From the IMG/VR virus record IMGVR_UViG_3300040801_003693, positions 1-64,000 of that record: a stretch of DNA of 64,000 nucleotides; one strand, 5' to 3'. The translations under genes were made by a program, and so were the position numbers. The notes below the pieces were generated by a model. The model was not told the DNA's origin. It ran no database searches and saw only the letters and a list, made by a program, of their open reading frames with translations. Within the stretch, counting starts at the first letter, position 1, and the number at the start of each line of letters is the position of its first letter. Of the stretch, positions 1 through 64,000 are shown piece after piece. This stretch comes from a virus.

Positions 1-54
1 ACTGTTAATGAAATAATATTTTACATTATCTCCTTGAGTTGCTTCCAATTCCAT
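1..54 (-). CDS. partial gene running off the left edge
   Basis: An ATG at 52-54 on the minus strand opens a frame that stays open to the window edge; the visible 18 residues begin MELEATQGDN. The next gene (126-608) ends 71 bases upstream, after a short AT-rich gap with a GTATT/AATAC inverted repeat. Too little is visible to assign a function, and the start is inferred from the open frame only. Confidence 0.4.
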   Translation of the reverse strand, partial: MELEATQGDNVKYYFINS

Positions 55-125
55 TTTTAAACTCTTGTATAATCTATTTTGCTTACAAAGTTAATGATTT
101 TTAATTGAGTATTCAAAATACTTTT

Positions 126-608
126 TTAAATCAGAAATTTTTTTGATAAATTAAAGTATTCTATGGTTTCTTTCATACTTACGCTTCTTGTCCTTAATAC
201 TTTATTAACCTTATCTCTGTTAATTTTATTGTCTTTAGTCTGATGCTTATTTATTACCTCACTTAATTTTGAATCAATATAATGTTTGTCGCCGAAAGTT
301 ACACAAAATTTATTCTCTATTATTTTAAATCTAGTAATAAACCGTATTAGATTTAATTGATTTATTCCCTCCTTAAAGATTTTACTAATACTTAATTTTT
401 CTTTATGATCCGTATAAACTTTATAAAATTGTATAGAATAGGGTTTACCAGAAATTAAAAAAGAACTTTGATCATCTTGAGTTTTACAAGTATAAAAAAA
501 GTTTATATCGTAAATTAAAGTCCTATCCGTTTTGTTACATAATTCTTTTCCTTCATTATTCAGATGTAAATATAGAAAATCATCCAAAGAAAATTCTTTA
601 TAATTCAT
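126..608 (-). CDS. hypothetical protein, last gene of the VWA/RecA operon
   Basis: A 160-residue, lysine-rich soluble protein with no signal peptide, membrane segment or family motif that I recognise. Its ATG lies inside the end of the upstream gene (11-base overlap with 598-1071), so the two are probably translationally coupled. It is the last of a co-directional run starting near 6237 (nuclease, RecA, MoxR, VWA). Position alone suggests a link to that module. Confidence 0.75.
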   Translation of the reverse strand: MNYKEFSLDDFLYLHLNNEGKELCNKTDRTLIYDINFFYTCKTQDDQSSFLISGKPYSIQFYKVYTDHKEKLSISKIFKEGINQLNLIRFITRFKIIENKFCVTFGDKHYIDSKLSEVINKHQTKDNKINRDKVNKVLRTRSVSMKETIEYFNLSKKFLI

Positions 609-1071
609 TTAACACTGCTCTGTACTTATTTATTCTACTTAGTAACTTAGTAAAAGGTATCTCTCTTATATCTTTTTCCACATCTATATAAAAATGTTTT
701 TCTAAATAAAATATTCCTCTCGGTTTTCTTTTCCCTTCAACTATTTGAAATGGAGAGTTATTATATACAATATTAGGATATTCTATGCTAAATTCTAATT
801 GCTCAAATAAAATTAATACTTCCCAAGAATCTTTATTCTTTAAATCATTTATGATTACTTTAGATACGATGTCATTAAGAAGTTGCGAATACTTTTCATT
901 CAACTTTTTTCCTAAGCTAACTCCTGTAGAATTCATTTGTAGATAGCCTGGATTAGGATAAAGGTCAAAATCCAGGTTAAAGTTTAATTTTAAAAGGCTA
1001 ATTTGTGATTCATCTATTGAATACAAGAATAAAGTTACAGCCTCAACTAGGTGAGTTTTTATTTCAGACAA
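598..1071 (-). CDS. hypothetical protein, TTG start
   Basis: A 157-residue protein with no recognised motif. The start is TTG at 1071, supported by a GGAG Shine-Dalgarno about 7 bases upstream that lies inside the end of the metallopeptidase/VWA gene; the overlap is 13 bases. Gene order and overlaps indicate co-translation with the VWA protein. The function is unknown. Confidence 0.7.
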   Translation of the reverse strand: MSEIKTHLVEAVTLFLYSIDESQISLLKLNFNLDFDLYPNPGYLQMNSTGVSLGKKLNEKYSQLLNDIVSKVIINDLKNKDSWEVLILFEQLEFSIEYPNIVYNNSPFQIVEGKRKPRGIFYLEKHFYIDVEKDIREIPFTKLLSRINKYRAVLNEL

Positions 1072-2279
1072 ATAATCTCTCCAGTTTTTTTATATTCATC
1101 GTTTGAATTATAATACTTTATGTCTTCTGTCATCACCCATAAAATTTTACTCCTTGATTCTTCAGGATAAATTCCAAATCCATCTGTAAAATAAACAATT
1201 AATTTACAGTCTTTGTTTAATTCTTTTACAGCAGGTCTGAAGTCAGTTCCTCCTCCTCCTTTCGGCGGGTATTTAGTTGAGATATTCTTTTTAAAACTTT
1301 CTTTAGCCGGAATATTATATATACTTAATACCTCTGCATCACTATACACTAATTTAATAAAAGGTCTAACGCTTTTTTGGATTTTATCTATCTGGGTAAT
1401 AAACTGAGATAAGATTTTACTATCAATAGAACCTGACGTATCTATGACTACTCCTATTTTTGAAATAACTTCTTCTTTCCTTGTCCCAGGAAGAAAAGTT
1501 TTTCCATATAAATCTCCCATTCTCTTACTTGGTCTTTCATAATTACAAATAATTTTGCTTGAACTAACTTCTCCCTTGATTTTTCTTTTTAATAACTGTT
1601 TCCAATCTATTTTTACAGATTCTTTATCTATATCAAAATCTTTAAATATATTTTTAGTTTTTTCATCTGACATCAACTTCCCAAACAATTCAGAATTGTC
1701 TTGATTAATTACGTCCCGTAAATTATTAGGAATATCTTCTTCTTTAAAATACTTATGTGATTCATTCTCCAGAATAATATCCCCTTTTAGAACATCTTTT
1801 TGTTCTTCTCCCTCACCTTCTTTTTTTACAGGGTAATTTTCTTCTTTTAAATATTGGTATAACTTCTCAACATTATATCCTTTTAAAGAGTATATAGTAT
1901 TAAAAAGATTTTCATTTAAAGTTGCCAAATTCATACTACATTTTGGTAGAGTATATCTGATTCCCTTTAAAATTATTTCATTAATAATTACATCGGCAGC
2001 TATATTCCATAATTCCTGCTCCCTTTCCTTTTTTAACTTTCTTGTACAGTGCTGAAGAGCTATGTGCAAAGCTTCATGAATGAGGATTGCTCTTCTTTCT
2101 GTACTTTCAAATTTAAAATATTCTTCACCTACAAAAATAATTTTTCCATTTGTAGCTGCTATTGGAATTTCATTTGTAATTACAATTGGAACCCATAAAA
2201 ACACTGAACTAAATCCTTGATAACTACTAATTATATCAATCTTATCTCTTTGAATTACTTTCTTTTTTCCTGTTAACAT
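1059..2279 (-). CDS. metallopeptidase-like/VWA protein (DUF2201 type), MoxR partner
   Basis: A 406-residue protein with the two-part architecture of the DUF2201 family. The N-terminal putative metallopeptidase region has HEALH at about residues 68-72, followed by a helix rich in Asn, Ile and Ala. An acidic, low-complexity linker (about 150-200) leads to a C-terminal VWA-like domain whose MIDAS motif DTSGS is at about 280-284, with a later TDGFG. In cellular homologues this protein pairs with a MoxR AAA ATPase, and here that ATPase is the adjacent upstream gene (2356-3456). The pair probably acts as a metal-dependent chaperone or remodelling complex. The substrate is unknown and protease activity is unproven. 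Confidence 0.85.
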   Translation of the reverse strand: MLTGKKKVIQRDKIDIISSYQGFSSVFLWVPIVITNEIPIAATNGKIIFVGEEYFKFESTERRAILIHEALHIALQHCTRKLKKEREQELWNIAADVIINEIILKGIRYTLPKCSMNLATLNENLFNTIYSLKGYNVEKLYQYLKEENYPVKKEGEGEEQKDVLKGDIILENESHKYFKEEDIPNNLRDVINQDNSELFGKLMSDEKTKNIFKDFDIDKESVKIDWKQLLKRKIKGEVSSSKIICNYERPSKRMGDLYGKTFLPGTRKEEVISKIGVVIDTSGSIDSKILSQFITQIDKIQKSVRPFIKLVYSDAEVLSIYNIPAKESFKKNISTKYPPKGGGGTDFRPAVKELNKDCKLIVYFTDGFGIYPEESRSKILWVMTEDIKYYNSNDEYKKTGEIICLK

Positions 2280-2355
2280 TTTTTTACTCTGAGTATGTTT
2301 GTGAATAATTTGAAAAGGGAACTACACACATTACAAAAATTCGGCAAAAATATTT

Positions 2356-3456
2356 TTATTGTTCTGACATCTTTAAGTATTTTTGATAGGACTCATTATC
2401 AAAAATACTACCCATTAAACTTAACTTCTTTGGACCTTCCATATTTTTATATTTATTTAACAACATAGATATTCCTAATGTAGTTATTTCCAAACCTTGT
2501 TCGTGTTCCGATTCTCCAATAGCTACCATAATATCTATTACAGCTTCTAAGTTTTCTTCCTCATTAACAAAGTTAACCAAACGATACACAAGACCATAAA
2601 GACCATAAATACTTTTAATACTATTGATAATACCAAGTCTTTTTTTTGAATTGCTTTGAAATAAGACCGTTATATCAGGAGTTTCTTTTAGTTCCTGAAG
2701 AGTATGCACAAATTCGGCGTAGGCTATTTTACCTATCCTACCTCTAATCAAATCTTCAAGTAAAGAAAAGTCGTTTGGATTATCATTACTGTTCAGAAAA
2801 TCAGAAACAGTTTTCCATGACCGGGGAGAAGGAATAATAGTAGATGTGTCCTCTTCTTTTGACTCGACTATTGAACCCTGTGAATCTAAGAACTCTGGCT
2901 TTAATTTTATAAAAGTTAATACTGCTTCATGCAGCTTATTTTTACTAGCCCATTTCAGCCAAGTTTCTACAGAGGAGTCAACAAGGATATGAGTAAATCT
3001 ATCTTTGAGTGCTGCTCCCATCTCAAACAAGTTGTCTAGGTCTTCATTGTAATTTCCGGCTGCTATTACTAACCAGTCTTTTGGAAGAATATAATCGCCA
3101 ATTCTTCGATCTAGAATTAATTGAAATGCAGCCGTTTGTAATCTTTGGTCTGCGTGGGGTAGTTCGTCTAAAAATAGAATTCCCTGACCTTCTGTTGGGA
3201 GAAAATCTGGGGTAAGCCAAGTAGTTGTATGTTGCTCATGATTAAAGAAAGGTAGTCCTTTTAAATCTTCTGGTGCCATTTGACTTAAACGAACATCAAT
3301 TAATTCTATCTTTTGATTTTTGCAAAACTCTTTTACGATTGTAGATTTACCAATACCAGGATTGCCCCAAATAATAGCTGGCTCTTTAGTCTTATATAAA
3401 ATAGGGATAAGCTGCTGTAACTTTTCTGTATTGATTGGATTAGTATTAATTTCCAT
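2356..3456 (-). CDS. MoxR-family AAA+ ATPase
   Basis: A 366-residue AAA+ ATPase. Walker A GNPGIGKST is at residues 31-39, Walker B ILFLDELPHAD at about 93-103, and sensor-1-like AAGNYNED follows. The arrangement matches MoxR ATPases that partner VWA proteins: ATP hydrolysis drives remodelling of a client presented by the VWA subunit. The VWA/metallopeptidase partner is the next gene downstream (77-base gap). The N-terminus is ordinary, and the serine-rich loop SPRSW near residue 212 comes from a GC-rich CCGGGGAG patch, one of the dispersed palindromes. The cellular target in phage infection is unknown. Confidence 0.88.
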   Translation of the reverse strand: MEINTNPINTEKLQQLIPILYKTKEPAIIWGNPGIGKSTIVKEFCKNQKIELIDVRLSQMAPEDLKGLPFFNHEQHTTTWLTPDFLPTEGQGILFLDELPHADQRLQTAAFQLILDRRIGDYILPKDWLVIAAGNYNEDLDNLFEMGAALKDRFTHILVDSSVETWLKWASKNKLHEAVLTFIKLKPEFLDSQGSIVESKEEDTSTIIPSPRSWKTVSDFLNSNDNPNDFSLLEDLIRGRIGKIAYAEFVHTLQELKETPDITVLFQSNSKKRLGIINSIKSIYGLYGLVYRLVNFVNEEENLEAVIDIMVAIGESEHEQGLEITTLGISMLLNKYKNMEGPKKLSLMGSIFDNESYQKYLKMSEQ

Positions 3457-3489
3457 ATTGTTCTCTTGTGTTTAGTGTTTAGATTGAAT

Positions 3490-3990
3490 TTAGATCCACA
3501 TTTTGTTTAGGCTGTATAGCAACCAATACAAAGTCTCTTCTTTGAAATCTTCGTCTACTTTTCCTTTTTTTATTTCTTCTAACTCTTTAATTATCCCTGT
3601 TGTTGCGGGGGATAATCTTAATGTATCTTCAAATAAAAAGTCATCTTCTTGCTTTTGTAAGAATTGGTTTCCACATTTTAAGTTATTGATTACATAGTTT
3701 TCACTATCTAACCTTGTATAATTGAATAACTTTTTGATTGTTATTCTTTTCTTGATAGTTTCCATTTGATCGGTTTCTAACGGATACCTTCCTATTTCTT
3801 CTTTGTACTTTTCATAACTCTCAACAGGATATACTAATTGTGACAACTGAGCATATTCCTGCGTTGCTCTTTCAAACTTTAGATAGCTAGAATGTTTCTT
3901 GTCGATTTGAAACACTACTCTTATCTGATATATTTCTTGTTTTTTATCACAAGCGTAAATCAAAGTTTTAATCTTACTGCTATTGCTCAT
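3490..3990 (-). CDS. hypothetical protein between RecA block and MoxR
   Basis: A 166-residue soluble protein, rich in Lys, Glu and Tyr, with no motif that I can name. It starts at the ATG just below a strong hairpin (4002-4053), so it probably heads a separate transcript with the MoxR and VWA genes; the gap to MoxR is 33 bases. Its C-terminus ends in a Trp-rich helix. A link to the MoxR/VWA module is inferred from position only. Confidence 0.7.
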   Translation of the reverse strand: MSNSSKIKTLIYACDKKQEIYQIRVVFQIDKKHSSYLKFERATQEYAQLSQLVYPVESYEKYKEEIGRYPLETDQMETIKKRITIKKLFNYTRLDSENYVINNLKCGNQFLQKQEDDFLFEDTLRLSPATTGIIKELEEIKKGKVDEDFKEETLYWLLYSLNKMWI

Positions 3991-4001
3991 ATATCTATAT
4001 A

Positions 4002-4053
4002 ATAAAATTAATAACGCAGTTAGACATTGCCTTAACCGCGTTATTAATTTTAT
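4002..4053 (-). terminator. hairpin terminator after the RecA operon
   Basis: A perfect 16-bp stem: ATAAAATTAATAACGC at 4002-4017 pairs with 4038-4053, with a partly self-complementary 20-base loop. It overlaps the stop codon of the gene ending at 4050. It lies between two minus-strand genes, so it probably ends the nuclease/RecA transcript. Confidence 0.6.
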
Positions 4054-4433
4054 AAGTATTTGTTTATATCTTCTAAAATATTGTCTCGCTCTTGGGATAT
4101 ATCTGTTTGAGAAAAGTTTTCTGCACTCATCGGCTGAACTACAGTAGAAGCAGCGGGGTCAAAGGCAGAAACAAAACTAGATGGTTGAAGCAGGTCGTTG
4201 AACTGTTCTTCCAATTGTTGTTCCTGCTGTGGCTGAGGTGCAGTTGAAAGATAAGCTGTATTGACAGACTGTTTAATAGGAGATAGTTTTATTAACTCTT
4301 GAAATGAATTTTCTTTTCTAATTCCAATTGAATTATAAATTTGGTATATCTCTTTCAATCCTTCTACCAATTCTTTCTCTTCTTCAATTAATTCCTTTAC
4401 CGTCATGTCCTCTACTGATTTCTTCTTACCCAT
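4050..4433 (-). CDS. hypothetical coiled-coil/Gln-rich protein downstream of RecA
   Basis: A 127-residue protein. Residues 7-40 are strongly helical and charged (VEDMTVKELIEEEKELVEGL), likely a short coiled coil. Residues 75-110 form a Gln/Pro/Ser-rich linker, and the C-terminus is acidic. The start codon overlaps the recA stop by 8 bases, indicating coupled translation. A helper of the RecA protein is possible, but that rests on position alone. Confidence 0.7.
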   Translation of the reverse strand: MGKKKSVEDMTVKELIEEEKELVEGLKEIYQIYNSIGIRKENSFQELIKLSPIKQSVNTAYLSTAPQPQQEQQLEEQFNDLLQPSSFVSAFDPAASTVVQPMSAENFSQTDISQERDNILEDINKYL

Positions 4434-5436
4434 AATATTTCATTTCCTCTTTTAATTTTGTTAATACTTCTGGATTATTTTCTAACTCTGCTTTTAAGGA
4501 TTGCTCCCCTTGAACTTTTAGATTTTGATATTCGTACCAAGCACCTTTCTTTATAATAATCTCTTTCCTTATCCCCTGGCGAATAATATCTTTTAATATA
4601 TCTATCCCTGCTATCTGAGTCCCATCCTCTGCTGTATAAGGAAATAATATATCTATCTCCGCCGTAGCAAAAGGAATAGCACATTTATTCTTTACTGTTT
4701 TTAATGTACTAACTATTCCTATTTCTTTCCCCGCTTCTTTAATCACCTGCTTACTAATTCTAATAATTACGCTAGACCAATACTTCAATGCGTTCCCTCC
4801 TGTCGGTGATTCAGAAGGTCCGTACATTTGCATTGTCGCTCTCACTTGATTAATTAACACTATAGTACATTTGTTTCTATCTGCATGAACTGCTAATTCC
4901 GGAAGTATTTTTGATAAGTACCTAGCAATTATTGCCATAGTAGATTCATCTACTTTCTTTTCTTGAGTCTCTTTTGGTAATAATCCAGAGATAGAGTCTA
5001 ACACTATTAAATCTACTACTTCCGACTTAACTAAATCTCTAATCGCCTCTAAAGACTCCTCTGCACTACTTGGCTTCAATAACATTAAGTTGTTTACATC
5101 CACTCCGCACATTGAAGCAAACTTCGTATCGTAAGCAGCCTCTGAATCAATCAGCGCACAAATCTTTCCTTGCTCTTGCAATGACTTTATAAACTGAGTG
5201 CTAATTAAAGATTTTCCACTACTCTCTGGTCCATACATTTGTACTATCCTACCCTCTGGTAGTCCTCCACCCAGCATATAATCAATTGAGAAGCATCCTG
5301 TAGAAATAAATCTAATGCTTGCTGGAGTGCTGTTATTATTATTTATTCCATAATAATTATCTCCATACTTTTTTACCATCAAGCTTTCTAACTTTTTTAA
5401 TTTAGAAGCTATGTCTGAATTGTTTTCTTCACTCAT
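4426..5436 (-). CDS. recA: RecA recombinase
   Basis: A 336-residue RecA/RadA-class strand-exchange ATPase. Walker A GPESSGKS is at residues 69-76 and Walker B VDLIVLDSISGL at about 139-150. Loop regions include VINQVRATMQMYG-like sequence (here VLINQVRATM) and GGNALKYWSS. It coats single-stranded DNA and drives homologous pairing in replication and repair. Its length is close to bacterial RecA without a long acidic tail. The start ATG overlaps the stop of the upstream gene as ATGA, which also shows that UGA works as a stop in this genome. A nuclease-like gene lies two genes upstream. Confidence 0.93.
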   Translation of the reverse strand: MSEENNSDIASKLKKLESLMVKKYGDNYYGINNNNSTPASIRFISTGCFSIDYMLGGGLPEGRIVQMYGPESSGKSLISTQFIKSLQEQGKICALIDSEAAYDTKFASMCGVDVNNLMLLKPSSAEESLEAIRDLVKSEVVDLIVLDSISGLLPKETQEKKVDESTMAIIARYLSKILPELAVHADRNKCTIVLINQVRATMQMYGPSESPTGGNALKYWSSVIIRISKQVIKEAGKEIGIVSTLKTVKNKCAIPFATAEIDILFPYTAEDGTQIAGIDILKDIIRQGIRKEIIIKKGAWYEYQNLKVQGEQSLKAELENNPEVLTKLKEEMKYYG

Positions 5437-5681
5437 AATTTATCTACTTGTTGTATTGAAGAATCATTGTGCAAATCCCAATATTCTAATAACGATAATT
5501 TCTTTATGTATGTTTTTTCATCTACTCCACTTTCTCCTGCCCAATAAAAATAAGTTATTTCATACAACTTTTTAGGAAGTAACTCGTGTAATTTTCTACC
5601 CATCGCAGTAGCAGTTAACTTATCATGCAAATTTATCTGTATATTAAAAATTAAATTACCAACATAATTTTTAATCTTCAT
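5433..5681 (-). CDS. small hypothetical protein coupled to recA
   Basis: An 82-residue protein with no known motif; basic N-terminus, Trp/Tyr-rich middle and acidic end. Its UGA stop overlaps the recA start as ATGA, so RecA is likely translated by coupling to it. Its own ATG overlaps the end of the nuclease-like gene by 11 bases. The tight nuclease-small protein-RecA arrangement suggests one recombination unit. Confidence 0.7.
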   Translation of the reverse strand: MKIKNYVGNLIFNIQINLHDKLTATAMGRKLHELLPKKLYEITYFYWAGESGVDEKTYIKKLSLLEYWDLHNDSSIQQVDKL

Positions 5682-6237
5682 TATTTATCATTTCCATAAA
5701 ACTTTCTAAACTTAAATTTACGTAACTTCCTTCCTCACTTGAAATTATTCCTATATCTACCCTTTGATTCTTTGCTTTCTCCCATTCTTTTTTTGTTAAT
5801 GAATATATATTCCTATTGTTAAATCTAGTCTTATGTTCTACTCCATAACTAATCCCATTGATTATTACTCTGCCATCACCATCCCCTTTAAACCTTCCAC
5901 TTCCAAAAGTCTGTTCTATGTTGTTACTCTTCAATATTTGTTTTTCTTTCTTCTTTCCTTGGCGATTATATCTTTTTCCAGATAAGTAAGAAGCAGATTC
6001 TTTTTTTATTCTAGAAACTTCTCTTACTGACTGTCTATTTTTATCTTTCAACAAAATAAAACAAGGGTGTTTTTTGTAAGATAATTCTGGACTGCCGTGC
6101 GGATGAGGAACATATAAAAAATCTCTATTGCTTTCTTCTTTTGCTTTACATCGGTTGCACTTTAAATGTTGATTTACACAGTTATTCCTAAAAACTTGCG
6201 GACAATTTACGAACTCTTCTTTGATATCATCAAACAT
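5671..6237 (-). CDS. PD-(D/E)XK-like nuclease / resolvase-like protein
   Basis: A 188-residue protein. The N-terminal third has four cysteines (CPQVF, NNC, CNRC) that could bind zinc. The second half matches the PD-(D/E)XK pattern: a helix with KKKEKQILKSN, then GSGRFKGDGDGRV with an acidic residue before a strand, then VEHKTR (the E-x-K pair), then a helix. This layout is shared by Holliday-junction resolvases and restriction-like nucleases. Overlap with the recA-linked gene supports a DNA-processing role. The exact family is uncertain. Confidence 0.6.
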   Translation of the reverse strand: MFDDIKEEFVNCPQVFRNNCVNQHLKCNRCKAKEESNRDFLYVPHPHGSPELSYKKHPCFILLKDKNRQSVREVSRIKKESASYLSGKRYNRQGKKKEKQILKSNNIEQTFGSGRFKGDGDGRVIINGISYGVEHKTRFNNRNIYSLTKKEWEKAKNQRVDIGIISSEEGSYVNLSLESFMEMINNED

Positions 6238-6260
6238 AATAAATTCTATTTCATATTTAT

Positions 6261-6686
6261 ATGGCTAATTCTATTGACTTCTCTTACGCAATTTCTATTT
6301 CAACTAATTCAACCAGTGGTTCTGCATTAAATAATAAGTTACAAGACAGTACTAATATTACCGATCAAAATCTAAACAATTCTATCTCTGGAGGTCAGGT
6401 ATATAAAACTAATCTTAAACTAGAACCGAACACTTTTAACAGTCTTAACTTAGCTAATTTAGGTATAACATTTATTAAGTCTTTATATATAAAAAGTTCG
6501 GAGTTATTAGAGATTACAATAACTCCAAACTTTGATAATTTTTCTTCCAATCTACTTAATTGTTATAGTACTCTGATAGAATTTGGAGATGATAATAATA
6601 ATGTTTCATCCGTAAATAAGAATATTAAGATAGCTAATAAAGGACAGACTATTAGCGATGTCTATTTGCTTATTGTTGGGATTTAA
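6261..6686 (+). CDS. Asn/Ser-rich plus-strand protein, probable virion component
   Basis: A 141-residue protein on the plus strand, divergent from the nuclease operon (23-base gap). It is rich in Asn, Ser, Thr and Leu with alternating hydrophobic residues, consistent with a beta-sheet structural protein. In this window plus-strand genes are mostly virion genes (tail collar, PAAR operon), so a tail or neck role is plausible. It converges on 6688-6918 with one base between the stops. Confidence 0.6.
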   Translation: MANSIDFSYAISISTNSTSGSALNNKLQDSTNITDQNLNNSISGGQVYKTNLKLEPNTFNSLNLANLGITFIKSLYIKSSELLEITITPNFDNFSSNLLNCYSTLIEFGDDNNNVSSVNKNIKIANKGQTISDVYLLIVGI

Positions 6687-6687
6687 A

Positions 6688-6918
6688 TTACCACTCTTCA
6701 TCTATTACTCCTACATATATTGCTACACTTTTATTATGCAGAGATATTGAATTTGTAAATAACTTCATTCCCGGCTCTACTGAAGTTTTAATCCTAATCT
6801 TCTCGTCTGGATTCAAATTCATTTTGTTTATCTCTTCTATGTCAGAATATATTTTTAAAGGATGATTATAAATATTAACTATTTCAAACTCATAATACTT
6901 CTCAAAGTTGGATTCCAT
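6688..6918 (-). CDS. small beta-rich hypothetical protein
   Basis: A 76-residue protein, predicted mostly beta from alternating hydrophobics, with EPGMKLF in mid-sequence. Its start overlaps the end of the upstream gene by 17 bases, so the two are probably co-translated. No family recognised. Confidence 0.6.
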   Translation of the reverse strand: MESNFEKYYEFEIVNIYNHPLKIYSDIEEINKMNLNPDEKIRIKTSVEPGMKLFTNSISLHNKSVAIYVGVIDEEW

Positions 6919-7297
6919 TTTTATTTATTCTATATAGTTCAGTCAATAACTCTTCCTTAAATATATTATTATTGCTTATCCATTCTTCACAATTAATAAT
7001 ATTAAAATCAATTATAACTATCTCCTTAATAATCTTTATAGGCTGATTGAAATTATCTATGGCAATATTTTTTAATTCGCCTTCATTCATACATCTTTTT
7101 AAAATTATCCAGGGCTGAGTGTTTCTATTCTCAATCGGTGTTACTAGTGAATAAGCGATCGATTTAACAATCGAACTCATGCCTTTTTTTAGTCTTAAAC
7201 AATGTTCTAATTTTAGAAGAGTTAATTCTTTAAAAGGAGGAGGAACAAAGAATCCCCTCTCTAATCCTTTTAAATATAATGGGGATTCTCTTTTCAT
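6902..7297 (-). CDS. hypothetical protein with Pro-rich N-terminus
   Basis: A 131-residue protein. An N-terminal segment with FVPPPFKELTL is followed by a basic helix (LKLEHCLRLKKG) and a beta-rich region. It sits 21 bases downstream of the ThyX-like gene and overlaps the next small gene. The pattern recalls small neck or connector-associated proteins, but I do not recognise it. Confidence 0.6.
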   Translation of the reverse strand: MKRESPLYLKGLERGFFVPPPFKELTLLKLEHCLRLKKGMSSIVKSIAYSLVTPIENRNTQPWIILKRCMNEGELKNIAIDNFNQPIKIIKEIVIIDFNIINCEEWISNNNIFKEELLTELYRINKNGIQL

Positions 7298-7318
7298 TAA
7301 TTTTATTTTAAGTTAAGA

Positions 7319-8908
7319 TTAAGACCTATCCAAGAATTCTTCTAGACTATTAGGATTTGGTTTTTTTATCCTGTTTTTTAAGTAGAAAAAGAATAAATTA
7401 GTATCGGCTAATAACTCCAACCATTCATAAACATGAACTCTATAATTGATATGTCCTCCTGGGCGAGTACGTAAATTAATAATGTATTGAAAGTCATCTA
7501 TATCTCCACTAAAAATATATTTAGTACTATGAGCATGAGGAAGCGTATATCTTATATATTCTAACAGTTCATTCTTTTCTAAATACTTAGAGGCTAATTT
7601 ATACCACTCTTTAATCTTTTTATAGGTTTCATCTAAATGATAGCTATACTCTGTTTCTAATTTAGAAGATTCTAAATATTTACATAATATATATTCAGGA
7701 TTTGATATCTCTTTTTCTATATCAAATGAGTTTTCAAATAAAGGAATAAATTTACCTATGCTTCGATGTCTATTTAAATCTTTTAAAGAACCTAAGTCGG
7801 TATATCCTTCAATGTTTATATCTCCACTACACAATAGACTTTTACCCTGTAATCGATCGTCAAAGTTCTCTACTATACATGAAGCAATTTTGTATAATAC
7901 ACTATCAAAATAAGTATAATAATATTCATTACTATATTTGTTAGGATATATTAATTTTAATAATTTTCTAATAACTAAATTAAAATTTCCTTTAACAAGT
8001 CTACAATTAGGCGAATAATTGATAGAGGTTAATACTTTACTATCTAATAAATCTTTATGAAAATATGAAAGTAGTTTTTCTATTACTAAATTTCTGTTGT
8101 TCTTTTCTACATATCTAATCAGTCCCGGACTCTCAGGAATATATCCTTGGTTACTCAAATGTTTATTAGGGTCTGTTAGTATTTCTTGAATAAGAATTGC
8201 TATATCCGCATCTAATTGTTGATCGCTGCTTAGCAGTCTAGAAATTTCCTTACTCCAGTTTCTTGCATTCATTAAAGCTGCTACATTTGTATTAACTCCC
8301 ATTGGAATTAATTGTCTGGTGCAGTCTAATGTTCTACTCTCAATAACTTTTGCATGAATTTCTGTATCTAAATTATACTTTTTAACTAGAAAATCTCTTG
8401 TCGGCAAAATCATTTCTCTGTATTTTGCCATTTGAATATTCATTATGTTTTCATATTTAAGCTCTAAATCTTCTAGAATTTCTTCTTCATTTATTTTAGA
8501 ACTTAATTTCATTACAGGAAATTCGTAATGCTTAAAGTCTTGATATCTTGTACTTCTTTCTTGTCCTGATACTAAATTATTGTTATACCAAAACATTTGA
8601 GCCGTAATCATAGGAATATTCTCTAAACAGAGAAATATATCAGCCATGTCCGCCACACTTGTGTGCCCATACCCATGAAATATATTAGCCAATCTTTCGT
8701 CAGCATTGATATTTTTATCCGATATCTCTTCAGCTATTTCTATAATCGACTTGTCAGAACGAGAATACCTGGCTCCTAAGTATGCTTTAATTGCGGCTGT
8801 TGCTCTAGCTGGATTTTGAAGTAAAGCAAATACTTTATTTCTATTTACATTACTGTCCTCATTTGATACTGAAGCTATGCTTAACTGAGAAATGTAATTG
8901 TACTGCAT
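7319..8908 (-). CDS. tandem ThyX-like protein (FAD-dependent thymidylate synthase family)
   Basis: A 529-residue protein, about twice the length of ordinary ThyX. The first half has ThyX hallmarks in order: HTSVADMAD at about 82-90, then the motif region SGQERSTRY at 114-122 (compare the classical RHRxxSxNExSxRY), then TRQLIPMGVNTNVAALMNAR before a C-terminal helix. The second half repeats the tail pattern: RYTLPHAHSTKYIFSGD followed by LRTRPGGHINYRVH. ThyX makes dTMP from dUMP using methylene-tetrahydrofolate, FAD and NADPH. The RHR triad is degenerate, so activity is uncertain. It would serve DNA precursor synthesis with the ribonucleotide reductase. Confidence 0.72.
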   Translation of the reverse strand: MQYNYISQLSIASVSNEDSNVNRNKVFALLQNPARATAAIKAYLGARYSRSDKSIIEIAEEISDKNINADERLANIFHGYGHTSVADMADIFLCLENIPMITAQMFWYNNNLVSGQERSTRYQDFKHYEFPVMKLSSKINEEEILEDLELKYENIMNIQMAKYREMILPTRDFLVKKYNLDTEIHAKVIESRTLDCTRQLIPMGVNTNVAALMNARNWSKEISRLLSSDQQLDADIAILIQEILTDPNKHLSNQGYIPESPGLIRYVEKNNRNLVIEKLLSYFHKDLLDSKVLTSINYSPNCRLVKGNFNLVIRKLLKLIYPNKYSNEYYYTYFDSVLYKIASCIVENFDDRLQGKSLLCSGDINIEGYTDLGSLKDLNRHRSIGKFIPLFENSFDIEKEISNPEYILCKYLESSKLETEYSYHLDETYKKIKEWYKLASKYLEKNELLEYIRYTLPHAHSTKYIFSGDIDDFQYIINLRTRPGGHINYRVHVYEWLELLADTNLFFFYLKNRIKKPNPNSLEEFLDRS

Positions 8909-9063
8909 TTTTATCCTTGTATAAATTTGTTATATATCTTATCACCAATTTACACCAAGTTTAATTTTAACAATAGATGAATGTTTTTCTTTACAAAAAT
9001 AATAATATCTAAATCTTTAAATTTGTATAAATGGGTTTATCTCCCCGGAGGAAGATACTGTGT

Positions 9064-9582
9064 TTAATAGTTCTCTAATAGAGTTTTATATACCTCTATT
9101 AATTTGTCTAAATCAAAATACAGTTCATCGCTATTGTCTGAACATACTCTTTCATCTTCAATATGTTCTAATAGCTTATTAAATACTTGCTGTTTCTGTT
9201 CGGGACTTAATTGTGATACACAATTGCTTTCTAAATAAGTTTTAAATTGTGGCTTATCTGGAAATATATACATTAAGTCATGAGCTTCTTGTACTATATC
9301 CTCAATTGTTTTTCCATCATTCCATTGTCCAAAAGAATAATCCATAAGTTCTTTTGTCAACTGTTCATCAAAGAAAGGAAAATATTCTTGTGCAATGCTT
9401 AGATAATCTTCTTCTGAAAATCCTAAATCATAATATTGACTTACTTCCGTATCTATTATTTCTTTAATAACATCTTCAACTATTTTGTTGCATTCTGAAT
9501 CTTCTATGCTTGGCTTTAACTCTTTTATTAAAAAAGACAATTTGGCTGTGATTGAATTAATAATTTCTGTTTTATTCTTCAT
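9064..9582 (-). CDS. hypothetical protein, paralogue of 10515-11027
   Basis: A 172-residue acidic helical protein. It shares a pattern with the protein at 10515-11027 and the truncated copy at 10343-10492: an N-terminal helix ending in YDLGFSEEDY, then FFDEQLTKELMDYSFGQ, where the paralogue has LELTIELMDYACNQ. The three lie within 2 kb and look like local duplications. The function is unknown. Confidence 0.7.
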   Translation of the reverse strand: MKNKTEIINSITAKLSFLIKELKPSIEDSECNKIVEDVIKEIIDTEVSQYYDLGFSEEDYLSIAQEYFPFFDEQLTKELMDYSFGQWNDGKTIEDIVQEAHDLMYIFPDKPQFKTYLESNCVSQLSPEQKQQVFNKLLEHIEDERVCSDNSDELYFDLDKLIEVYKTLLENY

Positions 9583-9587
9583 GAAAT

Positions 9588-10118
9588 TTAATCAATGTTG
9601 GATGTAATTAAATTATTAATATCTGTTTGGTCTAATTCCTTTTTGTCCTCTAACTGAATTTTTAATGTGCGCTCTATCTTTTTTAATTCCCCCTCAGTTA
9701 TATCATTTATTCTATAATAATTGTTTAGAATAAATATTATATCTTCCATTGTCCACCGGGGAGAAGAAATATTAACTTCGTTATTATTTAAAATATAATC
9801 AGAAATTATAGAGGTATAAAAACTTTCAATAGAAAGGTTCTTACTCTTTAGATCTTGTAAAATTTTTACGCATTGACTTTTAGAAAGGAATATTCCTCTA
9901 CCCAATGCAAACTTTTGAATATATTCTTCATTAATAATAAAGTTAAAGGTTTCATTTAAAGCTTTAGTTACAATTCTATACAATAAATCTTTAGAAACAA
10001 CGCTTAACTTAAGTTCTTTGTTTAAAGCGGTGGTTATATCTTCAGCCAAGTTGTTATATACTTGCTTTTTTAAACCTATTACTTCGCCAGTTTCTGCTAC
10101 CATAATATCTAGATCCAA
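9588..10118 (-). CDS. hypothetical protein, possibly HU-like
   Basis: A 176-residue protein. Residues 15-80 have a helix-helix-LGRGIFL pattern that weakly recalls HU/IHF-type DNA-binding proteins; the rest is helical and ends in an acidic tail. The TTG at 10118 has an AAAGGAGA Shine-Dalgarno only 4-5 bases upstream, and an in-frame ATG at 10103 is the alternative start. It overlaps the upstream 61-residue gene by 10 bases. The HU suggestion is speculative. The SSPRW stretch near residue 122 is encoded over a dispersed palindrome. Confidence 0.65.
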   Translation of the reverse strand: MDLDIMVAETGEVIGLKKQVYNNLAEDITTALNKELKLSVVSKDLLYRIVTKALNETFNFIINEEYIQKFALGRGIFLSKSQCVKILQDLKSKNLSIESFYTSIISDYILNNNEVNISSPRWTMEDIIFILNNYYRINDITEGELKKIERTLKIQLEDKKELDQTDINNLITSNID

Positions 10119-10294
10119 GATTCTCCTTTGAGTGATGAGTTCTTCATTAATTCTGAGACTAATTGTTCTCTTGCTAACATAAGCTTAAAAGTACTTTTAG
10201 CAATTTCAATAGCTTGTTCTCTTGAAGCCTTATCTAACTTCTGATTAAAGTCAGCCAGTTGAAATTGCTTTTCTAATGAAAGTTTAGATTCCAT
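10109..10294 (-). CDS. small helical hypothetical protein
   Basis: A 61-residue, almost wholly helical protein (MESKLSLEKQFQLADFNQKL), probably a short coiled coil. It overlaps the next gene's start by 10 bases and is therefore likely co-translated with it. It contains LKGESW at the C-terminus. No function recognised. Confidence 0.6.
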   Translation of the reverse strand: MESKLSLEKQFQLADFNQKLDKASREQAIEIAKSTFKLMLAREQLVSELMKNSSLKGESWI

Positions 10295-10342
10295 AATTAA
10301 ATAAATATAGTTGTTACGTAGTTTAGTCTAATGCAAGATCAA

Positions 10343-10492
10343 TTAATCTTCTTCAGTGAATCCTAAATCAAAAATATCCTTAATATGTTTAAATAATAAT
10401 GAATGTATTTCAGCACTATTATCACTGTTGATTAATCCATATTTATTCAGTTCATTATAAATTAATTCCACTGCTTTATCTTTTGTATGCAT
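10343..10492 (-). CDS. 49-residue truncated paralogue
   Basis: An ATG at 10492 opens 49 codons ending in TAA at 10343. The product (starts MHTKDKAVELIYNELNKYG, ends IFDLGFTEED) matches the first 49 residues of the neighbouring protein at 10515-11027 (MHIKITAVNKIYQELIKQN, IYELGFDVYD). The stop falls where the paralogue continues into YYTYLHQQ. It is a C-terminally truncated duplicate, either a small functional protein or a decayed copy. Confidence 0.6.
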   Translation of the reverse strand: MHTKDKAVELIYNELNKYGLINSDNSAEIHSLLFKHIKDIFDLGFTEED

Positions 10493-10514
10493 AGTATACG
10501 CTATATAATTTTGT

Positions 10515-11027
10515 TTAAATTAAACTAATTAATTTTTGTTTAACTTCCTCTATACAAAAATTACCAAAACAATCAAAAGGATTTCTTTTTGCTTTAGCTA
10601 TAAATTGTTTTACTGCCAAACTTATTTCTGTTTTAGAAGCAGAAGGATATACCTCTTCAATCCAAATAGAAAATAGGTTAAAAAAGAATGTAGGTCTATT
10701 ATATAAATGACTGTTCAAAATGTAATCATAAATAAAATTATTTATGTGTTCGTCTATTTCATCCCAAGCATTGATTCTTTCTCCCCCATCTAATTGATTA
10801 CAAGCGTAATCCATTAATTCTATTGTAAGTTCTAGATCAAAAAAATCATATCCTTTCTGTTGATGTAAATATGTATAATAATCATATACATCAAATCCTA
10901 GTTCGTATATTTCTTCTATGTTTTTTAATACAATATTATAAACATTTCTACTGTTCTCCCTGGAGATTAAATTCTGTTTTATCAGTTCTTGATATATCTT
11001 ATTAACTGCTGTTATTTTTATATGCAT
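10515..11027 (-). CDS. hypothetical protein, paralogue of 9064-9582
   Basis: A 170-residue helical, acidic protein. The N-terminus MHIKITAVNKIYQELIKQN and the LGF motif are shared with the truncated copy just downstream, and ELMDYACNQLDGGERINAW is shared in pattern with 9064-9582. The start codon overlaps the phoH stop by one base, so it is translated with PhoH. The role is unknown. Confidence 0.7.
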   Translation of the reverse strand: MHIKITAVNKIYQELIKQNLISRENSRNVYNIVLKNIEEIYELGFDVYDYYTYLHQQKGYDFFDLELTIELMDYACNQLDGGERINAWDEIDEHINNFIYDYILNSHLYNRPTFFFNLFSIWIEEVYPSASKTEISLAVKQFIAKAKRNPFDCFGNFCIEEVKQKLISLI

Positions 11028-11743
11028 TATTCGTATCTTTCTAATATATGTGAAATAATTGTATGCCGCTGTATATCTTGTCTATTAAACTGAACTATAC
11101 CAACATCCTCTACTCCCTGGAGACGATGTACTGCATCTAATAATCCATTGTTGAGTCCATATTTAATATCTAAGTCACATTGTTTAATATCACCAATCAA
11201 AATCATTTTTGAATTCTGACTTATTCTTGTAAGCAGAGCTTTTATCGTAGAGCCTATACAGTTCTGGGCTTCGTCTACAATGACAATTGCATTTTTAAAA
11301 GAGCGACCTCTGACCATACTTACAGGAAGTATTTCTATCCTACCAGATTCAATTAAATATTTAGCCGTACCCTCTTCAATAAATTCAATTAAGTTATCTA
11401 GTACTGGATAAGCAAGAGGTAAAATCTTTTCAATCAATCCTCCGGGTAAGAATCCCAAGTCTTTTTCTTGAGACATCGAGACGTTTGCTCTAATATAAAA
11501 TATTTTATTAATTTCAGAAGATTCTGAGTTGATCAGCTTAACTGCTTCGTGAAGTGCAATTAAACTTTTACCAGTACCAGCGCAACCAAATCCGATTGTA
11601 ATTGTATTTCTTTTAATTGATTTAACAAATAAGGATTGATTTATCGTTTTAGGTTTTATGTAAGAGATAGTGGATATCTTTCCTTTTGTAGATTCCACAG
11701 GCTGAATATCATTTGTTTCTACTCTTCTTTTTTTTGATGACAT
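11027..11743 (-). CDS. phoH: PhoH-like ATPase
   Basis: A 238-residue P-loop protein matching the core PhoH domain. Walker A GCAGTGKS is at residues 53-60; the region after it has RANVSMSQEKDLGFLPG, and Walker B is AIVIVDEAQN with downstream GDIKQCDL (sensor-like). PhoH is very common in phages of cyanobacteria and other marine bacteria; it resembles the SF1 helicase core, and its role (RNA-linked or phosphate stress) is not settled. It lacks the N-terminal PIN domain of longer forms. It is divergent from the plus-strand tail-collar gene. Confidence 0.92.
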   Translation of the reverse strand: MSSKKRRVETNDIQPVESTKGKISTISYIKPKTINQSLFVKSIKRNTITIGFGCAGTGKSLIALHEAVKLINSESSEINKIFYIRANVSMSQEKDLGFLPGGLIEKILPLAYPVLDNLIEFIEEGTAKYLIESGRIEILPVSMVRGRSFKNAIVIVDEAQNCIGSTIKALLTRISQNSKMILIGDIKQCDLDIKYGLNNGLLDAVHRLQGVEDVGIVQFNRQDIQRHTIISHILERYE

Positions 11744-11860
11744 AGCTTTAACAATGTATTTGCTTTTAAGCTATCATCTATTCTTATAGCTATTCTGCTC
11801 AATAATTATTCAATAAAAGTTAGAGAATTAACTTAGTTAATACACGTTTAATATTATTTA

Positions 11861-12937
11861 ATGTCCCAAATAATTAAAAGAAGTTTAATTGATAGACCGC
11901 TAACTTGCGACGAGTATGACGCTAATTTAGACGCTACTTTAGACAGAAGTAATCATACTGGAACTCAAAGTGCCTCGACTATTTATGATTTAAAAGAATA
12001 CGTCGAAGCATATGATTTTATTCAAGATTTAAAATCCTGTTGTACAAATCTTCAAACTGAATTAGCAGAATTAAAAGAAGATATTTTTGGTGAAGGGGAG
12101 ATTGCTAACCTTATAGAGCAGATAAGACAGCAGTTGCAATCGGCTGTGGATGATATTCTTGCTGACGTAGAGGGTTTTTTAAACAGATTAGATAAAGTTG
12201 AGGGTGCAGTTAGTACTTTAACTGCCGATTTACATAATACAAATCTTACTTTAAATAGTTCAATCGCAAATTTAGATCGTAGAATTAATTCTAAAGCAGA
12301 CATAAATTCTCCTACTTTCACTGGTTCTCCTAGAGTTCCCACTCCGCCGAGGGAATGTAATGATACTGTTGCAGTTAACTGTGAATGGGTAAGATTGTTT
12401 GCACTTCCTATAGGAACTATTATTATGTTTCCGGGGCAGAATCTTCCAGATGATTCTTGGAGAATATGTAATGGTGCTGAATTAGATCGTAATGAGTTTG
12501 CAGCTTTATTTGCAATTATGGGCACTACTTATGGGAACGGTAATACAAATACTACTTTTAATCTTCCTAATATGCAGGGTAGATTCCCTACTGGTGCAGG
12601 AGGTAGTACTTGGGGTAATTTTAATTTAGGGCAAGTAGGAGGTGAAGCTGTAAAATCTCTAACCGTTGCTCATCTTCCCAATCACTCTCACGAGCTTACT
12701 ATAGATACCAGTCAGAGAGATGATGAAAGGGCTGCTAATCATTATCATAATAAAGGTAAGACTGATAATAGAATTGAAAAGTTTGATATGGATACTAATG
12801 AAAGAAGTGATCCTGTTAATATTAAATATGCTGAAGCACATCATTATAATTTCTCTATTCAGTCAACTGGAGGTTCTCAACCCTTCGCTATTCTCCCTCC
12901 TTTCTTTGTAATTAATTACATTATCAAAGCAAAATAA
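11861..12937 (+). CDS. tail-collar domain protein (tail fibre/baseplate)
   Basis: A 358-residue virion protein. Residues 1-160 are a coiled coil (leucine heptads, DLKSCCTNLQTELAELKEDI) with a linker ending in SPTFTGSPRVPTPP. A phage tail-collar domain (PF07484 type) follows: PIGTIIMFPGQNLPD, WRICNGAELDR, FALFAIMGTTYGNG-like sequence, FNLPNMQGRFPTG. The C-terminal HSHELTI and PFFVINYIIKA strands complete the trimer-forming tip. The domain occurs in short or long tail fibres that contact the host surface. It has its own divergent promoter region with PhoH (117-base gap) and ends at a strong hairpin. Confidence 0.88.
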   Translation: MSQIIKRSLIDRPLTCDEYDANLDATLDRSNHTGTQSASTIYDLKEYVEAYDFIQDLKSCCTNLQTELAELKEDIFGEGEIANLIEQIRQQLQSAVDDILADVEGFLNRLDKVEGAVSTLTADLHNTNLTLNSSIANLDRRINSKADINSPTFTGSPRVPTPPRECNDTVAVNCEWVRLFALPIGTIIMFPGQNLPDDSWRICNGAELDRNEFAALFAIMGTTYGNGNTNTTFNLPNMQGRFPTGAGGSTWGNFNLGQVGGEAVKSLTVAHLPNHSHELTIDTSQRDDERAANHYHNKGKTDNRIEKFDMDTNERSDPVNIKYAEAHHYNFSIQSTGGSQPFAILPPFFVINYIIKAK

Positions 12938-12945
12938 CGGGTATA

Positions 12946-12999
12946 GGTATAAGTTTTACTTTTGCGATCGCGCTAAGTGCGTTAAGTAAAACTTATACC
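12946..12999. terminator. strong bidirectional hairpin between convergent genes
   Basis: A perfect 16-bp inverted repeat: GGTATAAGTTTTACTT at 12946-12961 pairs with 12984-12999. The 22-base loop contains a HIP1 octamer (12964-12971). It lies between the convergent tail-collar gene (+) and 13053-13397 (-), so it can terminate both. The loop GC content is far above its surroundings. Confidence 0.7.
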
Positions 13000-13052
13000 C
13001 TTGAGATTAATACTTATACAACTAGAACTATCAAGTTCTTTTTATACCTGTG

Positions 13053-13397
13053 TTAATCCTTAATTACAGTCCACCCATCAGAGTTAGTTTTGGATTTACC
13101 GTGATATAGGTTATAGAATCTTGTAGAATTTCTACCATAAATATCTTTGGTAAAAGCTCTAAGATTAGTTACACTAATTTTAGCCCCGCTAGGAGATACA
13201 AGTTCATATTCTTTAGCAAGAAGATGTTCGTGTCCCGCTTTGAATTTAGAATCTTTAATTGGAGGATAATACACTAATCTAGAGCCATCTTCGGCATAAA
13301 ATACTTGTGGATTATTAACTGATCTGAGCAAAGGTTTGATCGCAGACAAGGCTATATTTACTTCTTTAATTGTACCTATGTTTTTCTTCTTTCTCAT
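13053..13397 (-). CDS. protein with C-terminal homing-endonuclease-type DNA-binding module
   Basis: A 114-residue protein. The C-terminal half reads YELVSPSGAKISVTNLRAFTK, then a loop with NLYHGKSKTNSDGW. This lvsP-G-x-NLraF-GW pattern is the DNA-binding module (NUMOD-like) often found next to HNH or GIY-YIG homing nucleases in phages. No nuclease motif is visible, so this may be a free-standing DNA-binding remnant or regulator. It sits just downstream of a coupled small gene and upstream of the hairpin at 12946-12999. Confidence 0.55.
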   Translation of the reverse strand: MRKKKNIGTIKEVNIALSAIKPLLRSVNNPQVFYAEDGSRLVYYPPIKDSKFKAGHEHLLAKEYELVSPSGAKISVTNLRAFTKDIYGRNSTRFYNLYHGKSKTNSDGWTVIKD

Positions 13398-13401
13398 AGT
13401 G

Positions 13402-13830
13402 TTAGTTATTTAAGGGCTTAAATTCAGTGTAATCTTGAGAGCAATGTACTTTCTTTAAATTATCCATACTCGACCAGGTTTCTAATGAGTAGGGATAAAC
13501 TCTCCAATAAACAATGGCATATCCGTTGCTAAATTCAACTATATCCGCTACCTGACCAACTTTTGTTAATCCATACATATCTTTAGTATGGTTTAGCACA
13601 TATCTTTTAGGATATTCTTCTTCCTCCGGGGAGGAGATAAAAATACTGCTACCTTCATGACCGTGTACTTTAATAGCAGACTCAAGATTTTGATGAATTA
13701 CACAGCTAGGATTGTCTCCCAACCAAGTCATTACAAATCTTGAGTCGTCTAGAATCACACCTTCAACTACTCTACCCGTTCCTGAAACACCTGTTACATC
13801 AGTGTTTCTCTGCATATAATATCTTTCCAT
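13402..13830 (-). CDS. hypothetical beta-rich protein
   Basis: A 142-residue protein following the ribonucleotide reductase gene (8-base gap). It is rich in Val, Gly and Asp and looks like a small beta-barrel (VGQVADIVEFSNGYAIVYWRV resembles an SH3-like strand pair). A stretch SSPEEEEYP is encoded over a dispersed palindrome at 13621-13640. The function is unknown. Confidence 0.65.
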   Translation of the reverse strand: MERYYMQRNTDVTGVSGTGRVVEGVILDDSRFVMTWLGDNPSCVIHQNLESAIKVHGHEGSSIFISSPEEEEYPKRYVLNHTKDMYGLTKVGQVADIVEFSNGYAIVYWRVYPYSLETWSSMDNLKKVHCSQDYTEFKPLNN

Positions 13831-13838
13831 TTATTTAA

Positions 13839-16220
13839 TTACCTAATTGGACAAGCACCTGTAGAACAGGATGGATCTGTTGGTTCGTATTGTTCGTATT
13901 CTGTCTCTGTTTCAAATTTAGCTATTAGTTGTAACAATGCTTCTTTATTCAACCGAGGATTCTTTTTAACTAACTCTTGATAATCTTCTTCTGAACACGT
14001 TTCAAACGGCATATTTGGATAAGGACTATCGCTAGAATCAAATCTAGGTAAGAAAGAAATTCCTACTACATAATCCCAGTTTTTATATACCCACTCTGTA
14101 ACTTTTTCCCATTCATTAGGAGATACAGATACGGTTATACTACAATTATGATCCACATAGTTTTCCATCATTATTTTATAGCGTTCCAACTGCGAGATAG
14201 CACTTTCATCAATGCTTTTAAAAGCGGCTGTAGTTTTTACTGGAAATGTAAATACCCAAGTATCGCATTCAGGAGCGTGTAAATTATCTCCTTGATTATT
14301 TTCGGGTACGGGGGTGTAGCCCATTTCTAATAATGCTTTAGCAATAGGATCATATTTATTAATTCTAATTCTGCGCTTATAAAAAGGTGCATAAGGTGCA
14401 TGAATACCACTACTAACAGAAGGAAGGTTAGAAATTGTGCCCTCTGGTTTAATAGTAGTAATTAATAAAGCTTTATTAATACCCATCTCTTCATGATACT
14501 TGTCAGCCTCTTCTCTCATTAATTTTCTAGTTGTAGAGAGAGTAGTTGTAATAGGCGTAGTATTGTAATCTACAATAAACTGTGGTTCCTTTTCTGAAAT
14601 AGAAGTATCCACACGAATCTTGTCCCAGCCTAATAAATTAATTGCATCAACAATTCCTGTAATAGAAACTCCTAATAACCTATCTTTCTTCTGAGTTTTA
14701 TCCCAACTCTTTTTGAACATATCTAGGTTTGTGATTCTAGAACACATTCTTACTGCTAATCTTGCTGCTTTTTGGAATCCTATGTAATCAAATTCTCCCC
14801 CCGGCGTAACAAACTTTGGTAAAGGAATTGTGACCAAGTTACAGGTTTGTTCTGACCTTAAGAGTATCTCCGCACACGGATTCAATCCTTCATAGAAAGG
14901 TCTACGCTTACTTGCAGCTTCTTTATTTACAAATCCTGGTTCGCCATTGTTCTTAATGCTTTCAAAGATTTCTTTAAGCTTTTCAAGACTAGGCTTTTGT
15001 TGGAAGTGTACGGAGTTATTTGACATTGTACGTGACGATCGCAAATGTGCTTTGCTTTCATCAGTGTATAAATCTAACTTAGCATTGATAAAATCATCAT
15101 CAATAATATCACCGAGGCTTAATAATGAACTGCGACGGACTCCTCCGCTGACAACGCCTTCGGCGATAAAGTTAGCAATATCCATTGCTTGTACGGAACT
15201 TAACCTACAAAAATCAGGTTTAGAAATTATTGATAGTTTGTTTAAAGCTTTCTCAATCCTTCCTAAACTTGATTCTTTTTTGTCACCCACAATGGTATTA
15301 TGAATCTTCTCAAACATTCTTTGTAAAGATTCAGGTCCGGAAGCTCTACCTCCAAAACCTTTGATTCTTTCTCCTTTAGGACGAACGTTATCGTACACAA
15401 AAGTAATTTCTTCAACATGGCGATCGCAATGTAAATACAGGTATAACTTTAGTGCGTTTACCCATCCTGTTTTGGAATCACCGATATTAATTGTTACTCT
15501 AATTCTCGAAGGTTGCAATCTAATATCATTCCAAAGCTGTCTGATAAAGGGTAATTTAGAGCCTAATTTTTTAACTCCTTTTGTGCAGTCTAAAATATTG
15601 CAGCATTTAGCATTGTTATCTTTGAGAAATTCTTCCCCAACTACAATGGAGCTTGTCTCGTCAAAAGAAATAGTTGTATGCTCATCTCTAACTTGCTTAG
15701 GTAAGGAATCATAAGGCTTATGATGAACTTTTAATGCTCTGTTGAACCAAGGAAGAGAGTTAATGTGCTTATTCTCTACACTAAACCCAACTCCAACGCC
15801 CAGCAATAACGCATAAAATATATCAACAAAAGCTTCAATACCATCAATAGTTCTAAAACTACAGTTAAATTGAGCTAAGCCATCTACTGCGGGAACTCCA
15901 CCAACCCATAAAGTTCTACCGCTAGGAAAAACCTTTTGATTAAACATATAATCATATAGTTCTTCTGCTTCTTGTTTTAATTCATAAAAAGAAGCATCTC
16001 CTTTATATAACGACATAGAGTATTCAACTACTCTACAAACTGTTTCTGCCCAGGTTTCCCTCCTCCGGAGAGAAGGAATATAGCGACTATAAGTACGCAA
16101 ATATACTATATAACCTAAGTCACTACCAAATGGTGCATCTTTTTCTAAATAGGGTTGTAAGAAAGAAGCATTTAAGTATTTAGGATCAATAATTTCAGCA
16201 ATGTAATCAAGATTTGACAT
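13839..16220 (-). CDS. nrdJ: class II (adenosylcobalamin-dependent) ribonucleoside-triphosphate reductase
   Basis: A 793-residue monomeric class II reductase. It converts NTPs to dNTPs through a thiyl radical formed with adenosylcobalamin. Active-site cysteines fit the Lactobacillus enzyme spacing: NPCAEILLRSEQTCNL places C449 and C460 eleven apart (like C408/C419). An earlier cysteine lies in FNCSFR, and the C-terminal redox pair is in SCSTGACPIR. Also seen are GGVRRSSLLSLGD and TIKPEGTISNLPSVSSGIH. The gene is full length for the monomeric family. A cobalamin adenosyltransferase-like gene lies immediately upstream. The host or medium must still provide the corrinoid. Confidence 0.92.
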   Translation of the reverse strand: MSNLDYIAEIIDPKYLNASFLQPYLEKDAPFGSDLGYIVYLRTYSRYIPSLRRRETWAETVCRVVEYSMSLYKGDASFYELKQEAEELYDYMFNQKVFPSGRTLWVGGVPAVDGLAQFNCSFRTIDGIEAFVDIFYALLLGVGVGFSVENKHINSLPWFNRALKVHHKPYDSLPKQVRDEHTTISFDETSSIVVGEEFLKDNNAKCCNILDCTKGVKKLGSKLPFIRQLWNDIRLQPSRIRVTINIGDSKTGWVNALKLYLYLHCDRHVEEITFVYDNVRPKGERIKGFGGRASGPESLQRMFEKIHNTIVGDKKESSLGRIEKALNKLSIISKPDFCRLSSVQAMDIANFIAEGVVSGGVRRSSLLSLGDIIDDDFINAKLDLYTDESKAHLRSSRTMSNNSVHFQQKPSLEKLKEIFESIKNNGEPGFVNKEAASKRRPFYEGLNPCAEILLRSEQTCNLVTIPLPKFVTPGGEFDYIGFQKAARLAVRMCSRITNLDMFKKSWDKTQKKDRLLGVSITGIVDAINLLGWDKIRVDTSISEKEPQFIVDYNTTPITTTLSTTRKLMREEADKYHEEMGINKALLITTIKPEGTISNLPSVSSGIHAPYAPFYKRRIRINKYDPIAKALLEMGYTPVPENNQGDNLHAPECDTWVFTFPVKTTAAFKSIDESAISQLERYKIMMENYVDHNCSITVSVSPNEWEKVTEWVYKNWDYVVGISFLPRFDSSDSPYPNMPFETCSEEDYQELVKKNPRLNKEALLQLIAKFETETEYEQYEPTDPSCSTGACPIR

Positions 16221-16228
16221 ATTAATTA

Positions 16229-16867
16229 TTAATTAGGGGGTAAGAATTTTTCGGTATAGTTTTTCCAATAAGTAATAGAAACATTTTCTCCTTTTTCAGC
16301 ATGAATAGAAGCTTCATAACGAAGACATTCAAACAGATATGCGGAGAGTCTATTAAGAATAGACGAATGTTTTTCTACTTGTTTAATTAGGTGGGGATTT
16401 TGCATTAAAAAGTTTGTAATTGCTTCGCTATACCACCATTCGATATAGTTACTTTCTAACTTTCTAATTGAAATTCTCACCTTATCCATATTAATGAATT
16501 TAATATTAGATTGCATTGTAAAGTCTATACAATCTTCATTAATCTGTTTAAGGTTTAATATTTTTAAATCCAGGTATTCTAAAAGTTGGGAAGGAAATTG
16601 GTACTTATTTCCATCACCTCTTTTGTAGCAAAAAGAGGCTAAAGAGAATAAGTTTTGATTTAACCAGTTAAGTACGTAATTGAGATTAGGATTATATATA
16701 TCATGAACAGATAATAATCGTTGAATATCATTACGAACTTCTTCTATAGACCCTTGTACCCTACAAGCAGGAGAGTCTTTTCTTAAATAAATTCCTTCCA
16801 ACAAATTAGAATAACCAAAATCTCCGCTGCCAGGTTTATAGACAGCGGTCATTCTACTTTTATTCAT
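16229..16867 (-). CDS. PduO-type cob(I)alamin adenosyltransferase-like protein
   Basis: A 212-residue helical protein. The N-terminal loop TAVYKPGSGDFGYSNLLEG corresponds to the ATP-binding TKTGDxGxTSL region of PduO-type adenosyltransferases, followed by the GSIEEVRNDI helix (compare G-x-VDELNS). The C-terminal LNRLSAYLFECLRYEA matches the family signature LNRLSDLLFvlAR. These enzymes attach the adenosyl group of ATP to cob(I)alamin to make adenosylcobalamin. The gene is 8 bases upstream of nrdJ, which needs that cofactor, so the two form a functional pair. The first-domain match is looser than the C-terminal one. Confidence 0.75.
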   Translation of the reverse strand: MNKSRMTAVYKPGSGDFGYSNLLEGIYLRKDSPACRVQGSIEEVRNDIQRLLSVHDIYNPNLNYVLNWLNQNLFSLASFCYKRGDGNKYQFPSQLLEYLDLKILNLKQINEDCIDFTMQSNIKFINMDKVRISIRKLESNYIEWWYSEAITNFLMQNPHLIKQVEKHSSILNRLSAYLFECLRYEASIHAEKGENVSITYWKNYTEKFLPPN

Positions 16868-16885
16868 TTGTCACTTTTGTAAAGA

Positions 16886-17083
16886 TTATAAGTTAGCTAA
16901 TATTTGAGATAGGCTAGATATAATATTAGCTATCTCATTTTTAATAATAGTTCTGTTTCCTTTTCTAGGAAATTTGTATAGAAGATGATGCAAATTAGTA
17001 TGCTGAGTTTTTAGCAATTCAAACCAGCGAATTGAATTTGCATCCATTTCTTCTCTTCGATGGTTTAGTTCCTCTTTTGCCAT
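16886..17083 (-). CDS. small helical hypothetical protein
   Basis: A 65-residue protein, basic and helical (MAKEELNHRREEMDANSIRWF), one base downstream of 17085-17393. No motif recognised. Order and spacing place it in the ribonucleotide reductase transcript. Confidence 0.6.
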   Translation of the reverse strand: MAKEELNHRREEMDANSIRWFELLKTQHTNLHHLLYKFPRKGNRTIIKNEIANIISSLSQILANL

Positions 17084-17084
17084 A

Positions 17085-17393
17085 TTAACTAGAGCTAGGA
17101 ACGGGGAACATATCTACAATATTATTTAGAGAGTTTTGAACAGGATAGATTTTTAGTTTGGGAACGCTAATCTTTTTACTCTCATCAAAATAATCTAAAA
17201 TTGCGATATAGCTTTTATCTTCATAACGAACGGCAGTTGCTCTTTTAATATTAGAAGAGTCATCTGCGTATCTGGCTTCCAGTCCCATTCTTTTACTATT
17301 TATATCTGTTAGTTTCTTTTCTAGCTTTTGAGCTTCAACACTCAACTGAATAATCTCGACTAGTATTGACTGATACTGAGTACTCATTATCAT
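17085..17393 (-). CDS. hypothetical protein with N-terminal coiled coil
   Basis: A 102-residue protein. Residues 5-45 form a likely coiled coil (VEIIQLSVEAQKLEKKL), followed by a beta-rich half with YEDKSYIAILDYFDE. The start MIMST has two candidate ATGs. It lies upstream of the ribonucleotide reductase pair on the same strand. The function is unknown. Confidence 0.6.
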   Translation of the reverse strand: MIMSTQYQSILVEIIQLSVEAQKLEKKLTDINSKRMGLEARYADDSSNIKRATAVRYEDKSYIAILDYFDESKKISVPKLKIYPVQNSLNNIVDMFPVPSSS

Positions 17394-17448
17394 TTTAAAA
17401 TAATTGGACTTGGATTTAAATAAATAAATAATAGTAGTAAAATAATAA

Positions 17449-18228
17449 CTATTTTACTTTGGTTCTTTTACATATTGTTCTTTCTTCAATAGGAAGATCG
17501 AATTCTTTAATGTCTAAAATTGGATTAGACAGGGCACGTTCAATAGATTCTTTTGCTTCTTTGTACGTTTCAAAAATAAACTCTTCAAATGTTATACCAT
17601 CTTTAGGGTCATAGTTGATTTTATAATATTCTACATCTCCTAAATGTTCTAATGCTCCATCAGTATAAGCAGAAGGTTTTCCTTCATGATTATAATAACA
17701 TTCAATTATCTCACCTGTCGAAAGAATTCTATAGTTCCAAGTCATAATACTTTGTTTGTTTCTTACTTTTGTTAATGCATTATAAACAATATTATAGACT
17801 TGATTGTAAATATTTGGGTTATATGCAGAAACTCTATTACCTGCAATGTTTAAGATTGTAATATCATTTTTAATAATCCAATTCTCAAGCTGCTTTGCTG
17901 AAGGGTTTTTAATTAACAATTTGTTATGCTCCAAGCATTTCTTAATAGTTAATTTACATCCAGGACTTTTTAAATATCCAAATATTGCAGTTCCATTACT
18001 ATCTACAACGTTCTTTTCCGTCCTGGGAGGATAAGAATAATCATCGCTTTCTCTTAATTCATACTTAGTTTTTAATTCTAAGTTAACACCATCATTACCA
18101 TCATACATACATACCCTATAATTCTTAGGAGCAGTACCCCCAGTGCAATATCCTAAATCATATGCTGCGGTTAAACCTGCGAGGTCTGCTCCATTTTGTC
18201 CCCCAGATATTACTCGATATAAAACCAT
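17449..18228 (-). CDS. SLOG/YpsA-like nucleotide-binding protein with C-terminal extension
   Basis: A 259-residue protein. The N-terminal VLYRVISGGQNGADLAGLTAAYDLGYCTGG matches, as consecutive short motifs, the Rossmann-like YpsA/SLOG fold (SGGQTGVD signature) of putative molybdenum-carrier or ADP-ribose-derivative-binding proteins. RTEKNVVDSNGTAIFG and ILNIAGNRVS complete the core. The last 100 residues (TWNYRILSTGEI) form a separate alpha/beta extension. I chose ATG 18228, which has AGGTG six bases upstream, over the GTG at 18237. A macro-domain gene lies 600 bases upstream, suggesting handling of NAD- or ADP-ribose-derived signals. Confidence 0.75.
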   Translation of the reverse strand: MVLYRVISGGQNGADLAGLTAAYDLGYCTGGTAPKNYRVCMYDGNDGVNLELKTKYELRESDDYSYPPRTEKNVVDSNGTAIFGYLKSPGCKLTIKKCLEHNKLLIKNPSAKQLENWIIKNDITILNIAGNRVSAYNPNIYNQVYNIVYNALTKVRNKQSIMTWNYRILSTGEIIECYYNHEGKPSAYTDGALEHLGDVEYYKINYDPKDGITFEEFIFETYKEAKESIERALSNPILDIKEFDLPIEERTICKRTKVK

Positions 18229-18230
18229 TT

Positions 18231-18587
18231 TTAACACCTAATTGTTTTTCTTTTAAATACTTCTGCATTAGCTACGGTCGTTAACAAACATTGTCTGTTT
18301 TGAAAATCTCTTTCTAATTTGTAATCAATAAATTCACAGGTAATATAATTCTTAACATTTTTAAACTCGCTGCTATTCCCTAAAAGCATAGCAACTAGTT
18401 TATGAGAAACGAATACATTCTTTCCCTCTACAAACCTGACATAGATTACGTAAGCCCATATCTCAATTTTCCATACCAACTTCTTTTTATAACTATAATG
18501 TTTTTGAAATGCTTTTAATATCCTTTGTAGATATTTAACTTTTTCTGAAGTTTTCCTTTGCTCGTATCGGCTGCTGTATGATTTCAT
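18231..18587 (-). CDS. basic hypothetical protein
   Basis: A 118-residue strongly basic protein (many Lys and Arg, RKTSEKVKYLQRILKAFQKH), likely nucleic-acid binding on composition alone. It ends 2 bases before the chosen SLOG start and begins 4 bases after the next small gene, so it is in the same transcript. No family recognised. Confidence 0.6.
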   Translation of the reverse strand: MKSYSSRYEQRKTSEKVKYLQRILKAFQKHYSYKKKLVWKIEIWAYVIYVRFVEGKNVFVSHKLVAMLLGNSSEFKNVKNYITCEFIDYKLERDFQNRQCLLTTVANAEVFKRKTIRC

Positions 18588-18590
18588 TAA

Positions 18591-18776
18591 TTAAAATTCT
18601 TTGTTAATTATTTTCCCCCCTTCCGGAGGAAGAGAGTTGAAGTGCTTTCTAATAGCTACTCTATCTAAACGTTTTTGTTTTTTAGTGTAATAGTAAGTTC
18701 TATCTATTAACTCTTCCAGATCTATTTCTTTTAGATATTGATCTGGATCTAATTCATTCTGTTTCTGTGTATTCAT
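18591..18776 (-). CDS. small hypothetical protein
   Basis: A 61-residue acidic then basic protein (DQYLKEIDLEELIDRTYYY). Its C-terminal SLPPEGGK is encoded by one of the dispersed palindromes (18615-18635), implying that the element altered the protein end. It lies 31 bases downstream of the macro-domain gene. Confidence 0.6.
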   Translation of the reverse strand: MNTQKQNELDPDQYLKEIDLEELIDRTYYYTKKQKRLDRVAIRKHFNSLPPEGGKIINKEF

Positions 18777-18806
18777 AATTTTTAATTAAATATTTTAGAT
18801 GTATGA

Positions 18807-19262
18807 CTAAAATTGATTAGCTTTGTATTTTACTATTACCACATTTTCGTCAATTAATTCTTCTTCTATAATCTTAACTATAATTTTCCAATCTCCTCCC
18901 CCTAAACCCGCACCGATAAACGGCAATCCAATTCTACTACCTGAAAATTTATTCTTAATCTCTTTCAGACAGCTTCTTAATGCATCATAATCTGTATGCT
19001 TTCCTGAACCATAATTATACTGAGTATAACAGTTAACTACTGTTATACAGTTATCTATAACGGCACAACTAATAGTTCCTAACTTATTTCTACTTCCTCT
19101 TTGAGTTTTTAAATCCGCTTGATAAGCCTCTGGAAAACTATTTTTAATTTGTTTAGCGATACCTCCTCCCATAACCTGATAGCAGTTGCAGCCATGAGCA
19201 ATTACATCAAACTTGCCTTGTTTGGCAAGAGTAATTAAGTTTCCTTCTATATATTGAATCAT
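18807..19262 (-). CDS. macro-domain protein (ADP-ribose binding/hydrolysing)
   Basis: A 151-residue single macro domain of the Appr-1''-P processing type. Motifs in order are IEGNLITLAKQGKFDVIAHG, CNCYQVMGGGIAKQI (the GGGIA ligand loop), NCYTQYNYG, and GLPFIGAGLGGGDW (the second ligand loop). Such proteins bind or remove ADP-ribose derivatives and are known from tailed phages of cyanobacteria. The SLOG-like gene downstream suggests a shared role with ADP-ribose-type molecules, for instance reversing host ADP-ribosylation or defence signals (inference). Full length. Confidence 0.9.
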   Translation of the reverse strand: MIQYIEGNLITLAKQGKFDVIAHGCNCYQVMGGGIAKQIKNSFPEAYQADLKTQRGSRNKLGTISCAVIDNCITVVNCYTQYNYGSGKHTDYDALRSCLKEIKNKFSGSRIGLPFIGAGLGGGDWKIIVKIIEEELIDENVVIVKYKANQF

Positions 19263-19286
19263 GCTTTTAGTTTTATAAGTAATAAT

Positions 19287-19328
19287 ATATTCCTCTCCGA
19301 GGAGAAAATACTTTCAGGAGAGGAATAT
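19287..19328 (-). terminator. hairpin containing a dispersed palindrome
   Basis: A perfect 12-bp stem ATATTCCTCTCC at 19287-19298 pairs with 19317-19328. The loop side contains a nested TCTCCGAGGAGA palindrome. It lies between the gene ending at 19337 and the macro gene starting at 19262. It probably terminates the upstream transcript and shows the palindrome in an intergenic setting. Confidence 0.55.
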
Positions 19329-19336
19329 TAACAATA

Positions 19337-19807
19337 TTAATTCATTGTTAAGTTTTTACACCCAGAGATAATTAACGCTAAGTTATTTGTATCGTTAACC
19401 ATTTTATTCATGTTCACATAAACGGGAGGGATGAAATTTTTCCAATAGCATCCCGGATATCCATCTGAATGAGGATAATGAAAACCAATCCAGTAAAGAT
19501 TTGGGTCTATCATTATTTGATTAATAAAGCAGGCGCAATGTAAATTTATTTCTATCTTTCCATACCTTTCATTTATTTGCTTTTTAACAATTTCTAATGG
19601 TTTTTGATAAAAAGAGTGGTTAGATTTAACTCCGACGTAGCCACAAAGATTTCCCATTGAGGGCATTCTTTTAATAACACAGCTAACATCAATTTCTTTT
19701 AAATCCCAGCTTCTAAAATCAGGTTCCCATTTCCATGCCCCTTGATGCCATTTCTTTTTTACTTCGCTGTCTAAAACGCTTTGAGTAATGTTTAATTCTG
19801 TTAGCAT
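19337..19807 (-). CDS. conserved phage-type hypothetical protein (GYVGV/HGG-like)
   Basis: A 156-residue protein. It shows a pattern I associate with a widespread phage hypothetical family: W-W-EPDF-W near the start, LCGYVGVKSNHSFY, a central INLHCACF in place of the usual HGG, and WIGFHYPHSDGYPG, corresponding to GFDxAHxxD. Conserved His and Asp residues suggest an enzyme, but no activity is known to me. It lies 5 bases downstream of the DUF932-like gene. Confidence 0.55.
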   Translation of the reverse strand: MLTELNITQSVLDSEVKKKWHQGAWKWEPDFRSWDLKEIDVSCVIKRMPSMGNLCGYVGVKSNHSFYQKPLEIVKKQINERYGKIEINLHCACFINQIMIDPNLYWIGFHYPHSDGYPGCYWKNFIPPVYVNMNKMVNDTNNLALIISGCKNLTMN

Positions 19808-19812
19808 AATAT

Positions 19813-20847
19813 TTAAATTGAAACTGTAACTTGATTTTGATTTTGACGAATGTAACTACGATTAATGTCAGTAGTTAATTCTGATAGTTCGGTAAAAGCT
19901 TTTCTTGCTAATGCAGACTTACTTCCGAATAGTAAAGAATTAGTTGCAACTGAACTATTTTTTGTTTTTCTTCCATAATGCTGACTAAACTCTGTCACAG
20001 CATTAAATAATCCCCAAGGAGTATTTTGAGAAGTAATAAAATTGCTTCCTTTTGCTCCACCTAAATAAAGTTTTAAGATTTCTGAAACTCTTTTTGGTTG
20101 CTTGCTTAGGTCGGTTTTTGAAGGTTGCTGCCAGTTCATATTGTCTGGTTCCCCAAAGCTTTTAATTATATAAGCATAAGCTGTCTCAATATCAATATTA
20201 GTCTGCGACATTTGATAAAAAGAATCTTCTGTCTCTTCAAAAATATTTATTGATTCTTTCAACGCTTTCTCAATCATAGTTTTGTCTATGTTGCTGTTGC
20301 TATGATTAATTATACTTTGATTCCCTTTTACTTTTGCAATCATTCCGTTTAAACAAACCAGTCTCCAAAATAATACTGAACTTTTTAATCCAAATCCTTT
20401 TCTATGAGAGTTTTCAAGGATTAAATAACCATCTACTGGATCTTTCTCAAATTTTGCATCTCTATCTATTACTGTTCTTTTATTTATATCTACAATTCCA
20501 AAGATTTTCTCTCCGTTATTAACGCTTCCAATCCTTAGCAAAGGAAAGCCTGTCTCTTCACTAAAGTTTAATAAGCTTTGAACTATATCAATGTTCTGTA
20601 CGGGATTAAACTTATAGGCTGTTCCATAGTTAATTTCAGGTTTATCCTCTCTATAAATTACACTTTGCTCTTTATCTAATATATATTCTTCTTCTCCTCC
20701 GGAGGGAGAGTATATTAAGTTAGTAGTATTAACTCTCCAATCTAAGTTTGCTTTTACTAACAGTTTTTCTGCTGTTTCTCCTTCATAAATAGTTCCGAAT
20801 GCCAGGCTAGATTCTTGCTTTGAAGTTCCTTCAATATAATCTGTCAT
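19813..20847 (-). CDS. DUF932-like phage/plasmid protein
   Basis: A 344-residue protein resembling DUF932 (the phage/plasmid-like TIGR03299 group): an N-terminal region, then YGTAYKFNPVQ, RIGSVNNGEKIFGIVDI, the loop RKGFGLKSSVLFWRLVCLNGM and a C-terminal SQHYGR. The family is common on phages and plasmids and its function is unknown. SPSGGEEEY near residue 50 is encoded over a dispersed palindrome (20691-20712). A hairpin (20878-20907) precedes the gene. Confidence 0.65.
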   Translation of the reverse strand: MTDYIEGTSKQESSLAFGTIYEGETAEKLLVKANLDWRVNTTNLIYSPSGGEEEYILDKEQSVIYREDKPEINYGTAYKFNPVQNIDIVQSLLNFSEETGFPLLRIGSVNNGEKIFGIVDINKRTVIDRDAKFEKDPVDGYLILENSHRKGFGLKSSVLFWRLVCLNGMIAKVKGNQSIINHSNSNIDKTMIEKALKESINIFEETEDSFYQMSQTNIDIETAYAYIIKSFGEPDNMNWQQPSKTDLSKQPKRVSEILKLYLGGAKGSNFITSQNTPWGLFNAVTEFSQHYGRKTKNSSVATNSLLFGSKSALARKAFTELSELTTDINRSYIRQNQNQVTVSI

Positions 20848-20877
20848 ACTTTAATTTATTCCTTTAATTACAAATAA

Positions 20878-20907
20878 AAGGAGAAAAGTAACACTACTCT
20901 TCTCCTT
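20878..20907 (-). terminator. hairpin terminator
   Basis: AAGGAGAA at 20878-20885 pairs with TTCTCCTT at 20900-20907; an inner AGTA/TACT extends the stem. It lies between the gene ending at 20936 and the DUF932-like gene, so it probably ends the former's transcript. Confidence 0.5.
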
Positions 20908-20935
20908 GAATTTGTAAATATTTTTGTCAAACAGT

Positions 20936-21202
20936 TTAAAAAACTTTGATGGAAGATGTTACTTCTTTGACTCTATTCTCTAATTCTTTTTTTAGTAAGC
21001 TTTTTACTTCTGAAGCAGTGGTTTCTTCTCCTCTCTTATTTTGAATAATAAGATACTGATCAAATTCCGATTCTATTGGATGAAAATTTGTATAAATATC
21101 CTCTGCCTCTTCCCTTGTTAAATTTCTTCTCCTGTTATAAAAATCAAAATTATCTTTTGCTGCATTCAAAGTTATTTTCCATACTTCCCAATTACTTTCC
21201 AT
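20936..21202 (-). CDS. hypothetical protein
   Basis: An 88-residue charged protein (MESNWEVWKITLNAAKDNF) with a good AGAAGGAAG ribosome site. It stands between two hairpins (20878 and 21237), suggesting a monocistronic unit. No motif recognised. Confidence 0.65.
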   Translation of the reverse strand: MESNWEVWKITLNAAKDNFDFYNRRRNLTREEAEDIYTNFHPIESEFDQYLIIQNKRGEETTASEVKSLLKKELENRVKEVTSSIKVF

Positions 21203-21236
21203 TTCTGCTTCCTTCTAGATGTTTTTAGTAAGAAAT

Positions 21237-21263
21237 AAGGATGTTTTTGGTATTAACATCCTT
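21237..21263. terminator. hairpin in the divergent region
   Basis: AAGGATGTT at 21237-21245 and AACATCCTT at 21255-21263 form a perfect 9-bp stem. It sits just upstream of the minus-strand gene 20936-21202. The rest of the 230-base gap to the plus-strand gene at 21433 presumably holds promoters for both directions; I see no clear -35/-10 pair. Confidence 0.4.
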
Positions 21264-21432
21264 TAAATATGAGGGTGGTTGTGGTAGAGTTACTTAACTC
21301 TTTTATACATTAGACACCGTAATCTATAACTTGTCAAGTCCCAAATTTGGTTTTAGCTCTTGAACATTTGTTAAAATAGATTCTAATCAAAAGTATATAA
21401 AGCTGAGGCATCCTTACTACCGAGACTTTTTT

Positions 21433-21846
21433 ATGACTAGAGCAAAACGTAATATAAATATAAAAGCCGAACAAGTAAGTTTAATTGAAGCGTTACCGGG
21501 GTCTGGTAGTTTTACATCTAAAGTTCATGATCTCATTGATGAAGCTGTTGTTAATCGAAAAAAGCAAGGTCACATAAACGTAACTAACGTACTTAGCTTT
21601 TTACCCAATTGGACTGAAGCAGAAATCTGGACTTTAATTATTGAATCTATTAGCTTTCTTCATCAAAGAGAAGTTATAGCGAGTGATAATACCGATACTA
21701 AAGTAGTAGAATCATTAAGAAATATTATGTCTGGGATTAAAGTTTCCAATGCTGACCAAGCCATGTTAGCCTATAAATTAGGGATAGAGTCAGAAAGTAT
21801 TCCCCGACTTATTGAGTGCTTTGTGGAGGCAAAGAAAAGTGCGTGA
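21433..21846 (+). CDS. hypothetical protein, possible RHH-type N-terminus
   Basis: A 137-residue plus-strand protein. The N-terminus RAKRNINIKAEQ, followed by a helix FTSKVHDLIDEAVV, fits the strand-helix-helix layout of ribbon-helix-helix DNA-binding domains, but this is weak. The rest is helical. It stands alone on the plus strand with the next gene, starting a two-gene operon with an 8-base GTGCGTGA overlap. Confidence 0.6.
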   Translation: MTRAKRNINIKAEQVSLIEALPGSGSFTSKVHDLIDEAVVNRKKQGHINVTNVLSFLPNWTEAEIWTLIIESISFLHQREVIASDNTDTKVVESLRNIMSGIKVSNADQAMLAYKLGIESESIPRLIECFVEAKKSA

Positions 21847-22528
21847 TACAGTTTTTAAATATTACCTGCATCCGTTGACCTTAGAGGATTTAGTTATAAA
21901 GCCTTATAAACCTCTGAAAACAATGACTGAGACTCAAATGTTTTTAGAAGAAAAAGCGGACGAGATAATAATAAAACTTAATTTATCAGGAAAGAAAAAA
22001 GCGCTACTTTGGTATGAAGGGGCGGATCATCCTTTAATACTCAGAAAAGAGATGATAAATAATATCAAAATACAGGGGTATTCAATAGATATGAATAACA
22101 GTGAATCAAATTTGAGTGTACCAGTGGAAGTTCAAATTGCAGATATGGCTTTAACTCCCACAATCATTAATTTGTTGCAGGAAATGGTAATTTTTCCTGA
22201 GCGTAAGCATGGGCTGGTTAGAGTTGCTGACCAAAGACAAGTTGCAATGGTCAGCACTTTTACACCACACCTAACTAATTATACTCCAAAATTAGCGGTA
22301 CAAAAAAGTCGTTACGATTATTGGCTTCCACAATATTTAGATGAGTTTCTAAAAGTATCTAAACAGGAACTTACACCTAATTCCAAAGCATCTAAATTAG
22401 AATTTGCTTATCATGTAAGCGAAGATTTAAATGGTCCAGAAGGAAGATTTGTAGGAAGTTTTAAGTTAATTAAAGATGAGTTAGATAATTATTATCACTT
22501 TGTAACTTCATTGGAAACTCCTCAGTAA
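21839..22528 (+). CDS. hypothetical protein, GTG start overlapping upstream gene
   Basis: A 229-residue protein. I chose GTG 21839 because GGAGG at 21825-21829 lies nine bases upstream; an in-frame TTG at 21812 is the alternative. No family recognised. There is a long beta-rich middle and a C-terminal HVSEDLNGPEGRFVGSFKL. The gene ends at a perfect 13-bp hairpin shared with the convergent rIIA-like gene. Being a divergent two-gene plus-strand unit suggests separate timing. Confidence 0.65.
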   Translation: MRDTVFKYYLHPLTLEDLVIKPYKPLKTMTETQMFLEEKADEIIIKLNLSGKKKALLWYEGADHPLILRKEMINNIKIQGYSIDMNNSESNLSVPVEVQIADMALTPTIINLLQEMVIFPERKHGLVRVADQRQVAMVSTFTPHLTNYTPKLAVQKSRYDYWLPQYLDEFLKVSKQELTPNSKASKLEFAYHVSEDLNGPEGRFVGSFKLIKDELDNYYHFVTSLETPQ

Positions 22529-22530
22529 TC

Positions 22531-22558
22531 TTATCTTTTCTCCGAGGAGAAAAGATAA
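22531..22558. terminator. bidirectional terminator built on the dispersed palindrome
   Basis: A perfect 13-bp stem, TTATCTTTTCTCC (22531-22543) with 22546-22558. Its apex is TCTCCGAGGAGA, the same palindrome scattered elsewhere inside genes. It lies between the convergent genes ending at 22528 (+) and 22572 (-). It may be close to an ancestral form of the dispersed element. Confidence 0.6.
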
Positions 22559-22571
22559 TTAAATATATCCA

Positions 22572-24971
22572 TTAACTTAAGGGTTGATGGATATATTTAT
22601 AAGATTCTAAGTATTCAGCAATACTCTCTATAAATTCATAACCTTGATTTAAATTCGATCCTATATGATAAGGATATTGTAATTTAAATAGATAAATCAA
22701 CAAAGGGTATTTTTGAAGGATAAAAGATAAGTCTTTAATAAACGTTGTATCTAATAAATTTATGTCTATTAGATATGGAAACGCTTCTAAATGATTTACT
22801 ATATTGGACTCATAATTATCATTGTTTTCTTCTTCAATTATTTTCCTATAATAGTTAGATAAAAGATTTTGTCCTATTCTCATAGAGTCCTTTAATCCTT
22901 TATTATTTAGAGATTCTTCATGCTGTATTGTCACAGATTGAAATCTAGGAATAAAATCAATCAAATCTTTTATCTCTTTAAAAGTACTTAAACCTAAATT
23001 TATTTTTAAACTCATTAAATAGTTTAAAAATTGTAGTTTGTAAACACTGGATATTTTCTGGTTTGTAATATAAAGAAAAAAAGCTTTATTGATTACTGCT
23101 TCATCGTCTTCACCTAACATTTTTAATTCTTTTCTTAATATATCTAAATATTCTTCTTTTATTACTTTGTCGAAAGGACTTAGATTATATTTTTCAATTC
23201 GACTTTCTTGACCTTCTCTAATTAATACACAAGTTCTTTTCTCTTTATCTAAAGTGTTGTAGAAAGCTGAAATTTTCGCAGCGCTGATTGATGTATCGAT
23301 TTGATTCCATTCTAAATCTTTATCTTTGCCTAATAAAAAGTAATCTTGTGTAAACTTTTTATTAGGTAATGAAATATAAGTCGCATTTTCTAAAGATTTA
23401 GTTGAAACCTTTATATTATGACTAATGTCTCTTAATGTATAGCTACTTATAAATTTCTTCAAAACCGTGCATCCCAAAGTCAAACCGCTAGTATCCCTTT
23501 CTTTTCTAGCCCTATAACTCTTAGTCTGCTTTTCACAGTATTGAGATAGTCTTTTTATTCCTGTTCGTGCTAAATTAGGTTCAATACGACATACTTCTTC
23601 AATTGTGTTGATTCCTTTACTTTCGAGTAAATAAACTACTAAGTTTGTTTTGTAGGGAGTTTTATCAAATAACTTCTCCTTCAACTGGTTCTCAATACGT
23701 AATTTTGTCTCTCTTATATCTTTAAAAAGAATAATTACTTTTGTATTTATGCGATAATCAATATCAGTTTCACCTTTTAGTGCTGTAAACTTTAAATTAT
23801 TCCCTTTTTTACTATAGACTATTTTTGAGAGTTTACATTTTTTTGCACCGGAATTAAGTATATTTAAATGCAATGAGACTAGTGAGGAAGATGAATCTCT
23901 TGATGAAAATGCATAAAGATATAATTTAAACGGCGTAAAAATATCTCTTATTTCTTCGCTGTTTTCTATAATCAGGGCACAATAAGAGCAGTAAATTGAG
24001 CATAGAAAATTAATTTTACTTTCATAATTGATCTTCTCTTCTAACGTAGAGAAAAACCTGTTTTTGAGTTCTTTGTAAATCTCTTTCGCCTTATTTAAAA
24101 TCAACTGAGCATTTTCTTCACTGTATTCTATTGATTCTCTAGACGGAACCAGTTTTATCTCTGGAATTTTTATTAGAATTGGCATATTAAATACCGCCCA
24201 ATAATCTTCTTTACTCTGATTATCAAGGAAAAAGTTATCACATTTATATTCTATTTCCGAGACTAAAAGTCTTGAATCATTCTCGGTAGTATTCGAGTCT
24301 AAAAGAATATAATTTTCTGTTTCTTGTAAATATTCATGCTCATGCTGTTTTTTTAAATAATCACGGTCGCCATGCAAAATAGGTTTCACCGACCACCATC
24401 TGATTAATTTTATAAATTCTGTAAGGAAGTTGCACTTGTCCCACTTTTTAATATTTATATCTATTTCTATTAAAGTTCCTTGCTCTCCGGGGGAAGCGTC
24501 TATTTCATACACCCTATCTACTTTACAATCATTATCTTCTGTCAAGTAGCAATTATAAAAATATTTCTTCCCTTTTGATATTGTTGTTATTTGAAAGTTA
24601 TCCGTAATAGCAAAGGCACATTTAGATCCTAGCCCAAATGTGCCTGTTGTTTTATTATCTGCTCTTTTAGTTGAGCTTCCATAAGAACTAAAAACATTTG
24701 CCATTAGTTCAGGAGAAATTCCTTTACCATTATCTTTTACTGAGAAAACATTTCCTGCATTTTCACCTACTCCCGGCAGTTTTACTTTAATAGGTATATC
24801 TGCTTTTCCATTTTCAATATTAGCATCTCTGGCGTTACAACAATACTCTCTTAAAACGGCTAATACCTTATTACTATAGAGCTTATCTCTTAGTAAGGAT
24901 ATGATAAATTCTGTCTGACTAGAATCAATACGAAAATCTGAACTTACTGGAATTGACTGTTCGTTATTCAT
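22572..24971 (-). CDS. rIIA-like GHKL ATPase
   Basis: A 799-residue protein with an N-terminal GHKL (Hsp90/histidine-kinase/MutL) ATPase fold: N-box REYCCNARDA, G1 box SVKDNGKGISPE, and G2 loop GTFGLGSKCAFA. This is the architecture of T4 rIIA-like proteins found in many large phages. T4 rIIA acts at the membrane or in DNA protection during infection and counters the lambda Rex exclusion system; its biochemistry remains unclear. The long C-terminal region here is unrecognised. ASPGEQGTLI near residue 180 is encoded over a dispersed palindrome (24481). No rIIB partner is visible. Confidence 0.82.
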   Translation of the reverse strand: MNNEQSIPVSSDFRIDSSQTEFIISLLRDKLYSNKVLAVLREYCCNARDANIENGKADIPIKVKLPGVGENAGNVFSVKDNGKGISPELMANVFSSYGSSTKRADNKTTGTFGLGSKCAFAITDNFQITTISKGKKYFYNCYLTEDNDCKVDRVYEIDASPGEQGTLIEIDINIKKWDKCNFLTEFIKLIRWWSVKPILHGDRDYLKKQHEHEYLQETENYILLDSNTTENDSRLLVSEIEYKCDNFFLDNQSKEDYWAVFNMPILIKIPEIKLVPSRESIEYSEENAQLILNKAKEIYKELKNRFFSTLEEKINYESKINFLCSIYCSYCALIIENSEEIRDIFTPFKLYLYAFSSRDSSSSLVSLHLNILNSGAKKCKLSKIVYSKKGNNLKFTALKGETDIDYRINTKVIILFKDIRETKLRIENQLKEKLFDKTPYKTNLVVYLLESKGINTIEEVCRIEPNLARTGIKRLSQYCEKQTKSYRARKERDTSGLTLGCTVLKKFISSYTLRDISHNIKVSTKSLENATYISLPNKKFTQDYFLLGKDKDLEWNQIDTSISAAKISAFYNTLDKEKRTCVLIREGQESRIEKYNLSPFDKVIKEEYLDILRKELKMLGEDDEAVINKAFFLYITNQKISSVYKLQFLNYLMSLKINLGLSTFKEIKDLIDFIPRFQSVTIQHEESLNNKGLKDSMRIGQNLLSNYYRKIIEEENNDNYESNIVNHLEAFPYLIDINLLDTTFIKDLSFILQKYPLLIYLFKLQYPYHIGSNLNQGYEFIESIAEYLESYKYIHQPLS

Positions 24972-24995
24972 TTAAAAATCCTTCTGCTTTCAGTC

Positions 24996-25232
24996 TTAAA
25001 ATGTTAATTTTTGATTTAAATTTATTGTTTTATACAATATCAAATTAACCTTTTTTCTTACCCATGTTGCCCCCTTTTTTTTATGATGCTTTTTTAATAT
25101 TTTATCTAGTCTGAATGTTTGCTCCTTCTGGATTAAACTAATTCTTTTTATTATTTTGTCTAAGGTTTTTATGACTATAATAGTTGCATCAAAAATTACA
25201 GAATTACAACCTTTATGTATTTTTTTAATCAT
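24996..25232 (-). CDS. small basic hypothetical protein
   Basis: A 78-residue very basic protein (LDKILKKHHKKKGATWVRKK) with a hydrophobic N-terminal third (VIFDATIIVIKTLDKI). It could be nucleic-acid or membrane associated. Its ATG overlaps the upstream stop as ATGA (UGA used as stop). Confidence 0.6.
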   Translation of the reverse strand: MIKKIHKGCNSVIFDATIIVIKTLDKIIKRISLIQKEQTFRLDKILKKHHKKKGATWVRKKVNLILYKTINLNQKLTF

Positions 25233-25765
25233 AATTTATATTTTTTTATTACTTCTTTTAAATCAATTGAATATTTTTTAATAGGTAATATTTGTGACTC
25301 TTCTAGTACTCCGGCTCCTGCTTTTAAATATATAAATTCCTTCTCTACAAAATCTGCATCTCCTACTGGTTCTTTTTCTATAAATTTAAATAAATACCTA
25401 ACTGAATCTCTCATCACATTATTATTTATAATATACCTATAACCAGGCAATACTATTGTCTCTACGAACAACTCTGGGTTAAATAAAAACATTATTGCCT
25501 CTGCTTCATAATACATTACTGCCGATTTCCAATTTACTCTTTGATGTATACTTCCTTTTTTTATATACTCCTCTGAAGTAATAATTATTCTTATTCTATT
25601 TTGATGACATAGATTATTTAAGCTAACCTTGTTGATTATACTCCAGTTTCCTATCTCTGGTAAATAGTTTATTCTGGAATTAATTAACAAGTTTAACGCT
25701 TCTATTCCTGACAAAGTTTTTAAGGCAGGTTTGTTTAATAAATATAATACTTCAGATTCATCCAT
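25229..25765 (-). CDS. hypothetical protein
   Basis: A 178-residue alpha/beta protein. It ends in UGA overlapping the next ATG (ATGA) and starts with an 8-base overlap into the upstream gene. No motif recognised. It forms, with 25758-26384 and 26374-26748, a tightly overlapped cluster of genes with no clear homologues. Confidence 0.6.
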   Translation of the reverse strand: MDESEVLYLLNKPALKTLSGIEALNLLINSRINYLPEIGNWSIINKVSLNNLCHQNRIRIIITSEEYIKKGSIHQRVNWKSAVMYYEAEAIMFLFNPELFVETIVLPGYRYIINNNVMRDSVRYLFKFIEKEPVGDADFVEKEFIYLKAGAGVLEESQILPIKKYSIDLKEVIKKYKL

Positions 25766-26384
25766 TATAATACTTAGACCAATAATTATTTAGTGCATTC
25801 ATCTTTGACCTATGAAAATCTGCCGCCCCTACTTTCTTAAACCTACGCTTCCACCCTAATGGCAATCTATACTTCTTATTCACCTCTACTAATATACATC
25901 TATCTATCAACATTGATATCACTTTACAACTACTCTCTCTATATCCTGCCCTTCGGAGTAACGTCATTAGCTGTTCACTACTAAAATATCTGTTTTTACA
26001 ATTTGCTATTGTTCTTATTATTTCTAAATTACCCTCTCTCAATCCAAACCATTTACTTTCTATATTTCTATTTATACATCTACTTAATATCTTTTTTATT
26101 GATTTACCTTTAAAGTCTGTTTCTACGCCATACTTGTACAACAATCCTACTTCTAAATAACTTAATTTCTTTAACTCTTTTAAACCTATCTTTATATAAC
26201 TTACATCTTTTAGAGAATACTCTTTTATCCCCTCTATCATTTCTAACTTACATCTATTTCTCTTCTCCAATAACAAACCCTTCTCTTCTCTATTTAAACT
26301 ATACGGGTTTCTTCCTCCTACTAAATAACTCAACTCCGAGAGCAAATTACACTCTTTTAAATCAAACTCTTTCTTATACCTCAT
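25758..26384 (-). CDS. basic hypothetical protein, possible winged helix
   Basis: A 208-residue Lys/Arg-rich protein. Residues around 115-175 (EIIRTIANCKNRYFSSEQLM, then a helix and a short strand pair) could be a winged-helix, and the C-terminus is very basic (GWKRRFKKVG). It is co-transcribed with both neighbours by overlap. The function is unknown; DNA binding is a guess from composition. Confidence 0.6.
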   Translation of the reverse strand: MRYKKEFDLKECNLLSELSYLVGGRNPYSLNREEKGLLLEKRNRCKLEMIEGIKEYSLKDVSYIKIGLKELKKLSYLEVGLLYKYGVETDFKGKSIKKILSRCINRNIESKWFGLREGNLEIIRTIANCKNRYFSSEQLMTLLRRAGYRESSCKVISMLIDRCILVEVNKKYRLPLGWKRRFKKVGAADFHRSKMNALNNYWSKYYNG

Positions 26385-26748
26385 CTTTATAGCTTTTCTT
26401 CTTTCTTCCCATTGATGGATTTGTCATCCATATCCCTGCTGAATTACCTAATAACCCCCATGCTGTACCTTTGTCTGGCTGCCTTTCATCTACTATTATC
26501 CACGTAGATAATCCCGCTATTAATAAACTATACCCAATTTTCATTAATCTATCTTCTAAATACTCTTCACCTTCTATCTGTGTTTCATCTTTACCTCTTC
26601 CTTTTTTACTATCACCCCTTTTTTCATATTCACTTTTTCCCTTTTCTTTTACCTCCTCATATTCTTCCTCACATTCCTCATCTTCTCTGTAATGCAGGTC
26701 AGTGCGTGTTATCTCTACTTTCTCCTTTCTGTATTCTTTATTCTCCAT
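26374..26748 (-). CDS. charged protein with C-terminal membrane segment
   Basis: A 124-residue protein. Residues 1-65 are a highly charged Glu/Lys/Arg region; residues 70-86 (KIGYSLLIAGLSTWIIV) are a plausible membrane helix and a second weakly hydrophobic stretch (AWGLLGNSAGIWM) follows. The layout suggests a small membrane-anchored protein with a cytoplasmic charged head. It is first in a four-gene overlapping cluster. Confidence 0.55.
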   Translation of the reverse strand: MENKEYRKEKVEITRTDLHYREDEECEEEYEEVKEKGKSEYEKRGDSKKGRGKDETQIEGEEYLEDRLMKIGYSLLIAGLSTWIIVDERQPDKGTAWGLLGNSAGIWMTNPSMGRKKKSYKDEV

Positions 26749-26893
26749 TGTTACCTATCTCCGTATTTACACTTATTTATACACTAAGTATCACATGAGG
26801 GTACTTTAACAGATTTAAATAGGTAAAATTTGATTATTATTTGTTATATTTTAGATAACCTATAAGCTCCATTTATCTTTTACACCAGTTACC

Positions 26894-26941
26894 ATAAAAC
26901 TAAGTCTATGGTAATTAAATTTACCATAGACTTAGTTTTAT
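26894..26941. terminator. 21-bp perfect hairpin
   Basis: ATAAAACTAAGTCTATGGTA (plus one more A) at 26894-26914 pairs perfectly with 26921-26941 around a six-base loop. It lies in the gap between the four-gene cluster and the small gene upstream (26986), ending the latter's transcript. It is one of the longest perfect stems in the window. The rest of the gap 26749-26985 shows nothing coding. Confidence 0.65.
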
Positions 26942-26985
26942 ATTTACTAGGGTAAAAAGCAAAAGTTGTTGGCTTGTTAATAAGT

Positions 26986-27198
26986 TTAACTTATCCCCAC
27001 TATATCTTTCGCTTTAAAGTAAACAGTTTGTTTTTTATACTGCGCTTGAATAATAACTTCTTCTGGGTCAATTTGATCGTCAAAGTTTATGATGGATGCA
27101 GGAAAAGTTACTTCTACTATCTCTCCGACATCTATGACTATAGTAGAGTTTTTTACGAGGTGTTCTGTTATTCTCAAAGTTTTACATTTCATTAGCAT
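26986..27198 (-). CDS. small beta-rich hypothetical protein
   Basis: About 70 residues, with strands such as TIVIDVGEIVEVTF and YFKAKDIVGI. Start uncertain: ATG 27198 or ATG 27192, with a TTG at 27201 one codon further out. A small OB- or SH3-like fold is possible. Not recognised. It is followed by a perfect 21-bp terminator. Confidence 0.5.
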   Translation of the reverse strand: MLMKCKTLRITEHLVKNSTIVIDVGEIVEVTFPASIINFDDQIDPEEVIIQAQYKKQTVYFKAKDIVGIS

Positions 27199-27370
27199 CA
27201 ATTTTAATAATGGTTTTAAATGTTTCTACTTGTTGTTTAATAGTTGTCTTATTACTTCTTCTACTGAATTAATTTTGGTGCTGTCCATATTTTTATTCTG
27301 ATTATTAATGGTGCTGTCCGGGTACAAAAACTATTTTAAAATTAAATAAAAAATAAATAAATTTTGGGTT

Positions 27371-27408
27371 AAAGAGTAATCACAAATTAATGCCTGTGAT
27401 TACTCTTT
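27371..27408. terminator. 14-bp perfect hairpin
   Basis: AAAGAGTAATCACA at 27371-27384 pairs with 27395-27408 around a ten-base loop. It follows the stop of the headless frame at 27411, as if that frame were once the end of a real gene. Confidence 0.6.
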
Positions 27409-27410
27409 AA

Positions 27411-27578
27411 CTAGACTCTCATAATATCCTTATTTGCTAGATACCAGTCTCTTTCTCTCAGATAAATTAATGCTTCTTCAAACAATTCGTTAGAATAATC
27501 CTCGATATATTGTTCTAACGAATATGTTTTGGGTTCTTCTAAAACTCTCTTCTCATATTGATTTTGCCAGTATTCAAT
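27411..27578 (-). pseudogene. headless 54-codon remnant of a gene
   Basis: A minus-strand frame encoding a coding-like peptide (contains EYWQNQYEKRVLEEPKTYSL and ends WYLANKDIMRV) with a proper terminator after it, but no ATG, GTG or TTG. A stop precedes it at 27585-27587, leaving only ATT as a possible start. The 5' side abuts GC-rich hairpins (27597-27647) that look like a mobile-element end. Best read as the 3' end of a disrupted gene. Confidence 0.5.
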
Positions 27579-27596
27579 CGTTGATTAATGAAGACG

Positions 27597-27647
27597 GCGA
27601 ATAAATTCGCGGTTTGCGAAATTCCACCCCGCTATGAATAGTCGGGG
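27597..27647. mobile_element. possible IS200/IS605-type end or excision scar
   Basis: Two adjacent GC-rich hairpins stand out from AT-rich DNA: GCGAATAAATTCGC (27597-27610), and CCCCG pairing with CGGGG at 27627-27647, with an inner CTA/TAG. Subterminal imperfect hairpins of this kind occur at IS200/IS605 ends in cyanobacteria. They adjoin a gene remnant lacking its start. There is no transposase or TnpB frame nearby, so if real it is a solo end. Confidence 0.3.
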
Positions 27648-27683
27648 CTATCTTTCTCCCACTTATAATTGAATATTCTTATT

Positions 27684-28706
27684 CTAAATCCCAATTAAAT
27701 TTATTAAAGGGATTATGCTGATACTAATCAAAGAAAGTTCTTTGTCTGCTTCTGAATACTTCATTAATCTATGAAGCATTAATCCAATTGCAATCAGAAC
27801 AAATCCAATGGTTCCTTGAAAGTGGCAAATAAATGCTACACAAAGAAATACGCTAAATAGACTAAGAGTTTTGTTTTGTTGATCTTCTTCATTGTTAAGA
27901 AGTGTTAAGTAGATAATTCCAGTTAGGGCGACGCTAATGAATAGCATACCAATGATTGCGACAGAAGAGAATTCTATACCACTTATCATAGAAGCATTAC
28001 CGCTGCGGGCACCACCACCGCTTAGAACTAGAGCTAAAGCTAATATTGAGCCTGCTGCTTCACTATGGGATTGAGCTAGTTCAATATCAATATTTTTTGT
28101 TAGGAGCGCTTTACAGGCGGCTCTGTGAGGAATACCCCAAAATAAGCCACCAATTATTCCACAAGCAATCCCTACAATACTAATCGAATCATTTCTTTCT
28201 ACTTCTACAACTAAATCATTATGAACTTTTTTAAATCTTAATGATTCAAGTATTTGAGGTATTCCATAGATAACCATTACCATGCATAAAACATTATTAG
28301 TATTTGGTAATCTAGAAAATATTATTCCAGATATTGCGAATATAATAGCAGTAAGAACAGCAGCATTTCTATTTTTACTTTCTGAAATGATTATAACCCA
28401 CATACATACTGCTAATGCAGCACCTATAAATATTAGTGGAGTAGATAACTTCAATATTGATATCCTTCCCAGGAGGAGGATAAAAGATAAAGTTAAAGTC
28501 ATTACTGTTTTTACAAAGAGAAAGCTCCAACGATTCTCTCTTTTAATGCTAATAATATTAAAAGCTTCTATTACTAATATTTGATAAACGCTTATTGTAC
28601 TGTTACTGAATAAATTAAGTAAAAGAAATATTGAAGAAATTCCTTTTACTCTAGAATTAATTATTCCTAGCAGTATTCCCGTTAGCAGTCCTACTACTAG
28701 TTCCAT
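27684..28706 (-). CDS. polytopic membrane protein, weakly TctA-like
   Basis: A 340-residue protein with about nine to ten hydrophobic segments. A glycine-rich stretch GIACGIIGGLFWGIPHRAAC and the following SHSEAAGSILALALVLSGGG loosely recall the signature region of tripartite tricarboxylate transporter TctA proteins. The similarity is weak, so transport is only a possibility. It is coupled to an exported OB-like protein upstream (26-base gap). A large membrane protein is unusual in a phage. Confidence 0.55.
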   Translation of the reverse strand: MELVVGLLTGILLGIINSRVKGISSIFLLLNLFSNSTISVYQILVIEAFNIISIKRENRWSFLFVKTVMTLTLSFILLLGRISILKLSTPLIFIGAALAVCMWVIIISESKNRNAAVLTAIIFAISGIIFSRLPNTNNVLCMVMVIYGIPQILESLRFKKVHNDLVVEVERNDSISIVGIACGIIGGLFWGIPHRAACKALLTKNIDIELAQSHSEAAGSILALALVLSGGGARSGNASMISGIEFSSVAIIGMLFISVALTGIIYLTLLNNEEDQQNKTLSLFSVFLCVAFICHFQGTIGFVLIAIGLMLHRLMKYSEADKELSLISISIIPLINLIGI

Positions 28707-28732
28707 TATTAATTTCCTGATTAAATTAGTTT

Positions 28733-29296
28733 TTAATTGATTGAGATAATATTGCGATCGCCATCATGTTTAATGGTATTTATTTCTCCCATCTTTAAAG
28801 TGAGGGCGTGTCTTTTGCTACCAATGTATCTAACATTACCAATTGTTAACACTAGCATTTCTGCGGTATGGTAGTAGGAAATATTTGCGTTTGTTATTGT
28901 AGATGTAACTTCAAATATTTCTCCCATTTCTCCATTGGAATCAATTACGGAATAATCTTTCTTAACGTTACTGATGTTAGATATAAGACCATTCTTTAGA
29001 TTACCAGAAAAAGAAACTCTTTCACCAATAAAGTTTAAGTTTTTTAATCTGTGAGGAGTTCCAATAGCAACAGCAGAACATCCGTATTGTCCAGAAGAAA
29101 TGGTAACAATTCTTTGTCCAATATCGTTAGGAACAACATTAGTAACAATTCCTTTAAAGCTACCTCTTATCTCTCCCTCGGTGGGAAGGTCACATAAAGA
29201 ACCACCATTCAAATTATTACTTGAATCCTTTGAGCTTAGAATTAGAATTAATCCTAATAAAACTCCACCAAAACATAAACCAAATTTAGTGTTCAT
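28733..29296 (-). CDS. membrane-anchored or exported OB-fold-like protein
   Basis: A 187-residue protein. Residues 1-22 are a signal or anchor (NTKFGLCFGGVLLGLILIL), then comes a Ser/Asn-rich linker, then a beta-rich domain with IRGSFKGIVTNVV, VTISSGQYGCSAV and RVSFSGNLKNG. This is the strand order of a small OB-fold. It lies just upstream of the membrane protein and may form a membrane pair with it. LPTEGEIRG is encoded over a palindrome variant (29166). HIP1 lies at its 3' end (28754). Confidence 0.55.
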   Translation of the reverse strand: MNTKFGLCFGGVLLGLILILSSKDSSNNLNGGSLCDLPTEGEIRGSFKGIVTNVVPNDIGQRIVTISSGQYGCSAVAIGTPHRLKNLNFIGERVSFSGNLKNGLISNISNVKKDYSVIDSNGEMGEIFEVTSTITNANISYYHTAEMLVLTIGNVRYIGSKRHALTLKMGEINTIKHDGDRNIISIN

Positions 29297-29322
29297 CTTG
29301 TTAATTTAAATCATGGTTTAGA

Positions 29323-29362
29323 AATAAATAATGTAAGGGTCGTTATCCTTACATTATTTATT
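29323..29362. terminator. 16-bp perfect hairpin
   Basis: AATAAATAATGTAAGG at 29323-29338 pairs with 29347-29362. It lies between the gene ending at 29368 and the membrane-pair gene starting at 29296. Confidence 0.6.
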
Positions 29363-29367
29363 GTTTA

Positions 29368-29883
29368 TTACTTACTGTTAACTGTTAAGGGTGCAAGTTT
29401 AACAGTTGAATTTTGAGATAGGTCTACCATTCTATTGATGATATCAATAGCGGAGATAGATTCAACTTTATCCTTTTCAGGAATTTGTGCAGTTCCGATA
29501 TTTTGGATAAAACTAATATGTGAAGCAAAAATCTTTGCGTAAACAAAGAGCGTGCTTTTAACTCTTTTGCTTCTGTGTTTGGGATTAAAGAAGATATGTG
29601 AAGCATCTAATGTAATTTCATATCTTTCCCCACTTTTCATATCTGTAACTAATTTAGAAGAAAAAGATTCCTCTTCAATTAAATATGAAATTTCTAAAAT
29701 AGCTTGAATTTCTGTTAACCCTTTCTTCTGTACTATTGGGTTTGATCTAAACCATTCATCATTAAAACGAAAGGTTTCAATTAATAACCGACAAGAACCA
29801 TACACAGGTTTTTCTCTTTGACTTACCTGTGCCTCATTTTTACATTGAATATTATTCAAACATCTACCGCGAACTAGCATCAT
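29368..29883 (-). CDS. hypothetical protein
   Basis: A 171-residue protein with cysteines near the start (GRCLNNIQC, GSC) and a beta-rich body (KSGERYEITLDASHIFF). Its start overlaps the upstream gene by 20 bases. No family recognised. It is followed by the hairpin 29323-29362. Confidence 0.65.
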   Translation of the reverse strand: MMLVRGRCLNNIQCKNEAQVSQREKPVYGSCRLLIETFRFNDEWFRSNPIVQKKGLTEIQAILEISYLIEEESFSSKLVTDMKSGERYEITLDASHIFFNPKHRSKRVKSTLFVYAKIFASHISFIQNIGTAQIPEKDKVESISAIDIINRMVDLSQNSTVKLAPLTVNSK

Positions 29884-30292
29884 AATTTTTCCTAAAACTT
29901 TCTTTTATTACTTCAGTTGCTTTGAGCCGAGCATTCTTAACTTTCAAAGGAGAAATGCGGCTTTCCAAATAATTATTCAACTCAGGATTCCTTCCTGATA
30001 AATAATTCACAACTATATACCACCTGTCCAAATTATTTAAAATAAATATTGGATAATTATTTTTAAGAAGATTCTTCTCAATATGGTGGCATAAGGTTGT
30101 CTCTGATATTGCAATCTCTTCTATGACAGAATTAACTGCATTAATCGCTTCAAGTTTTTCTTCTGGCGTTGTAAACAAAGATAGAAATATACTGTAGAAC
30201 AAATATTCCCTTGCATATACTTCTATCTTTTCTGCTGATACATAAGATTCTTCATCTCCCAGGAGACGAAGAACTTTATTAATTGAATTCAT
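29864..30292 (-). CDS. helical hypothetical protein
   Basis: A 142-residue all-helical protein. LLGDEESYV near the N-terminus is encoded over a dispersed palindrome (30253-30270). A basic C-terminus (KVKNARLKATEVIKESFRK) overlaps the next gene. The function is unknown. Confidence 0.65.
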   Translation of the reverse strand: MNSINKVLRLLGDEESYVSAEKIEVYAREYLFYSIFLSLFTTPEEKLEAINAVNSVIEEIAISETTLCHHIEKNLLKNNYPIFILNNLDRWYIVVNYLSGRNPELNNYLESRISPLKVKNARLKATEVIKESFRKNYDASSR

Positions 30293-30335
30293 ACTATTAC
30301 TAAAAGGTTTTCAATTTAAATTGAATAGTAATAGT
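30293..30335. terminator. hairpin with ACTATTACT arms
   Basis: ACTATTACT at 30293-30301 pairs with AGTAATAGT at 30327-30335; an internal AATTTAAATT adds structure. It lies between 30346-30924 and 29864-30292. Confidence 0.45.
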
Positions 30336-30345
30336 ATAAACATTT

Positions 30346-30924
30346 TTACTTAACAGTTTTCTTGCGACCCGATTTAACCACAGCTTTTTCTTCCACTTCT
30401 TTACTACCCTGCTTGACTAAACCAAGTCTGCGGGCTACTGCTTCTCTTAAAGACTCTTTCTTCTGAACGTTAGCAATTTCTGCTGCTTCAGAAGTAATAT
30501 CATTAAGATCGTCCTCCATTACAATATCGTCTGGCTCTTCTACTTCTAAAAATGTAACTCTATTAATAATCACGTTCAAAGATTTGTGCCCCCTTTCTGG
30601 ATGAATCCCTTCAACAGGTCTTCCTAATTTACGACATTCAAACACTAACCCGATTAAAGGATTAGTTCCAGCATTAGCATAGTACTCTGCTACTTCTGCT
30701 TCTACAGTTTCAAAATCATCCTGAGCAATCATTACGGTACAAGTTATCCCATAATATGAGTCCCCTATATTTTTGGTTTCTACACCTGAAGAGGTACGAA
30801 CTTTTTGAGTTTGCTCTGCATCATAAATAGTTCCAGTTAAAGTAATAGAACCATCTTTTGCTTTACCAAAACTTAGAGTTTCTTTATTGTTGTGCTTGAT
30901 GCATTGGATAGATACGGTAGCCAT
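30346..30924 (-). CDS. hypothetical protein, beta-rich with basic tail
   Basis: A 192-residue protein. Residues 1-125 look beta-rich (MATVSIQCIKHNNKETLSF, DSYYGITCTVMIAQ, NVIINRVTFLEV), possibly an OB-type nucleic-acid-binding domain. An acidic linker (EEPDDIVMEDDLNDI) and a basic helical tail (REAVARRLGLVKQGSKEV, ending GRKKTVK) follow. This layout and its own terminators on both sides would suit an abundant DNA-binding protein, but I cannot name the family. Confidence 0.6.
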   Translation of the reverse strand: MATVSIQCIKHNNKETLSFGKAKDGSITLTGTIYDAEQTQKVRTSSGVETKNIGDSYYGITCTVMIAQDDFETVEAEVAEYYANAGTNPLIGLVFECRKLGRPVEGIHPERGHKSLNVIINRVTFLEVEEPDDIVMEDDLNDITSEAAEIANVQKKESLREAVARRLGLVKQGSKEVEEKAVVKSGRKKTVK

Positions 30925-30967
30925 AGTTTCAGTTCCTTTTAGTTAAATAAACATTCTTTCATTATGA

Positions 30968-30997
30968 AACGAGGTAAATAATTATATTTACCTCGTT
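30968..30997. terminator. 12-bp perfect hairpin
   Basis: AACGAGGTAAAT at 30968-30979 pairs with 30986-30997 around AATTAT. It separates 31054-31485 from 30346-30924. Confidence 0.55.
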
Positions 30998-31053
30998 AAA
31001 CAGTTATAAAGTTGACCATAAAACTACAGCAAACTTTATATCTATTTGATTAA

Positions 31054-31485
31054 CTAAACCACTTCTCCTAATAATAAATCTAGGATTACATTGAACCATT
31101 TCTTCTGAGGCTTAACTGAACAATTCTTTTTGTTCTGATTTCTTCCCTCACTAGTTATTGCAGCGGCTTCTTTTAATATCTCTAAATCTTCTTCATTCCA
31201 AATACTTTCCTCTACTTCTACTCTACTGAAGTAAGGAATGATGCGTAATGTATCTGAAATGTTTACTATTTTCTGAAACTCTACTACTAAATCGACTTCG
31301 TACTCTCGACCCGCAGCAGCAGCCTGAAAAGAATATTCAAACTCTTTCCTTTTAAATTTTGCAACATATATTATATATGTTACCTTATCTAATCTTGCCT
31401 TAAAATAACTTTTCCCTGACTTACTCACCTCCATTTTGGGTAAGTAGTTCTCTTCTAACACTAACTTAAATCTTAAATTTTCCAC
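31054..31485 (-). CDS. hypothetical protein
   Basis: A 143-residue protein, beta-rich in the first 100 residues, with an Ala-rich patch (SFQAAAAGREYEV), an acidic helix and a basic C-terminal segment. Its start overlaps the upstream gene by 20 bases. Unrecognised. Confidence 0.65.
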   Translation of the reverse strand: MENLRFKLVLEENYLPKMEVSKSGKSYFKARLDKVTYIIYVAKFKRKEFEYSFQAAAAGREYEVDLVVEFQKIVNISDTLRIIPYFSRVEVEESIWNEEDLEILKEAAAITSEGRNQNKKNCSVKPQKKWFNVILDLLLGEVV

Positions 31486-31855
31486 TAAACTTGCTCCAAT
31501 TAAATAATTCTAAATATTTTTTACATCTTTGCAATAATAATTCATATTGCATTCTCAATGTCTTGAAATAAAATAAAAAGTAATTCTCCTCCAGTTGCTC
31601 TGTATAACCCTTATTTGTTAATATCAATTCATTAATAACAACAGCAAGAAAGTTATAAACTATTATTACTAATTTACTTACTCTTTTAATTCCCTCCCAG
31701 GAGACGAGGATGATATAAGTAAACACTACACTAAGTATATAAAAGGTCTTTAATAAAAACCTTGCAGTAGCTAGAGCATCTTCAATATAACTATCAATGC
31801 TTTCGTCATTTAATAGCTCTGCTTTACTTTGATGATAAAATGTTGAAGTAATCAT
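31466..31855 (-). CDS. membrane-associated hypothetical protein
   Basis: A 129-residue protein. Two hydrophobic segments (FYILSVVFTYIILVSWEGI and VIIVYNFLAVVINELIL) suggest a hairpin of membrane helices, followed by a basic C-terminal helix. The WEGIKR turn is encoded over a dispersed palindrome (31690-31709). A terminator and an inverted repeat (CTTAAAGCC...GGCTTTAAG) sit upstream at about 31890-31920. Confidence 0.55.
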   Translation of the reverse strand: MITSTFYHQSKAELLNDESIDSYIEDALATARFLLKTFYILSVVFTYIILVSWEGIKRVSKLVIIVYNFLAVVINELILTNKGYTEQLEENYFLFYFKTLRMQYELLLQRCKKYLELFNWSKFSGKFKI

Positions 31856-31947
31856 GTTATTATTTGTTGTTGATTATTGGTTTCTTAAAGCCATTAAGTA
31901 AATTACTGGCTTTAAGAAAGAGTGGTATTTCCACTCTTAAAATGTTT

Positions 31948-32223
31948 TTAAACTTTAACAGAGCGCGAAGTCTGCGGCATGGAGTACTCCACGCCGCGAG
32001 CTTCGCAAAGTATTTCTATTGCTTTCATGTACATCTCTTGATATTCTTCCCTAAAACTACTAGGGAGTTCTCTTCCTACAATTGCCATCATAATTGGCAT
32101 ACAGTTCTCCCCTTTAGCCAATTCTAAAAGCTGATTCTCAACTTGTGCATTGTTTAAATTTCCCAAAGCAATTAATAAGTTTCTCATGATTGTTAAATTG
32201 AATGTATTCCGTATTGTTTTCAT
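31948..32223 (-). CDS. hypothetical protein with GC-rich hairpin in its 3' coding end
   Basis: A 91-residue helical protein (NLLIALGNLNNAQVENQLLE). The last 20 residues (CEARGVEYSMPQTSRSVKV) are encoded by a GC-rich imperfect hairpin at 31965-32006, quite unlike the surrounding base composition, suggesting insertion of a palindromic repeat that replaced the original C-terminus. The upstream leader carries a terminator and a TAAGACTATTAA inverted repeat. Confidence 0.6.
   Translation of the reverse strand: MKTIRNTFNLTIMRNLLIALGNLNNAQVENQLLELAKGENCMPIMMAIVGRELPSSFREEYQEMYMKAIEILCEARGVEYSMPQTSRSVKV
31965..32006. repeat. GC-rich REP-like hairpin inside a coding end
   Basis: GCGAAG (31965-31970), GCGGC (31974-31978) and TGGAG pair in order with CTCCA, GCCGC (31993-31997) and CTTCGC (32001-32006) around a central TA. 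It forms a 42-base stem-loop with few mismatches in DNA that is otherwise about 30% GC. Confidence 0.6.
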
Positions 32224-32317
32224 AAGACCATTAACCTAAATTAATAGTCTTAAGAAAGAGTGAGTAAATAACTCCCACTCATTAATTACCGCAGGATTAC
32301 TAAATATCAATATTTAA

Positions 32318-32590
32318 TTAAAAATTTATATCTAAAGCTAATTCCAATTCATATCCTCTCTTTTCAGCTTCACATTGCTTTATAACATTATTGAAACTAG
32401 ATAACAACTTCCTCTCTACTCTACTTGCTTCTTGATAACTAACATTGAAAACTCTACCATAAGATGTAAATATCCTATAGTAACTATTTGACTTTCCACG
32501 ACCAAGATTGTATTCCATATTAACTCTTTCTATTAAAAAGTTTTCAACCAATACTTTCTTTCCACTCAAACATTTAATTAAGGTATACAT
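32318..32590 (-). CDS. hypothetical protein
   Basis: A 90-residue basic protein (GRGKSNSYYRIFTSYGRVF), possibly a small alpha/beta nucleic-acid binder. It is flanked by its own hairpins (AAAGCTTTTAAT repeat at about 32617-32650 upstream), so it is probably monocistronic. Unrecognised. Confidence 0.6.
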   Translation of the reverse strand: MYTLIKCLSGKKVLVENFLIERVNMEYNLGRGKSNSYYRIFTSYGRVFNVSYQEASRVERKLLSSFNNVIKQCEAEKRGYELELALDINF

Positions 32591-32702
32591 GGCAGTTTTA
32601 AATTTAGGTAAACATTAAGAAAGCTTTTAATATATAATTAAAAGCTTTAGTACTGTTTATTAAATTAAAGGTAGCAGCTAAATTGCTACCTCAAACATAT
32701 TC

Positions 32703-33137
32703 TTAAGTCTGCTCTTTTATCTCTAAATTAAAATTATAATCACAAACTTTTTTATTAAATCTATTTTGAATCTCAGTCGCCTTTTCTCTATCTTCTATGG
32801 AAGAATACAACTCTTCCAACCTTGTACTTCCATTAACTAAATAAGAGGCTAAAATAAATATCTTCTCAGCATGATCTGCTATAAATTTATTCTCTGAACA
32901 TTCTAATGTATCAGCTATGACACCTATCGTCTGACCAAAGGCTAAACCTCTTGCTCTTGCTATTGTAATTAAAGCTAAATAGTTTTTACTAGCTTCTTTT
33001 CTTTCTTCCCCCGGAAGAAAATGATTTATAAAAATTGCTCTACAAAGAGCTAACCTCCGATGATATTCTGAGTGCCCCACCGGATTCTGTGCTAGTAGTC
33101 TTGGATTCAGTTTCTCTCTGAAGGTTTGCATTTGCAT
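32703..33137 (-). CDS. helical hypothetical protein, overlapping frame upstream
   Basis: A 144-residue helical protein (EYHRRLALCRAIFINHFLPG). FLPGEERKEA is encoded over a dispersed palindrome (33005-33022). The ATG at 33137 has AGAAGG just upstream but lies within another frame (33040-33240) by 98 bases, an unusually long overlap. The two may be one gene split by a frameshift. Confidence 0.6.
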   Translation of the reverse strand: MQMQTFREKLNPRLLAQNPVGHSEYHRRLALCRAIFINHFLPGEERKEASKNYLALITIARARGLAFGQTIGVIADTLECSENKFIADHAEKIFILASYLVNGSTRLEELYSSIEDREKATEIQNRFNKKVCDYNFNLEIKEQT

Positions 33138-33240
33138 TACCTTCTGTTAATAAGGATAAACGACTTAAATCTTCTACAGCAGAAAGTAGTACTATTGCAA
33201 ATTCTAACTCTGCTGCTTCATCTTTTACTTTATTATGCAT
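33040..33240 (-). CDS. short frame, possible 5' part of a frameshifted gene
   Basis: A 66-residue frame. Its first 35 residues (MHNKVKDEAAELEFAIVLLS) look like a normal helical start. The rest (KTTSTESGGALRISSEVSSL) looks like an out-of-frame reading of the 32703-33137 gene. A 5' leader and terminator sit upstream of this ATG, not of the downstream gene. Either an overlapping small gene or the N-terminus of a frameshifted protein. Confidence 0.4.
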   Translation of the reverse strand: MHNKVKDEAAELEFAIVLLSAVEDLSRLSLLTEGNANANLQRETESKTTSTESGGALRISSEVSSL

Positions 33241-33354
33241 GACTGAAAGATTTATTCCTCTTCTGTTACAAATCTTTACTTATTAAATTGCTGTCTTTGA
33301 AATTTACCAGAGGTAAAAATATTAGAGTTACCCCTCAAGGGGCAACTCTTTATT

Positions 33355-34008
33355 TTATACTTCTTCTTCTTCTTTTACTTCTAAAACTTCGTTCTGTTGT
33401 TCTGCGGGTACTGATTCGTCTACTGTTTCCAGTTCTTCTTCTGTGACATTTCTAGTGGGGGCACCAGAAATTTGTACGGGCTTTTGTTTGGCTTTACGTT
33501 GTGCTAGTTCTAATTTGGTAAGTCTAGAAGCATAACGTGTTTTGACAACTTTACTACGATCGAGTACTTTAGTTACCTGTGAACCATCTTCATCAGTATT
33601 AATGATGCAGTTGGAAAGTGACTCGATGGGATTTCCAGGAGTACCGTCAGGTAGTACTACATCCTCTTTTACTGCAAAGAAACCTAATACACTGACTAAT
33701 GTAAAAGGATTCTTCTTGCAAAAAGTTTGTAGTTTGCGGGCTTCACGACGATCGATACCAAATACGTTTATTACTTTCTTTGGAACGCCGTCTTCTGTAG
33801 CTTGATATCTAGCTTTGATCCAGGTACGGATACTTCCGTCTCCATACTCTCTGCTTTTGATTTCATCTACTGTGAGCCATAGCTCGTCATAGGTTTCTTC
33901 AACGTACTCGTCTAAATCCTCTAACTCCAATTCTTCATCAAGGATTTGCGCCTCAGTTTCAGAATTAGTAGTTACAGCAGCTAGATTTTGCTTGTTGTTG
34001 TTAGCCAT
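33355..34008 (-). CDS. hypothetical protein with acidic ends
   Basis: A 217-residue protein. An acidic N-terminus (ILDEELELEDLDEYVEETYD) leads to a central domain with WIKARYQATEDG and RREARKLQTFCKKNPF, then a basic patch and a Glu-rich C-terminus ending in KEEEEV. A nucleic-acid-linked role is possible from the charge pattern. It lies just downstream of the 690-base noncoding region and is the first gene after it. Confidence 0.65.
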   Translation of the reverse strand: MANNNKQNLAAVTTNSETEAQILDEELELEDLDEYVEETYDELWLTVDEIKSREYGDGSIRTWIKARYQATEDGVPKKVINVFGIDRREARKLQTFCKKNPFTLVSVLGFFAVKEDVVLPDGTPGNPIESLSNCIINTDEDGSQVTKVLDRSKVVKTRYASRLTKLELAQRKAKQKPVQISGAPTRNVTEEELETVDESVPAEQQNEVLEVKEEEEV

Positions 34009-34086
34009 GATGTTATTAGTTATTAGTTAAGGTGTATAGATTTGTCTGCTCCGTTTTGAGTCGGGAGCTTGACTAAAGAATTTCTT

Positions 34087-34306
34087 CTCTATCACTTGCA
34101 TCATGAATTAAGATTCAGGACACAAGAATAGAGAGTTAATCCTCTACCATTTGCATCATGAATTCGGATTCACGAATTAAGAGTAATGAATTAACTCTCT
34201 ATCACTTGCATCATGAATCATGAATCAAGAATAAAGAATTATTCCTCTATCACTTGAATCATGAATCATGAATAAAGAATTATCTCTACACATTTGAATC
34301 ATGAAT
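34087..34306. repeat. five iteron-like direct repeats
   Basis: Five copies of a 22-23 base unit CTCTATCACTTGCATCATGA(AT) start at 34087, 34142, 34197, 34245 and 34284. The first two intervals are 55 bases, then 48 and 39. Copies 2 and 5 read CTCTACC/CTCTACA and the last two have TTGAATC in place of TTGCATC. Heptamer-type ATCATGA runs lie between. No gene overlaps them. The pattern suits protein-binding iterons of a replication origin or a control region. Confidence 0.65.
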
Positions 34307-34309
34307 CTC

Positions 34310-34326
34310 CCCGCCCGAAGGGCGGG
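34310..34326. terminator. GC-rich hairpin after the iterons
   Basis: CCCGCCC at 34310-34316 pairs with GGGCGGG at 34320-34326. Read on the minus strand the apex is a cUUCGg tetraloop, a very stable RNA fold. A TTATTCTT run follows on the plus strand, so it could terminate plus-strand transcription. Confidence 0.5.
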
Positions 34327-34401
34327 TTATTCTTAGGGAGTAAAGTATAATGCTTAAATTGTTTGGGTAAAAACTAATGCCCAAATATAATTATTTATTT
34401 G

Positions 34402-34538
34402 ATTACTTATTGAAGTCGGGTTCAATCAAGTAATTGTTTATACAAGATCCAATTCATTAGAGTCTGGTCTAATTAAAATAAATCAGTATATTGTCTCTAT
34501 AGAGTAGAATTATTACAGAGTCGGGTCCGTAGATAATT
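34402..34538. ncRNA. three hairpins with a shared GTCGGG-type loop
   Basis: Three stem-loops end in the same six-base loop closed by A-T. Loop GTCGGG at 34415-34420 has stem ATTACTTATTGAA with one bulge (34402-34434). Loop GTCTGG at 34462-34467 has a perfect 6-bp stem. Loop GTCGGG at 34520-34525 has a 12-bp stem with one bulge and one mismatch (34508-34538). Stem sequences differ while loops are kept, which argues for a structured RNA or DNA protein-binding array. Two other hairpins (34362-34385, 34560-34583) flank them. Confidence 0.45.
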
Positions 34539-34624
34539 TAAGTTAACCTAGAACAATAAAACTGTCAAGATTAAGAGACGGTTAATAATTATACAAATAC
34601 ATTAGTTGTAGATTACCTCAATAA

Positions 34625-34654
34625 AAAAGGGGGGATATAATATCCCCCCTTTTA
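34625..34654. terminator. terminator after the acidic-tail gene
   Basis: AAAAGGGGGGATAT pairs with AATATCCCCCCTTTT in a near-perfect stem with a T run on both strands. It is downstream of the minus-strand gene that ends at 34695. Confidence 0.75.
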
Positions 34655-34694
34655 CTTAGCGGTACTTAAACCTCCAAAACTTTACTTCTAACAT

Positions 34695-35864
34695 TTACAA
34701 ATTGTCAAGATCAAATTCATCATCATCATCATCATCATCATCCTCTGAAGTAGAAACAGTAGTAGTAATTACTGTTGTAGTAACAGTAGATTCAGTATAA
34801 ACAGTAGTATCAAGAGTTTCCTCATCAATACTATTGAATAAATCTTCAAAAGACATTTCTTCCTCCACGGGAGAAGATTGTTCTACTACAGTTTCCTCTA
34901 ATGGTTTCTCTACAGTAGACTCAACTACAGTTTTCTCCTTAGATTCCTCAATAGCAGATTCAATTACAGTTTCCTCCTCTTGCTCACGAAGTCTTTTGTC
35001 TTCATGAAGCTTTTTCATTAGGTCTAGAAAACCTTTACTTTCAAGTGGAGATATCTTTTTTGCTTCAGAAGTTTCAACTTTCTTCCCATTAAAAGCAATC
35101 CGATCGCCACTGGTTTCAATCTCCCTTACTAATTTTTCACCTCCAGTAATAAGTTCAGCATGAAGAATGTCCCGTAGCATCAATCGCAAATCTATTCCTT
35201 CATTCTTAGAGTTTTCTTTGAATCTGTCGATCATATCTCTTATGTCTACTAAGAATTGAAACTGGATATATTTGCTGTTATTAATTAACTCACACATAAC
35301 CTCCCAAGATTTCTTTTGCAACATTCTAGATTGGTTATTTGTTAAACTGCTAGAACTCCTTCCTGCTTTTGCAGTGTAAGGTTTAACGAGTTTAGCTAAG
35401 AAACTTACAGGAATATCTATACGCCAGTTAAGCTTACGGTTTGCAAGTTCAGGCATAAATATTCCAGCATTCTCATACTGGGCAAGACAGATTTCTCCAC
35501 CCTGTTTTTCTATTCCATAACCATTGGAATGGACTAACATAGGAGTTTCAAATCCTTCTTTGTTACTTCTAGTGAAATAACCCTGAAAACCCCGATAGGT
35601 AGTAGCACCCGTTTTGTTATACAGACTTAATTGGGCACGAGAAATAGATAGGATTAAAAGCTTTCCATGCTCTCTTAGCTCTTCTTTGTCTAACACCTCC
35701 GCTTTATCGATATAATAGTTAAATAATTCCTCATGTGAAAGAGGAGTTACTTTAAGTTCAGCTTCTGCTTGAACAGAGTTATCAACCTTACTATTATTAG
35801 TAGCAGGAGTAACAGTGTTGTTATTTTTAGCAGAGTTGTTAGCGAAATAGTTGCTTAAAGACAT
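34695..35864 (-). CDS. hypothetical protein with very acidic D-rich tail; paralogue of 41220-42125
   Basis: A 389-residue protein; the ATG at 35864 (MSLSNYFANN) is the true start because the frame upstream is a terminator and hairpin leader. It shares GFxTPxL...GYGI...I-W patterns with the protein at 41220-42125. The C-terminus is a repetitive Val/Thr/Glu region, then a run of Asp ending EFDLDNL. A long acidic tail closing in a hydrophobic residue resembles the partner-binding tails of single-stranded-DNA-binding proteins, but no OB-fold is evident. Confidence 0.7.
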   Translation of the reverse strand: MSLSNYFANNSAKNNNTVTPATNNSKVDNSVQAEAELKVTPLSHEELFNYYIDKAEVLDKEELREHGKLLILSISRAQLSLYNKTGATTYRGFQGYFTRSNKEGFETPMLVHSNGYGIEKQGGEICLAQYENAGIFMPELANRKLNWRIDIPVSFLAKLVKPYTAKAGRSSSSLTNNQSRMLQKKSWEVMCELINNSKYIQFQFLVDIRDMIDRFKENSKNEGIDLRLMLRDILHAELITGGEKLVREIETSGDRIAFNGKKVETSEAKKISPLESKGFLDLMKKLHEDKRLREQEEETVIESAIEESKEKTVVESTVEKPLEETVVEQSSPVEEEMSFEDLFNSIDEETLDTTVYTESTVTTTVITTTVSTSEDDDDDDDDEFDLDNL

Positions 35865-35912
35865 TATGATTTTCCTTTTGATAAGTGTGTTAAGGATTAA
35901 CCTCACCAAAAG

Positions 35913-35940
35913 AAAAAGGGGACATAAGTCCCCTTTTTTT
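35913..35940 (-). terminator. terminator followed by leader hairpin
   Basis: AAAAAGGGGACATAAGTCCCC with a T run, then an inverted repeat CTTTTGATAAG/CTTTTGG in the leader of the gene starting at 35864. This is the first clear example of the terminator-plus-hairpin spacer used through the 42-52 kb region. Confidence 0.6.
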
Positions 35941-36000
35941 ATTAATTACTTACGTAAAGCTCGACGGGGGAATCTTCCCTCGTCAGACTTTACAAATGCA

Positions 36001-37281
36001 TTACATATTATCGAATGCATCTGGCTCTTCATTATTATCAGAACCTTTTACCTTAGAACGTACAGAAACAATTCTATCCATATAGGATATAATCTTTCTA
36101 GTAGAAATTTCCATTAAAGAATCTCCACTAAAATGTTTTTGCACAAACTTTCGGTCGAGAAAGTTGATTAAAGCTTTCTTCTGCGCCTTGTGATGAATTG
36201 CACTTATACCAAGACCTTGTGCAGCACGACGATGAATCATACATAAGATAGCCAACTGTTTAACCTCTTCAGCATTAAATCCCGAAAAGGTATAAGCCAT
36301 TAGATTTGGACACTTCTTCTCATTGAAGTTTCCACGCTCTAATAACTTGGCGATCGCACACAAGTTAAACGCACATCTGATTAATTCAAATACCTCCGTA
36401 GTTTTACATTTGTCAGTCCAGTTTTTACCAAATACTGCTTTCCATTCTTCCTCCGGCGAAGAATAATTCTCGGACTTATACTCTCCACGATACTCAGCGC
36501 TGTACATATTAAACAAGAAAGTTAATATCTCTGGGTTCATACCACCCAAAGGACCCCCCTCATACTGTCCTAACTCAGCAGCAATAAAAGCATTTGGGAA
36601 TGCTTTCAAGTATTTGGTACCGAATTTTGTTTTTAGTTCAGCGGATTGAACTGTTAACCCGTGAAGAAACAGTAAAGCAGACATCATTCCAAAGGTTAGC
36701 GGAACACCCACTAGTTTGTAGTTAGTGACTGTTTTAGAAAGATTGTCCTCCAAATCTTTGCAAGTAAAAGCAGCACCAGGAATACCTCCCCATTTGCTAC
36801 AATCAATGCTATCTTTTTGGACATCATAATCCTTACTAGCTTTCTCTAACAGTTGTGTTAGAGTGAGCCATTTTGTAGATACGCATTTCTTTGTATCTTT
36901 AGGACTTTGATAATAATCCCCAAATATTTCCCAATTCTCCGGAGAGCCGTGGATAATATGTGAAGCACGTATACCGTGGATACTTCCTTTGGGAGCTAAT
37001 CTTTCTGCTGTCTTTGTAATGAATATATCCTCTAACTCTTCATTTGAAATACACTGCATACTATTCTCAAGCATATCGTCAATTTTAAATTCAGAATGCC
37101 GCTTTAGTTCTGGTGCGGCTGATTCTTCTTCTAAATCAAACATCCATTCGTCAACAAAATTATCGATTGCTACTTGAGCATTTACCTCACCTAGAGGATT
37201 TTCTAAATGTGTAGCAAAGTTATTAATTAAGTCTTCAAAGGATTCGGAAGAGTTGTTGGAATTGTTATCGTGATTAGACAT
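36001..37281 (-). CDS. hypothetical protein with acidic C-terminal DNM tail
   Basis: A 426-residue protein. A low-complexity Asn/Ser start and an acidic N-terminal 80 residues precede an alpha-helical core (CAFNLCAIAKLLERGNF, AILCMIHRRAAQGLGISA). It ends EEPDAFDNM. The protein shares the final D-x-D-N-M signature with three neighbours. HIP1 lies inside it (36350). Unrecognised family; probably acts with the neighbouring large proteins. Confidence 0.7.
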   Translation of the reverse strand: MSNHDNNSNNSSESFEDLINNFATHLENPLGEVNAQVAIDNFVDEWMFDLEEESAAPELKRHSEFKIDDMLENSMQCISNEELEDIFITKTAERLAPKGSIHGIRASHIIHGSPENWEIFGDYYQSPKDTKKCVSTKWLTLTQLLEKASKDYDVQKDSIDCSKWGGIPGAAFTCKDLEDNLSKTVTNYKLVGVPLTFGMMSALLFLHGLTVQSAELKTKFGTKYLKAFPNAFIAAELGQYEGGPLGGMNPEILTFLFNMYSAEYRGEYKSENYSSPEEEWKAVFGKNWTDKCKTTEVFELIRCAFNLCAIAKLLERGNFNEKKCPNLMAYTFSGFNAEEVKQLAILCMIHRRAAQGLGISAIHHKAQKKALINFLDRKFVQKHFSGDSLMEISTRKIISYMDRIVSVRSKVKGSDNNEEPDAFDNM

Positions 37282-37327
37282 TGTAATTTTCCTTTTGTGT
37301 TAAATTTTATGTACGTTTAACCGTACT

Positions 37328-37446
37328 CAAAAAAAGAGGGAGACTAAACAATTAACAATTATCAATTAACAATTATCAATGTAAGAATTATTTTCCTTTA
37401 TTGTTAATTGTTTACTGTTTATTGTTAATTGTTTTATCTCCCTCTT
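37328..37446. repeat. long inverted repeat, copy A
   Basis: A 115-120 base imperfect hairpin. AACAATTAAC/ATTATCAATT units on the left pair with TTGTTAATTG units on the right, and the base is GAGGGAGA with TCTCCCTC. It lies between 37487-38785 and 36001-37281. Two similar copies lie at 38830 and 41098. Confidence 0.6.
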
Positions 37447-37486
37447 AATTGCTAGTAATAAAATTTACTAGCAATCGTTACAAAAA

Positions 37487-38785
37487 CTACATATCGTCTG
37501 GGTCGAATTGAGCTTCACCACTTGTACCTACACGATTAACGAGGGCACAACGGTTAAAGATTTTAGTAACTTTATCCACCGCACGCTCAAACAAATGCAG
37601 TTTCATTCCCTTATATTCGATAAGAGAAATACCAGTAGCAAGCGCTGCTAAACCAGAACGTATATCATCTCCCTGGTGTTGAGGAAATGATACAATACCA
37701 AAATAATTTAGCAGTCTATAAAGTTCTACTACCGCCTGGGGAGACGATGCATTACTTATCTCAAAACCTATACCTCCTGTTGAGTGATATTTAAAGTTGA
37801 TATCAAGCATTCCATCTTTGGAATACTCAATACATTCATTGAAAGTAGATTTGTTCCCATACATTTGTATAGGAGTTGCAAGGTTAGTACCCTTTTGTCT
37901 TAGTAAGTAACCAAAACTTTTACGAGTCAAACCAGACTTAAGTAACCCAACGAGCATATTACCCCACAAGTCGTGAGATTCCATGAGGAACCCAAAATAA
38001 TTTTCAGGTGTAGTTTCGTTGTCTACATTTGCGATGTAGTATCTATTACGAGGTACAAAAGCGGGATTAATTATCTCAAAAGAATTAGCATCCCAACGCA
38101 ACCAAATCAGATAACCAAAGCTTGTGATAGCAAAGATATCTGGATCTTTTGGATCTACTTTTACCGCAATGGATTTAAAGTAATCTCTCCACATTTGATA
38201 GGGAAGATTCATAATCTGAGAGCGAACCAAGTCCGCATTCGTGATTAAACTTACTTTCTTAGCAGCAATACATTCGGGAACTTTTTCAGGAAGCTCCTTA
38301 ATGATAATTACTCCTTCCTCTGCGGCTTCTTCGTAGCCATAGATTACTTGGGCATTCATACCTTCAAAGAATGCTGTCTCTGCATTTTTATCGGCATTCT
38401 CATCTAGCCAATAAAGTTTATGTTCAACCCAAGCTTCGACAATTGCTGGTGGAACTAAGTATCCTTTCTCCGCTTTGACTATTTCCATCCATCGCAGAAC
38501 AGCGTTAAGCTTAGCTATCCCTGTTTCTTCTAAAAGTTTAGGATCGCAAAACTGAGAAAAGATTTCATAGTCAATAGGAGTGTAAGACATTTCCACTCTT
38601 TCAGCCTTCATTTCTTCGGGCTGGTCTTCGTCGTATTCTACAGGTAAATCCATGAACAACCCATACCACCATGCTTCTAAAGCAGTGATGTCTATACTAC
38701 CTTCATCAAAGCGATCCATAATTGAGTCATATAGATCGACTAAAGTTTCAGCAATACCGTTAGATTGATTGTCTAAGTTAGCCAT
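37487..38785 (-). CDS. hypothetical protein with acidic DDM tail
   Basis: A 432-residue protein; I chose ATG 38785 (MANLDNQS) with GGAGAAACAC upstream rather than the ATG four codons earlier. It has an acidic N-terminal half (ERVEMSYTPIDYEIFSQ), a beta-rich middle and a glycine-rich core (YHSTGGIGFEI), and ends AQFDPDDM, the same style of tail as neighbouring proteins. The function is unknown. A palindrome is in codons for the SSPQ region (37729). Confidence 0.7.
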   Translation of the reverse strand: MANLDNQSNGIAETLVDLYDSIMDRFDEGSIDITALEAWWYGLFMDLPVEYDEDQPEEMKAERVEMSYTPIDYEIFSQFCDPKLLEETGIAKLNAVLRWMEIVKAEKGYLVPPAIVEAWVEHKLYWLDENADKNAETAFFEGMNAQVIYGYEEAAEEGVIIIKELPEKVPECIAAKKVSLITNADLVRSQIMNLPYQMWRDYFKSIAVKVDPKDPDIFAITSFGYLIWLRWDANSFEIINPAFVPRNRYYIANVDNETTPENYFGFLMESHDLWGNMLVGLLKSGLTRKSFGYLLRQKGTNLATPIQMYGNKSTFNECIEYSKDGMLDINFKYHSTGGIGFEISNASSPQAVVELYRLLNYFGIVSFPQHQGDDIRSGLAALATGISLIEYKGMKLHLFERAVDKVTKIFNRCALVNRVGTSGEAQFDPDDM

Positions 38786-38829
38786 GTGTTTCTCCAATAT
38801 ATTTGTTTATGTGCGGTTTAATGCACTCA

Positions 38830-38943
38830 GAAAAAAAGGGGGTAATCAATTAACAATAACCAGTAAACAATTAACAATGAAGAAAAATTTTTCTTGCATT
38901 GTTTATTGTTCATTGATAATTGTTAATTGGTTTGTCCCCCTTT
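38830..38943. repeat. long inverted repeat, copy B
   Basis: The base AAAAAGGGGG pairs with CCCCCTTT; the arms carry CAATTAACAAT and ATTGTTAATTG. A block CAGTAAACAATTAACAATGA is identical to copy C. It lies between 38966-41050 and 37487-38785 and would act as a terminator. Confidence 0.65.
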
Positions 38944-38965
38944 ATAACTAACGCGCTCACTATCT

Positions 38966-41050
38966 TTATTTCAATCTAACTGTTGCTTGTTCTGCTACAG
39001 TATGACTGGTGTTAGGATATAGTTTGCGGAATAATCTTGGTACGCTTTTGATACACTCTAAATTCTTAGGATTTTTCACCCAAGACATTAGTGCATCAAT
39101 ACTCAAGAAGTTACAAAGATCGCCGTCGTCATCTCCGTTGTTACCTCCGTACCACTCGATTGCAGGCACCGTCAGACAAGCTTTAGCAACTAACTGTTTA
39201 TCCCTAACGATGTCAGGAAACTCGCAGTATTCTGTTGCAGGACCAACTATTTTAACTACTGCAAATAAATAGCTGGGATTTGGGTTACGCCATACTAATA
39301 GACGCTTACCTTGAAGCTTGCCAGCCCAAGGATCGTTGGAAGCAAGATAAACCTCACCTTCAGTTACCCAACTGGCTTCAATACCACGAACCTTCATCGT
39401 GTATACCCGCTTACCACTCTTAGTAGCGTTCTTTAGCGGAGTGTTTCTCCCTTCCCCAAACTCGTCGTCTCCTACTACGCTCTGCTTGCAACAGCTAACG
39501 TAAATGTTCAACAACTGGTCTCGGGTAGAAGTCCAGTCTTTTGGACGGTCATCAGGATGTACACCATAATGTCTTATGATATCCACAATACACTTAGCAA
39601 CTAAATTTACACCTCCTTCGGGAGTTAATCCCATGATTTTTGCTAACTCAGTAGAAACCCAAACATCATAACCACCCCCATGAGTAATTACTAAATTGTT
39701 TGGTGCAGCTTTTAAAATACTGCTAATAGAAGACGCATCCTCAAATTCAACGTAGTTTTTATCAGTCCAATAAGTAGCTCCCTTGGGAGTTTTCTCATAG
39801 GCAACGTCGAGAAGAATTGACATCTCCCTTTCGTTCTGATAGCCTGTAGCTTTTAAAGCCAAGCCTAAATCGTTATTGATATTATGGATGGACTGCAAAC
39901 CTTCCCAATAAATCTTACCGGAACCGTTAGAAGAACGGTTTTCCTCAGTCAAAGACAGTTCAGTTGTAGTATGATGCATACCAAAGATTGCGTCTCCGGT
40001 AATAAACATATAGTTTCCACAAAACGAAACGTTCTGTTTCCCCTCATACTGCTTTTTAAGAACAGTAATAAATTCGTCACGGAAGTAACGAACTCCTACA
40101 ACTTTACGAGTTGAAGCGTCAATGAACTGATTAATTTCTCCGATTTGCTTATTGGTAGGAAATGAAGTAATACCAGATGCTCCTTCTACATCTACTTCAC
40201 GAATCTTCATTACCGAACTTTCTCCAGTCATGCAGTACTTAGTGGAAGCCCAAAGCTGTTTAGAAATTTGAGAACCTTTGATTCCCTCCGAACCAACAGC
40301 AACTTTTACGTGGGGTATACGTACAGCAGTTTCGTTCAGAATATTTTGAACGTTTGTAAAATGTTCCCCGATAGATTCGTAGAGTACGAACCCACCATAA
40401 TCCATTAAATCCTCCAAGTTTTTACAAATTGGATTGGGAACAAAACACATTTTGGCAGCTTCACCCGCAACTTTTTGGTTATTGCAGTTACGTGTAATAT
40501 GCTTACCAATGACGCGCAATCTTAACTGACCGCTGGAACTACCCTTCTCAAAATCTAAATCAGTATATTTTATTTGTGGCAACGCTGTAATTAGGAATTC
40601 AAAATCTTCTCCTTTACTATATTGAGCGGCGTTAACAAATGTTCCCGTACCCAATAAGTCTTCTTGAAATATTTTGTCCCCTGGCTTTAATACGTCACCA
40701 ACACGTACCAAATACTTGATACGTGAGCGAACTGCTTTAAGTCTTTCATCCCACTCCATCTTCGGATCTAAATTCCAAACAGAAAGTTGAAACTTAAGAT
40801 TTGCCTCGATTTCATGAAATTCAGTACCAGCAAAGTACACTGACCCAGATACTCCAGGATTTAAAATCGCTTGCAGGTTATAAGAAATAACTGTGCTTCT
40901 ATGTGCCCCCTTCTGACACACAGTCTCTTCTTCAGACTCAAATACTATTGGTGCTTCAACCCCAATGGTACTTTGTGTTGCGGATAATCTGTTGAGACCA
41001 TCTGCTAATTGAGCAGCGGATAAAGAAGCGATTTGTTTGATGTAGCTCAT
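38966..41050 (-). CDS. candidate two-barrel RNA polymerase (RDR/QDE-1-like)
   Basis: A 694-residue protein. Near the C-terminus LLVWRNPNPSYLFAVVK (about 584-600) is followed by GGNNGDDDGDLCNF with D640-x-D642-G-D644. This order, R-N-P then glycine-preceded DxDGDL, matches the catalytic barrel of RNA-dependent and two-barrel RNA polymerases (QDE-1, YonO type). Upstream, YLVRVGDVLKPGDKI (113-127) and VGSEGIKGSQI (252-262) recall RNA polymerase beta-like barrel motifs. If right, this is a compact phage transcriptase or primase-like polymerase. The similarity is by motif only and unproven. The acidic-tail genes are its neighbours. Confidence 0.45.
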   Translation of the reverse strand: MSYIKQIASLSAAQLADGLNRLSATQSTIGVEAPIVFESEEETVCQKGAHRSTVISYNLQAILNPGVSGSVYFAGTEFHEIEANLKFQLSVWNLDPKMEWDERLKAVRSRIKYLVRVGDVLKPGDKIFQEDLLGTGTFVNAAQYSKGEDFEFLITALPQIKYTDLDFEKGSSSGQLRLRVIGKHITRNCNNQKVAGEAAKMCFVPNPICKNLEDLMDYGGFVLYESIGEHFTNVQNILNETAVRIPHVKVAVGSEGIKGSQISKQLWASTKYCMTGESSVMKIREVDVEGASGITSFPTNKQIGEINQFIDASTRKVVGVRYFRDEFITVLKKQYEGKQNVSFCGNYMFITGDAIFGMHHTTTELSLTEENRSSNGSGKIYWEGLQSIHNINNDLGLALKATGYQNEREMSILLDVAYEKTPKGATYWTDKNYVEFEDASSISSILKAAPNNLVITHGGGYDVWVSTELAKIMGLTPEGGVNLVAKCIVDIIRHYGVHPDDRPKDWTSTRDQLLNIYVSCCKQSVVGDDEFGEGRNTPLKNATKSGKRVYTMKVRGIEASWVTEGEVYLASNDPWAGKLQGKRLLVWRNPNPSYLFAVVKIVGPATEYCEFPDIVRDKQLVAKACLTVPAIEWYGGNNGDDDGDLCNFLSIDALMSWVKNPKNLECIKSVPRLFRKLYPNTSHTVAEQATVRLK

Positions 41051-41097
41051 GTAATTTTCCTTTTTATGAATTCCGGATTTGTTCCGGTATGACTCAA

Positions 41098-41217
41098 TAA
41101 AAAGGGGGATTAGTCAATTAACAATGACCAGTAAACAATTAACAATGAAGAATAATAGTTCTTACATTGTTTATTGTTAATTGATAATTGTTAATTGTTT
41201 ATCTTCCCCCTTCTAAA
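41098..41217. repeat. long inverted repeat, copy C
   Basis: The third copy: AAAAAGGGGGAT base, arms with CAATTAACAATGACC and ATTGTTAATTGATAATTG. It lies in the spacer between 41220-42125 and the polymerase-like gene. It is near-identical to copy B over about 35 bases. Confidence 0.65.
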
Positions 41218-41219
41218 AA

Positions 41220-42125
41220 TTACATATTATCTAAATCACTTTCTTCCTCCGTTAATTCATTAAATAAAGACTGTATCTCTGCATCAATATATTCTATTTT
41301 TATATTTGATTCAAAGTTATTTAAATCAAGTTCTCTTGAAGATTCAATTACAGTTTCTTCTTCCTCTATTTCTAATCTCCTTTTTAGATGGTCTGTAACT
41401 TTTACTTTATTGACATAATCATTTGATTCTTCTACAACTCTTCCTTTCATTCTGTCCATAACAGAGCTAGGTCTATCTACCTTATGGATATAATCATCCC
41501 CCGGAGAGACAAGCTTTATTGCATATATCTCTGGTTTAGATATAAATACAGTAAATGCTTGGGTTGTTTTACCGTTTGCTAGTGGAATAGTTTTTAGTTC
41601 TCCTACACCTTTTGAAGAATCCGCAGATTTTACAACCATCATTTGAATCTGTAACTTCTTACGAGCAGTTACATACTCGTAAAATTTACGCCACAGATTT
41701 CCTTCTCCTTGAACGGTAGTTTTTTCTATGCCTAACATTTCTCTAATTAGAGGGGCAGAAAGATTAAACTTCCAGTTAATTGGAATCCCATGTAGCTCAG
41801 AATTATGGGATTCTAAGTTTCTAGAGATATCATCAAATTCTGTTAGTTCAATTTTTCCTTCTGAGTTGGGTTGTATTCCCCATCCTCTCCAAGAAGTTAG
41901 GAATGGAGTTTGAATTCCCGCTTTTCCTGATTTAGTTATAAACCCATTGTTTACAGTAACGGTTGTCCCACCAGTACTAGACGACTTTTGCTCCGGTCCT
42001 GATAATGATAAGGTCAGTACAAATCCGTTCTCTTTCACCCAGGAGCGATCGCACTCTTGTGTAAGGTCAACTAAGTTGTTAAAAATTTCTTGTAAAGACC
42101 ATTTACCGTTCTTTGAAATAGCCAT
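41220..42125 (-). CDS. hypothetical protein, paralogue of 34695-35864, DNM tail
   Basis: A 301-residue protein starting MAISKNGKW at ATG 42125, just inside a hairpin leader (TTATTTG/CAAATAA at 42142-42167). KAGIQTPFLTSWRGWGIQP and IPINWKFNL match the equivalent positions of 34695-35864. It ends EEESDLDNM. HIP1 lies at 42045-42052 within its first codons. The paired paralogues bracket the polymerase-like gene. Confidence 0.7.
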   Translation of the reverse strand: MAISKNGKWSLQEIFNNLVDLTQECDRSWVKENGFVLTLSLSGPEQKSSSTGGTTVTVNNGFITKSGKAGIQTPFLTSWRGWGIQPNSEGKIELTEFDDISRNLESHNSELHGIPINWKFNLSAPLIREMLGIEKTTVQGEGNLWRKFYEYVTARKKLQIQMMVVKSADSSKGVGELKTIPLANGKTTQAFTVFISKPEIYAIKLVSPGDDYIHKVDRPSSVMDRMKGRVVEESNDYVNKVKVTDHLKRRLEIEEEETVIESSRELDLNNFESNIKIEYIDAEIQSLFNELTEEESDLDNM

Positions 42126-42465
42126 AGTATATCCCTCTTTTTTATTTGCTCTAGACTTGTCAAATAAAAAGGGAACGGATTTTATGTTTGTCTTCATAAT
42201 AAAAACTATCTGGGTAGCAGCGTTATCTGTCGCTGTATTAATAAGTAATTTATTTGTTAGTCTTTTATACTTGTTTTTTGTAACAAAGAACAACTAGCAA
42301 TATTACTTAAATATTTTTATTATTTACTCAGATAATTTTATTCCTGTGTATGTATACTTAAGTATGTATACTTTTTATGTATTTTAAACTTCAATATTTA
42401 AGTAGGGGTATAGAATACTTATGGAACGAATTATTTTATACCTCACTCACATTATATTAAATTTT
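42126..42465. promoter_or_regulatory. 340-base intergenic region with operator-like repeat
   Basis: A gap between two minus-strand genes. It holds the leader hairpin of 41220-42125. It also has a direct repeat GTATGTATAC twice separated by TTAA (42348-42371), centred on the palindrome ATACTTAAGTAT, which suits an operator. No coding frame of note is seen. Confidence 0.4.
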
Positions 42466-42915
42466 CTATATAAAAGAATAAGCCCAAAGGAGTATATTTA
42501 GTTCGTTTGCACGTAATAGTTTTGGGTCTATGTAAGCTTGCGAACAAGATCTCATCTCTACTCTTTCTGCGTGTTCTCCTCCTAAGTAAACACATATATT
42601 TTTACCTTCAGCTTTTGCAAAATTTATTTTACCGCAAGCATCTTCTCCAAAAGGAGATTTGCTTTTATACGAAGATGGTAAATAACAACTTACTACCCAA
42701 TTTGCTTCATCAGCAGCAAATCTAAATTGCTCAAAGTCTTCATGATGAATAAAGACCATTACTCCTATCTCCCCCGTCTCTAAATTTTTTACTCCTAGTT
42801 CACAATATTCTTTCCCCTTGGCAGGATAAAAATATTTACCTACCACTACTTGAAACTTTTTAATTTCTGAAGTTACATTGATGCGATTGTTTTTGATCTC
42901 GTTAAATAATTTCAT
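42466..42915 (-). CDS. hypothetical protein, first cassette
   Basis: A 149-residue protein with cysteines and strands (VVGKYFYPAKGKEYCELGV, NICVYLGGEHAERVE). Unrecognised. The leader has a terminator and a CTTTGTA/TACAAAG hairpin (42923-42943), identical to that at 45559-45579, so it opens the cassette array. Confidence 0.65.
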   Translation of the reverse strand: MKLFNEIKNNRINVTSEIKKFQVVVGKYFYPAKGKEYCELGVKNLETGEIGVMVFIHHEDFEQFRFAADEANWVVSCYLPSSYKSKSPFGEDACGKINFAKAEGKNICVYLGGEHAERVEMRSCSQAYIDPKLLRANELNILLWAYSFI

Positions 42916-42978
42916 TTCTTTTCTTTGTATTATTTGTACAAAGAAAAAGGGGAGACATTGCCCCCTAATTAATATAAA

Positions 42979-43464
42979 TTAGATATCTAAATATTTTTCA
43001 ATTTGATAATCTTTTTTTAAACAATATTCATTTTTCATCACATCTTGAATTAGTTCTGACATTAAATAAATATTATTCTGATTGCTGAATGCTTGAGCTT
43101 CTTCTAACCACAAACTTTTCTTATAATTACTCTCAATAAAAGGAGTTATTTCTTGCGAAGAAAAAGTTATCTTTTTGTTGTTTCTTAAGAGAAAGTATTG
43201 GAATGCATGAATTAATTCATGCAGAAAAGTTGAGTATGAAGGTCTACGATATAAAAATATCGTCCCAATATAGTCCTCAAACTTTTCCCAGTTTTGAATA
43301 AACTTACCGTTTAAGTTATTTTTAATATAACTAGTATTAATTTTTATTCTAAACTGATAATTTGTTAAATAATAAATATCAGCTAGCAAGTTTATCTCAT
43401 CCTTATTTAAACATCTACAATCCAAAGAAATATGTACAAAATCTAAAGAATGTTCGTTAGCCAT
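42979..43464 (-). CDS. HExxH zincin-like protein, copy 1
   Basis: A 161-residue protein with HELIHAFQYFLL in mid-sequence and, downstream, LWLEEAQAFSNQN supplying a likely third ligand Glu. The pattern is that of minimal zinc metallopeptidase domains. Similar proteins lie at 45049 and 51226. There is no signal peptide, so any action would be intracellular. The leader hairpin is CTTTTGTA/TACAAAAG (43473-43495). Confidence 0.65.
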   Translation of the reverse strand: MANEHSLDFVHISLDCRCLNKDEINLLADIYYLTNYQFRIKINTSYIKNNLNGKFIQNWEKFEDYIGTIFLYRRPSYSTFLHELIHAFQYFLLRNNKKITFSSQEITPFIESNYKKSLWLEEAQAFSNQNNIYLMSELIQDVMKNEYCLKKDYQIEKYLDI

Positions 43465-43535
43465 GTTAAATCCTTTTGTATTTTGGTTACAAAAGAAAAG
43501 GGGGCAATGCCCCCAGTAATACTGTTAAACTTTCC

Positions 43536-44396
43536 TTAACTTTCTATTTGTTTCTGGATAGAACTTCTAAACTGCAATGGTATACTATCCAAATGTTTTG
43601 TGGCTAATTCTTTGGCAAAATCTAAATCAATGTTATTTTGCCTACAATATTTTTGTATTGGTTTGTCATGATATTCTTTGACAATTCTAGAATTATAGGA
43701 TAACGCTTTACCATTACCTACTGTTCCTAAATACAAAGCTACAAAATCATTTTTTCTGTTTGGTTTTCCAGACAATCTAAAAGCCCAAGATTGTTTGGGA
43801 TATAGTAAATTGTATTTTGGAATTTTACTGTAGACATCTGGTCGAGGTTGATTCATTGCTAACCTAGCATAACAAGGGTCTATATTCAAAGACTTGAAAT
43901 CCTTTTTAAATTCTTTTGAATTTATATTTCTACTTATATCAAAAGCTCTTACTCCTCCGGGGGTAAGATATACTTTCCATAAACTATTATGTTGTTTTGT
44001 ATAAGCAATAAGTCTTTTGTAAACATCCCCAACATTCTTGATTGTGATGCTAGTTGGATGATGAGTGTCTTCTGGAAAATCCCAGTCTCCCATTGGAATA
44101 GAAGAAGTAGAAACAAACTCTACAAATTTACCTTTTGGTAATCCACATATTTCTTCCCCTACCCGTTTTCTGCTTGGTATCCATTCTACTCTGTATATTA
44201 CTCCGGGTTCCAATAACTTTCTTGGAACTGCTACATCGGCAGGTGTTAAAAAATGATTAAATTTGATACTATTTTTTATTTTATATTTTCTATTTTCGTA
44301 AATGTGTTGAGATAATGAATAAGCGGTGTTTATAACCTTGTGGTCAAGATTGTTGTTTATGATTTGGTTCGCATTAATTAAAAAGTTGTAGCTCAT
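43536..44396 (-). CDS. hypothetical phage protein with TPGG and RLSGKPNRKNDF motifs
   Basis: A 286-residue protein; I chose ATG 44396 because the longer frame would read through the leader hairpin (44405-44426) and terminator. VYLTPGGVRAFDISR and WAFRLSGKPNRKNDFVA resemble a group of phage proteins whose activity I cannot name. A Tyr/Lys-rich tail follows. The TPGG codons overlie a dispersed palindrome (43950). A nucleotidyl or primase-type function is possible but unsupported. Confidence 0.65.
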   Translation of the reverse strand: MSYNFLINANQIINNNLDHKVINTAYSLSQHIYENRKYKIKNSIKFNHFLTPADVAVPRKLLEPGVIYRVEWIPSRKRVGEEICGLPKGKFVEFVSTSSIPMGDWDFPEDTHHPTSITIKNVGDVYKRLIAYTKQHNSLWKVYLTPGGVRAFDISRNINSKEFKKDFKSLNIDPCYARLAMNQPRPDVYSKIPKYNLLYPKQSWAFRLSGKPNRKNDFVALYLGTVGNGKALSYNSRIVKEYHDKPIQKYCRQNNIDLDFAKELATKHLDSIPLQFRSSIQKQIES

Positions 44397-44458
44397 GGCT
44401 TTTTCTTTGTATTGTTTAGTACAAAGAAAAAGGGGCATAAGCCCCCAATAGAAATTAA

Positions 44459-44824
44459 TTACAGCAATTCTATTACTGAATACTTGTTGTTCATAACCAG
44501 TAACCAAGATGGATGTGATTGCAAACTTTTCATAAACCAATCTCTAACTTTTTCCCATCCAGGGAAGTAAGATAGGTTTTCACTTATCTCCCAGTATTTA
44601 TGTATTTCATACCATGAGTATCCTATCAAACCTAACTGAAAGGATATTATAAGAATCTCTTCCCCCGGAGAGACACCTAGTTTGGTATAGATATGTGTAG
44701 CATCATGAACTTCTTCGCTACGCAGTTTTGTTTTATCCCAGTCATACTGAGCATCTAATCCATTGCGATCGCGAAACTGTTTAGCTAATTTTGCAACGTG
44801 TTTCTTTGCTTGACGATTATTCAT
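44459..44824 (-). CDS. Coq4-like HDxxH-x11-E protein, copy 1
   Basis: A 121-residue helical protein. EEVHDATHIYTKLGVSPGEE contains HDxxH followed by eleven residues and Glu, the metal-ligand spacing of Coq4-family proteins. Four more copies lie at 47502, 47932, 48410 and 50793. SPGEE is encoded over a dispersed palindrome (44658). HIP1 lies near the start (44765-44772). The function is unknown; the family link is to a C1-decarboxylase-type metal helper in quinone synthesis. Confidence 0.55.
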   Translation of the reverse strand: MNNRQAKKHVAKLAKQFRDRNGLDAQYDWDKTKLRSEEVHDATHIYTKLGVSPGEEILIISFQLGLIGYSWYEIHKYWEISENLSYFPGWEKVRDWFMKSLQSHPSWLLVMNNKYSVIELL

Positions 44825-44888
44825 TTAAATTTCTCCTTAGTTGGAAGTGAGTCAACTAAGAAGAAAAAAGGGAGTATGAATAAATCAA

Positions 44889-44972
44889 CTATCTATACGC
44901 ACAATCATTATTATTTTTCATCTTCAAACTCATTATTCCATCTGAACAAAATCTTATTTTATAATTCTTCAT
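44889..44972 (-). CDS. 27-residue micro-ORF between cassettes
   Basis: ATG 44972 opens 27 codons (starts MKNYKIRFCSDGIMSLK) and ends in TAG at 44889. It has an AAGGAAAA ribosome site and its own terminator-like leader (CTCCCTTTT at about 45011-45020). The gap between 44459-44824 and 45049-45549 is otherwise empty. It may encode a small peptide or be a leader. Confidence 0.4.
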   Translation of the reverse strand: MKNYKIRFCSDGIMSLKMKNNNDCAYR

Positions 44973-45048
44973 TATTTTTCCTTTTTGAGTTGAGTACCTT
45001 CTAAAGCTAAAAGGGAGTATTCTTTTAGCAGAAACGTTGGGCTTGACT

Positions 45049-45549
45049 TCAACAGAAACAGACCTTATTGCTTATCCTTTTTCTAAACAAATTGCTAATA
45101 TTTTTAAAGAAGTTGTCAGCTACTTCTACTACAGGTAATTCAATGTTGCCTATCAATACCATTCTCTCCCAGGAGGAAAGAACTAATCCAAGAAAGCTTT
45201 TGAATAAAGCTATAACATAATCTATATTATGTTCGTTGCTATATGCTTGAGCTTCTATTTCCCAATTACGTTTGTTGTAGTAGTTTTTAATCTCCTTGGT
45301 TATTTTTCCTTTGATGTTTAATTCTATACCCAGATTTTTATCTAAGTAATCTTGAAGTGCGTGTATTGCTTCATGAACAAATGTTGTCCAGGAAGTTTTC
45401 TTTTTGAGGATTATACTTTTAATTGAATGATCGTAACAGCCTTGGATTCTTTTATCTTTCATTACTATATCTTTCCACTCTACTGATACACCTATTTTGC
45501 GTACTAGTTTTAGCAAGGTATTTAGTTTTGTTTTAGGTAAATTTTTCAT
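45049..45549 (-). CDS. HExxH zincin-like protein, copy 2
   Basis: A 166-residue protein starting MKNLPKTKLN at 45549; the longer frame would cross a leader hairpin. FVHEAIHALQDYLD and WEIEAQAYSNEHN match the HExxH plus Glu layout of copy 1 (42979), including the AQAxSN pattern. Lysine-rich N-terminus. The leader hairpin is identical to that of 42466-42915. Confidence 0.65.
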   Translation of the reverse strand: MKNLPKTKLNTLLKLVRKIGVSVEWKDIVMKDKRIQGCYDHSIKSIILKKKTSWTTFVHEAIHALQDYLDKNLGIELNIKGKITKEIKNYYNKRNWEIEAQAYSNEHNIDYVIALFKSFLGLVLSSWERMVLIGNIELPVVEVADNFFKNISNLFRKRISNKVCFC

Positions 45550-45739
45550 TGTCTTTTCCTTTGTATTATTTGTACAAAGAAAAAGGGAGAAGTTTACTGG
45601 AGAGAATATCTTCCTAGTAAACTTCGGAGGAAACATATCTTAATAATTTAGAAAGAAATACCTTTGGGTTGAACGATTTACTTATAGAGAGTATTTATGT
45701 TAAGTTGGTAGGAAATAAAATATTATCTAAATAAGGATC

Positions 45740-45904
45740 ATGATTGGTTTTCTTATCTACTTAGCATTGATATTTTTATTGACTACAATTATTACTCCAA
45801 TTTGTAGTAGTACAATAGACGTTTTTTGGAAAGATATACTCATTGGAATTATTGTAGGAATAGTCTCTATTGTTGGATATTTGAAAGGAAAGGATGTTTT
45901 CTAA
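45740..45904 (+). CDS. 54-residue two-helix membrane protein
   Basis: ATG 45740 with AAGGAT a few bases upstream opens 54 codons on the plus strand ending TAA at 45902-45904. Two hydrophobic helices (GFLIYLALIFLLTTIITP and LIGIIVGIVSIVGYL) are joined by an acidic turn TIDVFWKD, with a basic C-terminus. The size and shape suit a holin, antiholin or other small phage membrane protein. It lies alone among minus-strand genes and has its own perfect terminator. Confidence 0.65.
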   Translation: MIGFLIYLALIFLLTTIITPICSSTIDVFWKDILIGIIVGIVSIVGYLKGKDVF

Positions 45905-45943
45905 ATTATATATAAAAGGGGATTATCCCCTTTTATATATAAT
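45905..45943. terminator. 17-bp perfect bidirectional terminator
   Basis: ATTATATATAAAAGGGG at 45905-45921 pairs with 45927-45943 around ATTAT. It serves the plus-strand micro-gene and the minus-strand gene ending at 45945. Confidence 0.8.
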
Positions 45944-45944
45944 T

Positions 45945-46367
45945 TTACATTAAACAAGCTTGAACTGAACCTAGAATAGCCGTTAGTTTTTTAGATTCTT
46001 GAGTTGTACCTTGACGACACTTCTCAAATAAATCTTGAAATGAAACTGTGTTTAGTAATTCAAAAGAATAACCAGTAACAGAAACTAACATAGACTCTTC
46101 TACGTTCTTTTTCAACAAGTCAATCCAAGCCACATTTTCAGAATGCAATTCGTAGTAGTCTACAGGTTCTAATGAAGAGACTAAATAATCTACTGTAGCA
46201 GACCAAGTTGCGGACATATCACTAATGCTGAAGATTAAATTATCTCCATCCCAACGGAATGAAGATACTTCAATCGGCAATGACATATCTACTTTTATAG
46301 GTAGTCCTTCTACCATTACAGTAGTAGACAAACTATTTGCAGGATTAACAAATACTAAATCAAACAT
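45945..46367 (-). CDS. MFTLVF-family protein, copy 1
   Basis: A 140-residue protein. MFDLVFVNPANSLSTTVMVEG, SLPIEVSSFRWDGDNLIF and a WSATVDYLVSSLEP helix match the proteins at 47000 and 51944-52403. A small beta-sheet domain followed by a helical part. The function is unknown. Leader hairpin at 46377-46401. Confidence 0.65.
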   Translation of the reverse strand: MFDLVFVNPANSLSTTVMVEGLPIKVDMSLPIEVSSFRWDGDNLIFSISDMSATWSATVDYLVSSLEPVDYYELHSENVAWIDLLKKNVEESMLVSVTGYSFELLNTVSFQDLFEKCRQGTTQESKKLTAILGSVQACLM

Positions 46368-46443
46368 GGATTTCTCCTTTATGAATTAAAGTTCAATAAA
46401 GAAGAAAAAGGGGGAGCGATAATACTCCCCAGCTTTCATAACC

Positions 46444-46830
46444 CTAAGCTTTATATGTCATTACTTCTATATACATATCCCTGTTTCTCTTTGAAGGGTT
46501 TGAGTTGTATGTAAAATCGTTTTGATGTATTTTGCTAGAGACAAATCCTAACTTCTCATACACACTCTTTCTATAATTCTCTCCTCCATCCAGACTATGA
46601 GCCTGACAAAAGATTGAATCATATTGATTTTTTTTAATAAACTCATTCCACTTACTATAAAGAAACTTACTTATGTAATATCTTTCTTTCTTAGAAAGAT
46701 AAGGATTAAAGTCAAAACTATTGTTTACTTTAAATTGAACGGAATAAACGCCTTCGCTAACTAAAGTAAATGTAATCTCAACTATGTTTCCTAAAATATC
46801 TTTCTCAAAAGTAATTTGTTTTAAATGCAT
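46444..46830 (-). CDS. GNAT-like paralogue 1
   Basis: A 128-residue protein with YSVQFKVNNSFDFNPYLSKKE, then KWNEFIK, then DGGENYRKSVYEKLGF. YR-x-YEKLGF resembles the last acetyltransferase (GNAT) motif. Four further copies lie at 48905, 49499, 49933 and 50302. Catalytic residues are not confirmed. Confidence 0.5.
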   Translation of the reverse strand: MHLKQITFEKDILGNIVEITFTLVSEGVYSVQFKVNNSFDFNPYLSKKERYYISKFLYSKWNEFIKKNQYDSIFCQAHSLDGGENYRKSVYEKLGFVSSKIHQNDFTYNSNPSKRNRDMYIEVMTYKA

Positions 46831-46860
46831 TGCAACCCTTTTATTATTGACGAATAAACA

Positions 46861-46941
46861 TCAATAAAAAGGGCGACATTTGACACGGGAGGCAATTTCA
46901 GGAGGAAGATTCTTCCTGAAAGGTCTGATATCCTTTTTCAT
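46861..46941 (-). CDS. 26-residue micro-ORF after a cassette hairpin
   Basis: ATG 46941 follows a TTCTTGA/TCAAGAA leader hairpin and opens 26 codons (starts MKKDIRPFRKNLPPEIA, ends TGA 46861). The peptide is basic. Its stop lies in the terminator of the next cassette. Either a very small protein or a relic cassette. Confidence 0.4.
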   Translation of the reverse strand: MKKDIRPFRKNLPPEIASRVKCRPFY

Positions 46942-46999
46942 TTTCTTGAATTAAACATCAAGAAAAAAGGGATTGCTCCCTTAATTCATAAATAATTAT

Positions 47000-47428
47000 T
47001 TATAGTCCACCATACACACACTCAATAGTCTCTTCTTGACAAGGAGTTCTAGGTGCGAAGGCAATAGTAAGTATTGGAAAAGTCAGTACTAATACTATTA
47101 TGAGAACCTGTAATATAAAACCTTTACTCCATATAGACTCTGGAGCATAAGTTAATATTTCAGGTTCGCTTGCCCAACCCTCAGAGGGAACTGGTTGATG
47201 ATCGACCAACTCCGGCTCTAAAAGTTGTATGAGGTACTGTAAGGTGTGAACCCATGCCTCACGACTTTCTTTATTTGGGTGTTCTATTTGGACAATCAAG
47301 TCGTTATTTTCCCAATGATATTCAACAATATCAATAGGTAAAGAGACTGGAACGTCAACAGGTACACCTTCAACAAAGATTGTGTTGGATAAGGACTTTT
47401 GGCAGTTGTTAAATACTAGTGTAAACAT
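47000..47428 (-). CDS. MFTLVF-family protein, copy 2, with membrane segment
   Basis: A 142-residue protein. MFTLVFNNCQKSLSNTIFVEG, SLPIDIVEYHWENNDLIV and the WVHTLQYLIQLLEP helix match copy 1. This copy ends with an extra hydrophobic segment (FILQVLIIVLVLTFPILTIAF) predicted to span a membrane. The gain of a C-terminal anchor within a paralogous set is notable. Confidence 0.65.
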   Translation of the reverse strand: MFTLVFNNCQKSLSNTIFVEGVPVDVPVSLPIDIVEYHWENNDLIVQIEHPNKESREAWVHTLQYLIQLLEPELVDHQPVPSEGWASEPEILTYAPESIWSKGFILQVLIIVLVLTFPILTIAFAPRTPCQEETIECVYGGL

Positions 47429-47501
47429 GAGATTTTTCCCTTGTAAAGTGCAATAAAAAAGGGAAAATAATAAAGGGTGATATTAAATCACCCTCTAAAA
47501 A

Positions 47502-47864
47502 TTAATTTAGAAGAAGCTGTACCTCTTTCCAAAACTCATCATCAAACTCAGGAAGTTTGTTTTTATTGTCTTTCCATACTTGAATGAAATGATTGTATTC
47601 TTCAACAATTAAAGCTTCTGGAAATATAATATTGTAATCAAACAACATTTGAATTCCACAATAAACTTTGTTCAATTCTTCATAGTCTTTATAACCCTGT
47701 TCTAAAAGAACAACCATTATTTCTTCTTTATAGGAAGGACCTAAATTGAAGAACACATGAACCATATCATGCTTTATTGCCTGCAATACTTTTGGAACTG
47801 ATAAGTTGTGCTTTTCCAACCACACTTTATAATCAGCAACAAAATACATAGCGTCAGTAGTCAT
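47502..47864 (-). CDS. Coq4-like HDxxH-x11-E protein, copy 2
   Basis: A 120-residue helical protein. IKHDMVHVFFNLGPSYKEE keeps HDxxH-x11-E. KVWLEKHNLSVPK near the start matches the other copies (WLEKNNLDLP). Leader hairpin TTTGTT/AACAAA at 47876-47897. Confidence 0.55.
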   Translation of the reverse strand: MTTDAMYFVADYKVWLEKHNLSVPKVLQAIKHDMVHVFFNLGPSYKEEIMVVLLEQGYKDYEELNKVYCGIQMLFDYNIIFPEALIVEEYNHFIQVWKDNKNKLPEFDDEFWKEVQLLLN

Positions 47865-47931
47865 TATAATTTTCCTTTGTTAGTAGAAATCAACAAAAGA
47901 AAAAAGGGAGACATTGCTCCCCCTCATTTAT

Positions 47932-48351
47932 TTATCTAAGACTGTTTAGAAACGCTTCCCTTCTTTCTACATAAAAGTTAAACTCATTGACAAATCTCCA
48001 AGGTATTTCTACCACTTTGTCATATAAAAACAGTACGTGCTTTTTGATAAACATATACTGCTCTTGAGTTAAGACTTCCCCTTTGCTTTCTATTTTATAG
48101 AAGTCATTTACATAATCATATGAAATAACATTTTCCATGCCATAATTTTGGGCGTACTCTATAAGAGATACTACTGTCTCTCCAAAAGGAGAAACACCCA
48201 TGTCGCAAAGAGTATGCATCATATCATGATACAAAAATCTATTATCCCCAGCAGGGATTTGAAGGTTATGCTTTTCAATCCAGTCGTAGTAGCACTGCAC
48301 TACTTCCAATACATCATTGTCTTTAACTAGATTAAATTTTGCGTTAGTCAT
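47932..48351 (-). CDS. Coq4-like HDxxH-x11-E protein, copy 3
   Basis: A 139-residue helical protein with YHDMMHTLCDMGVSPFGE, keeping HDxxH-x11-E, and YYDWIEKHNLQIP at the start. Leader hairpin TTCTTGA/TCAAGAA at 48357-48379. Very like neighbouring copies in layout. Confidence 0.55.
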   Translation of the reverse strand: MTNAKFNLVKDNDVLEVVQCYYDWIEKHNLQIPAGDNRFLYHDMMHTLCDMGVSPFGETVVSLIEYAQNYGMENVISYDYVNDFYKIESKGEVLTQEQYMFIKKHVLFLYDKVVEIPWRFVNEFNFYVERREAFLNSLR

Positions 48352-48409
48352 TGCTTTTCTTGAAGATAAACATCAAGAAAAAAGGGCGACAATTAAGCCG
48401 CCTTTAAAA

Positions 48410-48829
48410 TTAAACTTTATTTAACTCTTTATGAACCTTCACCCAAAAATGTTTAGGACGATGGTGTAGATGAATCCGAATGATTGGTAAAGCATATCTA
48501 TATCTTTTGACAATAGATATGTAAACACTATTCTTCATCTCCGAGGAGGGAAAAGAAAGAATGGAGTTTAATTGTTTGTAGACCGCTTCTACAAACTCTT
48601 TACGATGAACGCTTACGCATCCATACTCAATCTCTAACTCTATAAGCCTTATAGCTACCTCTTCCTCTGGAGAAGTAGAGAACTGACTAAGAACATGATA
48701 GAAATCATGCTCTCTCAATTCTTTATTATTTGCTTTAGGCAAATCAATTTTGTTTTTACTTAACCAAACTTTATAGTCGGATACATAAGAATCAATTTGC
48801 AAGTTAGCTTGAACATCTTTAATATTCAT
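48410..48829 (-). CDS. Coq4-like HDxxH-x11-E protein, copy 4
   Basis: A 139-residue helical protein. REHDFYHVLSQFSTSPEEE keeps HDxxH-x11-E. KVWLSKNKIDLPK matches the start motif of the family. Two palindrome variants fall in its codons (48537 and 48661). The basic C-terminus (HLHHRPKHFW) is unique to this copy. Confidence 0.55.
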   Translation of the reverse strand: MNIKDVQANLQIDSYVSDYKVWLSKNKIDLPKANNKELREHDFYHVLSQFSTSPEEEVAIRLIELEIEYGCVSVHRKEFVEAVYKQLNSILSFPSSEMKNSVYISIVKRYRYALPIIRIHLHHRPKHFWVKVHKELNKV

Positions 48830-48904
48830 TATTGTTTTCCTTGAAGTTAAACATCAAGAAAAAAGGGTGATTATATGCCACCCTTTTAAAACACTCTCAC
48901 GTTT

Positions 48905-49441
48905 TTAATAAATACCGAAATCCTCCATTATTTTGTTTACTAAATTATGATACTTAACCAAATCGCTACCCATGATTTTATTTGTTAAATAGACTACGTG
49001 ACAATATTTATACTCTTCCCACAATATTTTGTAGGCTTTAGTAAGATCCTTTGTCTTTTTTAAGACTTCTGAAATCTGGTAGTCTAACTCCCATTCTTCA
49101 TATATGTCTAATGTGTCTGTATTGATATCGTACTCCGAACCAAGATGAATCATTTCCCCGCTAGAGGAATAGAAACTAAACCCGGCTTTTTTAAACATTC
49201 TAGTCCTTTCAACTTGTCTTTCATCTCCGGAGAAAGGTATACACTTTAAATAAGCAAAACTATTATTCATCTTAAAATCTTTAAAAGAATTTAATATAAA
49301 CCTAGTAATTGCTATTTTAGATTTTACCTCCCCCATTGAATATGACCCGTTTACTTGAACGCAGACTGTATAAGAGTTATCAAAGTTAGGTTTAAAACTT
49401 AACTTTACGTTATCGCCACAAACATTATTTAAATAAAGCAT
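48905..49441 (-). CDS. GNAT-like paralogue 2, extended
   Basis: A 178-residue protein. TVCVQVNGSYSMGE, ITRFILNSFKDF and RTRMFKKAGF match the GNAT-like family, with an added C-terminal helical domain of about 75 residues (LTKAYKILWEEYKY). FSGDERQ is encoded over a palindrome (49219). Leader hairpin at 49448-49469. Confidence 0.5.
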   Translation of the reverse strand: MLYLNNVCGDNVKLSFKPNFDNSYTVCVQVNGSYSMGEVKSKIAITRFILNSFKDFKMNNSFAYLKCIPFSGDERQVERTRMFKKAGFSFYSSSGEMIHLGSEYDINTDTLDIYEEWELDYQISEVLKKTKDLTKAYKILWEEYKYCHVVYLTNKIMGSDLVKYHNLVNKIMEDFGIY

Positions 49442-49498
49442 TGTTTTTTCTTGAAATAAACATCAAGAAAAAAGGGCATAACGCCCTTATTATTAAAA

Positions 49499-49861
49499 TT
49501 ATTTTTTAGCTTTTAACTTCATCTTTATCTCCTCGGAGATGAATGCAATCTGTGTAGGCTTTTTATACTTGTATCTAAAACCCATTTTGTAATAAGCTTT
49601 TTTACGATACTCACCACCACCATCATCCTTGTGAGCCTCACAAGTAATGACATCAAAGTCAACTTCATCAATAAACAATTTCCAATGAACTAATAACCAT
49701 TTGGTAATAGCAAGCTTAGTTCTTTTTGGAATGTTTGGATTGATATCCAAACTATCATTTACTGTGAAGAATACTTCCCACACTTTCTTCTCCATCCGAA
49801 GAAAAGAGAAGTAAATGTGGTTGCCATCTATAATGGTTTCGTAATCTTTTAAATCGCACAT
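49499..49861 (-). CDS. GNAT-like paralogue 3
   Basis: A 120-residue protein; true start ATG 49861 (MCDLKDYET) since the longer frame crosses the hairpin at 49871-49888. FFTVNDSLDINPNIPKRTK, KWLLVHWKLF, DDGGGEYRKKAYYKMGF. Palindromes fall at 49523 and 49790. Confidence 0.55.
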   Translation of the reverse strand: MCDLKDYETIIDGNHIYFSFLRMEKKVWEVFFTVNDSLDINPNIPKRTKLAITKWLLVHWKLFIDEVDFDVITCEAHKDDGGGEYRKKAYYKMGFRYKYKKPTQIAFISEEIKMKLKAKK

Positions 49862-49932
49862 AATCTTTTCCTTGAAAATAACTTCAAGAAAAAGAAATAA
49901 GGGTGACTTAATAATCACCTCTTATAGAAGAA

Positions 49933-50244
49933 TTATTTTCTATAACATCTAGCTATAGAATTCTCTTCTTCAAAACCTAACTTTTTATAAACCTTTTCTC
50001 TGTACTCTCCTTCTCCATCTTCTTGATAGGCATAACATCTGATAATATCAAACGTCTGATTACTTAAGAAATGTTTCCAACTAGTTAATAACCATCTTGT
50101 AATTTTAATTTTATTTAGTTTGGATATTGAAGGGTCTATATCGTAGTAACCATTTATTTTAAAATCTACAGAGTACTCTTTAGGTTGCCAGGATTCAAAA
50201 GAAAGAGATACATTTATTCCGTTGATATTAGTAGAGTAATTCAT
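49933..50244 (-). CDS. GNAT-like paralogue 4
   Basis: A 103-residue protein; true start ATG 50244 (MNYSTNING). SVDFKINGYYDIDPSISKLN, RWLLTSWKHF, EDGEGEYREKVYKKLGF. Shortest member. Leader hairpin TTCTTGA/TCAAGAA at 50250-50271. Confidence 0.55.
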   Translation of the reverse strand: MNYSTNINGINVSLSFESWQPKEYSVDFKINGYYDIDPSISKLNKIKITRWLLTSWKHFLSNQTFDIIRCYAYQEDGEGEYREKVYKKLGFEEENSIARCYRK

Positions 50245-50301
50245 TGTTTTTCTTGATATAAACATCAAGAAATAAGGGCGAAATTGTCGCCCTTATTATT
50301 A

Positions 50302-50673
50302 TTAAAATACTTCTGTATAGATATTCTCTTCTTGAGAAATGAAACTCTCAGAGAAATATCCTAGATAACCTGTTCTTAAAACAGGAATAAACCCTAATTT
50401 TTTATATGCCTTTGTTCTATATTCTTTTTCTCCATCCTCTTTGTAAGGTATACAATATACCCACTCGAAGGTGTTAGAAGTAATAAAACTTTTCCAAACA
50501 TCTAACAGCCATTTGGTTATTAGATATTTATCTTTTTTAGACAAATTAGGATCTAAGTCGTGACTTCCATTAACTTTGAAATCTGCCATGTAACTATGGT
50601 TTTCGATTCCCGTTTTGAAAGTGAACACAACTTCGTTATCGTTAACAATTGTATTAAATTGAATAGTAGCCAT
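50302..50673 (-). CDS. GNAT-like paralogue 5
   Basis: A 123-residue protein; true start ATG 50673 (MATIQFNTIV). MADFKVNGSHDLDPNLSKKD, KWLLDVWKSF, EDGEKEYRTKAYKKLGF. Its leader carries the 12-bp arms at 50680-50713 and a nearly perfect hairpin at 50726-50763 (GACACTTTGACAC arms). Confidence 0.55.
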   Translation of the reverse strand: MATIQFNTIVNDNEVVFTFKTGIENHSYMADFKVNGSHDLDPNLSKKDKYLITKWLLDVWKSFITSNTFEWVYCIPYKEDGEKEYRTKAYKKLGFIPVLRTGYLGYFSESFISQEENIYTEVF

Positions 50674-50725
50674 AAGAATTTCTTCTTTGTTAATAAACAT
50701 CAACAAAGAAGAAAAAAATAAGGGA

Positions 50726-50763
50726 GACACTTTGACACAGGGCACAGCCCGTGTCAAAGTGTC
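50726..50763. terminator. GACACTTTGACAC hairpin
   Basis: GACACTTTGACAC then GGGC pair with GCCC then GTGTCAAAGTGTC with one bulged A. A related TTTGACACGGG occurs at about 46878. It lies upstream of 50302-50673, in place of the usual terminator stem. Confidence 0.55.
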
Positions 50764-50792
50764 GGTCGTGACATTACTGCCACCCTAAAGTA

Positions 50793-51161
50793 TTAAGCTG
50801 CTAATAGCTGATTGACTTTATCGAAGAATGTATAATTAAGCTCTACAAAATCTTTTGATAAGATATTATAAAACTTAACTAAACATTGATACTGTTCTCT
50901 ACTTAACTGTTCAGTTCCCTTAGAGATTTCTGAATAGTTAATAGCAGCAGTATCGTAGTCGAAAACAAATCCTTGTTCCACCATTGCGACTATACCTTCC
51001 TCCGGATAAGACACACCCAAGTCCGTTAGGACATGAACGTAATCGTGCATCCGAAAGAATTCACAGTCTGGTAAATCCAGATTATTCTTTTCCAACCACT
51101 TCAAATAAGCATCAACATAACCCTGTGGGTCGTTAGCTAAATGAAATTTAGTATTTAACAT
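50793..51161 (-). CDS. Coq4-like HDxxH-x11-E protein, copy 5
   Basis: A 122-residue helical protein: MHDYVHVLTDLGVSYPEE keeps HDxxH-x11-E, with YLKWLEKNNLDLPD at the start. The codons for YPEE overlie a palindrome (50998). Leader hairpin at 51164-51186. Confidence 0.55.
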   Translation of the reverse strand: MLNTKFHLANDPQGYVDAYLKWLEKNNLDLPDCEFFRMHDYVHVLTDLGVSYPEEGIVAMVEQGFVFDYDTAAINYSEISKGTEQLSREQYQCLVKFYNILSKDFVELNYTFFDKVNQLLAA

Positions 51162-51225
51162 TGTTCTTGAATATAAACATCAAGAAAAAAGGGCAGCATT
51201 TCTACTACCCTTGTATACACAGTTC

Positions 51226-51873
51226 TTAATAATTGCATTCGCTAATATCTGGGGCTGTGCATGAATCCCAATAAACAGTATCTTCTACTGTAATATTGGG
51301 AGAAAAAGAACTAGTTTGAAGAAGGATCATAGCAACCAATCCAAAAAACCTAAACCGATTCAGATTAAATGGATATGCTCGAACAGAATTCCACGAAGTT
51401 ACCCTCGTGAAATTTGGTTGCTTGATTTGATAAACATTGTATCGACAATTAGGTTGCCTGTTACGTTGTTCTACCAAGCATTGCATTATCTGCAATACTA
51501 AATATGGATAGCTTTCTAAAGCTACAGCAGCATACTCTAATGCAGAGTATCTGTTGTCCCATATTTTCTTCAATTTTGAGATAGAAGGTTTTGCTATTCC
51601 CATTCTTTCGAGCAGGATATCAGCTTCTGCCACCGTCGCCAAACACCCGTATGCTTGAATCAAGTGAACACACTCATGCGTAAAAATCGTAATCCTTTCT
51701 TGAGGAGCGAGATTTTCGTAATCATAGATTACAATTTTTTTATAAAATGCATTATAAATTCCTGACGTTCCCTCACGCTTCCCTTCATATAGCAATTTAT
51801 GACCAAAATCATCCACGATAACTTTTGCAAAAGTTTCTTCTAATCTTTTTAATTCTTTAATTGATACGCTCAT
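51226..51873 (-). CDS. HExxH zincin-like protein, copy 3, extended
   Basis: A 215-residue protein. ITIFTHECVHLIQAYG gives HExxH, and YSALEYAAVALESYP is the downstream Glu region. A C-terminal hydrophobic stretch (FRFFGLVAMILLQTSSF) and a Cys/Asp-rich tail could be a membrane anchor, absent from copies 1 and 2. Leader with 12-bp arms at 51879-51912. Confidence 0.6.
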   Translation of the reverse strand: MSVSIKELKRLEETFAKVIVDDFGHKLLYEGKREGTSGIYNAFYKKIVIYDYENLAPQERITIFTHECVHLIQAYGCLATVAEADILLERMGIAKPSISKLKKIWDNRYSALEYAAVALESYPYLVLQIMQCLVEQRNRQPNCRYNVYQIKQPNFTRVTSWNSVRAYPFNLNRFRFFGLVAMILLQTSSFSPNITVEDTVYWDSCTAPDISECNY

Positions 51874-51943
51874 AGGATTTCTCCTTTGTTAATAAACAGC
51901 AACAAAGGAGAAAAAAAGGGCAGCATTACTGCCACCCTTAAAG

Positions 51944-52403
51944 TTATTCTCTTTCTAACTTAAACAAAAGCATTTGATATTCTACTCTAAACGAACTCTC
52001 CAAGTACTCTACCTGGCTAAGCTTATTTATCTTGGTTAGCCTATAGTTCATCATAGACATCAGTTGAGTCTTATCGTGAATAGATATCTCAGGACTGCTC
52101 ATGACACTATTAATGTCATAAATCTCAGCCCTCCAGGCTAATACTTGGTTCTCATTATTTGTTTTATCTGGATAGTTGAATCCTTGCGGATTCAAATTAT
52201 GCCGGAGAAAAGCAAACGAATGATGCCAAGCATTCTTAGCCTCTTCACTATTGTGTTCAACCTGGAAAACCAGGTTATCACCGGGAGCATTCATAGCTGA
52301 TGATATCGCTTGGTAGCGACATCTCTACTACTACTGGGTATCCCTCTACCATCACTGTGGTGGATAAGGACTTAGTGGGATTAATAAATACTAATGTAAA
52401 CAT
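51944..52403 (-). pseudogene. MFTLVF-family protein, copy 3, frameshifted
   Basis: Two frames together match copies 1 and 2. From ATG 52403, MFTLVFINPTKSLSTTVMVEG to SDIISYECSR ends in TGA at 52278-52280. The other frame, from ATG 52294, gives NAPGDNLVFQVEHNSEEAKN and the rest. The break lies in GCTCCCGGTGATAA, a fragment of the dispersed palindrome, so an element insertion probably caused it. Programmed frameshifting or restart at 52294 cannot be excluded. Confidence 0.6.
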
Positions 52404-52585
52404 GAGGTTTCCCTTGTTCTTAAGTGCAATAAAAAAGGGACACTCAAGTTCAATTTGTATAAGTTTCTGTGCAGAAATCACGTCTGGGTGGGGGGTACCC
52501 ACACACAAATAAATTAGTTAAAATATCCGCAGCAACTTTTTTAAAATAGAAAGCTCTTGATTAATTTAGTAAACTGTAGCTATAG

Positions 52586-52593
52586 TATAAATA
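52586..52593 (+). promoter_or_regulatory. TATAAATA late-promoter-like box
   Basis: TATAAATA, the T4 late-promoter consensus, lies 17 bases before the ATG of the plus-strand virion operon (52610). A single match in AT-rich DNA, so weak evidence. The gap 52404-52609 also contains a TGGGT/ACCCA stem near 52487-52502. Confidence 0.3.
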
Positions 52594-52609
52594 ATAAATA
52601 TTATCTAAT

Positions 52610-53011
52610 ATGCAAGACTTTATAACCTACTCAGTTAATATGATTATTAAAATTGCTGAATACAAAAATCTCAAGGCAATTGATTTAATGATAGCTACTT
52701 TAGTAGAGGTAGCAGAAGATGATCTAATCGAAACTATATTAGCAGAAACTGCACAGTATCTTGAGAAAACAAATCCCAAATTGTGCAAGTGGTTTAAGAC
52801 TGAGATAGAACAATTATTTTATGGAGAAGAAGTAACAACTCCTCAAACAATTGAAGATTTGAAACATATACTTATAGATAGTAATTTTAAAGAAGGAGAG
52901 GATTTTATTATTAAAGAAGGATTAATTACAATGAATGATGAAGCGTTAATTCTAATCAATTCCAATTATGGATTGGAAAGTATAGAAGAACTTCTCTCTC
53001 CTAACCCCTAA
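52610..53011 (+). CDS. hypothetical acidic protein, first of the virion operon
   Basis: A 133-residue acidic helical protein (IATLVEVAEDDLIETIL). The C-terminus LEELLSPNP is preceded by strands. It is first of seven plus-strand genes with short gaps or overlaps, and PAAR is third, so a tail-assembly or baseplate role is likely. Not recognised. Confidence 0.65.
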   Translation: MQDFITYSVNMIIKIAEYKNLKAIDLMIATLVEVAEDDLIETILAETAQYLEKTNPKLCKWFKTEIEQLFYGEEVTTPQTIEDLKHILIDSNFKEGEDFIIKEGLITMNDEALILINSNYGLESIEELLSPNP

Positions 53012-53025
53012 CCTCAAGCCTATAC

Positions 53026-53256
53026 ATGAAAAATATTGTTTACTTAATTCGTATTTTTATTTTAAAGCAGAATATAGATTGGGAAATAAATTTCAATCAG
53101 ATGTGTTTAAAGTTTACTAAAGAAGGAAGTTTAATAATTAAAGCCAAGAAAGTAATTATGGATTATGAAGAGGGATATTTTGGAATGTACCCTTTAGAAA
53201 AAAATATAGAATTAGAATTAAAAGAGGATAATAAATGCTTGGTTACGGAGCGGTGA
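53026..53256 (+). CDS. small hypothetical virion-operon protein
   Basis: A 76-residue protein (NIVYLIRIFILKQNIDWEIN), beta-rich. Its end overlaps the PAAR start by 22 bases, so translation is coupled. Unrecognised. Confidence 0.6.
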   Translation: MKNIVYLIRIFILKQNIDWEINFNQMCLKFTKEGSLIIKAKKVIMDYEEGYFGMYPLEKNIELELKEDNKCLVTER

Positions 53257-53495
53257 GATTAGGAGATAAAGTTTTATCTATTTGCCTCAAACCTAGTGGT
53301 CCTTTTATTAAAGGGTCTTCTAGAACTTTTATAGACGCTAGACCTGCAATTAGATTAGGAGACTTATCTATACCAGGCATAGCAATTACAGGATCTTCTA
53401 AAACTTTGATTGATGGAAGACCTGCGGTGCGACAAATAGATAGAGTTTTTTGTGGGGTAATAATATCAGCTTCGAGTAAAACTTATATAGGTTAA
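53235..53495 (+). CDS. PAAR-domain spike-tip protein
   Basis: An 86-residue protein with two PAAR-type repeats: AVRLGDKVLS, FIKGSSRTFIDARPAIRLGD, AITGSSKTLIDGRPAVRQ and ISASSKTYIG. PAAR proteins cap the spike of contractile tails and type VI secretion systems and bind metal to form a sharp tip. Its presence implies a contractile (myovirus-type) tail. It is small, without effector extensions. Confidence 0.85.
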   Translation: MLGYGAVRLGDKVLSICLKPSGPFIKGSSRTFIDARPAIRLGDLSIPGIAITGSSKTLIDGRPAVRQIDRVFCGVIISASSKTYIG

Positions 53496-53499
53496 AAAT

Positions 53500-54336
53500 A
53501 TGTTTGATAATTCAATAATGGATTACAGTGTTTCAGATGTTCCGGAATTAACTAGTGCTGTTCTTGAAACTTATTATGAAGAATTAGAACAATATTGGGA
53601 AACAGGAGAACAATTAGCAGATGTTAATGGTAATCCTTATAGCAGAACATATACTATTTTAGAATTTATTCCGGATGAAGAAGTAGAGGTAATTAAAATA
53701 TTACTTCCTCAAAAGCGGGAAGAATATGATGATTTTGATTTTTATTATATTGTAAAGACTCATACTTATGAAACTATATACAGTTCTTCAATAGGTAACG
53801 TCTCTCCGGGGGAAGAGTTTCTTAGATGGAATAAAACTAAAAGTAAGTTAAGGAATGAATCTATTTGGACTCATAAGAAAGCTAAAACTTTAACTTATAG
53901 TAAACCTGGAGGTTTTTATTATCAAGGTCAAAGATTATTAGTTAATACCGGAAAATATATTGCTGCTTCTATAAAATCAACAATTGGAATAGAAGTTAAT
54001 TTTTTTAATCAGGATGAAGAAACAAGAATTCCGATTAAAAACTTAACGGACTTTTTTTTAAGTGGTAATTTAATTGAGATAGTTGTAGCGAGTAGTAATT
54101 CTATTACGCCCTTTAATTTAGAAATAACATTTTATGGGAAGAGGAAATGGTCTGCTTTATTACCAGGAGAACAAATATCTGAAGACATATTAATTCATCC
54201 AAATAATTTAGCTATTAAGGATAGATTGAAACCACCGGGGATGTCTTCTTTACCAGATAATTTTTGGAATAGTAAAGAATATCCGTTAAAATTTAAAAGA
54301 GATTTAACTTCAGGTAACGAAGCTAAATGGGTTTAG
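53500..54336 (+). CDS. hypothetical virion protein
   Basis: A 278-residue beta-rich protein (KWSALLPGEQISEDILIHP). SPGEEFL is encoded over a dispersed palindrome (53806), and LKPPGM also (54234). It lies four bases after PAAR, so a baseplate or spike component is likely. No family recognised. Confidence 0.65.
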   Translation: MFDNSIMDYSVSDVPELTSAVLETYYEELEQYWETGEQLADVNGNPYSRTYTILEFIPDEEVEVIKILLPQKREEYDDFDFYYIVKTHTYETIYSSSIGNVSPGEEFLRWNKTKSKLRNESIWTHKKAKTLTYSKPGGFYYQGQRLLVNTGKYIAASIKSTIGIEVNFFNQDEETRIPIKNLTDFFLSGNLIEIVVASSNSITPFNLEITFYGKRKWSALLPGEQISEDILIHPNNLAIKDRLKPPGMSSLPDNFWNSKEYPLKFKRDLTSGNEAKWV

Positions 54337-54653
54337 AGATTAAGGAGTATTTGAATTTAGATTTAGACGAGAACACTTTTATTCTACCTAAGAATAAAAA
54401 CTTAAAAATAAGTATTAGTTACAATTATTATTTAGAGTATGTAAGACTTCAGAAGGAATTAAAATTAACATCCCCCGCTTTAATGGTGGAGTTAATAGAA
54501 AATTACAAAGTAAATCATCCTCATCATTTAAAAAACATGAGAAGAGGAATACTAGCTAGAATTAATAGAGGAGTAGGATATGAATATATTCTACAGTTAA
54601 AGTTATTATATTATGCCCTTGGACATTTTTTAAAAAGGATAAGAGTTATATAA
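54327..54653 (+). CDS. hypothetical virion-operon protein
   Basis: A 108-residue protein, helical and basic at the C-terminus (YALGHFLKRIRVI). It overlaps the upstream gene by 10 bases and abuts the next ATG exactly. Structural role by context. Confidence 0.65.
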   Translation: MGLEIKEYLNLDLDENTFILPKNKNLKISISYNYYLEYVRLQKELKLTSPALMVELIENYKVNHPHHLKNMRRGILARINRGVGYEYILQLKLLYYALGHFLKRIRVI

Positions 54654-54926
54654 ATGATATATTTATCGATTATTGATAATTTAAATTGTGAGGTATTGTC
54701 TACTGTAAATCCAATATTAGAGGAGTTGGATAATAGTAATATACAGTCAATAGAATTAGAAGAGTGGAAAGTGATATTAAAATTATTAGAAGAGGATGAA
54801 GAAACGAATAGAGAAACAGCAGCGGCGATTGTTTCTGATTTAATTAGAAACCAATTGGATAGATTTACCTGTGTAATTAATAATAGTGTTCCTTCAGATT
54901 TACCGGATGCATTCAATGAATATTAA
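54654..54926 (+). CDS. hypothetical virion-operon protein
   Basis: A 90-residue acidic protein (IQSIELEEWKVILKLLEED). It starts right after the previous stop. Its end overlaps the next gene. Unrecognised. Confidence 0.65.
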   Translation: MIYLSIIDNLNCEVLSTVNPILEELDNSNIQSIELEEWKVILKLLEEDEETNRETAAAIVSDLIRNQLDRFTCVINNSVPSDLPDAFNEY

Positions 54927-55284
54927 TTTAGAGGATTATAAAATATCCTATGAGGTGACAGTATTGCCCAACGTATTATATGCAGAATTAGTAAATGCAA
55001 AAACTCCTTTAGTGTTTGATAGTTTTTATATTCCAGAAGAGTTAAAAAATTTTGCGCTTGAATGTAGATTTATTCTTTACGACAAAGATGGAGGATGTGT
55101 AGAGTTTTCTAACAACATTACTTTGGAACAGCAAATAGTTTACACGTTAAATTTAGTTCCATTAAAGATGATACATAAATTATGTTCTTCAGTTAAAAAT
55201 CAATATTCAAAAGAATATCCTGTAATTGCGGGGTCTGATTCAATAGCAGATTCTTCTACGCTATCTTCTAATGATTCAACATAA
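54916..55284 (+). CDS. hypothetical protein overlapping the giant gene antisense
   Basis: A 122-residue protein from ATG 54916 (MNINLEDYK); ATG 54907 is an alternative and the further GTG 54886 is unlikely. The body is beta-rich (FILYDKDGGCVEFSN). The last 28 residues (SKEYPVIAGSDSIADSS) are Ser-rich and lie over the minus-strand giant gene: the two stops overlap tail to tail by 85 bases. Confidence 0.6.
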   Translation: MNINLEDYKISYEVTVLPNVLYAELVNAKTPLVFDSFYIPEELKNFALECRFILYDKDGGCVEFSNNITLEQQIVYTLNLVPLKMIHKLCSSVKNQYSKEYPVIAGSDSIADSSTLSSNDST

Positions 55285-58200
55285 AGTGCTTGTTGAGTAG
55301 CACTACTGATTTCTTCATCTCCGGAGAAAGTAGAATAAGTAATATACTGAGTCATTCCATCTTCAGCGTACACTGCAACATCATCAACTGTATTCTGTTC
55401 ATCTGTTTGTCTTACTTCTCTAATATAATTTTCAGCGTGTTGTAAAGTAGTTTCTAATATAGAAGGTTGAGGGGAATCAACTATAAAGTTTTGTATTTGT
55501 TGACCAACCATCATTCCTAATATAGTAGATGCAATTGCACCAACTCCAGTGCTAATTATTCCTCTCATATTATTATATTTATCCATATCCAAAGACATCT
55601 TTGCCTGACCGAAAGGTGTCATTTTATTCATGAGTACATTACTAAAATATTCAGTACCGAACATACCGATAGCACTCATAGTCATTTCTCGTGCAGCTAA
55701 ACCTGCAATTGCCTTACCCGTATCACCATCACTATTAGCGATCGCCATTCTTGCTTTAAAAGCAGTACCGGATGCAACTTGAGCTACACCCCCAGCACCT
55801 TTGCTCATACCTTTGGTACCTAGCATATAAGATTTAACGTGCATAGCAGAACTAATAGAGTTACCCATTACCTGTTGGAATGCCTCTGGGTTAACTTCAC
55901 CAGAAGCCAGAGCCTGACCTGCCATAATAAGTGCGGGTAAGAAAACTAATTCAGCAGCGAGATCGGCGTTTCTTGTTCCGGCTAATTTACCAAAAGCAGA
56001 TTTAGAAGCTTTAGTATTTAGTCGAGGATTATGTCTTGTCGAATATCCTTGTTGAGATTCTTGAATAATTTGACGAGTTACTTCTTCCATTACATCTATA
56101 TCGGGGTCTGCAACACCTGCTGCTACTTTAGTTTGAATTTGTCTCTGAACTACATTTTTAGCTTCTTCTTGAGATAGTCCCATTGCAGTTAAATTCTTTA
56201 CCATACCTTCGGCAGTATAGGTTTTAGAAGGATTAAGATTATTAGTACCTTCATAGATTTTCATTACAGAGTTTGCCATTGCTCCAAACTGAGTAGAGTT
56301 TAATCTACTCATAATTAGTTCGCTTGAGCCTTCAGCAGATTGAATAAGCTGTTTGTAAAATTCCATTAGCTGCATTTTATCAGGGGCATTACTTAATCCT
56401 CCTTGCTCCATTAATTTTAAAAGTAATTCATCCGGTTGTAACTGATGGTTATTATCTTTACTTTTAAAAGTGGCTAACATAGAATTCATAAAATATGCCA
56501 TTGACTGAGGGGAAATCTTTCCTGCTGTTGCAAGCTGTACGTAAGCAGCACTTGTAGGGTCTTGAGAAATATCCATTGTAGAACTTTCCCCTTTAGAACC
56601 AGAACTCAGTTTACTTCTTACTTGATTGTAATTAGCAAACTCTACTAATTTCTCTCCTTTCTCCCCGGCAAAAGTTTCAATTGATTGCTTCATCTGAACG
56701 TACTGATGAGCGTGAAGCAATTTATCTTCTGTTGATATTTTACTGTAATGTTCTATTACATCTTTTCCTACTAAGCTTTTAAAACTTTCATAATATTCTT
56801 GCTGCTCGATGCTTAAGGTATCAAAGTAGTTTTTATCTCTAACAACTTCTTCCATACCTTGAACTAAATAATCTAATTTAGATTTTTCCTGTACCAATTC
56901 TGGACTATTTAAGTTCTTCATCAACATACTTTGCAAAGTTCTGCCTGTTGATTCTGCACTGTTCCAAGCTTTATTTTCTGCATCATAAGAAAGTTCTTGA
57001 CCTCTAGCTTTCTCAAATGCAAATGCTGTAGCTAAATTTAATAAATCTTGTTTAGTTTTATAAGATGCAACCAATGCCATTTTATTTACGTTCATTTCAT
57101 TGATTGGTTTATAATCAGAAGATACTGCGGTTTTAATACTAGTTGCAATTTCTCCTTGTTCATCTACAAATCCCAATCTTTTCATATAGTGTTTTTCTAC
57201 ATTGGAATCAGATATATTAATTTCAAATCTTCCCAAAACTTCTGCTTGAGCATTCTTATTCTTTTCATCTGTATATTCTGTCTTTAAAGTTTGTACTGTA
57301 TTAACTAATTTATCTAACTGCACTAAAGATTTTAATCCTGTACCAGGACCAAACTTACCTACAATTAAATCGATTATTCTTTCTCTATCTTCATCACTAT
57401 CTGCATTACGATAAGATTCAATGTCTTTATTAATTTCATTTAAAAATTCAACAGAATCTTTTGGCTTAATCGAATCTCGCATTAACTGATTTATAATTTG
57501 TAAGAATCCACCCATTTGCATAGAACGGGCACGTCCGGATTCAGCAGACTTCATCATATCAGTATAAGCATCCTCTCCCATATTTGCTTTTACCATATCT
57601 CCAATCTTCCCATCTGTATCGTTTTCCAATAAAAATGACAATGCTAAAAAAGGAGATTCAGTATATAACAAAGAAGCCATACTATTATACGTCTTGCCTA
57701 AAATCACAGAACCAGCTTGACCTAAAGTCTTGAGCATCATCTCCCACTGATCTGTATTTACTGCCGTACCCGCAGTACCTCTAGATTGATATTTAGATAA
57801 CTGTTCCCCAGCAGAAGTTGTAGAAAATATTCTTGTAACGTAGTCAGTAATACCTTCCTCTCCGGAGGAGACAGCCTGTTGTAAATCGGTTCTAATTTGC
57901 TCTCTATATTCAGGAGTAGATTCTAATAGTGATTTAGCAAAAGTGTTTTGTGGATCTTGTCCAATCAGCATTGTTTTAAATGCTTCATCATTCATTAAGG
58001 CTTCTTTATCTTGAGCAATACTAGTTACTGCTTGATGTAAAGGACGAATGTTATTAATAACATCTTCCATCCCTCCAAATAATCCTCTACCTTGCTCAAT
58101 TAAAGTAAACAGTGTTCCAGTATCCATACCTCCTAAAATCTTCTCATCTACTTTAAGATAATTGGAAACGTACTTGACGCTAGCCTTTCTCATCTCTTGC

Positions 58201-61200
58201 ATTGATGTAGATTTATTAGCTAGCTCTACTGAATGCTTTAAGTCATCTCTTTGCTGTACTAATCTAGAAATTTTAGTATCGGTCTTTTCTAATTCAGCTT
58301 GCATTATAGCTAGCTTTTCTGGATCTGTAGTTTGGGGTAGTCTCTGTTCTATTTTAGATTTACTTATTTCGTAGCGAGCAATTAATTGATTTGTTTGCTC
58401 TACTCTCAACTCAGTAGTTTTCATGTTACTAATAATTGCAGATACCGAGTCCCCATCAAAGTCTCCTCCTTGAGATTGATAAGGTCCTATTGGATTAATC
58501 ATTCCTAATGTCTGGTTTCTTTTACCAGAGAATCTAATTGATACCCCCATCTCTTCTAAAGAATTATCTAAATCTTCTAAATTAAAAACATTGTATTGAG
58601 TAAGTTTATTAATCTCAAAGTTTCCTAAAGGAGGAGATCTCCACATTTGAGTCTGTGATAAGTTTAAATTAGTAAAAGTATGAGTAATTAATGATTCTAA
58701 TCTTTGATTAATAGTTTTTAAATCTATCGGAGTAGCACTAGGGTTTAAATCTGTTTCTAACTGTGATACTCTACTATTAAACTTTTCAATATGAGAATTC
58801 ATTTGACTCTTCTTAAAAAAGTCTCCGTAATCTGCTTCTAATCTTTCTACATAATCTGATACTATCTTCTTAGTACTAGCAATTTTTGATTGAATAGTAT
58901 TCGCATCAATGTTAACTCTGTCTTGATGCATTTGATTTAAAAGCTTTGTAGTACCTTTTCTTAACTCCCCTTCTAGAGAACTAACTCTAAGTTTGGGAAC
59001 AAATGTATTACTACTTCCTAATTGCAATCCTTCTATTACAGTAGGAGTTTGTCTAAAATATCTTTCTTGAGAAGTAATATTTTTTAAAGTCTTTTTACTT
59101 AATACTTCATCTTTATTATTTCTAAATATAAACTCCTTCCCTGGAGAATTCATACTATTAACAGCCATGCTTTGCAACAAATGCATTTCGGATACTGCTG
59201 TTAGTCTTACATAGTAATCACCCTCTGCACTGTTAGCATTCCTTTTTAAACCTTGATAGTATTCAATTCTTTGTTCAATATCAGAAGCAATTTTCATTAA
59301 ATCAGAATCGTTTTCCGCACTTTGTATTCTAGATACTAAATGTTTTGATTCACTGACTAAAGTATTTAAATCGTAAGTACCTACTGGAGAAATACCTTGG
59401 TGTAACATTTTATATTGAGATTCAATCAACTTTCTTTCTGTTGAAATCCTACCTTTACGTCTTATTAAATTCTTACGTTGAGCTTCCAACTCTGGACTAA
59501 TTGAATTACCTCTAGCTAATCTTTCAACAGTTGATTCAGGAGTTTCTCCCACTGTTTTATTTGGACTTATATCTTCTAATTGTTTTGCAATGTTGTTTAG
59601 ATTCTTATCTACTTTTTTAATTCTTTTATCTAGTACTGCGATCGCCTTTAATCTATCTTCCGCTGCGGCTCCTCCAAACTTATTGAACAAAGCTTCGGGA
59701 CCAATTAGTGCTTTTTCTGGAACAAACAAAGAGGCAGCGGCTGTAAAAGTACTACCATCTAATCCTACTCTGGCACCAAATTGAGTTTGGAATCTAGAAT
59801 TAATTAATTCTGATTGAACTTCAATTGGAAAGTTAAGTGCTGTTTCTTGAAATGTTTCAATCTTCTTAGCCATATCTGAAGCAATCTCAAACTCTCCCGT
59901 TTCACTATCACTTAAATAAATTTTGTCTAATACTTGGTCTACATCACTACGAGCAGCTAATCCTTCCCACAATACTAATTGAGACTTAACTGTTTCTGCT
60001 ACAAATTCTCCATATTGATCCCCTAACACTTTAAGGTCATCAGGAGCTAGCGTAAAACTAGTAATAGTTCTCTTCTTATCAAACTTTACTTTATTACCTT
60101 CTACTACTAAATGCGGAAAAGAAAACGCCATGCGACTAGCACCAGTTACCTGCATTCCTTTAATTACCGCCTGGGAGTGAGATATATCTCCTAACTTGTT
60201 TTCTAACAATTTATACTGGGTAGAAATGTCTTCTAATTCACCCATTGTAGTTGAGAGTCCGATACTAACTGTAGCTTGTATTTGTCCTAACGTTGCTCCA
60301 CTTTTAATCTGAGTTATTAAAGACTTTGCATATTCACTATCTCTTGCAGCTATTAAAGATTTGTTTTTAGTATCTCCTTCTAATATTGTCAGCAGCATTT
60401 CTTTTTCTGAAGAGGAATATCTAAACCCAGCAGCAGAAGTAATCTCTTTTAATGTAGAGAATAAAGAGTACTTTCCTTTATATACTTTAAAATCTTGAGC
60501 AGTAATTACACCACTATCATAAAATCCGATAAACTGACTTTTAAAATAAGAACTTCTAGCAGTACTGCTAATTAAATCTACTGCTTCTAAATTATTAGTT
60601 GCAGCAATAAATTGAGTTTGAGAACCACCATATATAGAGCCAAGTACACTAGACAATACATTTCTTAATGCAGGTACGTTTCCTTTACTTAATGCTCCCG
60701 CTTGCGTACTGTATTCCTCTCCTACTAAATGTTGTGCTTCTAAATAAGCTTTGTTTCTAGAAGACATTGATACTTTAGATTGAGAACCAGCAGTAGAAGA
60801 AAACATACCTACTACTCTAGAATAATTAGCAATTCTATTTAAAATAGAACGAGCTTCTTTTCTCTTCTCTTCATTATCTAAATTATTTATATCTTCCCCG
60901 GCGATAAAAGCTAATTTGTTTAAAGTTACATCATCATCTAAGTTAGCTGCTTCAACTGCAATCTGGTCGGCTCCCATTAACTGTAAGGTTAAATCTATTC
61001 CTCCAGCAAGCATTCCTAATTCTCTACCACGACCAGAACTATCTAAATTTAAATAGCCATTTTTGATTATGTCTCCAGTAGGGTCACTGAGTAAATTACT
61101 GACTTTAGATTTTAATCTAACATCTGCTCCTCTTACTCCCGCTAAAGTATCGGCAATATCCTGCATTGATATGTAACCTAAAGTGCGAATGTTAATGTCA

Positions 61201-61760
61201 CTTACATCCGACTTCATTGAATTTATTAGCTGCTCTGCTATATCTATATCTGTAGGGTTTGTGCTGTCCCCCATTTTAGTTGTTAATGTTTTTAACTTAT
61301 ACATATCTGATAAATAGTTACCTAAACCAGCACCTGCTGATAGTCGGGTTAATTCACTTAATGCAGCTTGCTTTCCAGTTTGGTCAAACATCTCCGTACC
61401 AAAACTAAGCATTAAAGATGCAGCTAAAGTTTTACTATCGTTGTTTAGCAAAGCATCTTTATATATTTGTCTACCCCCTTTTGTATAACTTAATATTTGA
61501 GCGCCATGCTCAAACATATAAGATTTAAAGTTAGAAGGGTTTGCTACTCCTTGAATTTGTTCTATACCAATACTGCTACCGAGGAAAGCACCTTTTGAAT
61601 TACGGTTCCATGATTGAGCTATATCTCTAATAAAAGTTCCGTAGGCATAAATAGGAACACCTTTAAATAAACCACCCGCTTGAGATTCATTTCTTCCCCC
61701 TGCATAATTTACTTTTGTTCTGTCATAATTAATTTCTACTAAAATTTCATTCGACTGCAT
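55200..61760 (-). CDS. giant DFDGD-motif protein, candidate virion RNA polymerase
   Basis: A 2186-residue protein with GGDFDGDSVSAII at residues 1098-1110 (DFDGD 1100-1104, bases 58449-58463). GKRNQTLGMINPIGPYQSQ just before it fits the catalytic-barrel context of RNA polymerase beta'-type subunits, in which the three Asp bind Mg. The length and the single-polypeptide layout resemble the giant RNA polymerases of crAss-like phages (gp66 type), which are packaged and injected. Repetitive helical flanks are rich in Lys, Glu, Gln and Ser, and hydrophobic helices near 1980-2140 (AIASTILGMMVGQQI) may be membrane-active. The frame continues upstream without a stop to UGA 61896, so ATG 61760 may not be the real start. 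Confidence 0.65.
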   Translation of the reverse strand: MQSNEILVEINYDRTKVNYAGGRNESQAGGLFKGVPIYAYGTFIRDIAQSWNRNSKGAFLGSSIGIEQIQGVANPSNFKSYMFEHGAQILSYTKGGRQIYKDALLNNDSKTLAASLMLSFGTEMFDQTGKQAALSELTRLSAGAGLGNYLSDMYKLKTLTTKMGDSTNPTDIDIAEQLINSMKSDVSDINIRTLGYISMQDIADTLAGVRGADVRLKSKVSNLLSDPTGDIIKNGYLNLDSSGRGRELGMLAGGIDLTLQLMGADQIAVEAANLDDDVTLNKLAFIAGEDINNLDNEEKRKEARSILNRIANYSRVVGMFSSTAGSQSKVSMSSRNKAYLEAQHLVGEEYSTQAGALSKGNVPALRNVLSSVLGSIYGGSQTQFIAATNNLEAVDLISSTARSSYFKSQFIGFYDSGVITAQDFKVYKGKYSLFSTLKEITSAAGFRYSSSEKEMLLTILEGDTKNKSLIAARDSEYAKSLITQIKSGATLGQIQATVSIGLSTTMGELEDISTQYKLLENKLGDISHSQAVIKGMQVTGASRMAFSFPHLVVEGNKVKFDKKRTITSFTLAPDDLKVLGDQYGEFVAETVKSQLVLWEGLAARSDVDQVLDKIYLSDSETGEFEIASDMAKKIETFQETALNFPIEVQSELINSRFQTQFGARVGLDGSTFTAAASLFVPEKALIGPEALFNKFGGAAAEDRLKAIAVLDKRIKKVDKNLNNIAKQLEDISPNKTVGETPESTVERLARGNSISPELEAQRKNLIRRKGRISTERKLIESQYKMLHQGISPVGTYDLNTLVSESKHLVSRIQSAENDSDLMKIASDIEQRIEYYQGLKRNANSAEGDYYVRLTAVSEMHLLQSMAVNSMNSPGKEFIFRNNKDEVLSKKTLKNITSQERYFRQTPTVIEGLQLGSSNTFVPKLRVSSLEGELRKGTTKLLNQMHQDRVNIDANTIQSKIASTKKIVSDYVERLEADYGDFFKKSQMNSHIEKFNSRVSQLETDLNPSATPIDLKTINQRLESLITHTFTNLNLSQTQMWRSPPLGNFEINKLTQYNVFNLEDLDNSLEEMGVSIRFSGKRNQTLGMINPIGPYQSQGGDFDGDSVSAIISNMKTTELRVEQTNQLIARYEISKSKIEQRLPQTTDPEKLAIMQAELEKTDTKISRLVQQRDDLKHSVELANKSTSMQEMRKASVKYVSNYLKVDEKILGGMDTGTLFTLIEQGRGLFGGMEDVINNIRPLHQAVTSIAQDKEALMNDEAFKTMLIGQDPQNTFAKSLLESTPEYREQIRTDLQQAVSSGEEGITDYVTRIFSTTSAGEQLSKYQSRGTAGTAVNTDQWEMMLKTLGQAGSVILGKTYNSMASLLYTESPFLALSFLLENDTDGKIGDMVKANMGEDAYTDMMKSAESGRARSMQMGGFLQIINQLMRDSIKPKDSVEFLNEINKDIESYRNADSDEDRERIIDLIVGKFGPGTGLKSLVQLDKLVNTVQTLKTEYTDEKNKNAQAEVLGRFEINISDSNVEKHYMKRLGFVDEQGEIATSIKTAVSSDYKPINEMNVNKMALVASYKTKQDLLNLATAFAFEKARGQELSYDAENKAWNSAESTGRTLQSMLMKNLNSPELVQEKSKLDYLVQGMEEVVRDKNYFDTLSIEQQEYYESFKSLVGKDVIEHYSKISTEDKLLHAHQYVQMKQSIETFAGEKGEKLVEFANYNQVRSKLSSGSKGESSTMDISQDPTSAAYVQLATAGKISPQSMAYFMNSMLATFKSKDNNHQLQPDELLLKLMEQGGLSNAPDKMQLMEFYKQLIQSAEGSSELIMSRLNSTQFGAMANSVMKIYEGTNNLNPSKTYTAEGMVKNLTAMGLSQEEAKNVVQRQIQTKVAAGVADPDIDVMEEVTRQIIQESQQGYSTRHNPRLNTKASKSAFGKLAGTRNADLAAELVFLPALIMAGQALASGEVNPEAFQQVMGNSISSAMHVKSYMLGTKGMSKGAGGVAQVASGTAFKARMAIANSDGDTGKAIAGLAAREMTMSAIGMFGTEYFSNVLMNKMTPFGQAKMSLDMDKYNNMRGIISTGVGAIASTILGMMVGQQIQNFIVDSPQPSILETTLQHAENYIREVRQTDEQNTVDDVAVYAEDGMTQYITYSTFSGDEEISSATQQALYVESLEDSVEESAIESDPAITGYSFEY

Positions 61761-61898
61761 ATTAGCACCGAGTATTCTAACATCTCTTAGTACTTCTTTT
61801 GCATCTTCAAAGTAAAATGATGCAGCATTACTAGTTGCAGTACCTGTAGTAAAAGAAGGTTTAGACTGAACCTTTTCTATTAAGTTACTTGCTACTCA
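61761..61898 (-). other. in-frame UGA joining two halves of the giant gene
   Basis: The upstream frame ends in UGA (61896-61898). The same frame is open for the next 45 codons, reading VASNLIEKVQSKPSFTTG, continuing FYFEDAKEVLRDVRILGAN, and running into the ATG at 61760. The peptide is protein-like and no canonical start lies between. The two genes are therefore one reading frame with a single stop, either a readthrough site, a nonsense change or a decayed junction. Confidence 0.7.
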
Positions 61899-64000
61899 AA
61901 ACTGGTTACGAGAATCTACTACTCTATCTTTTATATAATCTCCCGCAGCTTCATTCCATTTATATACCCAAGTTTTATTATCACTGCTATCAAACTGTAT
62001 TATCTCTCCGGAGGAGGCAAGTATGTTTTTAATAGCACTCCAGCTATCTACTCCTAATGCTTGTTGTAAATCGTCAGTAGATACTGTTGCTCTAAGTTTA
62101 CTGCCCTGATAACCTTTAACTGCACGATCTACAAAACCCTGTCGCATTCCACTGGAACCTCCGAATTCAGGGTTTGCATAATAGTAATCACTGTAAGCAC
62201 CTTCTAACTGCATCAGCATTACAGAAGGACCATAGCGTTGAGAAGAACCTAAGAATCCTCTTACGGCAGAAGCATGAGTATCTATACTTAATAATGTAGC
62301 TCTAAGTAATTCTGCTCCTACACCGTCATAGGTATCTTCTTCTCTAATTCCAAATTCAGTTGCTACTTGTTTTCTGATTGCTTCTAATTCTAAGGATAAC
62401 TCCGCACTTAATACAGGTGCTATCCTATCTGCATATAATGCACCTAAAGAATATTTAGTAAAGTTGAAATTATTTCTATATCCATCTGCTAATCCACCTT
62501 GAATATCTTTAACGTATAATTGTCTTAATTGATCTACAGTTTTAACCGTAGTTGTCTGACCCACGTTAGAAAATCTATTTGTATAAACCCCACTAAAATT
62601 ATCAACAATATCTTGATAACTTTGAGATAAATCTCTTAAAGGTCTAGAACCAATTACGTTTTTAATTCTTTGTGGAATTTGAGATGCTTTCTTTTTTTGG
62701 TCAAAGTAGAATTGCATTACAATTCCATCTTCTCCAGATAAGCTTTCCAACTGTTCTCTATAATCATCTGTTGTTTGTCTAGCAAAGTCGTCTCCTAAAA
62801 AAGCAATAGTTTTAAAATAACTCTCTGCTTCTTCTACTCTTAATATTGCTCCTACGTGAGCATCCTCTATAATTTTTAAAGAGGTAACATCTCCTGTTTT
62901 CTCATGCTTGTGATAAGGAAGCATATTATTTAAACCAAACTTAATACCTTCAAAATAATTTGATGTTTCTCTACTACCACCTCCTTCTGCAACTGCCATA
63001 TAAAGCAATTCACCCGTACCCAAATCTGAAGTAGCTCCAAAAGAAGCGGGAGTATTCATTAATGCAAATTTATTTAACGCTCCTACTCCTTCATATCCCG
63101 CTGTATTAATTACGTTAACAGTATCGTATCTTCTATCGTTAACTCCATATGCAGGTCTTTTTCTTCTTGCTTGCATTTTAGAATAAGTATTTGCCTGCCC
63201 GTATAACAAGAACGATTCAAACTTCTCTGTAGATAAATTCTTAATCGTTTTATTTAAATCTCTATTATATAAATAATCTTTTTGAGCAGAAACAAAATCA
63301 AATCTTACGTCTGCAAATGTATCGTCATCTCTACTCAATAATGTATTTAATCTGCCAATAATAGAATCTTCTGCCGATAAGTTAGCACCACCTAATAATA
63401 ATGCTTTACGAATGTCTACGTTATCCGTAGAAGCATAAGCTTTTATCTTATTAGTAATCTCTAATAATTCTGATAATCTACTTGTGTCCCCCGGCTTGAC
63501 ATTAGTTAAATTACGAATAGTTTGAGAAACATCTCCACTATCTTGTTTGTACTTAGCTTCAAACTGTGCTAATCCTAACAGCACTCTTTCTTTATCTATA
63601 CTAAGTAAACTGTTAATGTCTCCTGTAGAATCAAATATTCTATTTAAGTAATTAACGCTACCTGTAATTAAATTGTCATAGCTTTCCGTATTGACAGTGC
63701 TGTATCGTGTTACAAATTCATTCTTAGGAAATCTTACCAAGTTTAAATTAGCAGATTCAGATGCAACAGAAGCGATTAAAGATAGCGTGCTTTCTATAGG
63801 AGATAATGTTTCTCTTTGTCCTCTTCTAATTAAAACTTTATTTCCATTACGTTCAAAACCAGTAGCTATATCGCTGTTGGACATATTTACAAATTCTGTT
63901 TCACTGATTAATTTAGATTTGTTTATCTCTAATACAAAACCTTCACCTGCTCCAGAACCTGAAGATAAAGTTGTAAATTTATATTTTAATTGACTACCTC
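61896..64000 (-). CDS. upstream half of the giant reading frame, incomplete at window edge
   Basis: At least 701 codons, open to the right edge; the ATG at 63884 is internal-looking because the frame before it (LSSGSGAGEGFVLEINKSK) is also protein-like. Helical and Ser/Asp-rich with no motif I can name (YLNRIFDSTGDINSLLS). Near its end SSGEIIQFDSS is encoded over a dispersed palindrome (62003). It shares its frame with the DFDGD protein across a single UGA, so together they would make a protein of more than 2,900 residues. Confidence 0.65.
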   Translation of the reverse strand, partial: GSQLKYKFTTLSSGSGAGEGFVLEINKSKLISETEFVNMSNSDIATGFERNGNKVLIRRGQRETLSPIESTLSLIASVASESANLNLVRFPKNEFVTRYSTVNTESYDNLITGSVNYLNRIFDSTGDINSLLSIDKERVLLGLAQFEAKYKQDSGDVSQTIRNLTNVKPGDTSRLSELLEITNKIKAYASTDNVDIRKALLLGGANLSAEDSIIGRLNTLLSRDDDTFADVRFDFVSAQKDYLYNRDLNKTIKNLSTEKFESFLLYGQANTYSKMQARRKRPAYGVNDRRYDTVNVINTAGYEGVGALNKFALMNTPASFGATSDLGTGELLYMAVAEGGGSRETSNYFEGIKFGLNNMLPYHKHEKTGDVTSLKIIEDAHVGAILRVEEAESYFKTIAFLGDDFARQTTDDYREQLESLSGEDGIVMQFYFDQKKKASQIPQRIKNVIGSRPLRDLSQSYQDIVDNFSGVYTNRFSNVGQTTTVKTVDQLRQLYVKDIQGGLADGYRNNFNFTKYSLGALYADRIAPVLSAELSLELEAIRKQVATEFGIREEDTYDGVGAELLRATLLSIDTHASAVRGFLGSSQRYGPSVMLMQLEGAYSDYYYANPEFGGSSGMRQGFVDRAVKGYQGSKLRATVSTDDLQQALGVDSWSAIKNILASSGEIIQFDSSDNKTWVYKWNEAAGDYIKDRVVDSRNQF

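Follow-up and report, generated by a model that had tools for sequence, protein, structure and literature searches.

The protein of 694 amino acids encoded on the minus strand between positions 38966 and 41050 of the window (the whole stretch of 64,000 nucleotides analysed here, part of a virus record of 135,938 bases) is, as judged from profile and alignment comparisons, a homologue of the phage protein family phrog_30979. We consider it very probable that it serves as catalytic subunit in a two-barrel polymerase, most likely a non-virion DNA-dependent RNA polymerase (RNAP) split into three subunits; its polymerase activity, its RNA product, the identity of the two other subunits, the role of the acidic tails, the non-virion status and the time of action are features that we infer. 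The comparisons of sequences and models presented below suggest that phrog_30979 forms a divergent branch of the two-barrel RNAPs, whose representative in the window is split in another way than the known phage RNAPs. No description of a polymerase branch of this type was found in the literature searched, and our analysis proposes a function for a previously uncharacterised PHROG.

Relationship of the 694-residue protein to phrog_30979

The initial annotation had likened this protein to RDR-type two-barrel polymerases on the basis of four short motifs. All four are present in the ATG-started open reading frame and follow each other in the order quoted: VRVGDVLKPGDK, which begins at residue 115, VGSEGIKG (residues 252-259; 40274..40297, minus strand), LLVWRNPNPS and NNGDDDGDL. 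The last of them contains DDDGD (residues 640-644; 39119..39133, minus strand), the putative catalytic metal-binding motif of the barrel DPBB-A, which is embedded in the pattern W-x3-N-x-GDxDGD; the RNP triplet within LLVWRNPNPS (residues 588-590; 39281..39289, minus strand) is the counterpart of an RxP motif located upstream of DxDGD. Two lysines in the arrangement K193-x6-K200 (40451..40474, minus strand) are the putative catalytic lysines of the barrel DPBB-B, and VGSEGIKG corresponds to the family motif E-x2-K-G. The protein would thus carry both active-site barrels, and with them the catalytic core of the polymerase, on one chain.

Used alone as a query, the 694-residue protein found no match in Pfam (E up to 1), in PHROGs, among PDB sequences or by tblastn of phage genomes, and searches of IMG/VR with peptide patterns and of other records were likewise without a match. 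A scan of the Ma-LMM01 genome for DxDGD led to gp064, a hypothetical protein of 1673 amino acids that matches a protein of 3410 amino acids from the Microcoleus phage My-WqHQDG (E 2e-14). Further members were recovered from IMG/VR with degenerate patterns around N[NE]GDxDGD (L047/L144, L119/L143, L121/L145, L122/L127, L128, L129 and L142), while a pattern scan of 85,000 genomes yielded chance matches only. All members tested match one and the same PHROG, phrog_30979, which is annotated as being of "unknown function" and comprises Ma-LMM01 gp064 together with single-chain proteins of 1400-3400 amino acids from at least seven phage lineages.

A hidden Markov model (HMM) of DPBB-A built without the 694-residue protein detected this protein with E=4.9e-8 (best reversed decoy, 0.25), and a second DPBB-A model, from a set of nine sequences, did so at E 3.7e-6. 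Models of the DPBB-B segment failed to single it out (E 1.7 and 8.4). When the family was aligned without it, the protein matched 18 of the 19 family-invariant columns, compared with 4-9 columns for 12 shuffled versions of its own sequence and 2-8 for 13 open reading frames of 500-1000 amino acids from the same phage; the set of motifs therefore exceeds what chance provides. In the numbering of the window protein, the matched residues are K193, K200, E255, K258, G259, A268, E364, E383 and K553 and, in the C-terminal part, R588, P590, W633, N637, G639, D640, D642, G643 and D644. K-x6-K, E-x2-KG, K553, RxP and W-x3-N-x-GDxDGD are kept in 10/10 sequences of an alignment that was made from matching sub-ranges rather than from whole chains. 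The conservation of lysines and aspartates proposed earlier as a check thus bears out the assignment, with D640, D642, D644, K193, K200 and K258 invariant throughout these ten sequences.

At 15-19% identity, the 694-residue protein is highly divergent from its relatives, and the pieces of its gene cluster are permuted and bounded by repeated hairpins (see below), as might be expected if a gp064-type gene had decayed or been repurposed and had left a catalytically inactive remnant. We regard such a loss of function as very unlikely: the residues of catalytic type are all intact (18/19 invariants), and the three open reading frames concerned are all long and open. What sets the protein apart from the other members is the lack of the region that follows DxDGD in their single-chain architecture; because this region is absent from its chain, we call it a split variant of phrog_30979 and not an ordinary member.

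Predicted fold and active site

The AlphaFold model of the 694-residue protein (pLDDT 38) is too poor to display barrels, and the proposed likeness to a two-barrel, RDR-like polymerase draws its support from conservation and from the model of a fused homologue. For 1200 residues of this homologue (L128), AlphaFold returned a mean pLDDT of 60 and values of 70-88 for the greater part of the core. The fold comparison that had been suggested for the window protein could be carried out with this model. Foldseek placed RNAP beta chains at the head of its PDB matches (E 1.9e-4 to 1e-3, probability about 1), with low TM-scores of 0.10-0.14. In VIA-align the first match is QDE-1, with a Z of 8.4, just above background, over 360 residues (model residues 208-1200), followed by maize RDR2 (Z 8.0, 356 residues) and then by Rpb2-type chains. 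All 50 VIA entries listed are RNA polymerases, a coherent list of modest Z. Beyond its DxDGD motif (residues 857-861), the L128 model contains a helix of 33 residues (945-977) and a pair of helices around YEGLGLSGY; we interpret these elements as being laid out like a bridge helix and a trigger loop.

Profile comparisons point in the same direction for DPBB-A. The best of four hhalign comparisons of the family was that with gp96 of the Thermus phage P23-45, a validated virion RNAP of solved structure; it peaks on DPBB-A (E 0.0036, HH probability 9%) and aligns GDIAFTFRNPV...DFDGD of gp96 with Gdvi...RtPM...GDsDGD of the family; against RpoC the best register fell on NADFDGDQMAV (E 0.03). The comparisons with RpoB and with the single YonO sequence gave no catalytic-site match. 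Overall, none of these characterised polymerases (gp96, RpoC, RpoB, YonO) showed a direct significant sequence match. No PDB sequence was retrieved by hmmsearch with the profile of the family, the RdRP family profile of Pfam matched neither the 694-residue protein (E up to 1) nor gp064 (E up to 10), and no Rpb1 or Rpb2 Pfam domains were found. By eye, and without statistical support, the family pattern K-x6-K followed by ...DIILN resembles the two-lysine segment of the beta subunit (GDK...K...DIVLN), which would make K193 and K200 equivalent to beta K1065 and K1073.

On this basis, we envisage an active site in which an N-terminal, beta-like barrel of the 694-residue protein would supply K193 and K200, while the three aspartates of DDDGD, close to the RNP motif in a C-terminal, beta'-like barrel, would bind the catalytic Mg2+. 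The two barrels of this one subunit would thus bring together the lysines and the Mg-binding aspartates.

Neighbouring genes and the proposed division of the enzyme

The 694-residue chain ends about 50 residues past DDDGD, and complete fused relatives run on for about 300 residues or more beyond this point. The initial annotation had presented the protein as a compact, self-contained polymerase; this part of the claim does not hold, since everything downstream of the DxDGD barrel is missing from the chain and is apparently found in a neighbouring protein of 426 amino acids (36001..37281, minus strand; acidic tail PDAFDNM). An HMM of the region behind DPBB-A, built from nine fused homologues, placed the 426-residue protein first (E=2.8e-4), the next match being a reversed decoy (0.22), and this protein is probably the post-DPBB-A part with bridge helix and trigger loop. 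Between the two genes lies that of a 432-residue protein (37487..38785, minus strand; ATG preceded by GGAG; acidic tail FDPDDM), of which a longer, TTG-started form of 436 amino acids begins at 38797. It ranked first with an HMM of the part preceding DPBB-B (E=0.036), bears the K..NR of the family (DKVTKIFNRC) and is probably the N-terminal lobe. When all open reading frames of the 136-kb phage, together with reversed decoys, were ranked with the full-length family HMM, the 694-, 426- and 432-residue proteins took the first three places (E 2.8e-4, 0.0053 and 0.091).

The three genes are adjacent and occupy the slot of gp064 in Ma-LMM01. Counts of matching residues were 9/15 for the 426-residue protein, whose own shuffles reached 7 at most, and an uninformative 3/5 for the 432-residue protein. 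Because some longer unrelated proteins equalled the score of 9, we consider it only probable, from these sequence comparisons, that the two neighbours are the remaining subunits of the same polymerase.

One might suppose instead that the 694-residue protein is a whole minimal two-barrel enzyme to which the 426- and 432-residue neighbours are unrelated. Each gene does have its own start, ribosome-binding site and adjoining hairpin, and the homology of the proposed subunits is weak; yet the chain stops short of the part with bridge helix and trigger loop in the fused members, and the neighbours, situated in the very slot of gp064, take second and third place in the ranking by the family HMM, so that we hold this explanation to be quite improbable. 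In the favoured reading of a divided enzyme, the 432-residue protein would contribute the N-lobe and the 426-residue protein the bridge helix and the trigger loop, and the three separate gene products would have to assemble as one enzyme, made within the infected cell as in the non-virion type. The corresponding order in gp064 and other fused relatives would be N-lobe, DPBB-B, connector, DPBB-A, bridge helix and trigger loop within one chain. In the window phage, the core is transcribed first, then the N-lobe and last the bridge/trigger part; in the fused chains the N-lobe precedes the core, and the bridge/trigger part again comes last. A simple frameshift is therefore insufficient to explain the split. 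The permuted domain order and the separate start of each open reading frame speak against a frameshift or assembly artefact as its origin, and also against a translational bypass across the hairpins.

These hairpins are three near-identical elements of about 120 nucleotides: one before the 694-residue gene (41095..41216; -44 kcal/mol, z -7.9; nhmmer 8.6e-34), one between this gene and that of the 432-residue protein (38826..38950; -46 kcal/mol, z -9.3) and one between the latter and the 426-residue gene (37326..37452; -46 kcal/mol, z -10.9). Weaker copies occur elsewhere in the same phage, and the elements may be terminators or scars of rearrangement.

The polymerase had also been described as surrounded by proteins with acidic tails. 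The tails are real (SDLDNM, FDPDDM, AFDNM and FDLDNL at the ends of the 357-, 436-, 426- and 404-residue proteins), but two of their bearers, the 426- and 432-residue proteins, are probably parts of the enzyme itself. The other two, a 357-residue protein (41220..42293, minus strand; tail SDLDNM), which is a possible SSB-like partner, and a 404-residue protein (34695..35909, minus strand; tail EFDLDNL), are paralogues (phmmer E 1e-11). The short acidic C-terminal tails held in common might aid assembly or docking. Directly upstream of the polymerase gene, several relatives likewise carry a gene of unknown function with a short acidic tail end (...DIDDLLN in gp065, ...DEFADVDL in L127, two tandem copies in L142), and by analogy these genes recall phage SSBs.

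An upstream gene of this sort, whose product often has an SSB-like acidic tail as in gp065, would also suit a two-barrel polymerase that serves phage DNA replication, as a primase-like or PolD-like DNA polymerase, and not transcription. PolD is among the two-barrel folds (it does not appear among the 50 VIA entries listed, an absence that carries no weight against it), and DNA_pol_A and DnaB_C domains were not found in the 136-kb record. Since this record may be incomplete, the missing domains may reflect just that; moreover, genes annotated as DNA polymerase and primase are present in the relatives, and RNA synthesis is favoured both by the helices behind DxDGD and by the structural matches (QDE-1, RDR2, RNAP beta). 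We therefore judge a role in replication unlikely and retain transcription as the probable function.

Phage context and comparison with known polymerases

Giant proteins at the right end of the window share 24-31% identity with Ma-LMM01 gp080 over nearly the whole length, and the phage is therefore distantly related to the Ma-LMM01 group. Synteny follows the Ma-LMM01 order, with a gp054 homologue at 30.3 kb (30346-30924, minus strand), the polymerase cluster at 34.7-41 kb and homologues of gp075-gp080 at 53-64 kb. In Ma-LMM01, gp054 is among ten phage genes reported as early (PMC5780444).

Several observations concern other genes of this phage group. Small HExxH proteins are encoded on the minus strand at 42979-43464, 45049-45636 and 51226-51873 (HELIH, HEAIH and HECVH), the first two being paralogous; an HExxH motif also lies inside the polymerase chains of gp064 and of its My-WqHQDG homologue, and the gp064 domain resembles 42979-43464 in the motif only, without significance in sequence. 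The My-WqHQDG protein (WOL31509; L034:322-10554) has a NADAR domain (Pfam E 3e-20) inserted after the bridge-helix region, an insert that is absent from the close relative L047/L144. By eye, 18807-19262 (minus strand) resembles a macro (ADP-ribose-binding) domain; taken with the NADAR domain, this would hint that phages of the group deal in some way with ADP-ribose metabolism. A run of small related-looking genes for about 110-180 amino acids, several with D-G-G/E-x-E-Y-R-x-K, fills 45945-51161 (minus strand), apparently as lineage-specific expansions, and genes for a protein kinase, a PP2C phosphatase and VWA-domain proteins adjoin one another at L013:15852-18735 (G000 about 129.8-132.7 kb).

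The giant proteins at 55200-61760 and 61896-63884 (minus strand) are split homologues of gp080 (3562 amino acids), whose family conserves R..P.G, RN..L, DxDGD and the downstream region in nine phages; by sequence, the gp080-type protein is a candidate for a giant RNA polymerase of the virion, comparable to P23-45 gp96. At somewhat less than even chances, the phage would thus possess two two-barrel RNAPs: this giant virion enzyme (55200-63884, RSPP-x-G ... GDFDGD) and a uniquely split non-virion one with both barrels on one subunit, whose acidic tails, shared with the SSB-like neighbours, would act as assembly or docking tags. No T7-type RNAP (PF00940) was found in the record, in a search run without a positive control.

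The Ma-LMM01 group of Microcystis phages provides model viruses for the study of toxic blooms. Phages of this type have been described as being without any RNAP (PMC9927357, PMC5780444), and a published inference, namely that every gene class of Ma-LMM01 has host sigma-70 promoters (PMC5780444), argues against a phage enzyme. A two-barrel polymerase hidden in gp064 and its relatives would bear on these statements; if the reading with two RNAPs is true, the whole group, thought to depend on the host RNAP, would have transcription machinery of its own.

Two-barrel RNAPs are already known from phages, with YonO, crAss gp66, P23-45 and phiKZ as examples. The closest counterpart of the 694-residue protein is Ma-LMM01 gp064 (phrog_30979), which is like it in 18/19 invariant residues, in motif order and in syntenic slot but consists of one chain of 1673 amino acids with an N-terminal HExxH region, where the window phage has three genes in permuted order. 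The two-barrel RNAPs of P23-45, gp96 (virion) and gp64 (non-virion), have a like spacing from RNP to DxDGD (FRNPV stands at the place of the family RxP in gp96) and likewise carry both barrels on one chain (PMC10770324), and this pair is possibly paralleled in the window phage by a putative giant DFDGD virion protein; gp96 differs in its fusion to a tape-measure protein, and its overall sequence match to the family is not significant (DPBB-A only). QDE-1 and plant RDR2, polymerases of eukaryotic RNA interference that head the VIA-align list for the L128 model, are also single chains with DPBB-B before DPBB-A and with G-D-x-D-G-D; they show no sequence-family match, and the window enzyme differs in being phage-encoded, split and probably DNA-templated. 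YonO of SPbeta embodies the same concept of a single-chain two-barrel phage RNAP (PMC5467207), without the active-site match in hhalign. A cut directly after DPBB-A is known both from jumbo-phage RNAPs and from cyanobacterial beta' (PMC7598289). The phiKZ/AR9-type RNAPs of jumbo phages also consist of several polypeptides and are split at just this place (PMC7598289); their barrels, however, lie on different chains, whereas in the window phage, which would be a naturally occurring example of a single-chain polymerase divided among separate, reordered genes, K-x6-K and DxDGD are both found on the 694-residue chain.

What the first reader, a model, noticed from the sequence alone, without database searches (positions are those of the whole stretch)
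55200..64000. One giant reading frame split by a single UGA
The frame of the DFDGD protein runs upstream through 45 protein-like codons with no usable start, meets one UGA at 61896-61898, and continues open to the window edge. UGA is a normal stop elsewhere (ATGA overlaps at 5433 and 25229), so the code is not changed. Stop readthrough would make a fused protein of over 2,900 residues; otherwise the polymerase is expressed from an unusual start or the genome carries a nonsense change.
Basis: partly seen in the sequence, partly recalled or inferred. Interest (0 to 1): 0.85.

Follow-up and report, generated by a model that had tools for sequence, protein, structure and literature searches.

The report
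Stray stop in giant cyanophage protein
A phage related to viruses of bloom-forming cyanobacteria carries one stop codon in the middle of a giant gene that is unbroken in nearly all of its relatives; the stop is most likely a sequence error or a chance mutation, but the gene itself encodes a 3,700-residue protein without a single cysteine that looks like an unrecognised RNA polymerase carried in the virus particle.

Summary
On the minus strand one frame runs from an ATG at base 66299 of the 135,938-base record (outside the window) to a stop at 55200: 3,698 sense codons and exactly one in-frame UGA, at 61898-61896. It is one gene, homologous to Microcystis phage Ma-LMM01 gp080 (3,562 aa; PHROG 31006, function unknown). 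Sixteen of 17 relatives are unbroken; L029 is broken elsewhere by a 76-base assembly-type difference. At the UGA position all relatives have a sense codon for a variable residue (R, P, T, S, A, D, G), inside an ungapped, well-conserved block. No suppressor tRNA, shared stop, RNA-structure signal, intron, intein or usable restart was found. A changed code is excluded: the gene's own terminal stop is UGA. Best explanation: a single nonsense base (assembly consensus, minor variant or very recent mutation). Leaky readthrough remains possible. The protein is more interesting: counted from the first plausible start, 12 family members (47,863 residues) contain no cysteine, like the N4 virion RNA polymerase, and all that cover it carry an invariant R..P.G / RN..L / D(F/Y)DGD signature. 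The polymerase assignment rests on that motif; sequence and fold searches neither confirm nor exclude it.

The parts
61896..64000 (-). Upstream part of the giant gene as far as the window shows it; it continues to its ATG at record base 66299 (1,467 codons in all before the UGA)
   Evidence: Open frame and ATG start; collinear with Ma-LMM01 gp080
61896..61898 (-). The single in-frame UGA (codon 1468 of 3,699)
   Evidence: Read directly; all 17 relatives have a sense codon at this column
61899..61916 (-). Conserved DSRxQ(F) block just before the UGA
   Evidence: Gap-free alignment to L008 and L009 across the site
61761..61895 (-). 45 codons between the UGA and the first ATG; coding-like and conserved (25/45 identical to L008)
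61758..61760 (-). First in-frame ATG after the UGA; no Shine-Dalgarno, Met not conserved: unlikely start
55200..61895 (-). Downstream part of the giant gene, 2,231 codons, ending in TGA
   Evidence: homology to Ma-LMM01 gp080 and PHROG 31006
58623..58640 (-). Invariant R..P.G element upstream of the DFDGD motif
   Evidence: Alignment A4 of 10 relatives
58449..58463 (-). DFDGD motif (fused residues 2613-2617), candidate metal-binding loop of a two-barrel RNA polymerase
   Evidence: D, D, G, D invariant in 10 of 10 aligned relatives

Best explanation
The feature is one gene, not two, and not a designed readthrough cassette. It encodes a 3,699-codon, cysteine-free giant protein of the Ma-LMM01 gp080 family; by inference a protein carried in the virion and injected with the DNA, with a candidate RNA polymerase active site (DFDGD). 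The UGA at codon 1468 is a single nonsense base that this contig alone carries: an error or minor variant captured in the assembly consensus, or a very recent mutation in the sampled phage. It has no regulatory role. Shown here: frame, homology, uniqueness and variability of the site, intact frames in relatives, absence of cysteine. Inferred: origin of the base, virion location, injection, polymerase activity.
For: Sixteen of 17 relatives have one unbroken frame; the 17th (L029) is broken elsewhere by a 76-base difference from an otherwise identical contig, so assembly-type lesions do occur in this gene. At the UGA column relatives have R, P, T, S, A, D or G, always a sense codon. The site lies in the most conserved 150-codon block against L008 (59%), not at a domain border. 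No tRNA, no structure signal, no Rfam match. There is no other lesion in the 3,699 codons, and both halves are Cys-free, so the stop is recent or not real.
Against: About 35 other genes of the record with homologues show no internal stop, so a generally poor assembly is not the cause. No reads and no second copy of this phage could be examined; the DNA pattern scan of viral contigs found no close relative.
Confidence: 0.65

Rival explanations
1. The UGA is genuine and fixed, and leaky or programmed readthrough by a host tRNA makes a small amount of full-length protein, enough for a virion protein needed in few copies, plus an excess of a 1,467-residue fragment.
For: The frame is perfect on both sides and coding-like directly after the stop; the protein family is a single chain in relatives, so the full-length product is presumably needed.
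Against: The stop is not shared by any relative and the column is variable; no hairpin above shuffles (z -0.59 and +1.96); no Rfam element; no suppressor tRNA in the record.
Confidence: 0.14
2. The UGA is genuine and the protein is now made as two chains: 1,467 residues, and a second chain restarted at an internal codon, for example the ATG at 61760; the chains assemble into the working protein.
For: A first ATG lies 45 codons downstream; split RNA polymerase chains exist in other phages (established knowledge).
Against: No Shine-Dalgarno at any of the first 13 in-frame candidate starts in the first 400 codons, Met46 not conserved; the cut falls inside a conserved block, not a linker.
Confidence: 0.09
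3. The gene is being lost: a real nonsense mutation has inactivated it in this phage.
For: A single inactivating change is how decay begins.
Against: No second lesion in 3,699 codons; the gene is universal in the relatives found, and no second copy was found in the record by search with relatives' proteins.
Confidence: 0.09
4. The phage reads UGA as an amino acid (changed code), or an intron or intein surrounds the stop.
For: None beyond the open frame.
Against: Only one in-frame UGA in the gene against 9 TGG codons; UGA ends 12 other ORFs and the gene itself; the site is never Trp in relatives; alignment to L008 has no insert; no tRNA genes.
Confidence: 0.01

Closest known systems
Microcystis phage Ma-LMM01 gp080 and orthologues in MaMV-DC and MaMV-DH01 (Fukuivirus; PHROG 31006)
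   Same: Same family over the whole length, same place beside the head genes, same motif, no cysteine after the probable start
   Different: Only about 27% identical; theirs have Arg, not a stop, at the site; annotated only as hypothetical protein
Virion RNA polymerase of phage N4 and N4-like phages (Schitoviridae)
   Same: About 3,500 residues, single chain, no cysteine (0 of 3,500; noted in PMC3715699 and PMC3915230)
   Different: N4 enzyme is of the T7 type and has no DxDxD motif; no homology claimed
Tail-tape-fused virion RNA polymerase gp96 of Thermus phage P23-45
   Same: Giant cysteine-free protein (0 of 5,002) with a DFDGD motif; motif-only discovery later proven by structure and activity (PMC10770324)
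   Different: Profile comparison aligns only 14 residues around DFDGD (E 0.044)
Virion RNA polymerase gp66 of crAss-like phage phi14:2
   Same: Large single chain, DFDID loop, cysteine only at residues 3 and 2179 of 2,180
   Different: No significant profile match
Programmed UGA readthrough (for example phage Qbeta A1 protein; from own knowledge)
   Same: In-frame UGA followed by a long open frame
   Different: The stop is not conserved, lies inside a conserved block and has no detected signal

Membership tests
Ma-LMM01 gp080 family (PHROG 31006) | Collinear homology over nearly the whole length | tested here: met
   BLASTP residues 203-3677 of ours against 175-3540 of gp080, E 0; PHROG 31006 for both halves
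Ma-LMM01 gp080 family (PHROG 31006) | No cysteine after the first plausible start | tested here: met
   0 Cys in 12 members, 47,863 residues
Programmed stop-codon readthrough | Stop codon conserved at the site among relatives | tested here: not met
   17 of 17 relatives have a sense codon
Programmed stop-codon readthrough | Stimulating RNA structure or known element next to the stop | tested here: not met
   z -0.59 and +1.96; no Rfam match; short sequence contexts not assessed
Programmed stop-codon readthrough | Coding sequence continues in frame after the stop | tested here: met
   2,231 codons, homologous throughout
Programmed stop-codon readthrough | Full-length and short products both made | not testable with these tools
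   Needs proteomics or a reporter
UGA-recoded genome | UGA avoided as terminator and frequent inside genes | tested here: not met
   UGA ends 14 of 121 ORFs, including this gene; one internal UGA
Intron or intein at the site | Extra segment relative to homologues around the stop | tested here: not met
   Ungapped alignment with L008 across the site
Two-barrel (double-psi beta-barrel) RNA polymerase | DxDxD catalytic loop conserved in the family | tested here: met
   D, D, G, D invariant in 10 of 10 relatives aligned
Two-barrel (double-psi beta-barrel) RNA polymerase | Significant sequence or profile similarity to a known member | tested here: not met
   hhalign to P23-45 gp96 and phi14:2 gp66, PDB and Pfam searches all without significance; such enzymes are often not detectable by sequence
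Two-barrel (double-psi beta-barrel) RNA polymerase | Two double-psi barrels in the fold | tested here: inconclusive
   AlphaFold2 models with mean pLDDT 55 and 52, not usable
Two-barrel (double-psi beta-barrel) RNA polymerase | RNA synthesis activity | not testable with these tools
   Needs biochemistry
Giant virion-injected RNA polymerase (N4, crAss-like, P23-45 kinds) | Giant single chain without cysteine | tested here: met
   yardsticks N4, P23-45 and phi14:2
Giant virion-injected RNA polymerase (N4, crAss-like, P23-45 kinds) | Present in the virion and injected | not testable with these tools
   No proteome of this group found; MaMV-DH01 paper calls for mass spectrometry

The most novel reading that the evidence does not exclude
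The UGA is real and tolerated: leaky readthrough sets the ratio of a 1,467-residue fragment to a 3,699-residue, cysteine-free virion RNA polymerase in a cyanophage, in a phage group that published accounts say has no polymerase of its own.
Probability: 0.07. Interest if true: 0.8.

Novelty: new member of a known kind. Interest (0 to 1): 0.4.

Why it matters
The stop itself is probably ordinary and should not be cited as recoding. The gene is worth attention. Published work on these Microcystis phages says that they lack RNA polymerase (MaMV-DH01, PMC9927357) or that all Ma-LMM01 transcription relies on the host enzyme (PMC5780444). Yet the largest gene of the Ma-LMM01 group encodes a cysteine-free giant protein with an invariant DFDGD motif. 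If it is a virion RNA polymerase, early transcription in a group of bloom-infecting phages must be rethought, and this can be tested on a cultured phage. The near-total lack of cysteine, shared by three unrelated kinds of virion RNA polymerase, is also a simple sequence mark for finding injected giant proteins.

Tried and rejected
A single-protein scan for close relatives found none, and a DNA pattern over the site found none in the viral contigs. DNA-level searches of phages, near and distant, were empty. A scan of bacterial and archaeal genomes found no relatives. Two AlphaFold2 models were too poor to use; the actin-capping-protein matches of the second are noise (E 0.015, TM 0.06). PDB matches of the profiles were coiled coils and antibody light chains that share DFDGD by chance. 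Long open frames behind four TAA-terminated ORFs (42979, 80028, 81749, 108394) were considered as further broken genes; three end where their Ma-LMM01 homologues end, and the fourth is followed by a separate ORF in the same frame. The apparent stop inside the UvsX alignment (4426) is an overrun of the alignment past the natural end, a TAA... or TAG-type gene end in a low-similarity tail. Rejected: selenocysteine (the site is variable and never Cys in relatives), altered code, intron, intein.

Full report
What is there. The window is bases 1-64000 of a 135,938-base virus record. On the minus strand a single frame starts with ATG at record base 66299 and ends with TGA at 55202-55200; it is interrupted once, by UGA at 61898-61896. 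That gives 1,467 codons, the UGA, then 2,231 codons.

Whose genome. The giant frame, the major head protein, portal, tail sheath, baseplate, UvsX, RIIA, ThyX and others match Microcystis phage Ma-LMM01 and its relatives (genus Fukuivirus), at 22-55% identity to Ma-LMM01. The record is therefore a distant relative of these cyanophages, probably a myovirus (sheath and baseplate genes). The order giant gene, gp081-like gene, portal, major head protein is kept in Ma-LMM01, and parts of it in the stretches held for other relatives.

One gene, not two. Ma-LMM01 gp080 (3,562 aa) aligns to both halves, collinear over residues 203-3677 of ours, and both halves hit PHROG 31006. Scans of viral contigs brought in further relatives. 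Together with the cultured phages, 17 relatives cover the site. Sixteen are one unbroken frame of 3,309-5,409 codons, counting two (L012, L038) that run off the fetched DNA. The exception, L029, is 100% identical to L028 except for a 76-base difference at 6704 that breaks its frame, and another difference upstream: an assembly-type lesion, not a stop at our site. The partial Microcoleus phage gene is open as well but does not cover the site reliably.

The UGA site. It lies in an ungapped block (ours VVDSRNQF-stop-VASNLIEKVQSKPSF, L008 VVDSRKQF-P-LIKDTIEKVVEKPSF). The residue there varies across relatives: Arg in the Ma-LMM01 group, Pro, Thr, Ser, Ala, Asp, Gly elsewhere. The surrounding 150 codons are 59% identical to L008, the highest of all 150-codon blocks of the protein. 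A stop at a variable residue inside a conserved block is what a random nonsense base looks like; a programmed site would be expected to be shared by relatives or to lie at a domain border.

Signals looked for. No tRNA gene, hence no suppressor tRNA, in the record. No unusual RNA structure: z -0.59 for the 99 bases from the UGA onwards, z +1.96 (weaker than shuffles) for 241 bases around it. No Rfam match. UGA ends 12 other ORFs of at least 120 aa and the giant gene itself. The ATG at 61760 has no Shine-Dalgarno, and four relatives have Leu, Val, Asp and Val there. The 45 residues between the UGA and that ATG are 25/45 identical to L008, the same as the 45 before the UGA, so they were part of the protein until very recently or still are.

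Error, mutation or readthrough. About 35 other genes with homologues show no internal stop, so the record is not full of errors. But one wrong or variant base needs no general error rate, and the giant gene is by far the largest target. The remaining frame is perfect, which argues against long decay. I therefore hold a single nonsense base, from consensus error, minor variant or very recent mutation, the most likely (0.65), leaky readthrough 0.14, a split into two chains 0.09, a decaying gene 0.09. These numbers are judgements; reads would settle it.

What the protein is. An unexpected finding is that it has no cysteine at all: 0 in 3,698 codons, where the other ORFs of this record predict about 47 (Poisson probability about 3e-21), while the two other frames of the same strand contain 78 and 187 Cys codons. 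Every relative is the same. The few Cys in annotated or open-frame N-termini (for example Cys21 of gp080) all lie within the first 34 residues and before a later usable start. Counted from the first plausible start, 12 members with 47,863 residues have none. The annotated start of gp080 is therefore probably 24 codons too early. Starts were chosen with this pattern in view, so that part is an inference; the absence of Cys from residue 35 onwards in all of them does not depend on it. N4 virion RNA polymerase (0 of 3,500), P23-45 gp96 (0 of 5,002) and phi14:2 gp66 (2 of 2,180, both at the extreme ends) share the trait. For N4-like phages it was noted and tied to passage through the tail or periplasm (PMC3715699, PMC3915230).

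Polymerase or not. All ten relatives aligned over the region hold R..P.G, RN..L and D(F/Y)DGD within about 60-75 residues, like the DxDxD loop of two-barrel RNA polymerases. P23-45 gp96 was recognised from the same motif and later proven (PMC10770324). But the profile comparison with gp96 aligns only 14 residues (E 0.044), gp66 gives nothing, and PDB and Pfam searches give nothing. Structure models were too poor to judge. I put about 0.65 on a two-barrel virion RNA polymerase. Two papers state that these phages lack or do not use a polymerase of their own (PMC9927357; PMC5780444); the passages I read do not discuss gp080, and my literature searches found no description of it as a polymerase, in a library that lacks most subscription journals.

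Verdict. The gene family deserves follow-up as a candidate new group of giant virion RNA polymerases.

Noticed in passing
55200-64000 and homologues L006, L008-L016, L031, L036, L038: Total absence of cysteine in a family of 3,400-5,400-residue proteins; every Cys near the N-terminus lies before a later usable start, so the annotated start of Ma-LMM01 gp080 (before Met25) is probably wrong.
   Followed up: yes
L024:17618-26314 (Ma-LMM01 gp120): A second giant Ma-LMM01 protein (2,898 aa, hypothetical) also has no cysteine; no homologue was found in this record.
   Followed up: no
L029:6704 against L028:6628: Two contigs of one phage, 100% identical otherwise, differ by 76 bases inside the giant gene; the difference breaks the frame in L029.
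   Followed up: partly
L002:9536-11092 and Ma-LMM01 gp083: Annotated as tail protein in Ma-LMM01, but the homologue here matches the portal protein family phrog_113 (E 4e-22).
   Followed up: no
13839-16220: Ribonucleotide reductase with B12-dependent (class II) Pfam domains, whereas Ma-LMM01 carries separate nrdA and nrdB genes.
   Followed up: no
whole record: ARAGORN finds no tRNA gene in the record, while Ma-LMM01 is annotated with tRNA-Met and tRNA-Tyr.
   Followed up: no
54886-55284: A plus-strand ORF (132 aa, GTG start) overlaps the 3' end of the giant gene by about 85 bases, a convergent overlap; Ma-LMM01 gp079/gp080 overlap by 17 bases at the same place.
   Followed up: no

Follow-up and report, generated by a model that had tools for sequence, protein, structure and literature searches.

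A giant protein encoded in part within the window, the 64,000-nt stretch of virus DNA analysed here, contains a DFDGD motif that is deeply conserved among relatives built as giant single open reading frames (ORFs), and it has a PLD-like region and lies near head genes. We propose with moderate confidence that this protein is a virion-carried, single-chain RNA polymerase (RNAP) of the two-barrel type, of which we infer both the fold and the activity. Motif logic, conservation and precedent point to this as the most probable role of the protein, and we call it a two-barrel RNAP as a hypothesis only.

The original prediction had placed the magnesium-binding signature of multisubunit-type RNAPs at this site in a 2186-residue phage protein. 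As predicted, the minus strand at 58449-58463 reads GACTTTGATGGGGAC, which encodes DFDGD as residues 1100-1104 of a 2186-aa ORF at 55200-61760(-), and the local context, RNQTLGMINPIGPYQSQGGDFDGDSVSAII, includes every element that had been named around it, the R-N, the P and GGDFDGD. The pattern D[FYW]DGD occurs only once across the 135,938-nt contig in open frames of at least 60 aa, where 0.024 occurrences are expected from composition, and the expectation for DFDGD in the 2186-aa ORF alone is 0.0005. A DFDID that resembles the motif of the crAss polymerase by chance is also present in a VWA/metallopeptidase-like protein at window 1059-2321 (-), and thus a D-x-D-x-D motif by itself proves little. 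In an alignment of 13 diverged members, the identity of which was mostly 20-40% in the core (71% for L013/L015 and 56% for L025/L026), D-[F/Y/W]-D-G-D was found in 13/13, the aromatic second residue being the sole varying position. The three Asp and the Gly are invariant, and the F/Y/W variation is that of the two-barrel RNAPs. The site is real and ancient, and it is very probably functional. The features of the giant frame are listed in Table 1.

Table 1. Features of the giant reading frame in window coordinates (residues are those of the 2186-aa ORF unless stated otherwise).
Feature	Position	Strand	Residues and remarks
Upstream ORF, 1467 aa, N-terminal part of the giant protein	61896..64000 (to contig 66299)	-	PLD-like double-HKD region lies beyond the window
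K-x-x-Q-x-x-QR-x-KN-x-x-G block, another second-site candidate	62649..62690	-	upstream ORF aa 1204-1217
In-frame TGA splitting the giant frame	61896..61898	-	coding triplet at the homologous place in relatives
45 in-frame codons, TGA to ATG	61761..61895	-	homologous to L012 and L008
2186-aa ORF (P0001), Ma-LMM01 gp80 family (phrog_31006)	55200..61760	-	phrog_31006 E 1.5e-126
[NS]-P-[ST]-N-[LF]-KS-x(4)-HG block, tentative candidate for a second, beta-like site	61503..61538	-	aa 75-86
R-x-x-P-x-G block	58623..58640	-	aa 1041-1046, RSPPLG; R and G invariant
RN-[KQ]-[TS]-L block	58506..58520	-	aa 1081-1085; leads into the DFDGD segment
DFDGD, candidate Mg2+-binding Asp triad	58449..58463	-	aa 1100-1104; D-[FYW]-DGD in 13/13 relatives
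Coiled-coil-like insertion of variable length after DFDGD	58191..58427	-	aa ~1112-1190; only coiled-coil proteins match
Q-x-RGLFGG block, family-specific	58071..58094	-	aa 1223-1230
G-x-AG-x-x-[IV]LGK-x-YN block, candidate bridge-helix-like motif	57684..57725	-	aa 1346-1359
Q-x-x-RD-x-IK-x-K block, candidate trigger-loop-like motif (D-x-x-K)	57459..57488	-	aa 1425-1434
Hydrophobic membrane-helix-like segment	55905..55961	-	aa 1934-1952
Hydrophobic membrane-helix-like segment	55506..55562	-	aa 2067-2085

The 2186-aa ORF had been taken for a native single gene, which was wrong: a ~3,700-residue protein is interrupted here by one in-frame TGA, and the ORF accounts for its C-terminal ~60%. The 1467-aa ORF upstream (contig 61896-66299) shares its reading frame, with the TGA at 61896-61898 as the sole interruption, and 45 homologous codons lie between this TGA and the ATG at 61760. 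The phrog_31006 profile has 3,562 positions, equal to the length of Ma-LMM01 gp80, and the upstream ORF matches its N-terminal half. By tblastn, the 2186-aa ORF matched the C-terminal part of Ma-LMM01 gp80 with 24% identity and 99% coverage, and matches were also obtained in MaMV-DC, MaMV-DH01, other Microcystis phages and Microcoleus phage My-WqHQDG. The gp80-family proteins of Ma-LMM01, MaMV-DC, MaMV-DH01 and My-WqHQDG are true homologs with the same DFDGD and blocks, in keeping with the cyanobacterial-phage setting that had been suggested. Ma-LMM01 gp80, which is annotated as hypothetical, is one uncut gene of 3,562 codons, whereas the copy in the window is split by the TGA. In IMG/VR, 12 further distinct family members were found as single ORFs of 3,565-4,712 aa, some of them truncated by the sequence end, and no new relatives were found in GTDB genomes and two further virus scans, so that the alignment could not be made deeper. 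Two of the IMG/VR relatives (L014 and L016) are longer by several hundred residues in the part that separates the conserved N-terminal blocks from the DFDGD region.

The TGA at 61896-61898 could be explained by an error of assembly, by mutation, by a true split into two subunits or by readthrough. Recoding of TGA throughout the genome was rejected, because no other long gene is altered when the sequence is read with table 4 (TGA=W). One isolated TGA inside a giant frame could also mean that the window copy is a decayed or unused polymerase inactivated by this stop, and stops inside RNAP genes have been reported in crAss-like phages too (PMC7886860). We consider such decay unlikely, given that there is no other damage, that all conserved blocks are kept in both halves, that an ATG follows 45 codons after the TGA, and that an assembly error, a real two-subunit split or readthrough may account for the TGA.

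Conservation within the C-terminal half is highest in R-x-x-P-x-G, RN-K-x-L, DFDGD and the blocks downstream of it, and the first of these may be compared with the R-x-P that precedes DxDxD in YonO, gp64, gp66 and gp96. In the upstream-ORF block at aa 1204-1217, the K, Q, QR, KN and G are invariant in 13/13. The second, beta-like barrel with its conserved lysine(s) was not located in the profile comparison, which was silent, and the two blocks given for it in Table 1 are candidates. In favour of the polymerase reading, the strand propensity of the DFDGD block is high (98th percentile of windows). Against it, the candidate bridge-helix block LGKxYN is strand-prone by composition, and in the trigger-loop-like block R stands before D where a hydrophobic residue is usual.

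The D-x-D-G-D pattern is also similar to the first residues of an EF-hand loop, which would be the basis for reading the site as an EF-hand-like or DxDxDG calcium loop. In the alignment, however, the Gly expected at position 6 is replaced by S, P, T, N or M, and position 12 is without Glu/Asp except in one member. The loop is thus incomplete in nearly all members; a canonical EF-hand is refuted by these two positions, and we regard a calcium loop of this kind as very improbable. A HAD-type site was also rejected, as motif I of that type requires a hydrophobic strand before and T/V after DxD-x and the DFDGD context does not fit it.

We compared the family with a reference set consisting of phi14:2 gp66 and 80 crAss-type loci, YonO and its relatives (36 sequences in total), and P23-45 gp64 and gp96. 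The known set shares R-x-P, then DxDxD, then [IV]G-x3-N (in YonO and gp66) and then hydrophobic-D-x2-K, and the giant-protein family has, in the same order, R-x-x-P, D-b-D-G-D, LG-x3-N and RD-x2-K. The equivalents of the last two blocks are I592 G593 N597 and D625 K628 in YonO, which are invariant, and V1547 G1548 N1552 and D1612 A K1615 in crAss gp66. The conserved columns after DFDGD contain exactly one [LIVM]G-x3-N and exactly one D-x2-K, and column shuffles gave both patterns in range in 0/20,000 cases (single rates of 0.0016 and 0.0069), a figure that is optimistic because the shared blocks were picked after looking, with patterns from the known families.

The profile search that had been proposed as a check was conducted with hhalign. 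When the family core was compared with 77 crAss gp66 sequences, the top match placed DFDGD on DFDID in register with a P of 0.067, scoring above 200/200 column-shuffled decoys, and no match for the family core was found with YonO. The bridge/trigger segment alone gave the same register non-significantly, 85/200 decoys being equally high. As a positive control, gp66 and YonO, both proven polymerases, were compared, resulting in a P of 0.051 and a wrong alignment; thus, hhalign has little power here and cannot decide. In a flank test, in which the ten residues on each side of the motif were given a position-specific score trained on four known families, 31% of 78 decoy DxDxD sites matched or beat the family median, compared with 1-4% for left-out known RNAP families. 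By this measure of resemblance, which is not a strictly defining feature, the residues beside DFDGD appear unlike those of the known single-chain RNAPs. The RNAP signature put forward in the original prediction is retained in part: the near-invariant D-[F/Y/W]-D-G-D and the bridge- and trigger-like blocks are in its favour, whereas the flanks are not.

Searches of Pfam, PHROGs and PDB sequences with the protein and the family profiles gave no significant RNAP match, the only matches being phrog_31006, the function of which is not annotated, and coiled-coil or chance noise. The proposed likeness to crAss-like gp66 did not hold up as homology detectable in sequence, since tblastn of gp66 in phages returned no Microcystis or Microcoleus phage among the matches listed and the hhalign match was the one noted above, and we would not assign the giant protein to the crAss gp66 family.

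AlphaFold2 was applied to residues 301-1500 with 14 sequences (pLDDT 60, pTM 0.32) and to residues 900-1460 with 15 sequences (pLDDT 59.7, pTM 0.29), and both models, with values of <50 at DFDGD, were mostly helices and coiled coils away from the motif. Foldseek found no polymerase match for the 900-1460 model, which is of low confidence at the motif. With 14-15 sequences only, the models say little either way on the motif region, and a double-psi barrel around DFDGD is not supported by these predicted structures of low confidence there. The predominance of helices and coiled coils would suit a giant ejected or tape-measure-like structural protein for DNA ejection or host takeover, in which DFDGD would be a structural Ca2+/Mg2+ site or an unknown non-polymerase catalytic site. 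Such a role, which we regard as possible though less likely than a polymerase, would also be in line with the membrane-like segments and the head-gene neighbourhood, with flanks of DFDGD unlike those of known RNAPs, and with the weakness of a single motif as seen in the chance DFDID at window 1059-2321. However, charged residues (R, D and K) in several strictly conserved blocks around and after the motif give this region the look of an active site, and the pattern of polymerases is D-[FYW]-D-G-D.

In the upstream ORF, two HKD-type motifs (HxK with downstream G-[ST]-x-N / GSSN and E) were found, as in the PLD superfamily, the first being spaced one residue shorter than the classic motif. Among the relatives, PLDc_2 matched L013 with 30.3 bits against a cut-off of 27 and others near the cut-off, whereas the Pfam search of the window's own copy gave no PLDc_2 match, the PLD-like call there being by motif only. 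To our knowledge, the combination of a PLD-like domain and a polymerase in a single chain would be without precedent. Two membrane-like segments are present near the C-terminus of this protein, and several relatives have one or two. The genes for the portal (contig 69.5-71.1 kb) and the major head protein (78.6-79.9 kb) lie within 14 kb, confirming the predicted position near the virion operon. Other products encoded in the window include ribonucleotide reductase, thymidylate synthase, a UvsX-like recombinase and an RIIA-like protein.

Elsewhere in the window, about a dozen short intergenic gaps between small ORFs at 42293-51873 (-) share one design, a GC hairpin followed by a U-run that also forms the 5' arm of another hairpin, which varies and ends immediately upstream of the next ATG. 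Terminator-like sites numbered 35 against 6 expected, and sigma-70-like promoters were not enriched (54 against 62). The loop core GATGTTTA is present in eight gaps, and in other gaps the Shine-Dalgarno sequence lies within the 3' arm, as in CTCCTTTGTT..AACAAAGGAG at 51873. The design could be an RNA switch or a processing element, and a similar arrangement was observed at Ma-LMM01 gp066. Repeats at 46543-46595, 49577-49629, 49972-50024 and 50389-50441 lie inside neighbouring small ORFs, which suggests a paralogous family of small proteins. In Ma-LMM01, six and a half 42-bp direct repeats at 43271-43551 (L164:13272-13552), as annotated, separate the early genes from gp064, a gene of 5 kb.

With respect to precedents, the N4 virion RNAP is a T7-type polymerase. 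No match to a T7/N4-type single-subunit RNAP domain was found in Pfam or PHROGs, and a polymerase of this type was rejected for the giant protein. The N4-type (schitovirus) virion RNAP, an ejected polymerase of ~3,500 residues (PMC12633501), is comparable in size and proposed role. P23-45 gp96, a giant virion tail protein found solely via a conserved DFDGD, proved to be an active RNAP, and it resembles the giant protein in having this motif with no other detectable RNAP similarity (PMC10770324). The blocks of gp96 itself are R-N-P upstream and I-D-F-P-K downstream. It differs in that its polymerase is N-terminal on a tape measure and in that its activity and structure have been demonstrated, and the accessible part of that report does not mention a PLD domain, whereas the giant protein has a PLD-like N-terminus. 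The phi14:2 gp66 protein is likewise a large single chain with the same block order (R-I-P, DFDID, VGITAN and VDNAK), but it has no significant homology, is 2,180 aa long and carries Ile in place of the Gly of DGD. SPbeta YonO, with RSP, DNDGD, IGEYSN and IDFAK, also keeps the block order but is a prophage-encoded protein of 840 aa that serves late genes (PMC5467207).

We propose that DFDGD provides the catalytic Asp triad in a single-chain double-psi RNAP that has diverged strongly. Nucleotide addition would depend on Mg2+ held by this triad, and LGKxYN and RDxIKxK would lie at the bridge helix and the trigger loop, respectively, as in YonO and crAss gp66. The polymerase part would begin at about the last third of the upstream ORF and end near residue 1450 of the 2186-aa ORF. 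The ~3,700-residue protein would probably be packaged in the virion and enter the cell with the DNA, and the first phage genes could be transcribed during DNA entry, as by P23-45 gp96; both the virion location, for which the closeness to the head genes speaks, and the early transcription are what we infer.

For bloom-forming Microcystis, Ma-LMM01 and its relatives serve as model phages. The MaMV-DH01 genome is reported in one study to be without an RNAP (PMC9927357). In another, the promoters of all temporal classes of Ma-LMM01 were SigA-like and a phage motif was not detected (PMC5780444), which counts against a phage polymerase. The gp80-type protein is not considered as a polymerase in the accessible part of either, and we found no paper proposing an RNAP in the Ma-LMM01 phage group. 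It is, in our estimation, an even prospect that cyanophage virions carry an unrecognised lineage of single-chain two-barrel RNAPs, within a protein of 3,500-4,700 residues that combines it with a PLD-like nuclease/transferase and membrane segments, in phages thought to be wholly host-transcribed. If true, this would run counter to the published statements that host SigA alone is used (PMC5780444) and that MaMV-DH01 has no polymerase (PMC9927357). The picture of early infection would then change, and a deep branch would be added to the phage/RNAi clade of two-barrel polymerases.
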